Shown piece after piece: positions 1 through 31,433 of a stretch of DNA of 31,433 nt. The first letter of the stretch is position 1. Every line of letters begins with the position of its first letter. The stretch covers positions 1 through 31,433 of IMG/VR virus record IMGVR_UViG_3300025168_016087, one strand, 5' to 3'. The translations under genes and the position numbers were made by a program. This stretch comes from a virus. The notes under the pieces are model-generated. The model saw nothing but the letters and a program-made list of their open reading frames with translations. It was not told where the DNA came from and ran no database searches.

Positions 1-80
1 TAGCTGGAGTTGGTGCACATTCTTATACAGAAGGCTCGGCAACAAGTGGATCTGAAGAAGCAGCAGAATATAAAGCATAA
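1..80 (+). CDS. C-terminal end of an unidentified protein (truncated by window edge)
   Basis: An open frame enters from the left edge and ends at the TAA at 78-80. The visible 25 residues are rich in Gly, Ala, Ser and Glu, including AGVGAHSYTEGSATSG, with a short charged end (EYKA). This composition resembles a flexible tail, but too little is present to name a family. The next gene starts 9 bases downstream with its own ribosome site, which suggests one transcript. Reality of the reading frame is inferred from this spacing and from the absence of any other plausible gene here. Confidence 0.5.
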   Translation, partial: AGVGAHSYTEGSATSGSEEAAEYKA

Positions 81-89
81 GGAGAATAT

Positions 90-260
90 ATGAAAAAAGT
101 AGAATTGTATGCCGACAACTTAGGTAGATTAATAGTCCATCCTTGGAAGTTAAGTCAAAGAAGAGGACTAAGAGGACCTAAAACATTCTTTAAATACATT
201 GCATTTTATTGGACAATGTGGTGGGCAAGTTTAGCAGGTATATTTAGTTTTGTAATGTAA
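90..260 (+). CDS. Small membrane protein, 56 aa
   Basis: The ATG at 90 follows a GGAG ribosome site at 81-84. The N-terminal half is basic (HPWKLSQRRGLRGPK). The C-terminal half (about residues 34-56) is aromatic and hydrophobic, ending in WTMWWASLAGIFSFVM, and should form a single membrane helix with the basic part facing the cytoplasm. No family is recognised. The last 13 bases, including the stop, are the first copy of a perfect 13-bp tandem duplication. Function unknown; small single-helix proteins of this kind are common in myovirus accessory regions. Confidence 0.6.
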   Translation: MKKVELYADNLGRLIVHPWKLSQRRGLRGPKTFFKYIAFYWTMWWASLAGIFSFVM

Positions 261-273
261 TTTTGTAATGTAA
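248..273. repeat. Perfect 13-bp tandem duplication
   Basis: The unit TTTTGTAATGTAA occurs at 248-260 and again at 261-273 with no mismatch. The first copy encodes the last residues and stop codon of the upstream membrane protein. The second copy lies in the short gap before the next ATG at 276. It looks like a recent replication-slippage event. Confidence 0.9.
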
Positions 274-275
274 TA

Positions 276-449
276 ATGTTTAAACCTGAAACACCAGGGT
301 CTGACTTTGCAGTTAAGCTAATGTCTATACTATTATGGGTAATGATAATAATGTGTATAGTTAGTATTGCTTTGACAGTAATTGCTACAGTTATAGCCCT
401 GGTGTTAGTTTTATTTGATATAAATTATGATTGGTCGTGGATGATCTAA
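276..449 (+). CDS. Small hydrophobic membrane protein, 57 aa
   Basis: The frame from ATG 276 to TAA 447-449 encodes a short polar start (MFKPETPGSD), a long hydrophobic stretch at about residues 14-47, and an aromatic acidic end (FDINYDWSWMI). The hydrophobic stretch is long enough for one or two membrane helices. No Shine-Dalgarno sequence is visible because the 13-bp duplication occupies the upstream position, so translation may depend on the preceding gene. The gene runs toward the minus-strand operon and ends 23 bases from it. No family is recognised. Confidence 0.5.
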   Translation: MFKPETPGSDFAVKLMSILLWVMIIMCIVSIALTVIATVIALVLVLFDINYDWSWMI

Positions 450-472
450 CTACTTGATTTTACAGGGTATTT

Positions 473-958
473 TTATATGTTATCTTTGTTAGGTACTATT
501 GAACTAAATCCAAATAAATCTACAGCTTTCCATGCACAATACATTTTCCATTTAGATACTTTTGGTTCTGCATCTTTCATAGCTATCATAAACACTTTAT
601 CAGCAGCTATCTTAGCTTCATCTACAAGTTTCTCATCCTGTCTTTCTTGTTTAGTCCAACGATATTGTCTAATGTTTTTATAGAGTAGATCATGAATGAT
701 TGCTGCTCTTGCTATATCAAATGGAGCTATTAGAACCCACAACGCTCTTGGAGCAGAAGCAAGATCTGTAACAAAACCTTTTCGTACTACTATAGTGATT
801 GTCTCATTCACGTTGTTTTTTATTCTCACACCAATTTTTTTTAATGTTTTAATTTCTATCTCGCTAAGCTCATTAGTTGTATAAGATAGATCTCTTCCCA
901 ACATCCATTTTCTAGGTGGATTAAATTCAGCCATTATTTTATTATTATATTTTCCCAT
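473..958 (-). CDS. DUF1353 family phage protein
   Basis: About 161 residues. The central block KGFVTDLASAPRALW followed by AAIIHDLLY is the signature of DUF1353, a family frequent in phages and thought to be small hydrolase-like proteins; its biochemical role is not established. The histidine-aspartate pair (IHD) and the upstream aspartate (VTD) are the conserved polar residues. The frame is open upstream to 997, but that would overlap the IscA-like gene. I chose ATG 958 because an AAGGA lies just before it, although the spacing is short; ATG 934 (MAEFNPP) is an alternative. It is the last gene of the minus-strand operon. Confidence 0.75.
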   Translation of the reverse strand: MGKYNNKIMAEFNPPRKWMLGRDLSYTTNELSEIEIKTLKKIGVRIKNNVNETITIVVRKGFVTDLASAPRALWVLIAPFDIARAAIIHDLLYKNIRQYRWTKQERQDEKLVDEAKIAADKVFMIAMKDAEPKVSKWKMYCAWKAVDLFGFSSIVPNKDNI

Positions 959-963
959 AATCC

Positions 964-1401
964 TTATCCGTAGGCAAAACTGGAACCACACCCACAAGTT
1001 GCCGTTGCTTGTGGATTCCTTATAACAAAAGATGATCCTTCTAATGGATTATCTTTATAATCAATCTCAGCACCTAACACATATTGATAACTCATTGCAT
1101 CTACTACAACACTTGCACCATGAGCTTGAACATTAGTATCATCTGGATCTAATTCTTCAGCAAAAGCAAAACCATATTGGAATCCAGAACACCCACCACC
1201 TTGGACAAATATTCTTAAGCCAGTGGCTTTTGGATTCATTTTAGATTCACTTTCTAGCAAAGTTTTTACTTGATTGGCAGCTGCCTCTGTAACATAAAAA
1301 GGATCTGGAGCTTTATTTGTCGTAGATGCTTCATCTGCAAAATTAAGTAATGCATCTGCATCTGACGTGTCTTCTTTTTTTCTGGATAGTTCTTTAAACA
1401 T
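964..1401 (-). CDS. A-type iron-sulfur cluster carrier (IscA/ErpA/SufA-like)
   Basis: The 145-residue protein has the A-type carrier fold sequence: [11 protein letters not shown] around residues 68-78 and ATCGCGSSF near the end. The three conserved ligand cysteines are Cys71, Cys136 and Cys138 (pattern C-x64-C-x-C, as in IscA). Members of this family bind and hand over [2Fe-2S] or [4Fe-4S] clusters to apo-enzymes. Residues 1-33 are an acidic and basic N-terminal extension not seen in bacterial IscA. A strong GGAGG ribosome site overlaps the stop of the preceding small gene, indicating translational coupling. IscA-like genes are known as auxiliary genes of marine phages. The specific client is unknown; an iron-sulfur sugar dehydrase is encoded at 10752-12068. 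Confidence 0.9.
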
Positions 1402-1404
1402 TTA

Positions 1405-1548
1405 TCATCCTCCGCATGCTCCAATGGGTCTTTCTTCTTTAGTTTCATCTTCAGATGATTCATCTGCAAGCACTTGTGTGTGAGTAAATATTAATACAAA
1501 CAAAGCAAACCATGTTGCCATTAATAATGTATATAGTATTTTAATCAT
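1405..1548 (-). CDS. Small exported peptide with C-terminal CGG, 47 aa
   Basis: The ATG at 1548 has a GGAG site 8-9 bases upstream. Residues 1-27 form a signal peptide: a lysine near the start, a hydrophobic core (LYTLLMATWFALFVLIF), and a likely cleavage after VLA before DESSEDE. The mature part would be about 20 residues, very acidic and ending in RPIGACGG. The final GGATGA supplies part of the IscA-like gene's ribosome site, so the two are probably coupled. No family is recognised. The single cysteine near the C terminus could be a lipid, disulfide or metal site; that is conjecture. Confidence 0.65.
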   Translation of the reverse strand: MIKILYTLLMATWFALFVLIFTHTQVLADESSEDETKEERPIGACGG

Positions 1549-1560
1549 TATAGATCTCCT

Positions 1561-1764
1561 TTACTTAGGACATGCTTCTTTTGTTGCAGTTAAAGATTCT
1601 GGATCACTTGCATCATAGACCCATACAAAACTTGAATAAATTATATCACTTTTTATTAATTGACATTTCTTGCCAATCTTTATTGCAATGTTAGTTGGAT
1701 AACCAGGTACTGTTGAACAACCACTCACAAAAACAAAACATAATGTTAATAAAACATATTTCAT
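1561..1764 (-). CDS. Small lipoprotein, 67 aa
   Basis: The N terminus MKYVLLTLCFVFVSGC is a clear type II signal peptide with lipobox VSGC; Cys16 would be the lipidated residue. The mature protein is about 52 residues with two further cysteines (Cys34 and Cys65), which could form a disulfide in the periplasm. An AGGA ribosome site overlaps the stop of the upstream gene. No family is recognised. Small lipoproteins in T4-like marine phages are often suspected of superinfection exclusion or lysis roles, but nothing here shows that directly. Confidence 0.75.
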   Translation of the reverse strand: MKYVLLTLCFVFVSGCSTVPGYPTNIAIKIGKKCQLIKSDIIYSSFVWVYDASDPESLTATKEACPK

Positions 1765-1771
1765 AAATTTC

Positions 1772-1924
1772 CTAACTAATTTTAAATGGAGCTTCTACAA
1801 CTCCGATTAATAAAAATATTACAAATATAATTATAGCTGCATAAATCCAAAACTTCAATATAGGTTTCCACTCACTGCTTCCAGACTCTTTTTTGGGGTC
1901 TTTCTCCCAGCCTAACCATTTCAT
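1772..1924 (-). CDS. Small single-pass membrane protein, 50 aa
   Basis: The ATG at 1924 directly abuts the stop of the upstream gene (TGA 1927-1925), and an AGGA ribosome site lies within the end of that gene. Residues 1-22 are polar (GWEKDPKKESGSSEWKP); residues 23-43 form one hydrophobic helix (LKFWIYAAIIIFVIFLLIGV). The protein ends shortly after. The topology suggests a cytoplasmic N terminus. No family is recognised. Its tight packing with exported proteins on both sides suggests an envelope-directed group. Confidence 0.65.
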   Translation of the reverse strand: MKWLGWEKDPKKESGSSEWKPILKFWIYAAIIIFVIFLLIGVVEAPFKIS

Positions 1925-2263
1925 TCATCTTCCTCTTCTTAATACGTTCATAGAACTTGGACATGTAAACCCAGGACCAACATTATTACTTTCTACTATA
2001 GGTTCACCTCTTTTACCATTCTTCCATTTTGCAGGACAACTATAAATACATTGTAAACCACCGTCAGATAGTTTCTTGCGCTTTTTGATATAGCACCACA
2101 TATCATCTCGACGATCTTTCTCTCGTTGTATCTTATTAATTCTCTCCCGCTTTTTGGCCTCTACGGGATCAACACCTCTTGGTGGAGGTATTGCTTCTAC
2201 CGTAAAAGAAAAAAGTAACAGAAATAGTAATAATAATTTAGGTAACACTGTTGTTATTTTCAT
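1925..2263 (-). CDS. Exported basic protein with four cysteines, about 112 aa
   Basis: The N terminus MKITTVLPKLLLLFLLLFSF is a signal peptide with probable cleavage after VEA. The mature part is strongly basic (EAKKRERINKIQREKDRR) and contains four cysteines in two groups (WCYIKK, LQCIYSC, FTCPSS), suggesting two disulfides. A GTG nine bases upstream (2272) is also in frame. I prefer ATG 2263, although neither start has a good ribosome site and the late-type promoter puts the transcript start at about 2273. First gene of the minus-strand operon. Family not recognised. Confidence 0.7.
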   Translation of the reverse strand: MKITTVLPKLLLLFLLLFSFTVEAIPPPRGVDPVEAKKRERINKIQREKDRRDDMWCYIKKRKKLSDGGLQCIYSCPAKWKNGKRGEPIVESNNVGPGFTCPSSMNVLRRGR

Positions 2264-2279
2264 ATAAGCCACGTATACT
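2251..2279 (+). promoter_or_regulatory. Sigma70-like promoter for the DUF932 gene
   Basis: TTGTTA at 2251-2256 and TATACT at 2274-2279 are separated by exactly 17 bases. The predicted start is about 2286, giving a leader of roughly 28 bases with a GGAGG ribosome site before ATG 2314. The -35 and spacer lie inside the signal-peptide codons of the divergent minus-strand gene. The same 17-base architecture recurs at three other gene heads in this window. Confidence 0.55.
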
Positions 2280-2286
2280 ATTTATA
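2279..2286 (-). promoter_or_regulatory. T4-late-type promoter box TATAAATA
   Basis: Read on the minus strand, 2286 to 2279 is an exact TATAAATA, the consensus recognised by the T4 late sigma gp55 (established for T4). It would start transcription near 2273, just ahead of the first gene of the minus-strand operon. The match is short and the region is AT-rich, so chance occurrence cannot be excluded. Position at the operon head is the main support. Confidence 0.5.
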
Positions 2287-2313
2287 TAGTTAATTAAATG
2301 TGGAGGTATTATA

Positions 2314-3303
2314 ATGCATGATTTAGAAATGGTAAACGGTGAAGCCTCAATGGCTTATGTAGGTGAGACACCTTGGCATGGACTTGGTAAGAAAGTTCCT
2401 AATGATGTTAGTCCTGAGCAGATGCTTGAGACTGCTGGTCTAAACTGGCAGGTTGTAAAGAAGCCTTTGTTCTATAAAGATGCTGAAGGTATTAATCGTT
2501 CAACTAATAAAGTTGCTATTGTTAGAGATACTGATGATAAGTTGATGACTGTAGTATCTAAAGAATGGAATCCTGTTCAGAACTTAGAAGCATTTAAGTT
2601 CTTTGATGATTTTGTTAAAGGTGGCGATATGGAAATGCATACCGCTGGTTCATTAAGAGACGGAAAGATGGTTTGGGCTATGGCTCAGATCAAAGAATCT
2701 TTCGAATTATTTGGAGGCGATAAAGTAGATGGATACCTTCTTTTTAGTAATCCTCATGAGTTTGGTCGTAGTATCGACATCCGGTTTACTCCCATTCGTG
2801 TTGTGTGTAATAACACTCTTTCATTCGCTCTTGACCAAGAGGCTAATCATTTTGTAAAGCTAAGCCATAGGCAAGCCTTTAATCCTGATGAGATTAAAAG
2901 TACTCTTGGTATTGCTAAGGATAAATTAGCTCTTTATAAAGAAGCTGCTCAGTTTTTAGGTTCTAAGAAGTTCAAGAAAGAAAATCTTCTTGAGTACTTC
3001 AATAGAGTATTTCCTTCTATGTCTTATGACGAAGAGAAGCGTAAGTTGATTGTTGAAGGTCTTTATAAGAAAGAGGCTGTGTCTCGTCAAGCTAAAGAAG
3101 CTATGGATGTGTTACATACACAACCTGGTGCTAACTTTGCTCAAGGTTCTTGGTGGCAGGCTTTCAATACTGTAACTTACTTAACTGATCATACACTTGG
3201 TCGTAAGAAAGATGCAAGATTGAATTCAGCTTGGTATGGTACTAACTTCAAGAGAAAGCAGACTGCTTTGGAGTTAGCAACAGAATATGCAGAGGTGGCG
3301 TAA
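2314..3303 (+). CDS. DUF932 family phage/plasmid-like protein
   Basis: The 329-residue protein begins MHDLEMVNGEASMAYVGETP and continues with PWHGLGKKV, the hallmark N terminus of DUF932 (TIGR03299-type phage/plasmid proteins). The family is widespread in phages and plasmids; no biochemical activity is firmly assigned. Length and pattern look complete. A TGGAGG ribosome site precedes the ATG. It has its own sigma70-like promoter and ends in an intrinsic terminator whose stem includes its last codons, so it appears to be an independently expressed, probably early, gene. Codon use is a little richer in G and C than the sugar genes that follow. Confidence 0.85.
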   Translation: MHDLEMVNGEASMAYVGETPWHGLGKKVPNDVSPEQMLETAGLNWQVVKKPLFYKDAEGINRSTNKVAIVRDTDDKLMTVVSKEWNPVQNLEAFKFFDDFVKGGDMEMHTAGSLRDGKMVWAMAQIKESFELFGGDKVDGYLLFSNPHEFGRSIDIRFTPIRVVCNNTLSFALDQEANHFVKLSHRQAFNPDEIKSTLGIAKDKLALYKEAAQFLGSKKFKKENLLEYFNRVFPSMSYDEEKRKLIVEGLYKKEAVSRQAKEAMDVLHTQPGANFAQGSWWQAFNTVTYLTDHTLGRKKDARLNSAWYGTNFKRKQTALELATEYAEVA

Positions 3304-3319
3304 GCCTCTCTGCCTTTTT
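3289..3319 (+). terminator. Intrinsic terminator with the DUF932 stop codon in its tetraloop
   Basis: GCAGAG (3289-3294) pairs with CTCTGC (3308-3313), with a wobble G3295/T3307 and one bulged T. GGC (3297-3299) pairs with GCC (3304-3306) around the loop GTAA, a GNRA tetraloop. C and TTTTT (3315-3319) follow. The TAA at 3301-3303 is the DUF932 stop. The ribosome site of the next gene (GGAG at 3320-3323) follows the T-run at once. Confidence 0.8.
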
Positions 3320-3331
3320 GGAGATTATATT

Positions 3332-3892
3332 ATGAAATATTGGACTATTGCTTTTATAGTGTGTGTGGTAATGAGTTTAACTGGTTGTGGTAGTATTAGC
3401 AAAGTTAATCCTTTTGATAATGGTATGACAAAGATTGATAAGAGTAAAGGTGATAAAATACCTGAGTGGTTCTTAGAACCTGAAAATAGTGATCAAAAGT
3501 TTATTACTGCAGTTGCTACCGAGACTTCAAAAGATATGCAGTTTGCTATCGATAAGGCAATGATGGTAGCAAAGGTACAGTTAGCTTCTAAACTAAAGAC
3601 TGAAGTTGAAGCCTTAACAAGATCTTCTTCTGTTGAATCTGGGTTTGGTATTAAGGACGTACAAGAAGAGACTGATAGAGTACAGCAGACTCGTGTAAGG
3701 CAAGCTATAGGGTTTTACAAAAGAGAAAGATTGAACGTCTTCAAGGAAAAAGGTGGATACAGAGCTTATGTAATGTTGAAGATTAAGGTTGACGAAGCAC
3801 GTAGATTGACGGAAGATAAGAAGGATAACAGATCTCGTGAAGAGAAGTTTGATAATCTTAATCAACCTACAGTGGAAGTACAACCTATATGA
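3332..3892 (+). CDS. LPP20-like outer-membrane lipoprotein
   Basis: The ATG at 3332 follows GGAG and opens a type II signal peptide ([19 protein letters not shown]) with lipobox LTGC; Cys19 would be lipidated. The mature part has the LPP20 pattern: [10 protein letters not shown], then an alternating helix with conserved alanines ([18 protein letters not shown]), and a C-terminal strand ([15 protein letters not shown]). LPP20 proteins are surface lipoproteins of unknown mechanism. Length is 186 residues. Its TGA overlaps the start of gmd by four bases (ATGA), so it is probably co-transcribed with the sugar genes. Possible role in changing the infected cell surface; inference only. Confidence 0.75.
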
Positions 3893-4899
3893 AAACAGCT
3901 CTTATAACAGGAATAACCGGTCAAGACGGATCGTACTTGGCCGAACTCCTTTTGTCAAAAGGATATATGGTGCATGGCATCATAAGACGAAGTTCATCAA
4001 TCAATACAAGAAGAATAGATCACATATATGATAATAAGAATCTCAAATTACATTATGGTGACATAACAGATTCATTATCATTAACTGATATAATTAAAAG
4101 AACAGAACCAGATGAAATATATAACTTAGCTGCACAGAGCCATGTTAAGGTTTCATTTGAGACACCAGAGTACACAGCAATGACTGATGCTCTTGGAACA
4201 TTGAAAGTCTTAGAAGCTGTAAGGTTATTAGATATGGTTGATAAGGTAAGAGTATATCAAGCATCAACATCTGAACTTTATGGACTTGTACAGGAAGTAC
4301 CACAAAAAGAAACTACTCCATTCTATCCAAGAAGTCCTTATGGTGTTGCAAAATTATATGGTTATTGGATAATTAAAAATTATAGAGAATCATATAACAT
4401 GTATGCATGTAGTGGTATATTGTTTAATCATGAATCTCCAAGAAGAGGTCATAACTTTGTAACTAAAAAGATTGTAAATGGTTTATATGAAATAAAGACT
4501 GGTATTCAAGATTGTTTATATCTTGGTAATATGAATGCAAAGAGAGACTGGGGTCATGCAAAGGATTATGTTGAAGCTATGTGGTTAATGCTACAACAAG
4601 ACAATCCAAAAGATTATGTAATAGCTACAGGTGAGCAATATTCAGTAAGAGAGTTTGTGGAACGTAGTGCACCTAAGTTTGGTTTTGATATAGAATGGGA
4701 AGGTGAAGGATTAAATGAAGTTGGTAGAGATAAAATTAGTAATAAAATAATTATTAAAATTGATCCTAAATACTTTAGACCTGCAGAAGTTGAATCGTTA
4801 TTAGGTGATTCAACACTTGCTCGTAATGAACTTAATTGGAAACCAAAGTATAGTTTCCAACAATTGGTAGATGAAATGTGTAGGATAAATTATATATGA
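3889..4899 (+). CDS. gmd: GDP-mannose 4,6-dehydratase
   Basis: Converts GDP-D-mannose to GDP-4-keto-6-deoxy-D-mannose, the common precursor of GDP-L-fucose, GDP-colitose and others. The NAD(P)-binding glycine motif [11 protein letters not shown] is at residues 7-17. The arginine pair [10 protein letters not shown] that contacts NADP is at 33-42, as in bacterial Gmd. Catalytic residues are Thr127 and Glu129 (in STSELYG) and Tyr151 and Lys155 (in SPYGVAK). At 336 residues it is slightly shorter than bacterial enzymes (about 370) but appears complete. It overlaps both neighbours by four bases. It supplies substrate to the next two enzymes. Confidence 0.95.
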
Positions 4900-5825
4900 A
4901 TACAGATGATAAGATTTACATTGCAGGACATAGAGGTTTAGTTGGTTCATCAATTATAAGAAACCTCGAATCAAAAGGTTTTAATAATATTATTGGCAGG
5001 ACTAAAAGTGAACTCGATCTAAGAGAACAAAATCCAGTTAGAGATTTCTTTGAAGAAGAAAAACCAGATTGTGTTTTTCTTGCAGCTGCCAAAGTTGGTG
5101 GTATCAATTGGAATAAAACTAATCCAGCAGAATTTATTTACGATAACTTATCTATACAGAATCATGTAATAGATGCTGCTTATAAGTCTGGTGTTAAGAA
5201 GTTTATGTTCCTTGGTTCAGCTTGTATCTATCCAAAGGTAGCTGAAGTTCCAATTAAAGAAAAAAGCCTTATGACAGGTCCTCTAGAGCCTTCAAACGAA
5301 GGATATGCCTTGTCTAAGATAGCTGGAATGAGAATGTGTGCATTCTATAGAAGGCAGTATAACTTTGATGCTATAAGTGTTATGCCTGCTAATTTATATG
5401 GACCAAAAGATAACTTTATTCCGGAACATGGCCATGTTATTCCTGGATTAATTAGAAAGATGTTTGATGCTAAGATAAACAAAGATCCAAATGTTGTATG
5501 TTGGGGTGATGGTTCTCCTACAAGAGAATTTTTATATGTAGATGACTTAGCTGATGCATGTGTGTTCTTAATGAACACTTATAGTGAAGAAGAATTTGTT
5601 AATGTTGGTAGTGATGTAGAAATTAAGATTAAAGATCTTGCTGAAATGATTAAAGATTATGTTGGTTATGAAGGAGAGTTAATCTGGGATACAACAAGAC
5701 CAAATGGTACACCAAAACGTGTTATGGATAATTCAAAATTATTTAATATGGGTTGGTCACCAAAAGTAGAATTCGAGCAAGGACTAAAACAAACAATTGA
5801 ATGGTACATGGATAATAAATTATGA
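4896..5825 (+). CDS. fcl: GDP-L-fucose synthase (GDP-4-keto-6-deoxymannose epimerase/reductase)
   Basis: An extended SDR of 309 residues with glycine motif AGHRGLVGS at 10-18. The Fcl block LGSACIYPK supplies Ser108 and Cys110, and EGYALSK supplies Tyr137 and Lys141; [11 protein letters not shown] carries the conserved histidine of the epimerase acid/base pair. The family performs 3,5-epimerisation and 4-reduction to yield GDP-L-fucose using NADPH. Because a ColD-like dehydratase follows, a ColC-like role (making GDP-colitose) is an alternative, but the motifs are those of fucose synthase. ATGA overlaps at both ends indicate coupled translation. Confidence 0.93.
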
Positions 5826-7063
5826 GTTGGCCTCTAATGGGTGAGACTATCACAATAAGTGATAGATTGAAAATGGCATATTTTACTTTGACTGCAAAGA
5901 AGTTTACTAACGGTGAAAAAGTAAAACAGTTTGAAGAAGAATGGAATAAATGGTTAGGTTCAAGACATTCGTTATATGTGTCAAGTGGAAGTACAGCTAA
6001 CTTTTTATTAGTAGCTTCTGTTAAAGAACTGTTTGGTTTGAAAGCTGGAGATAAAGTTTTACTTCCAGCTTGTACTTGGGTAACCAATGTTGCACCAATA
6101 ATTCAATTAGGTTTAGAACCTGTCTTTGTAGATATTAATTTAGATAACTTCAGTTTTAATATCGAACAACTTAAAAAAATAAAATACAAAGAAGACATAA
6201 AGATGATATTTGTTACACATCTTTTAGGTTTTGCAGGTGATCATAATGAATTACAAGATATGTTTCCAAACGCTTTAATTATAGATGATGTTTGTGAATC
6301 CCATGGGTGCGAATATGAAGGTCATAAAGTTGGTAAGAAAAGTTTAGGTGCTACATATAGTTTTTACTTTGGTCATCATATGTCAACAATTGAAGGTGGA
6401 ATGGTATCTACTAACAGTGGTGACCTTTACGATATAATGAGAATGAAAAGAGGACATGGAATGGCCAGGGAGTCAAGAAACTTTCAATCTCATGCTCGTT
6501 CATATCCGGATATAGATAAACAGTTTTTGTTTATGACTGATGGATACAACTTCAGAAATCATGAAATACCAGCTGTACTTGGTTTGAATCAATTAAAAAG
6601 ACTTGATAGTATGATCGCAAGAAGGAGACAAAATTACAAATCGTTTGTTAATATTATAAATCAGTTCCCGAAAATATTTTATCCTTTACAAGACAATCCG
6701 GGTAATAGTAGTTTTTGTTTACCTTTTGTTTGTAGAAAAACAACAACAATGACCCGACTTAAAAAATTATTTACAAAGTGGGGTATTGAATATAGGCCTA
6801 TTGTTAGTGGTAATTTATTGAGACAACCTTTCTTAAAAGATTATACACTTAAAGATTCTACTAACGTTGATCTATTACACGACAATGGTGTATACATAGG
6901 CAATAGTCATTTTGTTGGCAGTAATCAACTTGAAACTTTGAATCGTATATTAAAGGAATACTATGGTAGCAGAAAAATTAGAAGAAATAATCAAACACAG
7001 AGTAGATCAAGCATTAACAGAATCAGATCAGAACCCAACGGAAAAATTAGTACGTCTACCTGA
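5822..7063 (+). CDS. PLP-dependent sugar 3-dehydratase, ColD-like (DegT family with His for Lys)
   Basis: DegT/DnrJ/EryC1 fold with SSGSTANFLL near residue 54 and IIDDVCESHG near 160. The usual PLP lysine motif is replaced by SFYFGHHMSTIEGG; His185 stands where the Schiff-base lysine would be. This is the mark of ColD (GDP-4-keto-6-deoxymannose 3-dehydratase, His188), and the C-terminal block GIEYRPIVSGNLL also matches ColD. It lacks the extra iron-sulfur cysteines of RfbH. Directly after gmd and fcl, its likely substrate is the Gmd product, giving a 3,6-dideoxy-4-keto sugar. The family-like part ends near residue 380 (LKEYYG); 34 low-complexity run-on residues overlap the next gene by 101 bases, probably after a one-base deletion. 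Confidence 0.85.
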   Translation: MSWPLMGETITISDRLKMAYFTLTAKKFTNGEKVKQFEEEWNKWLGSRHSLYVSSGSTANFLLVASVKELFGLKAGDKVLLPACTWVTNVAPIIQLGLEPVFVDINLDNFSFNIEQLKKIKYKEDIKMIFVTHLLGFAGDHNELQDMFPNALIIDDVCESHGCEYEGHKVGKKSLGATYSFYFGHHMSTIEGGMVSTNSGDLYDIMRMKRGHGMARESRNFQSHARSYPDIDKQFLFMTDGYNFRNHEIPAVLGLNQLKRLDSMIARRRQNYKSFVNIINQFPKIFYPLQDNPGNSSFCLPFVCRKTTTMTRLKKLFTKWGIEYRPIVSGNLLRQPFLKDYTLKDSTNVDLLHDNGVYIGNSHFVGSNQLETLNRILKEYYGSRKIRRNNQTQSRSSINRIRSEPNGKISTST

Positions 7064-7328
7064 GTTTATAGAGACAGATAGTCTTGGTGAGACTGTAGAA
7101 AAATTAGTTATCCTTCATATAAGAACGTGGATGCTTGAGGATGCAATACAAGCAGCAATGAGCGATAAAGAAGTAGCTGATCTTAAACGTAAAATAGATA
7201 TTTGTTTTAAAATAAAAAGACCAAAGTATGTTGCAGCTATTAATGCAATGATCGACAATGCTATAAAAGAAGGAAGAACACTAAGAGAAGATTCAGTGAA
7301 ACTTTATAAAGGTTTAGATAATGAATAA
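6963..7328 (+). CDS. Small helical protein, DUF4254-like
   Basis: The 121-residue product begins MVAEKLEEIIKHRVDQAL after an AAAGGA ribosome site. The middle segment VEKLVILHIRTWMLEDAI followed by VADLKRKIDICFKIKR resembles DUF4254-type helical proteins found beside glycosyltransferase genes, where a conserved W..ED motif and a K.KID motif occur. I hold this family call at moderate confidence. No catalytic motif is visible, so it may be a partner or scaffold of a sugar enzyme. It overlaps the upstream frame by 101 bases and the downstream glycosyltransferase by 8. Confidence 0.6.
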   Translation: MVAEKLEEIIKHRVDQALTESDQNPTEKLVRLPEFIETDSLGETVEKLVILHIRTWMLEDAIQAAMSDKEVADLKRKIDICFKIKRPKYVAAINAMIDNAIKEGRTLREDSVKLYKGLDNE

Positions 7329-8247
7329 GATAGTTTTTTTCAATCACTATCATAGAGGTGATTTACATACAAGCAAAGAGTTTGTTAGACAAGTAATAGA
7401 CAACGTTGATGCTGAATTTGAATATTGGTCTAATAATCCAAATGTTTTAGTATCAGATTTAAATTTGGAAATAACAGATTCACCAGATAATTTAGATAAA
7501 AGTAAAGCTCTACTTAAACAAGGTGACACACTTTTTGTTAACACATGGGTAGGATGCCAATGGGATATATTTTGTAAGCATGGTGGAATAAACATGAATA
7601 CATTTTATGAACAATGGGAACTTTTATTTAAAGGTATCAATAAGTTTTTTGGTTCGAATTTAGAATTGAGAGATGATAAAGAATCTTACTTACCAAGAAT
7701 GGATTGGGATAAAATAGATAAAAAAATAAAGAAAAAAATTGATGTATACATGGATATGATTAATAGAAAAAAAGTACTTGTGTGTAATAATCAACCTGCT
7801 TCTAATCAATCATTTCTTTATGATATTGATAGTATGTTAATTAAGTTAGCAAAAGAAAATAGCCATGTTAGATTTTTCACTACTGATCCTATTCCAGACA
7901 GGGAAGACAATCCAGCTAACATAACTTCATTAGAAGTAGTATATGATCGTTTACAAGATTGTGATTTAAGAGAGATATCTTATTTTAGTACTTTGTGTGA
8001 TGTTATTATAGGAAAGAATTCTGGTCCATATGTCTTTGCAGAAACACATGAAAACTATATGGACTCTTCTAAATCGTTTCTTTCTTTCAATACTAAGAAT
8101 CCAGAGTTTGAGGATATAAAAGAAACTATGTCAAACGGTTTAGACTTAAAATGTAAATACAAAACAGTACCTATATATTCTATAGATAAGCCTGAAGAGA
8201 AAGATGTGAAAGCTATTATGGGAGCTATAGAGGATGTTATAAAATGA
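7321..8247 (+). CDS. Putative GT-B-type glycosyltransferase
   Basis: The 308-residue protein has MNKIVFFNHYHRGDLHTSKE at the N terminus. This resembles sugar-handling proteins in which HYHRGD begins a GT-B N-terminal Rossmann domain. Its C-terminal part contains YFSTLCDVIIGKNSGP and YVFAETHENY, similar to the nucleotide-sugar site of heptosyltransferase-like (GT9-related) proteins, where the acceptor-side loop is followed by G-x-x-S/T-G. The order of genes (between a ColD-like enzyme and a fucosyltransferase) supports a transferase. No DxD motif is needed in GT-B. The assignment is by pattern and context, not a firm family match. Confidence 0.55.
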   Translation: MNKIVFFNHYHRGDLHTSKEFVRQVIDNVDAEFEYWSNNPNVLVSDLNLEITDSPDNLDKSKALLKQGDTLFVNTWVGCQWDIFCKHGGINMNTFYEQWELLFKGINKFFGSNLELRDDKESYLPRMDWDKIDKKIKKKIDVYMDMINRKKVLVCNNQPASNQSFLYDIDSMLIKLAKENSHVRFFTTDPIPDREDNPANITSLEVVYDRLQDCDLREISYFSTLCDVIIGKNSGPYVFAETHENYMDSSKSFLSFNTKNPEFEDIKETMSNGLDLKCKYKTVPIYSIDKPEEKDVKAIMGAIEDVIK

Positions 8248-9116
8248 AAAAAATAAAAGTTGCTTTTACAGATACACACGACCACTTAGCTGCTTTCTTT
8301 AATCATCTATTGAGTATGAGATACAATGTAGAAATAGTTAAAGATGAAAACCCTGACTTTTTAATATTTGGTGATAAGAACTTTGGTGTAGATAATTTAA
8401 ATTTTGATAAAGATAAAGTTACAAAAATATTCTATACTGGAGAGAACCAAAGACCAGAAGATTATGAATGTCATTATGCGATAACATTTGACCATAATTA
8501 TTATGGTTGGCATTATAGATTACCTTTGTTTGTTATATACTTGTGGGCATTAAAGAATGTTCATAAAACTAAGTATGATAAAAATTATATTCTTAACCCA
8601 ACTATAGAAAAGAAGTATGACTTTTGTTCCTTTGTAGTTAAGAATGGTGTACCTCCGGAAAGAAATGAATTCTATGATCAACTATCACAATATAAGAAAA
8701 TAGATAGTGGAGGTCCTCATAAGAAAAATATTGTTGGTGATTTAAAAACAGAAGAAGATAAAATTAAGTTCCTATCATCAAGAAAGTTTAATCTTTGCTT
8801 TGAGAGTATGAGCTATCCAGGTTATGCAACTGAAAAAATACTTCATGCTTTCTTAGCTGGTACTGTTCCAATATACTGGGGTAGTGAGACTATTGAATCT
8901 GATTTTAATCCAAGAGCCATGATTAATGTTCATAACTTTGCAGAATATTCTGATGTTATTGAATATATTAAAAAGATAGATAAAAGTGACCCACATTATG
9001 AATGGACAGTAAATCAACCTAAGTTTACTAATAATATATTACCTTCATATATGTTTTATAATAATTTCTTGAATTGGTTTGACTCAATTGTATATCAGAA
9101 ACAATTATCGAGATGA
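8244..9116 (+). CDS. GT10 family fucosyltransferase
   Basis: The 290-residue product has the two blocks typical of alpha-1,3/1,4-fucosyltransferases (GT10). One is FYTGENQRPE at about residues 63-72, with the catalytic-type Glu67. The other is the C-terminal donor-binding stretch FNLCFESMSYPGYATEKI then AFLAGTVPIYWG at about 182-213. In known members the TEK and GTVPVYWG elements bind GDP-fucose. The donor is exactly what gmd and fcl at 3889-5825 would make, which strengthens the call. The acceptor is unknown. No membrane segment or signal peptide, so it should act in the cytoplasm. ATGA overlaps on both sides. Confidence 0.88.
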   Translation: MKKIKVAFTDTHDHLAAFFNHLLSMRYNVEIVKDENPDFLIFGDKNFGVDNLNFDKDKVTKIFYTGENQRPEDYECHYAITFDHNYYGWHYRLPLFVIYLWALKNVHKTKYDKNYILNPTIEKKYDFCSFVVKNGVPPERNEFYDQLSQYKKIDSGGPHKKNIVGDLKTEEDKIKFLSSRKFNLCFESMSYPGYATEKILHAFLAGTVPIYWGSETIESDFNPRAMINVHNFAEYSDVIEYIKKIDKSDPHYEWTVNQPKFTNNILPSYMFYNNFLNWFDSIVYQKQLSR

Positions 9117-9838
9117 AGATACAGACATTTATATTCAACTGGCCAGGTGTTAAAGAAGGCAAGACACATTATGAAATGGTCACTAAAAAAGAACAACAGT
9201 TTAATTTATTAAAAAAAGATCCTATAATAATTAACAGTGATGAAAAACATAATCAAACTCGCTGGCATAATATTGGTAATGATGGATACTTTACAGCTCA
9301 GTTTATGAAAGCATTAGAATTATTTGATGGTGATATTCTTTTTCATGTTCAAGCAGATTGTTATTACAATGATTGGCAACCAATATATGATTCTGCCATA
9401 AAGTATTATAAGAAATACAAATGGGGCATCTATGCTCCTAACGTAGATTATACTTGGTATACATCTGAAAGAACAGATTTAGATATGTTTAAGATACCTG
9501 ATGAAAACTTAAAGATGGTAGCTAATCCAGATTGTACTTGTTGGATGATTCATAAAGATATATTAAAAGAAGCTGTCAAGAGAAAGATAGACTTTGCACC
9601 ATATAAGATGGGCTGGAGTTTTGATATAGTATATACTGCATTATCATATATGTTAAAGAGACCTGTGTTGAGAGATTACAGATATACAGTTAATCATCCT
9701 CAAGAAACAAATTATAGTAAGCCCACAGCTGAAATAGAGATGCATAATTTTTATAATTCATTACCTGAAGAATTAAAACGTCCTTTTGCTATGATAAAAG
9801 GTGACATAAATCAACTTGCGGAATACTATAAAAAATGA
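9113..9838 (+). CDS. Predicted GT-A-type glycosyltransferase
   Basis: The 241-residue protein lacks close similarity to a named enzyme that I can recall, but it carries a GT-A-like core. IGNDGYFTAQFMKALELF and GDILFHVQADCYYNDW (an acidic QAD in place of DxD) are followed by WGIYAPNVDYTWYTS and DCTCWMIHKDIL. The W/D-rich central strand and the cysteine pair DCTCW are what one sees in compact GT2-like enzymes. It lies directly after the fucosyltransferase with a four-base overlap. Donor and acceptor unknown. Confidence 0.6.
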   Translation: MKIQTFIFNWPGVKEGKTHYEMVTKKEQQFNLLKKDPIIINSDEKHNQTRWHNIGNDGYFTAQFMKALELFDGDILFHVQADCYYNDWQPIYDSAIKYYKKYKWGIYAPNVDYTWYTSERTDLDMFKIPDENLKMVANPDCTCWMIHKDILKEAVKRKIDFAPYKMGWSFDIVYTALSYMLKRPVLRDYRYTVNHPQETNYSKPTAEIEMHNFYNSLPEELKRPFAMIKGDINQLAEYYKK

Positions 9839-10749
9839 TTGAACTTGACTTTTTCCAAACTAATAATGAGATATCAAAAATATTAAGTGATGGTAAACCA
9901 GCAAGTATTATGAGAATAGATAATACAATGGGATATGTCTTTGATAGTTACAACAAAGGTGTTGAACCTGTTGATGGTTTTTTTAATCATAATACTTTTA
10001 TTGAAGGTGGTGTTTATCCCATAGATAAATTATGGTATCAAAAAAATGTAATACCACCTGTCGAAGCATCAATGCAGAATAGTGATATATTAGGCTTTGT
10101 TGATATGTCTGGTGATATAAGAAAAGGAACATATTTAAATAAATTTGATGAAAATAAAAAAGTCTTTGGAGGTGATTCATTTTTAATTATGGATCCTGGA
10201 GCTATACTTGGTCATTCAACACAATACGGTAAGTTAGATAATCCTTGGACAAGTAACCTCAAAGATAAAAAGGTATTAGTTATATCAACTCATGCTGAAT
10301 CTATAAAACACCAATGGAAGAATATAGATAAGATCTGGGGTGATAGTAGAAAAGATATTGCGCCTTTTGAGTTAGTTGATTGTATAAGATCCCCATACCA
10401 TCCAATGATGGATAGCAGACAACCTCCTAACTGCAAAGACTGGTTACAATCAGTTGAATATATTAAAGAACATATTGATAATTATGATTACGACGTTTTA
10501 CTTGCAGGCTGTACAGTCTCATCTCCTCTTTATGCAGAACATGCAAAAAAGAATGGTAAGATAGGAATACAAACTGGAGGAACAATTCAATTATTTTTTG
10601 GTTTATTAGGTTATAGATGGACAAAAGTACCAGGTTATAGTACTTGGCATAACATGTATAATGAACATTGGATTGAACCTTTGAAAGAAGATCATTCACA
10701 AGGCAGAACGAGATTACAACATTTAGAAGCTAACTTTGCATACTGGTAA
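9835..10749 (+). CDS. Predicted GT-D-fold (DUF1792-like) glycosyltransferase
   Basis: The 304-residue protein starts with a motif of the GT-D type (KPASIMRIDNTMGYVF, about residues 22-37). The C-terminal block is DVLLAGCTVSSPLYAEHA, then GKIGIQTGGTIQLFFGLLGY and RW. That block, in which a glycine-rich loop precedes GG-x-x-Q-x-x-FG-x-x-G-x-RW, recurs in GT-D related proteins of glycan clusters and marine phages. The biochemistry of this branch is poorly known. It sits between two predicted transferase or dehydrase genes and overlaps its upstream neighbour by four bases. Assignment from motif and context. Confidence 0.6.
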   Translation: MIELDFFQTNNEISKILSDGKPASIMRIDNTMGYVFDSYNKGVEPVDGFFNHNTFIEGGVYPIDKLWYQKNVIPPVEASMQNSDILGFVDMSGDIRKGTYLNKFDENKKVFGGDSFLIMDPGAILGHSTQYGKLDNPWTSNLKDKKVLVISTHAESIKHQWKNIDKIWGDSRKDIAPFELVDCIRSPYHPMMDSRQPPNCKDWLQSVEYIKEHIDNYDYDVLLAGCTVSSPLYAEHAKKNGKIGIQTGGTIQLFFGLLGYRWTKVPGYSTWHNMYNEHWIEPLKEDHSQGRTRLQHLEANFAYW

Positions 10750-10751
10750 AC

Positions 10752-12068
10752 ATGAAAGAACAAATACTTGAATCGGTAAAAAAATTATTAGATAGTAAAG
10801 AAAAGAAATGGGAAGCAGGTAAGGACATGGTTAACTATGCTGGTCCTTATTTTGATTCCAGTGAAATAACTTCTGCTATAGAATCATTACTTGATGGTTG
10901 GTTAGTGATGGGCAAGAAGTGTATGAAGTTTGAGAAGTTATTTCCAAAACAGTTTGATAAGAGATATGGTGTGTTAACTAACTCTGGATCAAGCTCTAAC
11001 CTTCTTATGATGGCTGCATTAAAGTCTAAAAGAACATATAACTTTCCAGATGGTACTAAAGTACTAACTCCCATAGCTGGCTTTCCAACTACACTCAATC
11101 CTATACTTCAACATAGAATGGAACCCATCTTTGTTGATATAGAACAAGAATCTTTGAATCTTAACTTGGAACATGTTGAACAACAATTAAATAATCATCC
11201 TGATTGTAGGGTTATTACATTTGCCCATGTATTAGGTAATCCACCTAATATGGATCGCTTAATGGATATTATAGACAAGTACAATCTTATCTTATTAGAA
11301 GATTGTTGTGATGCTTTAGGTTCAACATATGATGGTAGACCTCTTGGTTCATATGGTGATATGGCTTCATGCTCGTTCTATCCAGCACATCATATGACAA
11401 TGGGTGAAGGTGGATTTGTAGCTTGTAAAGATGAACACTTAGAAACAGTTGTAAGATCTTTTAGAGAATGGGGTCGTGGTTGTTATTGTGTTGGTCCAAA
11501 AGCTAATGCATTAAAATGTGGAACCTGTAATAAAAGATTCTCTGAATGGATACCTGCTTTGCCTGGTGAAATATTTGATCACAAATATGTGTATGAGGAG
11601 ATTGGATATAACTTAAAGCCAATTGAGTTACAAGGTGCAATGGGTCTTGAGCAGTTAAAGAAGTTAGATAAGATACACGAACTAAGAAGAAAAAACTTTA
11701 CATTACTTTATAACATATATGAAAAGTATGAGGAATTCTTCCATCTACCAAAAGCTACAGAAAAGTCTAATCCAAGTTGGTTTGCCTTTCCATTAACAAT
11801 AAAGAAAGGTGCTCCATTCAAGAGAGATGATATAGTTGATTACTTAGAAGAATCTAAGATACAAACAAGAACTTACTTTGGTGGCAATATTATGCTGCAG
11901 CCTGGTTATGATCATATAATGCCACCGGATATGGCTAAGAATGAATATCCAGTTGCAACTCATGTTATGTTGAATACTTACTTTCACGGAACAAGTCCAG
12001 TTATAACAGAAGAACAAATGAAGTATATTGGTAATCAAGTTGATGGCTTTATGAGTTTATTTGTATGA
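10752..12068 (+). CDS. RfbH/DdhC-type NDP-4-keto-6-deoxyhexose 3-dehydrase (E1), [2Fe-2S] and PMP dependent
   Basis: DegT-fold enzyme of 438 residues, matching RfbH/E1 in length. The motif CSFYPAHHMTMGEGG places His213 where aminotransferases have the PLP lysine, as in E1 (His220 in the Yersinia enzyme). E1 also carries a [2Fe-2S] cluster on C-x57-C-x-C-x7-C. Here Cys186 (EDCCDALG), Cys244 and Cys246 (RGCYC) keep the first spacing exactly. The fourth ligand would be Cys256 or Cys259 (KCGTC), after a small insertion. The following KRF, DHKY and IGYNLK elements agree with RfbH. E1 removes the 3-hydroxyl of CDP-4-keto-6-deoxyglucose together with a reductase (E3). No E3 gene is seen here, and the nucleotide may differ. 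Confidence 0.88.
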   Translation: MKEQILESVKKLLDSKEKKWEAGKDMVNYAGPYFDSSEITSAIESLLDGWLVMGKKCMKFEKLFPKQFDKRYGVLTNSGSSSNLLMMAALKSKRTYNFPDGTKVLTPIAGFPTTLNPILQHRMEPIFVDIEQESLNLNLEHVEQQLNNHPDCRVITFAHVLGNPPNMDRLMDIIDKYNLILLEDCCDALGSTYDGRPLGSYGDMASCSFYPAHHMTMGEGGFVACKDEHLETVVRSFREWGRGCYCVGPKANALKCGTCNKRFSEWIPALPGEIFDHKYVYEEIGYNLKPIELQGAMGLEQLKKLDKIHELRRKNFTLLYNIYEKYEEFFHLPKATEKSNPSWFAFPLTIKKGAPFKRDDIVDYLEESKIQTRTYFGGNIMLQPGYDHIMPPDMAKNEYPVATHVMLNTYFHGTSPVITEEQMKYIGNQVDGFMSLFV

Positions 12069-13234
12069 AGAGTATATCTAATGCTGCTTGGAATATAGAC
12101 GGTCAACCTATGTTTAAGTACCTCGACTATGCTAAGATGTTAGAGAGTCAAGGTAAAGACATGATTCATTTAGAAATAGGTGATCCAGATTTCAATACTC
12201 CTTCTAATGTTACATTAGCAGCTATTAATGCTTTATCTAATGGGGATACACATTATACAAGTAGCTGGGGTGATCCTGAGTTTAGAGAAGTAATAAGAAC
12301 TGCAACATATTGGAGTAGAGGTTTTGTTCCTGATCTTGATCAAGTATTAGTAACACCTAGTGCAAATATTTGTATATTTTATGCTATGTTTGTTTTGTGT
12401 GAAAAAGGTGATGAAGTTATAGTTCCTGATCCAGGATTTGCAACATACTTTAGTAGTGCTAAGATGTTAGGATTGAATGTAAAAAGAGCTCAACTAAAAG
12501 AAGAAAATGGATTTAGATTACAAGCAAAAGATGTTGAAGATCTTATTACAGATAAAACAAAATTAATAATAATTAATAGCCCTAGCAATCCAACAGGTGC
12601 TGTTATGACAAAAGAAGAATTGAAAGATATATATAATGTTTGTGTTAAGCATGATGTCTATTTGTACTCTGATGAAATATACAGTAAACTAATATTTGAT
12701 GGATATGAATTTACAAGTCCTTCCAAGTATGATGAATGTAAAGAATATGTTATTTTAAGTAATGGATTCAGTAAAGGATTTGCAATGACAGGTTGGAGAC
12801 TTGGTACATTGATAGGTCCCCCAACTGTAATAGAACGCATTCAAGCGCTGCTTCAAACAACGAGTAGTTGTGTTAGTCCTTTCATTCAAAAGGCCGGTAT
12901 AGAGTGTATACAAGGTCCTCAAGATGATGTTAAAAGAATGTGTAAAGAATACAAAGAAAGAAGAGATTTACTCATATCAGGTTTGAATATGATAGATAGA
13001 TTTACATGTGATACACCTGGTGGTGCATTCTATGCTTTTCCTAATATATCTGGTACAGGTTTAAGTGACGTTGAAGTATCTAAACAGTTAATGGATAATG
13101 CAGGAGTAGTTACTTTACCAGGAAGTTGTTTTGGTGAATATGGATCAAATAACATTAGACTATGTTATGCTAATAGTAAAAAAAATATTAATAATGCATT
13201 GGTGAGAATAAATGAGTGGACAAAGAGTTTGTGA
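12065..13234 (+). CDS. Class I/II PLP aminotransferase (aspartate aminotransferase-like)
   Basis: Fold-type I aminotransferase of 389 residues, full length for the family. Visible motifs are HLEIGDPDFNTP near residue 35, HYTSSWGDPEFRE near 80, SPSNPTGAV near 174 and SDEIYSKLIF. The PLP lysine is Lys237 in SNGFSKGFAMTGWRLG, and there is a C-terminal NNIRLCYA. Unlike the two DegT enzymes nearby it keeps its lysine, so it should be a real transaminase. This subfamily usually works on amino acids or keto acids, not on sugars, so its place in a sugar cluster is unusual. It might provide an amino or keto acid for a ligation or for the adjacent ThDP enzyme; that is inference. Confidence 0.88.
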   Translation: MKSISNAAWNIDGQPMFKYLDYAKMLESQGKDMIHLEIGDPDFNTPSNVTLAAINALSNGDTHYTSSWGDPEFREVIRTATYWSRGFVPDLDQVLVTPSANICIFYAMFVLCEKGDEVIVPDPGFATYFSSAKMLGLNVKRAQLKEENGFRLQAKDVEDLITDKTKLIIINSPSNPTGAVMTKEELKDIYNVCVKHDVYLYSDEIYSKLIFDGYEFTSPSKYDECKEYVILSNGFSKGFAMTGWRLGTLIGPPTVIERIQALLQTTSSCVSPFIQKAGIECIQGPQDDVKRMCKEYKERRDLLISGLNMIDRFTCDTPGGAFYAFPNISGTGLSDVEVSKQLMDNAGVVTLPGSCFGEYGSNNIRLCYANSKKNINNALVRINEWTKSL

Positions 13235-15035
13235 TTGGATAGCACATCATCTTTATAATATTGGTGTAAAAAATGTACACGGTATTATGGGAGGTGGAGC
13301 AGCAGGTTTAAATGATGGTTTTATTAAACATGGTAAGATTAAATATGTTTGTTATCATCATGAGCAAGGTGCTGGTCATGCTGCTATAGGTGAGTCAAAG
13401 TATACAGGTAAACTTTCTGTTGTTAATCCTACAACCGGTTGTGGTGGCACTAACTGCGCTACAAGTGTATTAGATGCTTGGCAAGATAATGTTCCAGTAC
13501 TTTTTTTAAGTGGTAATGTTAAACTTGCAACATGTTCTGGTCATATCAATAAAGAAAAAAATATCAATATAAGAAAGTATGGTATACAAGAACATCATAT
13601 AGTAGATACTTACAAGTCCATGACAAAGTATACTAAGTTTATAGATGATCCAGCTGACGTATATAACACAATAATTGAAGCAATTGAAATAGCACTCACA
13701 GGAAGAAAAGGACCAGTGTGGATTGATATTCCAGGTGATATTCAGTTATCTCCTATGGTTTTTCCATCATTAGAAAAGTCCTTTAAAATCAAGGAGTTAT
13801 CTAGCTACAGTGTTGATAGTGATACACTAGATATCTTAATGAAAAGGTCAGAGAGACCATTAGTGTTAGCTGGTTATGGAATACGTCAAAGTAATACGGT
13901 TGAAGAGTTTAAACAATTTATTGAACAAAGAAACATACCTTTTGTAAGCACATATGGTGGTAGAGATTATTTTCCAAATGATAGTAAGTATAGTATTGGT
14001 GCAATAGGTCAAAGAGGAAGTAGAGCTGGCAACTTTGCATTACAAAATGCTGATCTGTTAATTATACTTGGCAGTTCTTTAAATGCAAGTGCAATTGGGT
14101 ATGATCCAAAACAGTTTAGTCCTAATAGTATTAAAGTGTATATTGACATAGATCAAAATGAATTAGATAAAGATATAGTAAATGTTGAATATAAATGTGA
14201 TATGGATTTAAAAGATTTCTTTAATGATGTAATTTATACTCACGGTCCAAATATAAAAACTGGCTTTGAAGAATTAAATGTTGAATGGATTGCAAAATGT
14301 AATTACTGGAAAGAAAAATGGCCAGTAATGCAAAAAGAATATGAAGCTGATAATACTGATACACCTTTGAATCTGTATGCTGTGTTAGATGCAGTTAACA
14401 AGCATAGTGGTCGTGATGATATATTGATGGGTGATGCTGGTAGTATAAGTTATGCTGGACCTGTTGCATTGAATCCAAAATATGATCAAAGACTAATTTT
14501 TAGTCCTGCACAAGCTGATATGGGTTGGGCAGTCCCAGCTAGTATTGGTGTGGCTATGGCAAGTAATAAAAATGTTATTGCTATAACAGGTGATGGAAGT
14601 TTTATGAGTAATCTTCAAGAACTATCTGTCATGCGTCACCATTGGTTAAATATTAAAATAATAATATTAAACAATAGAGGATATTTGAGTATCAAGAACA
14701 CTCAACAAAAATATTTTGAAAATAGAGTATATGGTACAAGTGATAAGACGGGTTTGGAGTTTCCAGACTATGCAAAGTTAGCTGATTCATTTGGTATTCA
14801 ATATTACTTAATAAAAAATAAAGGTGATTATAATAATGGTATCTTTTATGGATTAGATAGGTTTGAATCTCTATTAGCTATAAAAGGTCCTGTATTAATT
14901 AACTGTATATGTTTAGATGATCAAGAGATACTTCCTTCACAAGCGTTAAAGAATGGTAAACAAGCAGGTCTACACGATATGACTCCATTCTTGTCTGATA
15001 AAGAACTTAAAAATGAAATGATAGTTGATATATGA
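13212..15035 (+). CDS. ThDP-dependent acetolactate-synthase-like enzyme
   Basis: A 607-residue, three-domain thiamine diphosphate enzyme. The N-terminal PYR domain has the activating glutamate Glu51 in CYHHEQGAGHAA. The middle domain carries a Rossmann-like region (ERPLVLAGYGIRQSN, IIILGSSLNASAIG) of the kind that binds FAD in acetolactate synthases. The C-terminal PP domain has the ThDP motif starting GDGSFMSNLQ at about residue 461 and ending in LNN 26 residues later. In sugar pathways such enzymes (YerE is the known example) add a two-carbon unit from pyruvate to a 4-keto-3,6-dideoxy sugar, making branched-chain sugars. It lies two genes after the E1-like dehydrase. It overlaps the upstream gene by 23 bases. 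The precise substrate is not readable from sequence. Confidence 0.88.
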   Translation: MSGQRVCDWIAHHLYNIGVKNVHGIMGGGAAGLNDGFIKHGKIKYVCYHHEQGAGHAAIGESKYTGKLSVVNPTTGCGGTNCATSVLDAWQDNVPVLFLSGNVKLATCSGHINKEKNINIRKYGIQEHHIVDTYKSMTKYTKFIDDPADVYNTIIEAIEIALTGRKGPVWIDIPGDIQLSPMVFPSLEKSFKIKELSSYSVDSDTLDILMKRSERPLVLAGYGIRQSNTVEEFKQFIEQRNIPFVSTYGGRDYFPNDSKYSIGAIGQRGSRAGNFALQNADLLIILGSSLNASAIGYDPKQFSPNSIKVYIDIDQNELDKDIVNVEYKCDMDLKDFFNDVIYTHGPNIKTGFEELNVEWIAKCNYWKEKWPVMQKEYEADNTDTPLNLYAVLDAVNKHSGRDDILMGDAGSISYAGPVALNPKYDQRLIFSPAQADMGWAVPASIGVAMASNKNVIAITGDGSFMSNLQELSVMRHHWLNIKIIILNNRGYLSIKNTQQKYFENRVYGTSDKTGLEFPDYAKLADSFGIQYYLIKNKGDYNNGIFYGLDRFESLLAIKGPVLINCICLDDQEILPSQALKNGKQAGLHDMTPFLSDKELKNEMIVDI

Positions 15036-15994
15036 AAAATGTATTAATAACTGGAGCAACAGGTTTCATAGGTAGTTACTTAGTTGAAGAGTTTGCTAAA
15101 GATAATTTAGTTATAGGTTTTATAAGACCTGGATCTAAGAGTGTAAAAAGAATGGAATATCAGGCAAGACCTTGGAATAAAACTTACATAGAACACGATA
15201 TAAGAAAGCCATTTAAAAGAAAGCCATTTAATTATAATCATAAAATTGATATAATATTACATGCTGGCGGTAATCCAAGTTCTGAAAGTAGCTTTCATGA
15301 TCCTTATTCAATGGTAATGGATAATATAGTTGGTACAGCTAATGTACTTGAGTTTGCAAGACAGAATGATATTAAGAGAGTAGTTTATTATGGTGCAGCA
15401 GAATCATATGGACCATCTAAAGATATAGAAAGAGGAACTATTGAATCTGATGCATACAATTCATTAACTCCATATGCAGCCTGTAAGTCTGCTGGAAGTG
15501 AATTATGTATGGCTTATTCAAATAGTTATGGAATAAAAGTCAGTGTGTTAAACATAGCTAATACATTTGGTGAAAAGTGTCAAACTAATCGTTTTCCTAT
15601 AATAGTTTTAAAAAAAATATTTGAAAATAAACCAATTACTATCAATAAAGGTAGTGATGGTTCAATAGGTGGTAGAAGATGGTTTCATGCTGAAGATGTT
15701 GCATTACAAACAAGATATATTTTAGACAATCAAGAAAGTTTAAATGATGTTTGGAACCTAGCAGGTAAAGATTTTATCGATAACTTAACTTTTGCTAATA
15801 TGATAGCAGATGCATATGGTGGATCATTAAAAGTAAAATTTGATACAGTTAAAAGATCTGGTCATGAATCATTTATGTCACTATCACCAAAAAAACTTTA
15901 CGACTTTGGTTGGAAAGATCCATATACTATTAATGAAAGAATAATACAAATGGTAGACTGGTATAATAAAAATTCTAGGTGGATATATGACTAA
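15032..15994 (+). CDS. NAD(P)-dependent sugar epimerase/dehydratase/reductase (extended SDR)
   Basis: An extended short-chain dehydrogenase of 320 residues with TGATGFIGSYL at 7-17 and Tyr148/Lys152 in TPYAACKSAG. Where relatives have S-T-x-E-x-YG, this protein has GAAESYG (residues 121-127), so the usual catalytic Ser/Thr appears to be alanine; Glu124 is kept. The C-terminal GGRRWFHAEDVA and LYDFGW elements are typical of sugar-nucleotide SDRs. It may be the 4-keto reductase (YerF-like step) or an epimerase after the ThDP enzyme. A 15-bp tandem duplication inserts five codons near residue 60. Overlaps neighbours by 4 and 8 bases. Confidence 0.85.
   Translation: MKNVLITGATGFIGSYLVEEFAKDNLVIGFIRPGSKSVKRMEYQARPWNKTYIEHDIRKPFKRKPFNYNHKIDIILHAGGNPSSESSFHDPYSMVMDNIVGTANVLEFARQNDIKRVVYYGAAESYGPSKDIERGTIESDAYNSLTPYAACKSAGSELCMAYSNSYGIKVSVLNIANTFGEKCQTNRFPIIVLKKIFENKPITINKGSDGSIGGRRWFHAEDVALQTRYILDNQESLNDVWNLAGKDFIDNLTFANMIADAYGGSLKVKFDTVKRSGHESFMSLSPKKLYDFGWKDPYTINERIIQMVDWYNKNSRWIYD
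15202..15231. repeat. Perfect 15-bp tandem duplication inside an SDR gene
   Basis: The unit AAGAAAGCCATTTAA is present at 15202-15216 and 15217-15231 without mismatch. Because 15 is a multiple of three, it repeats five codons in frame (RKPFK RKPFN in the protein) in a surface-type loop between the nucleotide-binding strands. It looks recent, since no synonymous changes separate the copies. Confidence 0.9.
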
Positions 15995-16925
15995 AGCTGT
16001 TTATGTAACTGGTTGTTTAGGTTTTATTGGATATCATTTAACCAAACAATGTTTAGAAAATAATTGGCATGTATATGGTATTGATAAACAAACATATGCT
16101 TCTAATACACAGTTTTTAAATAAACTTAAATCTTATCCTAAGTTTAAATATTCGTGTGAAGATATCAATGATTTACAACGTATACATGATTGTGATTACT
16201 TTATAAACACTGCAGCAGAAACACATGTTGATAATAGTATCAAATGTAGTAATGCATTTTTAGAAAGTAATATTAATGGTGTACATAACATATTAAAACT
16301 TATACAAGTTAAAAAACAAAGACCAATACTTTTACATTTCAGTACTGATGAAGTATATGGTGATATAGATGTTGGTTCATTTAAAGAATCCAATCTTCTA
16401 AAACCAAGTAATCCATATTCAGCTACAAAGGCAGCTGCTGATATGTTGATACTAGCTTGGGCAAGAACATTTGATATAAATTATGTAATTGTAAGACCAA
16501 CAAATAATTATGGTACTGGTCAATATGTTGAGAAGTTTATTCCTAAAGCAATAAAATATTTAACATTAGGTAGAAGGATAATATTACACGATAAAGGTTT
16601 ACCAAGAAGAACATGGTTACACGTGAATGATACAGTGTCTGCAGTAATGAAAATAATTGAGTCTAAACAACAAAATGAGATATATAATATAAACGGCAAT
16701 TATGAAGAACAAAACATTGTCGTAGCAAAGAAAATATTGTATAGTTATGGAATACTAAACGACGAAGATGATTACATTGATGATACAGAAAAGAGACTTG
16801 GTCAAGATGTGAGATATTCAGTAAACGACAACAAACTTAAAGAAATTGGTTGGCATCCTAAAGCTAATTTTGATAAGGAGTTAAAAATAATAGTAGATTA
16901 TTATAAGAAGAATTTTATATGGTAA
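15987..16925 (+). CDS. RmlB-like NDP-glucose 4,6-dehydratase
   Basis: Extended SDR of 312 residues. TGCLGFIGYHL at 8-18 binds NAD. NTAAETHVDNSI at 74-85, FSTDEVYGD at 118-126 and NPYSATKAAADM at 142-153 are the RmlB signatures, with catalytic Thr120, Asp121, Glu122, Tyr144 and Lys148. RPTNNYGTGQY and KFIPKAI follow as in dTDP-glucose 4,6-dehydratases. Such enzymes give the 4-keto-6-deoxyglucose nucleotide that the RfbH-like enzyme could use. Classical RfbG acts on CDP-glucose, whereas RmlB acts on dTDP-glucose; the nucleotide preference here is unresolved. It is a little shorter than bacterial RmlB (about 350 residues). Confidence 0.88.
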   Translation: MTKAVYVTGCLGFIGYHLTKQCLENNWHVYGIDKQTYASNTQFLNKLKSYPKFKYSCEDINDLQRIHDCDYFINTAAETHVDNSIKCSNAFLESNINGVHNILKLIQVKKQRPILLHFSTDEVYGDIDVGSFKESNLLKPSNPYSATKAAADMLILAWARTFDINYVIVRPTNNYGTGQYVEKFIPKAIKYLTLGRRIILHDKGLPRRTWLHVNDTVSAVMKIIESKQQNEIYNINGNYEEQNIVVAKKILYSYGILNDEDDYIDDTEKRLGQDVRYSVNDNKLKEIGWHPKANFDKELKIIVDYYKKNFIW

Positions 16926-17653
16926 AGTTATTAACAATGAGTGTGTGGGGAGATGATCCAAGATATATCATTGGTGCAAGACAACAAACAAGATTAGCAA
17001 GTCAATTTTATCCAGATTTCACTGTAAGAATTTATACAGATGATGCTGAAAAGTTTAAAGTATTACTTCCTTGGTATGATGTAGAGATACATGAAAGACA
17101 AGATAGTAATGGTGTCTTTTGGAGATTTGAACCTATGTTTGAATCAGAAGATAATATTGTTTTGGTGAGAGATTCAGATGGTCGTATAACTAAAAGAGAA
17201 GCTAGAGCAGTTAATGAATGGTTAGACTCTGATAAGACTTTTCACACTTTTAGAGATCATGAGTCCCATTTAGAATATCCAATTATAGCATGTGCATTTG
17301 GTTATAAAGGTAAACTACCTAAACAACAACTTGATGAAATGCTAGCTATTAAAAATCAACCTTTCTATTATACAAATGACCAAGTGTACTTACGGGATTC
17401 TGTTTGGCCGATAGTTAAAGATAATAGTATGATACATCAATATGATCAACCTGGATGGTTTAATGAGTCAAGAGAAAAGTTAAGAAATAGATTTTCTTTT
17501 TGTGGAAATGGTTATGACCAACATGATATGCCATTATATCCTCCAACATTGAAAGAATGTACTGGTTTCGATCCATCTAATGTAAATGTGAAGTACAAAT
17601 TTGATAAAGGAATACTTATAGATGAGAACATTCATAATAGTACCTACGCATAA
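16919..17653 (+). CDS. Predicted GT-A glycosyltransferase with DSD motif
   Basis: A 244-residue protein with the sequence VRDSDGRITKREARAVNEWL near residues 82-101. RDSDxR followed by a helix with E-x-x-A-V-x-E-W is a recurring signature of small GT-A-like proteins encoded in bacterial glycan loci and marine phages; the DSD would bind the metal and nucleotide sugar. The N-terminal part (YIIGARQQTRLASQFYPDF, then RIYTDD) and the later YYTNDQVYLRDSVWP fit a compact transferase. Donor and acceptor unknown. It overlaps the next gene by 32 bases, unusually long for this operon. Confidence 0.65.
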   Translation: MVKLLTMSVWGDDPRYIIGARQQTRLASQFYPDFTVRIYTDDAEKFKVLLPWYDVEIHERQDSNGVFWRFEPMFESEDNIVLVRDSDGRITKREARAVNEWLDSDKTFHTFRDHESHLEYPIIACAFGYKGKLPKQQLDEMLAIKNQPFYYTNDQVYLRDSVWPIVKDNSMIHQYDQPGWFNESREKLRNRFSFCGNGYDQHDMPLYPPTLKECTGFDPSNVNVKYKFDKGILIDENIHNSTYA

Positions 17654-18437
17654 CAAAGAACATCTTATTGAACAAGTTTATGATGGTATAGCTTCAAATA
17701 TTAGTAAACAATTAGATTATAAAATTATCTTTATAGCAGATGGTTGTACTGATCATACTATTAGTATAATAAACGATTATACTGAAAAACATAATCTACA
17801 AGATAACACAGTCTTGTTAACTGCTCCTGATGTTCATGAAATAAAATCTTTGAACATTGGACTCAGTTTTATAGAAGACAAATTTAAACCAGATGATGAT
17901 GATTTAATATTCACTGTTCAAGATGATGTTGTAATACAAGAGCCTAATTTTGATCTATATTTTAAAAAGTTAAATGAAAAACATAATAATACTGGTTATA
18001 TAACTTGGAGACTTGGTTGTACTTTGTCTACAGATGGTGTAACATTGAATGAGTCAAACTTTGTTGAGTCTGAATTTGGTCATTGGTCTGTACACAAGAT
18101 TGGTCCTCCTTTTCAACAGATTAAACATAAACAGTTTGCTATAACAGAAGCTGTTATAAGAAGCCCAACTTGTGTACTTTGGAAAAGGTACAAAGAAGTT
18201 GGTTTTTATAATGAAGAACTTGCACCGTGTGGATTTGATTGTCATGATATGAGTATTAGGATGAATAAAGCAGGTTATAAGAACGGCATACTTGCATTAA
18301 AATATCAAAGTGATGTTGACTGGGGTTCTACAAGAGAAAAGCCTCAGACAGAAGTTAATTCAAAAATAGGCGAGATATTTGAACGTAATAAAAAGCATGT
18401 AGTGCAAACATATAAAGATTATTTTAATTATGAGTAA
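17622..18437 (+). CDS. GT2-family glycosyltransferase
   Basis: A 271-residue GT-A enzyme. The N-terminal IIVPTHNKEHLIEQV, the nucleotide strand with ADGCTDHT near residue 40, and the acidic DxD-like QDDVVI near 100 are standard GT2 features. A C-terminal CGFDCHDMSIRMNKAGYK corresponds to the catalytic-base region (usually ED in GT2, here DCHD). No membrane helix is present, so it acts in the cytoplasm. Start at ATG 17622 lies inside the upstream gene; a later start would remove the first beta-strand of the fold, which supports this one. Confidence 0.8.
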   Translation: MRTFIIVPTHNKEHLIEQVYDGIASNISKQLDYKIIFIADGCTDHTISIINDYTEKHNLQDNTVLLTAPDVHEIKSLNIGLSFIEDKFKPDDDDLIFTVQDDVVIQEPNFDLYFKKLNEKHNNTGYITWRLGCTLSTDGVTLNESNFVESEFGHWSVHKIGPPFQQIKHKQFAITEAVIRSPTCVLWKRYKEVGFYNEELAPCGFDCHDMSIRMNKAGYKNGILALKYQSDVDWGSTREKPQTEVNSKIGEIFERNKKHVVQTYKDYFNYE

Positions 18438-19326
18438 AACTATATTATTGGGATCGAGTGGTTTTCTTGGTCCACAAATCTTATCAAAATATCCTTCGAT
18501 ACAATCCGTTGGTAGAACAACACCACCTAAGACAAGTCCACTTGTTCATACTTATTGTCCTTCGTTAGAAGAGTTACCAGAGGTATTAGATGAACAAGAT
18601 TTTGATAAAGTTATTATGATGATTGGTAGTTCTAATCACACAGTTCTAAATGAACAAAGACCTCTTAATGTAGAAGCTATTGAAAAGAATGTGCTTCCAA
18701 TGAAGAGGGTCTTTTCATATCTAAGAACAAGAAAATTAAAAAAAGTAATAACATTTAGTTCTATACTTTTATATGATAAAGAAGTAATGACTAATCCAGT
18801 AAAAGAACATACACCTTTAAAACCATATCAGAATGATTATATCTTTAGTAAGTATCTTGGTGAAGAAGTTGCAAGATTTCATCAAGAAGTACCAAACATA
18901 GTTGTAAGGTTAACAAACATATATGGACCAACAACTGTACTTGGTAGACCTGATTTAGTTAATGAATTGGTTGAAGGTTTATTATTTGAAAAGAAAGCAA
19001 AAGTAAAAACAAATAAACCACAAAGAGACTTTATCTTTACTGAAGATGCATCAGATGCTATAGTTAGTTTATTAGATACTGATTATACAGGTCCAATAAA
19101 TGTTGCTTCAGGTGTGATGCATTCAGTTGAAGATATTGTTAGTACATTAGAAGAACTAACAGGTATAGAGATAGAAAGAGGTAATGGTAAGCATACAGGT
19201 CATTTACAATTTGTAGCAGACATTACTAAACTAAGAGAATTAACTGGATTTGAACCAAAATATGATTTAAGAGCAGGTCTTGAGAAAACTATTATAAAAA
19301 TGAAAGAAATGTATGCACAATCCTAA
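18430..19326 (+). CDS. NAD-dependent sugar epimerase/reductase (extended SDR)
   Basis: A 298-residue extended SDR. The nucleotide-binding motif is LLGSSGFLGPQI at 6-17 and the active site has FSSILLYD with Tyr and Lys in NDYIFSKYLGEE. RLTNIYGPTTVLGRPD and DFIFTEDASDAI are typical of sugar-nucleotide reductases/epimerases such as RmlD- or GalE-like proteins. The N-terminal Rossmann domain is shortened compared with RmlB. It is the third SDR after the ThDP enzyme and could carry out a final 4-keto reduction. The exact reaction cannot be read from sequence. Overlaps of 8 and 14 bases with neighbours. Confidence 0.8.
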   Translation: MSKTILLGSSGFLGPQILSKYPSIQSVGRTTPPKTSPLVHTYCPSLEELPEVLDEQDFDKVIMMIGSSNHTVLNEQRPLNVEAIEKNVLPMKRVFSYLRTRKLKKVITFSSILLYDKEVMTNPVKEHTPLKPYQNDYIFSKYLGEEVARFHQEVPNIVVRLTNIYGPTTVLGRPDLVNELVEGLLFEKKAKVKTNKPQRDFIFTEDASDAIVSLLDTDYTGPINVASGVMHSVEDIVSTLEELTGIEIERGNGKHTGHLQFVADITKLRELTGFEPKYDLRAGLEKTIIKMKEMYAQS

Positions 19327-20050
19327 AGTAGCTGTTATTACACCAACTATTGGTACTAAACATTTAAAACAAAATTTAGAATCAGTGATGAATCAAACAT
19401 ATAAAAATATGATTCACTTCATAGTTGTAGATGGTCCCCAATACATGGAAAGAGCCCACACTATACTTGAACAAGTTAACAATCAAAGTAGAGAAGTAAT
19501 ATTTCTACCTGAAAATACAGGTCATAGTAATTATAATGGTCATAGAATATATGGAGCAGCTCCTTATTTAATTAATGCTGATTATGTTATGTTTTTAGAT
19601 GAAGATAATTGGATTAATTCTTCTCACGTTGAAGATTTAGTTAAAGTTGCAGATAAGACCGATTGGGCATTCTCGTTTAGAAACATAGTTGATCAAGATG
19701 GTAAATATGTTTGTAATGATGATTGTGAAAGTCTTGGTAAGTGGCCAACATGTTTGAGTGATAAAGAATTCTTTTTAGATGTTGGTGCATATTTTTTACC
19801 AAAAGCATTAGCAGTTCAAATATCACCTGCTTGGCATAGAAGAGCTAGACATCCTGATGAGCAGCCTGAAGTTGATCGTTTGATAATGCAAATACTTTTA
19901 CATAATCAATATACATATGATTCAACTTATAATTACACATTAAATTACAGAGTTGGTAATAGAGATGATTCAGTTAAAGCTGATTTCTTTCTCCAAGGCA
20001 ATGAACACTTTATGCAAAAATACAATGGGAAGTTACCTTGGAAAAAATAA
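19313..20050 (+). CDS. GT2-family glycosyltransferase
   Basis: The 245-residue enzyme begins KVAVITPTIGTKHLKQNLESV and has VDGPQYMERAH, then MFLDEDNWINSSHVEDLV near residues 97-114, a DxD-type metal site (DED) typical of GT2. FFLDVGAYFLPKAL and HPDEQPEVDRLIM follow in the acceptor half. It is the last gene of the sugar run; no terminator is visible after it. The promoter for gp45 starts inside its last codons. Donor and acceptor unknown. Confidence 0.8.
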   Translation: MHNPKVAVITPTIGTKHLKQNLESVMNQTYKNMIHFIVVDGPQYMERAHTILEQVNNQSREVIFLPENTGHSNYNGHRIYGAAPYLINADYVMFLDEDNWINSSHVEDLVKVADKTDWAFSFRNIVDQDGKYVCNDDCESLGKWPTCLSDKEFFLDVGAYFLPKALAVQISPAWHRRARHPDEQPEVDRLIMQILLHNQYTYDSTYNYTLNYRVGNRDDSVKADFFLQGNEHFMQKYNGKLPWKK

Positions 20051-20066
20051 TGTAATGTGATATAAT
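20038..20066 (+). promoter_or_regulatory. Sigma70-like promoter for gp45 with extended -10
   Basis: TTGGAA at 20038-20043 and a perfect TATAAT at 20061-20066 are 17 bases apart, and TGA directly before TATAAT gives an extended -10. The predicted start is about 20073, leaving a 16-base leader that contains the GGAG site of gp45. It separates the clamp and loader genes from the sugar run upstream. Confidence 0.75.
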
Positions 20067-20088
20067 TTAATTTTGTTATGGAGTTATT

Positions 20089-20760
20089 ATGAAAATTAGT
20101 GGTGAAACACTTCAAGTGTTAAAAAACTTTGCGTCGATAAACACCAACATTGTATTTAAGCCTGGTGATACGATAGCAACTATATCAAGTGCAAAGAATA
20201 TATTTGCACGTGCTAAAATAAAAGAAGAATTACCTAATCAGTTTGCAATATATGATTTGAATTCATTACTTGCTATGATATCTTTGGTTGATGATCAAGA
20301 TGTAAAGTTCGAAGATAATAAACTACAGATAGTAAGTGCAAGTGGTATATTTCAATACTTTTATTCCAATCCAGAAGTAGTTACAGCAGCACCGGATGTT
20401 GCAATAGATCATGATGCAGTTTATAAATTTAAACTTACTGCAGAAGATATACAGATGATCTTAAAAGCAGCAGCAATAACAAATGCGCCAACCGTATCAG
20501 TTTCAAATAAAGAGCAGAGTGTCACTATAAAGGTTGGTGATAGAAAGAATGATTCATCAAACAGCTTTCAAAAAGTTATTGGTTCAGCATTTGATGACTT
20601 TGATGTATTTGTTGCAGTAGAGAACTTAAAAGTTATTCCTGATGCATATGAAGTGTCGGTTGCTAAGACAAAGAATGGCAAAGCCAAGTTCTTACATTTT
20701 AAACATGAATCAAAGGAGCTGCAATATTGGATAGCAGCAGAGCCTGGATCTAATGTATGA
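20089..20760 (+). CDS. 45: DNA polymerase sliding clamp gp45
   Basis: The 223-residue product is near the length of T4 gp45 (228). The first residues, MKISGETLQVLKNFASINTN, and the pattern FKPGDTIATIS agree with marine T4-like gp45, which forms a trimeric ring that tethers gp43 to DNA and also acts in late transcription. It is followed with a four-base overlap by the gp44 loader ATPase, the conserved T4 order. An extended -10 promoter and a GGAG site lie directly upstream. Confidence 0.92.
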   Translation: MKISGETLQVLKNFASINTNIVFKPGDTIATISSAKNIFARAKIKEELPNQFAIYDLNSLLAMISLVDDQDVKFEDNKLQIVSASGIFQYFYSNPEVVTAAPDVAIDHDAVYKFKLTAEDIQMILKAAAITNAPTVSVSNKEQSVTIKVGDRKNDSSNSFQKVIGSAFDDFDVFVAVENLKVIPDAYEVSVAKTKNGKAKFLHFKHESKELQYWIAAEPGSNV

Positions 20761-21695
20761 GCGAAGAATTCTTATGGGTAGAGAAGTACAGACCAAAAAC
20801 TATTGATAGTTGTATCCTATCGACAGAGTTAAAATCATACTTTGAAAGTATTATTAAAAAAGGTGAAATGCAAAATATGTTATTTGCTGGCACTTCTGGT
20901 ACCGGTAAAACTACTGTCGCAAGAGCTTTGTGTGAACAACTTAAATCTGATTACATACTAATAAATGGTTCAGAAGAATCTGGCATAGATGTTCTCAGAA
21001 CAAAGATTAAACAGTTTGCATCTACGGTGTCATTTACGGGTAATACAAAAGTTGTTATATTAGATGAGGCTGATTATCTTAATCCAAGTTCTACACAACC
21101 AGCGTTGAGAGGATTCATAGAGGAGTTTTCAAATAATTGTAGATTTATATTTACTTGTAATTTTAAAAATAGAATTATAGAACCACTACACAGTAGATGT
21201 AGTGTGGTAGAGTTTAAAATTCCATCTAAAGAAAAACCTAAAATAGCAGCAGGTTTTTTTAAACGAGTCTTACATATACTTAAAGAAGAGAACATACCTT
21301 CAAATGATAAGGTAGTAGCAAAAGTTGTAGAAAAACATTTTCCAGATTACAGAAGAACACTAAACGAATTTCAAAAATATTCTCAATCGGGAACTATAGA
21401 TGAGGGAATACTTACAAACATATCAGAAGTAAATGCAGATGAACTTGTTGTTTGTTTGAAAGAAAAAGATTGGAAAAGAATGAGAATGTGGGTAGTAAAT
21501 AATTTAGATAATGATCCACAAAGTTTGTTTAGATTCATATTTGATACAATAATGCCACTAACTAATCAGGTACCGCAACTTGTCCTAACTATTGCTGATT
21601 ATCAATATAAAGCAGCTTTTGTAAGTGATCAAGAGATAAATCTTGTTGCGTGTTTAACTGAAATAATGGCAGGCGTATCAATAAATGAAAAATGA
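20757..21695 (+). CDS. 44: Clamp-loader ATPase gp44
   Basis: AAA+ ATPase of 312 residues (T4: 319). WVEKYRPKTIDSCIL at the N terminus is typical of RFC-type small subunits. Walker A is GTSGTGKTT at 45-53, Walker B is VVILDEADYL near 100, and the arginine-finger SRC motif is LHSRCSVVEF near 145. Four copies pair with one gp62 to open and load the gp45 ring. Start overlaps gp45 by four bases and the end overlaps gp62 by 11. Confidence 0.95.
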   Translation: MSEEFLWVEKYRPKTIDSCILSTELKSYFESIIKKGEMQNMLFAGTSGTGKTTVARALCEQLKSDYILINGSEESGIDVLRTKIKQFASTVSFTGNTKVVILDEADYLNPSSTQPALRGFIEEFSNNCRFIFTCNFKNRIIEPLHSRCSVVEFKIPSKEKPKIAAGFFKRVLHILKEENIPSNDKVVAKVVEKHFPDYRRTLNEFQKYSQSGTIDEGILTNISEVNADELVVCLKEKDWKRMRMWVVNNLDNDPQSLFRFIFDTIMPLTNQVPQLVLTIADYQYKAAFVSDQEINLVACLTEIMAGVSINEK

Positions 21696-22083
21696 AACTA
21701 TATCACCTTTCACTTTTGTAAACTCAATTAATTATACAAAAGAAGATATCATGGTAGATGATATTGCCGAGAAACAATATATACCTTTTATAGTTAATAA
21801 AGGATTATCATTTACTCCTGATACTGTAGTCTATGCAAACGAGATGAATTCTCGTCCTCATTTGCAAAAGTTATTGCAATACCAATTTCTTATAAATATC
21901 GTCAGAAAGAAAAAAAGATTTAGTAAATGGATTAAGAAAGAAAAGATTGAAGCGATCGATATAGTGAAAGAATATTATGGATACAATACTGAAAAAGCAC
22001 GTCAAGTAATGTCAATTCTCTCCACCGATCAAATTCAAACATTAAAGAAAAGGTTATACAAAGGCGGAACTGATGGCGCATGA
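21685..22083 (+). CDS. 62: Clamp-loader small subunit gp62
   Basis: The 132-residue protein has the marine T4-like gp62 pattern: PFTFVNSINYTKED, YIPFIVNKGLSFTPDTV, QYQFLINIVRKKKRFSKW and EYYGYNTEKARQV. It is shorter than T4 gp62 (187) but equal to cyanophage versions. It is the non-ATPase subunit of the clamp loader and bridges gp44 to gp45. It overlaps both neighbours (11 bases), consistent with coupled synthesis of loader subunits. Confidence 0.9.
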   Translation: MKNETISPFTFVNSINYTKEDIMVDDIAEKQYIPFIVNKGLSFTPDTVVYANEMNSRPHLQKLLQYQFLINIVRKKKRFSKWIKKEKIEAIDIVKEYYGYNTEKARQVMSILSTDQIQTLKKRLYKGGTDGA

Positions 22084-22489
22084 GTTTTTTAATATAAACA
22101 TAGAAGGTTACGTACCTCTGGAAGTTACACTTATACAACCAGATGATTTTTTGAAAGTTAGAGAAACACTTTCAAGGATTGGTGTTGCATCAAGTAAAGA
22201 TAAAGTTTTGTATCAAAGTTGTCACATATTACATAAACAATCAAGATATTTCATTGTTCATTTTAAGGAATTGTTTGCTCTTGATGGGAAACAAGCTGAC
22301 CTTACAGGTAATGACATTGAAAGAAGAAATACAATAGCTAAGCTGTTGTCTGACTGGGATCTAGTTAAGATAATAGATTCTGAGCTGCATATGAACATTG
22401 CTCCTTTATCGCAGATAAAGATTCTATCTTTTAAGGATAAAAATGAATGGTCATTGCAGTCGAAGTATAATATCGGTAAAAAACGATAA
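22073..22489 (+). CDS. regA: RegA translational repressor
   Basis: 138 residues with strong likeness to T4 RegA (122 residues) from residue 16 on: PDDFLKVRETLSRIG, KDKVLYQSCHIL, YFIVHFKELF and SFKDKNEWSL. The RNA-binding residues of T4 RegA (Lys14, Thr18, Arg21) correspond to Lys28, Thr32 and Arg35, all conserved. The protein binds near start codons of early mRNAs, including clamp-loader genes in T4, and blocks translation. An N-terminal extension of about 14 residues (MAHEFFNINIEGYV) is extra compared with T4. It is followed by a predicted intrinsic terminator. Confidence 0.95.
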   Translation: MAHEFFNINIEGYVPLEVTLIQPDDFLKVRETLSRIGVASSKDKVLYQSCHILHKQSRYFIVHFKELFALDGKQADLTGNDIERRNTIAKLLSDWDLVKIIDSELHMNIAPLSQIKILSFKDKNEWSLQSKYNIGKKR

Positions 22490-22493
22490 ACCC

Positions 22494-22519
22494 GCTGTGC
22501 CATATGGGCAGCATTTTTT
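22494..22519 (+). terminator. Intrinsic terminator after regA
   Basis: GC (22494-22495) and TGCC (22498-22501) pair with GGCAGC (22507-22512) around an ATATG loop, with two bases bulged on the left arm. A and six Ts (22514-22519) follow. It lies five bases after the regA stop and before the Hsp20 gene, so it would close the gp45-44-62-regA unit. The stem is short, so it may be leaky. Confidence 0.55.
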
Positions 22520-22543
22520 AACTTGCTTATTAAGGAGAAACTA

Positions 22544-23026
22544 ATGGTTGATTTAAATAACCCATTTTTTAAAGATTTTGATAAACTTTTTATTGGTTGG
22601 GACGACACCTACAATAAACTTACTAAACTACATGATGATGTGACAAAGAACATTCCAAACTATCCCCCATACAACATCAAACAAGTTGATGATAACCACT
22701 ATGTGGTTGAACTTGCTTTAGCTGGATTTGCTAAGCAGGATATTGATGTTGTGTTTGAAGAAGGTAAATTAACAGTTTCTGGTAAGGCTGCTGATGATAA
22801 TGACAACTTCATTTTCAAAGGTATTGCAAACAGAGCGTTCTCAAGAACATTTGCTCTTGACGATACCATTGAAATAAATGATGCAGAGATGCTCAATGGT
22901 ATGTTAAAAGTATTCTTAGAAAGAATAATTCCAGAACACAAAAAAGCAAAAAAGATAGATATAAAAGACAAAGCTGCAAAAGCTAAAGCACATTTTGCTG
23001 AAAAGGAATTATTAACAGAAGAATGA
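22544..23026 (+). CDS. hsp20: Hsp20-type small heat-shock protein
   Basis: The start at 22544 follows AAGGAG; a start 21 bases upstream lacks a good ribosome site. The 160-residue product has an alpha-crystallin domain: HYVVELALAGFAKQDIDV, GKLTVSGKA, FSRTFALDDTIEI and LNGMLKVFLERIIPE. The C-terminal tail is charged. Small Hsp20 chaperones next to the clamp-loader genes are a hallmark of marine T4-like phages; they are thought to assist folding of virion or replication proteins. It overlaps the following gene by four bases. Confidence 0.93.
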   Translation: MVDLNNPFFKDFDKLFIGWDDTYNKLTKLHDDVTKNIPNYPPYNIKQVDDNHYVVELALAGFAKQDIDVVFEEGKLTVSGKAADDNDNFIFKGIANRAFSRTFALDDTIEINDAEMLNGMLKVFLERIIPEHKKAKKIDIKDKAAKAKAHFAEKELLTEE

Positions 23027-23205
23027 AATTAGGAATAGCTAAAACCAAGAAAGGTGCCTGGTTCTTTGAAGCCAGCACCTTAAATGGTCAAATCATTATA
23101 ATTGGAATACATACCTCTAGAAGTTTTAGTTTTATGAAAATATTCTACACCGAAGAACAGGCTACGAGTTACATTGCCAAGCTCACATCTAAGGAGTATA
23201 ATTAA
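23023..23205 (+). CDS. Small hypothetical protein, 60 aa
   Basis: Begins MKLGIAKTKKGAWFFEA at an ATGA overlap with the Hsp20 gene and ends with a charged EEQATSYIAKLTSKEYN. The product appears to be a small beta-rich protein (GQIIIIGIHTSRSFSFMKI) without signal peptide. No family is recognised. The promoter for the next gene lies within its last ten codons, and the next gene starts 20 bases downstream. Confidence 0.65.
   Translation: MKLGIAKTKKGAWFFEASTLNGQIIIIGIHTSRSFSFMKIFYTEEQATSYIAKLTSKEYN
23174..23202 (+). promoter_or_regulatory. Sigma70-like promoter for the glycine-zipper gene
   Basis: TTGCCA at 23174-23179 and TATAAT at 23197-23202 are separated by 17 bases. The predicted start is about 23209, with a GAGGAG ribosome site before ATG 23225. 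A late-type variant TATAAATG also lies at 23206-23213, so expression might be both early and late. Confidence 0.6.
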
Positions 23206-23224
23206 TATAAATGAGGAGATTATT

Positions 23225-23716
23225 ATGAATTCACGAATTATTATTTTGATGTTTTTATTCATGTTTTTATCAGCATTTACTATTAATGCTTATTCAAGAA
23301 CAGTTACAGTCCCAGTTATTAGTGTTCAACCCATGGAAGTTGCTCAAGCTAGATTAGTAAAAGGCACAAGATGTACTCCAATGGTTACTGGATATAATAA
23401 CGGCAGAAGAGGTACTGAGTTTGGTCAGATAATTGGTGGTGTGATTGGTAGCATGGTAGGTAAATCTGATAGTGAGAGAAGAATTGGTACTGCCATGGGT
23501 GTTATTATAGGTGGTAGAATTGGCGAAAGACATAATACAGCACCAGGTGTAGTATATGGTAAAACTCATTGTGGAGATACTTATTCTAACCAAGTACAAA
23601 CTGTTATTGAAGGTTATAAAGTAACTTACAAGTATCATGGAAGACTTGATACGGTTATACTTAACTATGATCCAGGTTCTTATGTTACATTAGAAACTAC
23701 AACGAGAGTTAGATGA
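23225..23716 (+). CDS. Exported glycine-zipper protein (17-kDa surface antigen-like)
   Basis: The ATG at 23225 follows GAGGAG; an in-frame ATG at 23174 lies within the upstream gene and adds a non-signal segment, so I reject it. Residues 1-23 form a signal peptide (MNSRIIILMFLFMFLSAFTI, cleavage near NAYS). Residues about 69-100 are a glycine zipper: FGQIIGGVIGSMVGK and IGTAMGVIIGGRIGE. Together with YKVTYKYHGR this resembles the 17-kDa surface antigen/SlyB type. In bacteria these are outer-membrane-associated. In a phage it could alter the cell envelope during infection; that is inference. Two cysteines flank the zipper. Confidence 0.78.
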   Translation: MNSRIIILMFLFMFLSAFTINAYSRTVTVPVISVQPMEVAQARLVKGTRCTPMVTGYNNGRRGTEFGQIIGGVIGSMVGKSDSERRIGTAMGVIIGGRIGERHNTAPGVVYGKTHCGDTYSNQVQTVIEGYKVTYKYHGRLDTVILNYDPGSYVTLETTTRVR

Positions 23717-23919
23717 AAGACAAAGCTATAAAAGCGTTAAAAGCACATGCTCTGGGTGAGATTGAAAAGCACTTATACAATATGGAAGTTTTATTAAATC
23801 ATCCACAAGGTATTGCTGAACACCCAGATCATATTGAAACATTGCAAAAAGAGTTAGATCAAATAGCAACACATCACGAAAGATTAGAAGTTATAGGACA
23901 TTATTTTCAAGTACGTTAA
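23713..23919 (+). CDS. Small conserved marine-phage protein, 68 aa
   Basis: Starts in an ATGA overlap with the upstream gene. The 68 residues are helical and histidine-rich, with AHALGEIEKHLYNMEVLL, GIAEHPDHIETLQKELD and HHERLEVIGHYF. I recall similar short proteins in marine T4-like phages (pattern N-x-E-V-x-L then G-x-x-EHPD), but no function is known. Its stop codon overlaps the stop of the convergent minus-strand gene in a shared TTAA. Confidence 0.7.
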   Translation: MKDKAIKALKAHALGEIEKHLYNMEVLLNHPQGIAEHPDHIETLQKELDQIATHHERLEVIGHYFQVR

Positions 23920-24227
23920 CTTTTAAAATGTGTGTATGCATAGTTTTTTTTATCAAGTACTTTTCTTGCATATTTTGTAAACTGTCCATTACCAATCACA
24001 TTTATTCTAAATCCCAAGAATCCATAAGATAATATTAAACTTTTGTACATCCAAGGGTTCAATATTATTTCTTTGCAAAAAGGCAGCTTTAATGTTATCC
24101 AATTATTAGTTGGTGTTTTGCCATCATTATATATTTGTGATTTTGGATGTAATATTTCCATTATATAATTATTCAAAGTAAAAGAACAATCGTCTGTAAT
24201 AATTACTATTTTTTTTCTGTATGCCAT
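23916..24227 (-). CDS. Hypothetical protein, 103 aa
   Basis: The frame from 24227 encodes MAYRKKIVIITDDCSFTLNN and goes on with NDGKTPTNNWITLKLPFCKE and GFLGFRINVIGNGQFTKYA. No signal peptide or membrane helix is obvious. The gene overlaps the upstream one by 22 bases and lacks a strong ribosome site, so translational coupling is likely. It is the last gene of the minus-strand island and converges on a plus-strand gene with overlapping stops. Family not recognised. Confidence 0.6.
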   Translation of the reverse strand: MAYRKKIVIITDDCSFTLNNYIMEILHPKSQIYNDGKTPTNNWITLKLPFCKEIILNPWMYKSLILSYGFLGFRINVIGNGQFTKYARKVLDKKNYAYTHFKS

Positions 24228-24415
24228 AATATTGTACTCAATGCTGATATCTGGTTTAATGCTTCCTGTGAGTCTCTTTCAGTTACAGGAAAGCAACCAG
24301 AATGTTTATAATTTTTTTTAATATGTAAACATTGGGAATGTGTGTTATAAACATCAATTAAACTTACTGTTGATGGTGATGATAAGAATATACATGCCCA
24401 AAGTATTTGATTCAT
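24206..24415 (-). CDS. Small probable exported protein, 69 aa
   Basis: Begins at an ATGA overlap with its upstream neighbour. MNQILWACIFLSSPSTVSL is a possible signal peptide. The rest contains two cysteines (SQCLHIKKNYKHSGCFPV) and a helical end (DSQEALNQISALSTILWH). The cysteines could be a periplasmic disulfide. Family not recognised. The tight overlaps on both sides support a real gene. Confidence 0.6.
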   Translation of the reverse strand: MNQILWACIFLSSPSTVSLIDVYNTHSQCLHIKKNYKHSGCFPVTERDSQEALNQISALSTILWHTEKK

Positions 24416-24750
24416 TTAAACCATTTCCATACTGCTGCTTCTGTCTTATATATGCGTGTATTAAATTCACACCCTCTTTTATCTTTTATTCTTTCTGCCC
24501 ACTTAAATGCACCGTGTGTATCGACACACTTGTAGTAGCATGTAATAATTTGATCTTTACCTAATTGAAACTGTTCAAGATGATTCTCATCAAAATATTG
24601 TAATGTACATTCATAAATGTCTTTATTTGGTGGTACAAAAAATTTTGCATTTGTTTTAGCATGCAAACCAAATATACTTAATGATGACATTCCTATCAAT
24701 CCAACTATTACAATAATAGATGGTATCATAATATATAAAAACTTTTCCAT
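24412..24750 (-). CDS. Membrane-anchored protein with four cysteines, 112 aa
   Basis: Residues 5-30 form an N-terminal anchor or uncleaved signal (LYIMIPSIIVIVGLIGMSSL). The remainder is soluble with cysteines in DIYECTLQYF, QIITCYYKCVDTHG and KRGCEFNTRIY. Four cysteines in a short exported domain suggest disulfides in the periplasm. AGAAG lies upstream of the ATG as a weak ribosome site; the previous gene stops 2 bases before. Family not recognised. Confidence 0.65.
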   Translation of the reverse strand: MEKFLYIMIPSIIVIVGLIGMSSLSIFGLHAKTNAKFFVPPNKDIYECTLQYFDENHLEQFQLGKDQIITCYYKCVDTHGAFKWAERIKDKRGCEFNTRIYKTEAAVWKWFK

Positions 24751-24752
24751 TA

Positions 24753-24863
24753 CTATTTTCTTCTTTCGTTACTCTTTAATAACACATTAACGGCTTTTTC
24801 ACTTACATAGTAAAGACCACTAAACAACAATACCGTAAGAGTTAAAATTATTATACCCTGCAT
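24753..24863 (-). CDS. Tiny membrane protein, 36 aa
   Basis: An AAAGGAG ribosome site precedes the ATG at 24863 by six bases, a better signal than most in the window. The product is MQGIIILTLTVLLFSGLYYV followed by a short basic tail (SEKAVNVLLKSNERRK), so a single helix with cytoplasmic positive end. Such small proteins are easily missed by length filters. Function unknown; it sits between two genes with intervals of 2 and 10 bases. Confidence 0.6.
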   Translation of the reverse strand: MQGIIILTLTVLLFSGLYYVSEKAVNVLLKSNERRK

Positions 24864-24873
24864 AACATCTCCT

Positions 24874-25071
24874 TTAATCGTCTTGATTGATAAAATTTTC
24901 TGATTTACTAAATCCATCACAATTTATTCTATGACCTTTTGGAGGCTTGGCTTTATCATAATGTAATTGATATAATGATGCAGTTAAAATGCCTGAAGTA
25001 ATTAACAATATATTTCCATCATCATCAACTACTCTAAACCTTCTTACTGGCGGTAAGTCTACGTCTATCAT
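24874..25071 (-). CDS. Small hypothetical protein, 65 aa
   Basis: The ATG at 25071 shares a TAATG with the stop of the EF-hand gene upstream. The product starts MIDVDLPPVRRFRVVDDDGN and ends in GHRINCDGFSKSENFINQDD, with a middle part LLITSGILTASLYQLHYDK. It is likely soluble and beta-rich. No family recognised. The overlap suggests that it is translated together with the EF-hand membrane protein and perhaps works with it. Confidence 0.6.
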   Translation of the reverse strand: MIDVDLPPVRRFRVVDDDGNILLITSGILTASLYQLHYDKAKPPKGHRINCDGFSKSENFINQDD

Positions 25072-25415
25072 TATTTTTTACTCATCCAAGCGGTAACACC
25101 CATGAATGCGCCAGCAACACCTGCAGCTGCAATAAAGTATGTTGGTGCAATAGTTGCTAATAAATCTGCAGACTTAGTTAAACCAAACCATTCACAAAGC
25201 ATAATACAAGCTGGATAACTAATCATTCCAACTAATGAATACCATGCCATCATTCTTTGGTGTTTTTGTCTTCTATTCAATCTTTCTATTTCTTCTATCT
25301 CTTTAATATCATTTATTTCATTATCCGTTATTTCACCGTCATCGTCAATGTCATATTTTTCTAATACTGACCCTGGTTGTAATCTTTTTCCTTGTGTTGT
25401 TTTTGCTTTAACCAT
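25071..25415 (-). CDS. Membrane protein with a canonical EF-hand calcium loop, 114 aa
   Basis: Residues 22-33, DIDDDGEITDNE, form a complete 12-residue EF-hand loop: Asp at 1, 3 and 5, Gly at 6, Ile at 8 and Glu at 12. A charged helix follows (IKEIEEIERLNRRQKHQRM), and then two membrane helices (about 58-80, WYSLVGMISYPACIMLC, and 86-110, ATIAPTYFIAAAGVAGAFMG). The N terminus is basic (KAKTTQGKRLQPGS). Similar EF-hand membrane proteins occur, as I recall, in marine T4-like phages but have no known role. It could be a holin-like or Ca-sensing envelope protein; inference. TAATG overlaps on both sides. Confidence 0.75.
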   Translation of the reverse strand: MVKAKTTQGKRLQPGSVLEKYDIDDDGEITDNEINDIKEIEEIERLNRRQKHQRMMAWYSLVGMISYPACIMLCEWFGLTKSADLLATIAPTYFIAAAGVAGAFMGVTAWMSKK

Positions 25416-25939
25416 TAAATTTCATCCTTACTTTGAAAAGCTGGTGCACTCATAATGAAATCAATCATTTCCCACATTAATAAAGTTCCTACCCCCAATG
25501 CCGATACACCAATAATTGTTTGTTTAACTATATTTAGAAATTTCTTTTTTCTTCTCAATTGTTCATAGATCATCTTCTCGCGATCGGCTTTTATTTTACG
25601 ACGTCTCCTAATAAAATCTTTGTATCCATCAAGTCCAAGATGGTGAAGTTCACCCCATGTAAACATATGACGTATATCTTTTTCCATTTCCTCTATTTTC
25701 TTTTTAGCAATAATCTGATCAAATGCTTCGCTAGTTTCATTCTTAGCAAAACCTATTTTTTCAAACATTCCTGGTTTCTTCTCTTCCACATCTTTTATAC
25801 ATTCATTTAAATCACTCACATGACCAGCCCATTTTGAAAGCTGTCTATAAATATCTTCTGCATCCTTTCCTGCTTGTACTACTTTCTTTATACCAGTGAA
25901 AGCAGTTGTAGCGAGAGTCAAGACAGTTATTGGATCCAT
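25415..25939 (-). CDS. Coiled, basic, C-terminally membrane-anchored protein, 174 aa
   Basis: A strong GGAG ribosome site precedes ATG 25939. The protein begins MDPITVLTLATTAFTGIKK, then shows helical heptad-like stretches (GKDAEDIYRQLSKWAGHV). A very basic segment (FIRRRRKIKADREKMIYEQL) precedes one membrane helix near residues 140-162 (IVKQTIIGVSALGVGTLLMW). The product should sit with its basic domain in the cytoplasm. It is the first gene of the minus-strand island, divergent from gp43. Paired with the EF-hand protein, it may be part of the same membrane system. Family not recognised. Confidence 0.7.
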   Translation of the reverse strand: MDPITVLTLATTAFTGIKKVVQAGKDAEDIYRQLSKWAGHVSDLNECIKDVEEKKPGMFEKIGFAKNETSEAFDQIIAKKKIEEMEKDIRHMFTWGELHHLGLDGYKDFIRRRRKIKADREKMIYEQLRRKKKFLNIVKQTIIGVSALGVGTLLMWEMIDFIMSAPAFQSKDEI

Positions 25940-25994
25940 AATTCTCCTCTGCAGTTACGTTGTTCTAAAATCAATTTGGTAGTACTATAATAAT

Positions 25995-28487
25995 ATGAGT
26001 TTCTTTTATACTAATGTTTACGGTCGTGGAAATTATGTCTACTTTAGAGGCATAAAGGATAACGAACGTGTAAACTTAAAATTACCATTTCAACCAAGTT
26101 TATACAAACGCACTCATAAAGATTCTAAATTTAAAACACTCGAAGGCAACAACCTTGAGAGAATTAAATTCAAAGACCTCTACGGTGCTAAAGATTTCAT
26201 AAAGAAGTATAGAGAAGTGTCGAATTTTCCCATATACGGTAACACAAACTACGCATACCAATTAATAAGTAAGTTCTTCCCCAATGACATAGAATTCGAT
26301 ATGTCTTTAATTAAAATACTCACTATTGATATAGAGACTTCGACAGAATATGGATTTCCTGATCCAAGAACAGCTCAGGAACAAATATTATTGATAACAA
26401 CTCAAGATTTCAATACCAAACAAATAACTACGTTTGGATGTAAGCCTTTTATATCAGAACAAAATAATGTTAATTATGTTCAATGTAAAGATGAATTTGA
26501 CTTGTTACGTAAATTCATAACTCACATCAAAGAAGACTATCCAGACATAATAACTGGCTGGAATGTTCAGCTCTTTGATATAGCTTATTTATCCTCACGT
26601 ATAGTTAAAGTGCTTGGTGAAAGTGCTGTTCAAGAATGTTCTCCATATGGCACGTTTGTAACAAAGGAGGTGCCGTATGCCAAGGGCAGAACACAACTAG
26701 CATATGAGTGGCAGGGCATATCAATACTTGATTATATGCAATTATATAAGAAGTTTGCATATAAAACACTTGAATCTTATTCTTTGGACTTTGTATCTAA
26801 AGAAGAGTTAAATGCACAAAAAGTAAAACATAATTATGAAAACTTTAAGGAATTTTATACAAAAGATTGGAAATTGTTTACTGAATATAATATTGTAGAC
26901 GTAGAGCTTGTTGATCGGCTAGAAGATAAGATGAAACTAATCAACCTTATAGTCACAATGGCTTATAATGCAAAGTGTAATTATATTGATGTGTTCTCTT
27001 CTGTAAGAACTTGGGATTGTATTATCTATAACAAACTACTTAATGATAACATAATTCCAAGAACAAGATTTGATCAAGATCAGATTGTTGATAGAATGAT
27101 ACTTGGTGCTTATGTTAAAGACCCAAAACCTAAGAAGTATGATTGGGTAGTATCGTTTGATGCTACATCTCTATATCCATCTATAATGATGACATACAAT
27201 ATGTCTCCTGATAGTTTGATTGAAGGAGAAAAGCATTTGGGTGATACAGAAAAATCTATTGATATGTTAATTGATGGTAAATTTAATACATCTAAACTAA
27301 AAGATGATGACATAACAATGGCTGCTAACGGTCAGTGTTTTAGAAAAGATAAGACTGGTGTTTTACCTGAACTCATTAACTGGTACTTTAGTATGAGGCA
27401 GAAAGTTAAGAAAGAAATGATTGATGCTCAGAAGAAAGGTGATCTTGAGCATGTTACAAGTCTTAACTCTAAACAAATGGCTGCTAAGATTCTGATGAAT
27501 AGTTTGTACGGTGCAAGTGGTAATCAATACTTCAGATACTATGATACAAGGATAGCTGAAGGCATTACAATGACTGGTCAGTATATAATTCGTTTTGTTG
27601 CAAAGAGAGTAAATGAATATCTAAACAAAATATGTAAAACTAAAGATATTGAATATTCATTCTATTCAGACACTGATTCAACGTATATAACACTTGGTAA
27701 GTTTGTAGAACAAAATTATGCTAATAAATCTAAAAAAGAAATAGTAGAAATATTAGATAAGTTTTGTGATACAGCTCTTACTAAAGTTATTGATAATGCA
27801 TGTAATGAAATATTTGAATATACAAATGTATATCAGAAACGAATAACATTTAAACGAGAAGTAATTGCTGATCATGGTGTGTGGTTAGCTAAGAAAAGAT
27901 ATGCGTTGAATGTTTATGATTCAGAAGGTATAAAATATGATCCTCCAAAACTTAAAGTACAAGGTATGGAGATTGTAAGATCGTCAACACCACAATCTGT
28001 AAGAACAGCTTTGAGGTCGTCTGTAGGTTTTGTTCTTACAAAGACAGAAGATGAGTTACGGGAATTTGTAAAAGATCTTGAGGAGAAATGGTATAACCTA
28101 TCACCACAAGAGATTGCGTTTCCTCGAACTGTAAATAACGTAGGTAAGTATAGAGATGCTAATGCAATTTTTAAAAAAGGAACTCCTATACACGTTAGAG
28201 GAGCTTTGATGTATAATCATCTTTTGAAAGAAAAAAGATTAGAAACAAAATATCAAACTTTATTAGAAGGTGATAAAATTAAGTTTGTATATCTTAAAGA
28301 ACCCAATCCATTAGGTACGAATGTTATAACTTTTCAGAGTAGTATACCACCTGAATTTAAAGTTTCAGAATATGTAGATTATCAAATGATGTTTCAAAAA
28401 GCATTTCTTGATCCTCTCAATTCACTTCTCGCATGTGTTGGATGGAAAGTAAAAGAAGAGGCTACACTTGAAGGATTATTTGGTTAG
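25995..28487 (+). CDS. 43: DNA polymerase gp43 (family B)
   Basis: An 830-residue family B polymerase (T4: 898). The 3'-5' exonuclease has TIDIETS near residue 111, GWNVQLFDIAYL (Exo II) near 190 and EYNIVDVELVD (Exo III) near 300. The polymerase domain has motif A DATSLYPSIM near 389, motif B KILMNSLYGASG near 500 and motif C YSDTDSTYI near 557. The C terminus EEATLEGLFG resembles a clamp-binding peptide for gp45. No Shine-Dalgarno site is visible before the ATG. It lies apart from regA, unlike in T4, because of the inserted genes. Confidence 0.97.
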   Translation: MSFFYTNVYGRGNYVYFRGIKDNERVNLKLPFQPSLYKRTHKDSKFKTLEGNNLERIKFKDLYGAKDFIKKYREVSNFPIYGNTNYAYQLISKFFPNDIEFDMSLIKILTIDIETSTEYGFPDPRTAQEQILLITTQDFNTKQITTFGCKPFISEQNNVNYVQCKDEFDLLRKFITHIKEDYPDIITGWNVQLFDIAYLSSRIVKVLGESAVQECSPYGTFVTKEVPYAKGRTQLAYEWQGISILDYMQLYKKFAYKTLESYSLDFVSKEELNAQKVKHNYENFKEFYTKDWKLFTEYNIVDVELVDRLEDKMKLINLIVTMAYNAKCNYIDVFSSVRTWDCIIYNKLLNDNIIPRTRFDQDQIVDRMILGAYVKDPKPKKYDWVVSFDATSLYPSIMMTYNMSPDSLIEGEKHLGDTEKSIDMLIDGKFNTSKLKDDDITMAANGQCFRKDKTGVLPELINWYFSMRQKVKKEMIDAQKKGDLEHVTSLNSKQMAAKILMNSLYGASGNQYFRYYDTRIAEGITMTGQYIIRFVAKRVNEYLNKICKTKDIEYSFYSDTDSTYITLGKFVEQNYANKSKKEIVEILDKFCDTALTKVIDNACNEIFEYTNVYQKRITFKREVIADHGVWLAKKRYALNVYDSEGIKYDPPKLKVQGMEIVRSSTPQSVRTALRSSVGFVLTKTEDELREFVKDLEEKWYNLSPQEIAFPRTVNNVGKYRDANAIFKKGTPIHVRGALMYNHLLKEKRLETKYQTLLEGDKIKFVYLKEPNPLGTNVITFQSSIPPEFKVSEYVDYQMMFQKAFLDPLNSLLACVGWKVKEEATLEGLFG

Positions 28488-28497
28488 GTTACTCATA

Positions 28498-28526
28498 TTG
28501 ATTTTTTTTGTAATTACATTTATAAT
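28498..28526 (+). promoter_or_regulatory. Sigma70-like promoter for uvsX
   Basis: TTGATT at 28498-28503 and TATAAT at 28521-28526 are 17 bases apart in the 72-base gap after gp43. The predicted start is about 28533, and a GAGG ribosome site precedes ATG 28560. The gap is otherwise T-rich without a clear hairpin. Confidence 0.65.
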
Positions 28527-28559
28527 GGGTTATTATAGTGAACTATGTAGAGGTGTGTT

Positions 28560-29615
28560 ATGTCCTTAATGGAAAAAATAAAGAAAAATTCAACAATAAA
28601 AGATACCGACATTCTTTCAGAATCAAAGTTTTTTAATTCGAAAGATATGATTCAAACTCCAGTACCAATGCTCAATGTTGCATTATCAGGTAAGATAGAT
28701 GGTGGTTTGACACCAGGTTTAACCGTATTTGCAGGGCCGTCTAAGCATTTTAAGACAGCATTTGCATTACTTCTTGCAAAATCTTATATGGACAAATATG
28801 ATGATAGTGTTGTTTTGTTTTATGATTCTGAGTTTGGTTCTCCTCAATCTTATTTTGAGTCCTTTGGTATTGACACAAATCGTGTGTTACACACACCCGT
28901 CACAGATGTCGAACAGCTTAAGCACGACTCTATGCAGCAGCTTAACAATATTGAACGCGGTGACAGGATTATATTTATTGTCGACTCTGTTGGCAATCTA
29001 GCATCAAGAAAAGAAGTAGAAGATTCATTATCTGGCAAATCAGTAGCTGATATGTCCAGAGCTAAACAATTGAAAAGTTTGTTTAGAATGATAACACCTC
29101 ATCTTGCAATAAAAGATATTCCAATGGTTGTAGTTAACCACACTTATAAAGAAATTGGTTTATATCCTAAAGATGTTGTATCAGGAGGTACAGGTGTTTA
29201 TTACTCAGCAGATAACATTTATATTATTGGTCGACAGCAAGAGAAAGATACATCTGGTTTAACAGGATATAACTTTATTATTAATGTCGAGAAGTCTCGC
29301 TATGTTAGGGAGAAAACTAAGATAGCGGTAGAAGTAAGTTTTGAGGGTGGAATAACAAAATGGTCAGGATTGATGGATGTGTCCTTGGCTGGAGGATTTG
29401 TAACTAAACCTTCAAATGGATGGTATAGTAGGAAAAACGAAGAGCAAAAGTATAGATTAAAAGACACTTATTGTAAAGATTTTTGGTTACCAATCATATC
29501 AAGTAAAGAGTTTTTAGATTATATAGAAACTAAATTTAAATCATCTAGTTCTAATTTAATGACTGGTAATTTATCCGAAGAAGATTTAGAGAAGGAATTT
29601 GAAAATGCTACGTGA
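28560..29615 (+). CDS. uvsX: Recombinase UvsX (RecA-like)
   Basis: The 351-residue RecA-type recombinase (T4 UvsX: 391) has Walker A GPSKHFKT at 59-66, matching the T4 form GPSKSFKS. FYDSEFGSPQSYF and the Walker B region IIFIVDSVGNLAS follow, then VVNHTYKEIG and VVSGGTGVYYSAD. The C-terminal acidic tail SEEDLEKEFENA is typical. UvsX drives strand exchange for recombination-dependent replication. It has its own sigma70-like promoter and overlaps the next gene by 11 bases. Confidence 0.95.
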   Translation: MSLMEKIKKNSTIKDTDILSESKFFNSKDMIQTPVPMLNVALSGKIDGGLTPGLTVFAGPSKHFKTAFALLLAKSYMDKYDDSVVLFYDSEFGSPQSYFESFGIDTNRVLHTPVTDVEQLKHDSMQQLNNIERGDRIIFIVDSVGNLASRKEVEDSLSGKSVADMSRAKQLKSLFRMITPHLAIKDIPMVVVNHTYKEIGLYPKDVVSGGTGVYYSADNIYIIGRQQEKDTSGLTGYNFIINVEKSRYVREKTKIAVEVSFEGGITKWSGLMDVSLAGGFVTKPSNGWYSRKNEEQKYRLKDTYCKDFWLPIISSKEFLDYIETKFKSSSSNLMTGNLSEEDLEKEFENAT

Positions 29616-29916
29616 TGATTTGTATAAGCCTTGGTTTGCTGATAATAATAGATGGGGTTTTGAAGTTTTATCTGGTGATTATCAAGGTGTAATAATACAA
29701 CTCGAAGAATTAAAATTTGAAGAAGTTGAAAAGAAATCAGCTATTGGAATAAATTATCATGTTCTTCATAAACCTGAAATTATTGCAAAAGAAGATATGA
29801 AGAATAATAATTTTCAGTCTTTAATCGACACTGTTGTTAATGATATATTAAATGAAGCAATGGAGAATTATGAACAGCATAGAATTGACGATACTAACGA
29901 ACCTGGTTCACAATGA
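29605..29916 (+). CDS. Small conserved protein between uvsX and gp41, 103 aa
   Basis: The ATG at 29605 has AAGGA eight bases upstream inside uvsX; an in-frame TTG at 29599 is less likely. The protein begins MLRDDLYKPWFADNNRWGFE, contains SGDYQGVIIQLEELKFEEVE and ends with an acidic, helical tail (LINE-type pattern DTVVNDILNEAMENYEQ). Its position between recombinase and helicase is typical of a replication accessory protein in marine T4-likes. Function unknown. Its last 47 bases overlap the start of gp41. Confidence 0.65.
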   Translation: MLRDDLYKPWFADNNRWGFEVLSGDYQGVIIQLEELKFEEVEKKSAIGINYHVLHKPEIIAKEDMKNNNFQSLIDTVVNDILNEAMENYEQHRIDDTNEPGSQ

Positions 29917-31279
29917 AGAGTACCTAAGAAAAGTAATACCTTTTCTTTCTAAAGATTATTTTCATAATAATGAACACAAAGAAGTATTTGAATTAATTAG
30001 TGGATTTGTAAAAAAGTATAATAAAAGTCCAACATTAGATTCACTTGAAATAAGTTTACAAGACTTAACATTACCTGAAAATTTATTCAAAGATTGTTCA
30101 GATTTGATTAAGAATCTGAAACAAGATACTACCGAGAACATAGAATGGCTTACCGAAAGAACTGAATCCTTTTGTAAAGATAAAGCCGTATACAACGCTA
30201 TATTAAGGTCTATATCAATTATAGACGGCAAAGATAAACAATTATCTAAAGAAGGTATACCAGACATATTACAAGAAGCATTATCTACTTGCTTCGATTC
30301 ATCTGTAGGTCATGATTATATAGATGATGCAGAATCAAGATTTGATTTCTATAATCACAAAGAAGATAAGATACCATTTGATCTTGAATACTTTAACAAG
30401 ATAACTGATGGTGGTTTACCAAATAAAACACTCAATGTAATAATGGCAGGTACGGGTGTTGGTAAATCTATGTTTATGTGTCATATGGCTTCTAACTGTC
30501 TCACACAAGGTAAGAATGTCTTATACATTACAATGGAGATGGCCGAAGAAAGAATAGCAGAAAGGATAGATGCTAATTGTTTAAATTTGAATATAAAGCA
30601 GATTAAAGATCTACCCAAGACTATGTTTAATAACAGAATAAACAAGTATGCTGAAAAGACAAATGGAAAGCTGATAGTTAAAGAGTATCCAACTGCATCA
30701 GCTCATACAGGACACTTTAAATCACTTCTAAATGAATTAAATCTGAAGAGAGAATTTAAACCTGATATTATATTTATTGACTATTTGAATATATGTGCTT
30801 CTTCAAGATTTAAACCTGGTTCAAATGTAAATTCTTATACATATATAAAAGCGATAGCTGAAGAATTAAGAGGTCTTGCTGTAGAATATAGTTTGCCTGT
30901 TGTGTCAGCTACACAGACTACGCGTTCCGGATACGCCAGCACTGATGTAGACTTGACCGACACATCCGAATCATTCGGGTTACCCGCTACTGCAGATTTT
31001 ATGTTTGCTCTAATGAGTAATGAAGATTTGGAACAAATGAATCAACTCATGGTCAAACAATTAAAGAATCGTTATAATGACCCAACGCTATTCAAAAGAT
31101 TTGTTATTGGTGTTGACAGAGAGAAGATGAGATTATATGATGTAGAGAATGCAGCACAAAGTAACATAGTTGATTCCGGAGTAGAATTAGACGATAATAA
31201 ATCGACAGATATGAGTTTTAAAAAGCTATTCGATACGAGTGGAAATAATCAGCCAGATTATTCAGGCATAAAACTATGA
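29870..31279 (+). CDS. 41: Replicative DNA helicase gp41 (DnaB-like)
   Basis: The ATG at 29870 follows GGAG and gives 469 residues, close to T4 gp41 (475). An earlier in-frame ATG (29852) lacks this site. The N-terminal helical domain contains FLSKDYFHNNEHKEVFELI. The RecA-type core has Walker A GTGVGKS near 194, then ITMEMAEERIAERID and Walker B IIFIDYLNICAS near 300. Conserved ATQTTRSGY forms the motif H4 region. gp41 is the hexameric 5'-3' helicase and works with the primase. The next gene follows after 7 bases. Confidence 0.93.
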   Translation: MNSIELTILTNLVHNEEYLRKVIPFLSKDYFHNNEHKEVFELISGFVKKYNKSPTLDSLEISLQDLTLPENLFKDCSDLIKNLKQDTTENIEWLTERTESFCKDKAVYNAILRSISIIDGKDKQLSKEGIPDILQEALSTCFDSSVGHDYIDDAESRFDFYNHKEDKIPFDLEYFNKITDGGLPNKTLNVIMAGTGVGKSMFMCHMASNCLTQGKNVLYITMEMAEERIAERIDANCLNLNIKQIKDLPKTMFNNRINKYAEKTNGKLIVKEYPTASAHTGHFKSLLNELNLKREFKPDIIFIDYLNICASSRFKPGSNVNSYTYIKAIAEELRGLAVEYSLPVVSATQTTRSGYASTDVDLTDTSESFGLPATADFMFALMSNEDLEQMNQLMVKQLKNRYNDPTLFKRFVIGVDREKMRLYDVENAAQSNIVDSGVELDDNKSTDMSFKKLFDTSGNNQPDYSGIKL

Positions 31280-31286
31280 GGGAGAT

Positions 31287-31433
31287 ATGTATTTAACTAA
31301 AGATATTAACAATCTATTAGATTCTAATAAGAGTTTATTTACTGATAAACATCTAACTTATAGAACTGTTCAAATGAGATTAAATAAACTTTTTAAGAAA
31401 AAATACAATGTAGTGTTCAAAGTAGAGAAGTAT
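31287..31433 (+). CDS. N-terminal part of an unidentified protein (truncated by window edge)
   Basis: The ATG at 31287 follows GGGAG after the gp41 stop. The 49 visible residues read MYLTKDINNLLDSNKSLFTD and continue with a basic stretch (MRLNKLFKKKYNVVFKVEKY) to the edge. It is not recognisably the T4 primase gp61 N terminus, which has a zinc-ribbon. Possibly a small protein of the replication region. No family is recognised. Confidence 0.55.
   Translation, partial: MYLTKDINNLLDSNKSLFTDKHLTYRTVQMRLNKLFKKKYNVVFKVEKY

Follow-up and report, generated by a model that had tools for sequence, protein, structure and literature searches.

A probable phage pathway to a nucleotide-activated C-branched 3,6-dideoxy sugar

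What might a phage make with a 3-dehydrase of deoxysugar biosynthesis encoded close to an enzyme resembling acetolactate synthase? The question is raised by a 31,433-nucleotide stretch of viral DNA (IMG/VR record IMGVR_UViG_3300025168_016087, positions 1 to 31,433), which we refer to in its entirety as the window. A first-pass annotation, prepared from the sequence alone, had proposed that an RfbH-type 3-dehydrase, a ThDP enzyme, an RmlB-like 4,6-dehydratase and two reductase-like SDRs form a chain analogous to that of yersiniose, which is made from CDP-glucose by a 4,6-dehydratase, E1 with E3, the ThDP enzyme YerE and a reductase. The computational analysis described here supports the analogy, with the corrections that the dehydratase is of the RmlB type, that no E3-type domain was found in the viral records searched and that the phage chain differs from the yersiniose route in further parts, discussed below. 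We consider it likely that 10752-16925 encodes a phage route to a C-branched 3,6-dideoxy sugar in nucleotide-activated form, although no biochemistry is available and the product is inferred.

The window covers part of the genome of a T4-like phage, with genes for the clamp, clamp loader, regA, DNA polymerase, uvsX and helicase at 20089-31279, and its DNA polymerase is closest to those of cyanomyoviruses (∼46% identity). Upstream, from 3889 to 20050, lies a block of sugar genes, all on one strand, that runs into the replication genes (Table 1); the ORF coordinates given in the first-pass annotation were all confirmed. Relative to related loci the E1, aminotransferase, ThDP and RmlB genes have dN/dS values of 0.06-0.17 and are therefore under purifying selection. 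Of the related contigs, 30 were tested for the T4-type capsid gene gp23 and 7 have it, among them three with lengths of 183, 316 and 328 kb; its absence says little where contigs are fragments. The 316 and 328 kb contigs (L145 and L158; L numbers are our labels for viral loci) also carry the sugar module.

Table 1. Sugar-gene features of the window, with the evidence on which each assignment rests
Feature	Position	Strand	Evidence
Companion GDP-sugar block: Gmd, Fcl/ColC-like SDR, ColD-like 3-dehydrase	3889..7063	+	TIGR01472; Fcl; 2gms match
GT10 fucosyltransferase-like enzyme, same sugar block	8244..9116	+	Glyco_transf_10 and FucT_N
RfbH/E1-type PMP- and [2Fe-2S]-dependent NDP-4-keto-6-deoxyglucose 3-dehydrase	10752..12068	+	NF011936; 3bcx match; His and Cys conserved
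Class-I aminotransferase, inferred 2-oxo-acid donor supplier	12065..13234	+	Aminotran_1_2 221 bits; motifs; locus distribution
YerE-like ThDP carboligase (likely), PYR, middle and PP domains fused	13212..15035	+	Pfam TPP_enzyme N/M/C; clade; JanthE best PDB match
Approximate split site of relatives' ThDP gene (residues ∼356-360, VEWIAKC)	14277..14289	+	Mapped by homology; ORF maps, junctions
Extended SDR, inferred branched-keto-sugar reductase	15032..15994	+	Epimerase 133 bits; YAACK; conserved slot
RmlB-like NDP-glucose 4,6-dehydratase (first step)	15987..16925	+	TIGR01181 285 bits; PDB matches
Putative glycosyltransferase (assignment inferred)	16919..17653	+	Conserved neighbour in close relatives; no family match
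GT2 glycosyltransferase	17622..18437	+	Pfam Glycos_transf_2 31 bits
Second extended SDR	18430..19326	+	Epimerase 64 bits; YIFSK
GT2 glycosyltransferase	19313..20050	+	Pfam Glycos_transf_2 36 bits

The E1 gene product scores 451 bits against the NCBIfam RfbH equivalog, passing the cut-off of 423, and aligns from end to end with E1, its best solved match (345 bits). A His-His motif at residues 213-214, with His replacing the PLP lysine, and the Fe-S cysteines (EDCC 183-186, CYC 244-246 and Cys259) are present. By score and residues the protein is a full RfbH/E1 3-dehydrase; that it catalyzes the reaction is inferred. An E3-type Fe-S partner was sought as well, and a search of 23 viral records, many being only fragments, turned up no Fer2 domain; host proteins could serve in this role.

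The RmlB-like dehydratase remains under the TIGR01181 cut-off of 365 bits, yet this is by far its best model, the CDP-glucose 4,6-dehydratase model giving only 77 bits against a cut-off of 278. It contains STDE and YSATK motifs and its top PDB matches are all dTDP-glucose dehydratases. The gene is present at 69 of the 80 viral E1 loci considered below. No match to glucose-1-phosphate cytidylyltransferase was obtained among the window ORFs, and no NTP_transferase in the 23 related viral records, many again fragmentary. With neither a nucleotidyltransferase nor a Fer2 domain found, both NDP-glucose and the electrons for E1 must come from the host and, because the dehydratase is RmlB-like, we infer that host dTDP-glucose is the likely starting compound. 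A pathway of the CDP type in the phage was considered and is unsupported, given the low score of the CDP model, the dTDP-type PDB matches and the lack of a nucleotidyltransferase.

Both SDRs of the run are extended SDRs with a YxxxK motif. The first is inferred to reduce the branched keto sugar, its slot being occupied in most relatives by an SDR of ∼265 residues instead, while the pathway role of the second is unknown. The putative glycosyltransferase next to the dehydratase has no Pfam, NCBIfam or PHROG match and is conserved in L002, L003, L017, L107 and L176. Thus the 3-dehydrase (by equivalog score, His-His motif and Fe-S cysteines), the RmlB-like 4,6-dehydratase and the two SDRs of the first-pass annotation have all held, the last as extended SDRs.

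The ThDP enzyme has Glu51 within an HHEQ motif, GDG at 460-462 and Asn487-Asn488, so that the Glu51 and full GDG-NN motif ascribed to it earlier also hold. Its best solved relatives by sequence are JanthE (8rph, 256 bits), a YerE-like enzyme (PMC12188165), and 5ahk (209 bits), which we take to be PpYerE and whose PDB title reads acetohydroxy acid synthase from Pseudomonas protegens, followed by AHAS at 184 bits. A structure was also predicted, and JanthE is the best fold match of the AlphaFold2 model (pLDDT 83; TM 0.82-0.86). A tree of 50 proteins places the phage ThDP clade within a YerE-like group that includes PpYerE and JanthE (support 100/99), apart from IlvB, IlvI, Gcl and PoxB, and a wider quick tree returns the grouping with YerE/JanthE at a support of 98. 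Identity to JanthE and PpYerE is only ∼29-31% (29% for JanthE). Phage copies occupy at least five separate places in the YerE-like tree, and the proteins of L132 and L151, which lie beside a phage-type E1, are 70% and 68% identical to characterised JanthE and share its unusual CDG motif. L132 gave no gp23 or terminase match, and its viral status rests on the IMG/VR listing together with an E1 and an RmlB of phage type.

A referee might well argue that the ThDP protein is simply an acetolactate synthase of the usual kind, an auxiliary metabolic gene of amino-acid synthesis whose sugar neighbours are unrelated to it. Acetolactate synthases are indeed its best NCBIfam matches, and the two have a common superfamily and overall fold. 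However, the protein scores only 278 and 277 bits against acetolactate synthase equivalogs with cut-offs of 738 and 538, respectively, it belongs to the YerE-like clade, and its gene is tied to E1, RmlB and SDR genes in phages and bacteria alike. The Arg of the FDDR motif of AHAS binds the second keto acid, and the corresponding position is Ser in the phage family; this loss also speaks against an acetolactate synthase but is supportive only, since PpYerE retains Arg at the site. Grouping with true acetolactate synthases would have refuted the original proposal, and the tree shows otherwise. On the strength of tree, residues and gene context we reject this explanation, which can be all but excluded. 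A YerE-like ThDP carboligase, as judged by phylogeny and fold, is the probable identity of the protein, with carboligation and the binding of a sugar nucleotide inferred in the absence of assay data.

The further claim that such a chain is not known from any described phage calls for one correction. RfbH-type E1 also occurs in described cyanophages, S-B43 for example, while none of the matches in 50,697 phage records was recognised as YerE-like. Matches to the ThDP protein in this collection are mostly ordinary acetolactate synthases, apparently on bacterial contigs filed as phage, and a search of plasmids returned matches like acetolactate synthase only. Many of the records named Listeria, Staphylococcus, Salmonella or Acinetobacter phage appear to be bacterial contigs with a housekeeping acetolactate synthase.

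Members of the phage ThDP clade were found on 23 viral contigs, where RmlB, E1, aminotransferase and SDR genes are repeatedly adjacent, in varied order. A scan with E1 gave 243 viral relatives, the best 80 of which were taken for locus analysis. A YerE-like ThDP enzyme is present at 25 of these 80 loci, a pair resembling alpha-keto-acid dehydrogenase (alphaKADH2-like; E1_dh plus Transket_pyr, the latter weak and below cut-off) at 24, and a split transketolase-like pair (Transketolase_N/DXP_synthase_N plus Transket_pyr) at 19, ThDP motifs being kept in both kinds of pair. Exactly one type is found at 68/80 loci and two types at none, where random placement would be expected to give 15.6 overlaps and never gave fewer than 7 in 20,000 draws. 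As the loci are related and the counts not independent, this figure and the p value quoted below are descriptive only. In the E1 tree the carboligase labels change repeatedly, showing exchange of carboligases at one slot. The three types, which are unrelated to one another, correspond to superfamilies (DC/YerE, alphaKADH2 and transketolases) listed in a 2025 review as branching keto sugars (PMC12247030), the role of the transketolases having been proposed there from gene clusters only. Sister phages provide what we regard as natural cassette swaps. The E1 of L098 is 96% identical to that of the window and also lies upstream of gp45, yet it is accompanied by an alphaKADH2 pair, and that of L099, 95-96% identical, has no carboligase within the fetched flank. 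Compared side by side, L098:1125-2290 and L099:1044-1871 show near-identical E1 genes followed by the alphaKADH2-like pair in one case and directly by an SDR in the other.

These loci bear on a second alternative, that E1 acts with the dehydratase to give a 3,6-dideoxy sugar without a branch, while the ThDP enzyme serves separately, for example in aldehyde supply. In its favor, 12 of the 80 E1 loci, L099 included, have no carboligase inside the fetched flank. Against it, several of these loci are truncated, and the swapping of carboligases from three superfamilies into one slot, together with the co-occurrence of ThDP gene and E1 in bacteria, points to one shared reaction on the E1 product. 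We regard the unbranched sugar as very unlikely and continue with a branched one.

Three further families were noted on the viral contigs: a ∼240-residue family without a Pfam match beside phage E1, present at many E1 loci (L128:1283-2014 and 44 similar ORFs), a conserved 256-residue ORF without family match that adjoins the SDR or ThDP gene at seven loci (L008:3008-3778), and an NAD synthetase gene near the sugar module on several phage contigs (L008:1509-2498).

The first-pass annotation had omitted a class-I aminotransferase, encoded inside the range 10752-15035 that it described, whose ORF overlaps both neighbours and which has a PLP-Lys motif (SKGFAMTGWR) and a carboxylate-Arg motif (RLCYA). 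Gene families that make 2-oxo acids occur at 12 of the 25 YerE-type loci and at none of the 55 others (Fisher p 9e-8, again for related and hence not independent loci). Class-I aminotransferase accounts for five of these loci, HpaI-type aldolase for three and NeuB-type synthase for two, in one case alongside a HAD phosphatase; the other two have acetylating acetaldehyde dehydrogenase together with 4-hydroxy-2-oxovalerate aldolase, with scores well over the cut-offs. PanB is found in L182 and L184. The remaining loci were searched for these seven donor proteins only, so that unrelated donor genes there would escape, and the patterns used to scan viral contigs for the aminotransferase were too specific to reveal a wider spread. 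For ErwE, 4-hydroxy-2-oxo acids are reported as the preferred donors. Because YerE-type loci alone carry genes that make 2-oxo acids, we read the aminotransferase of the window as likely to supply a 2-oxo-acid donor to the ThDP enzyme, an inference for which there are no assay data.

Alternatively, the sugar could be branched and the aminotransferase could act on the branch ketone, giving an aminoalkyl branch. Transaminated branches are known for sugars made by alphaKADH2 enzymes (kibdelomycin; PMC12247030), and the aminotransferase is found with the YerE type only. However, the slot for the SDR reductase is retained beside the aminotransferase, which is itself of the class-I amino-acid type with a carboxylate-binding Arg motif, and the accompanying genes at other YerE-type loci all make 2-oxo acids. 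An aminoalkyl branch thus seems unlikely and donor supply remains our preferred reading. Between the window and L003, dS is 0.07 for the aminotransferase and 0.17 for the ThDP gene, as against 0.95 for RmlB and 0.45 for E1, the lower values suggesting recent recombination of a cassette.

The ThDP gene is divided into two ORFs, of ∼337 and ∼250 residues, in most of the close phage relatives. The ORFs meet at one conserved site, after the middle domain and before the PP domain, in most cases overlapping by ATGA, and dN/dS is ∼0.05-0.12 for both halves. Sequencing error was considered as the source of the split and rejected: the one site and the ATGA overlap recur across contigs from many metagenomes and the halves are under purifying selection. 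The tree requires three split or fusion changes, and the simplest reading that we infer from it is one split followed by two re-fusions, one of them in the lineage of the window.

In the pathway that we propose, the RmlB-like enzyme would convert glucose, probably as dTDP-glucose, to a 4-keto-6-deoxy sugar from which E1, with a reductant that is likewise inferred, would then take off the 3-hydroxyl. A 2-oxo acid, formed from an amino acid by the aminotransferase, would be decarboxylated by the YerE-like enzyme, which would add the resulting acyl carbanion to the ketone at C4, and the new branch ketone would be reduced by the SDR. Both the donor and the position of the branch are inferred. Nearby glycosyltransferases may attach the product to an acceptor of unknown identity, so that the destination of the sugar, too, is a matter of inference. 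A bolder reading, towards which we lean only slightly, is that T4-like phages of aquatic habitats possess a modular route to C-branched sugars. It would have a fixed core of RmlB, E1 and SDR and one of three ThDP carboligases, the YerE type often with a donor gene, different lineages writing different sugars and the split YerE-like enzyme having been re-fused in the lineage of the window.

A second deoxysugar block lies at 3889-9116 (Gmd, an Fcl-like SDR, a ColD-like 3-dehydrase and the GT10 fucosyltransferase). Gmd scores 554 bits against a TIGR01472 cut-off of 415, and the Fcl-like SDR 443 bits against a cut-off of 500. The 3-dehydrase of this block (5822-7063), the second of the window, has an HH motif and ColD/WbdK (2gms) as its best PDB match. 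GDP-L-fucose and/or a GDP-colitose-type sugar is a possible product.

C-branched deoxy sugars are rare sugars of cell surfaces and antibiotics, and we found no report of a phage branched-sugar pathway in the open-licence literature searched. The chemistry is known; the carrier, a phage, is new, as are the modularity and the split architecture. If phages do encode whole, swappable pathways, the sugars probably serve, among aquatic phages and their hosts, to remodel surfaces or to glycosylate virions. The carboligase pairs from phages would, moreover, be candidate biocatalysts for chiral tertiary alcohols, among them split transketolase-type enzymes, for which acceptance of ketones is still unproven in bacteria.

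Genomes were sampled from three phyla, to which a Parcubacteria, a Bacteroidota and a Bacillota genome belong, and ∼3-4% of them encode a close homologue of the ThDP protein. E1 lies nearby at 18 of 27 such loci, and a related SDR at about half. In the single bacterial cluster examined, a glucose-1-phosphate cytidylyltransferase and a CDP-glucose 4,6-dehydratase are present, both above cut-off, which is the known CDP-type layout for branched sugars. With the pathway to yersiniose A the phage block shares, as inferred from sequence and within a single run of genes, 4,6-dehydration, 3-dehydration by E1, carboligation at C4 by a YerE-like enzyme and reduction by an SDR; it differs in having a dehydratase of the RmlB rather than the CDP-glucose type, in that neither a cytidylyltransferase nor an E3-type domain was found in the phage, and in the added aminotransferase. 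JanthE and PpYerE have clade, fold and HHEQ motif in common with the window protein, whereas most of its phage relatives are split into two ORFs and the aminotransferase is extra. The YerE-type enzymes of erwiniose (ErwE) and caryophyllose (MMAR_2332) use hydroxylated 2-oxo-acid donors longer than pyruvate, and aldolases that would yield donors of this kind are encoded at some phage loci; in the window the accompanying gene is instead an aminotransferase and the donor is unknown. The cyanophages S-B43, S-SM2 and P-TIM68 are T4-like and, like the window, have epimerases and glycosyltransferases, S-B43 with E1 and the other two with an alphaKADH2-like gene. In the described cyanophages of the phage collection there was no match to the ThDP protein of the window, and E1 and a carboligase were not seen together. 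The alphaKADH2-like gene of S-SM2 (L185:8983-10191) and P-TIM68 (L186:9049-10194) is annotated 'transketolase central region' and lies within a sugar cluster, adjoining an alcohol dehydrogenase. Branching enzymes of the alphaKADH2 type (KbDH-alpha/beta, aldgamycin) and of the split transketolase type (miharamycin, amipurimycin), the role of the latter in bacterial clusters being itself unproven (PMC12247030), have otherwise been described or proposed from bacterial natural-product clusters alone, and in sister phages of the window the same superfamilies occupy the slot after E1.
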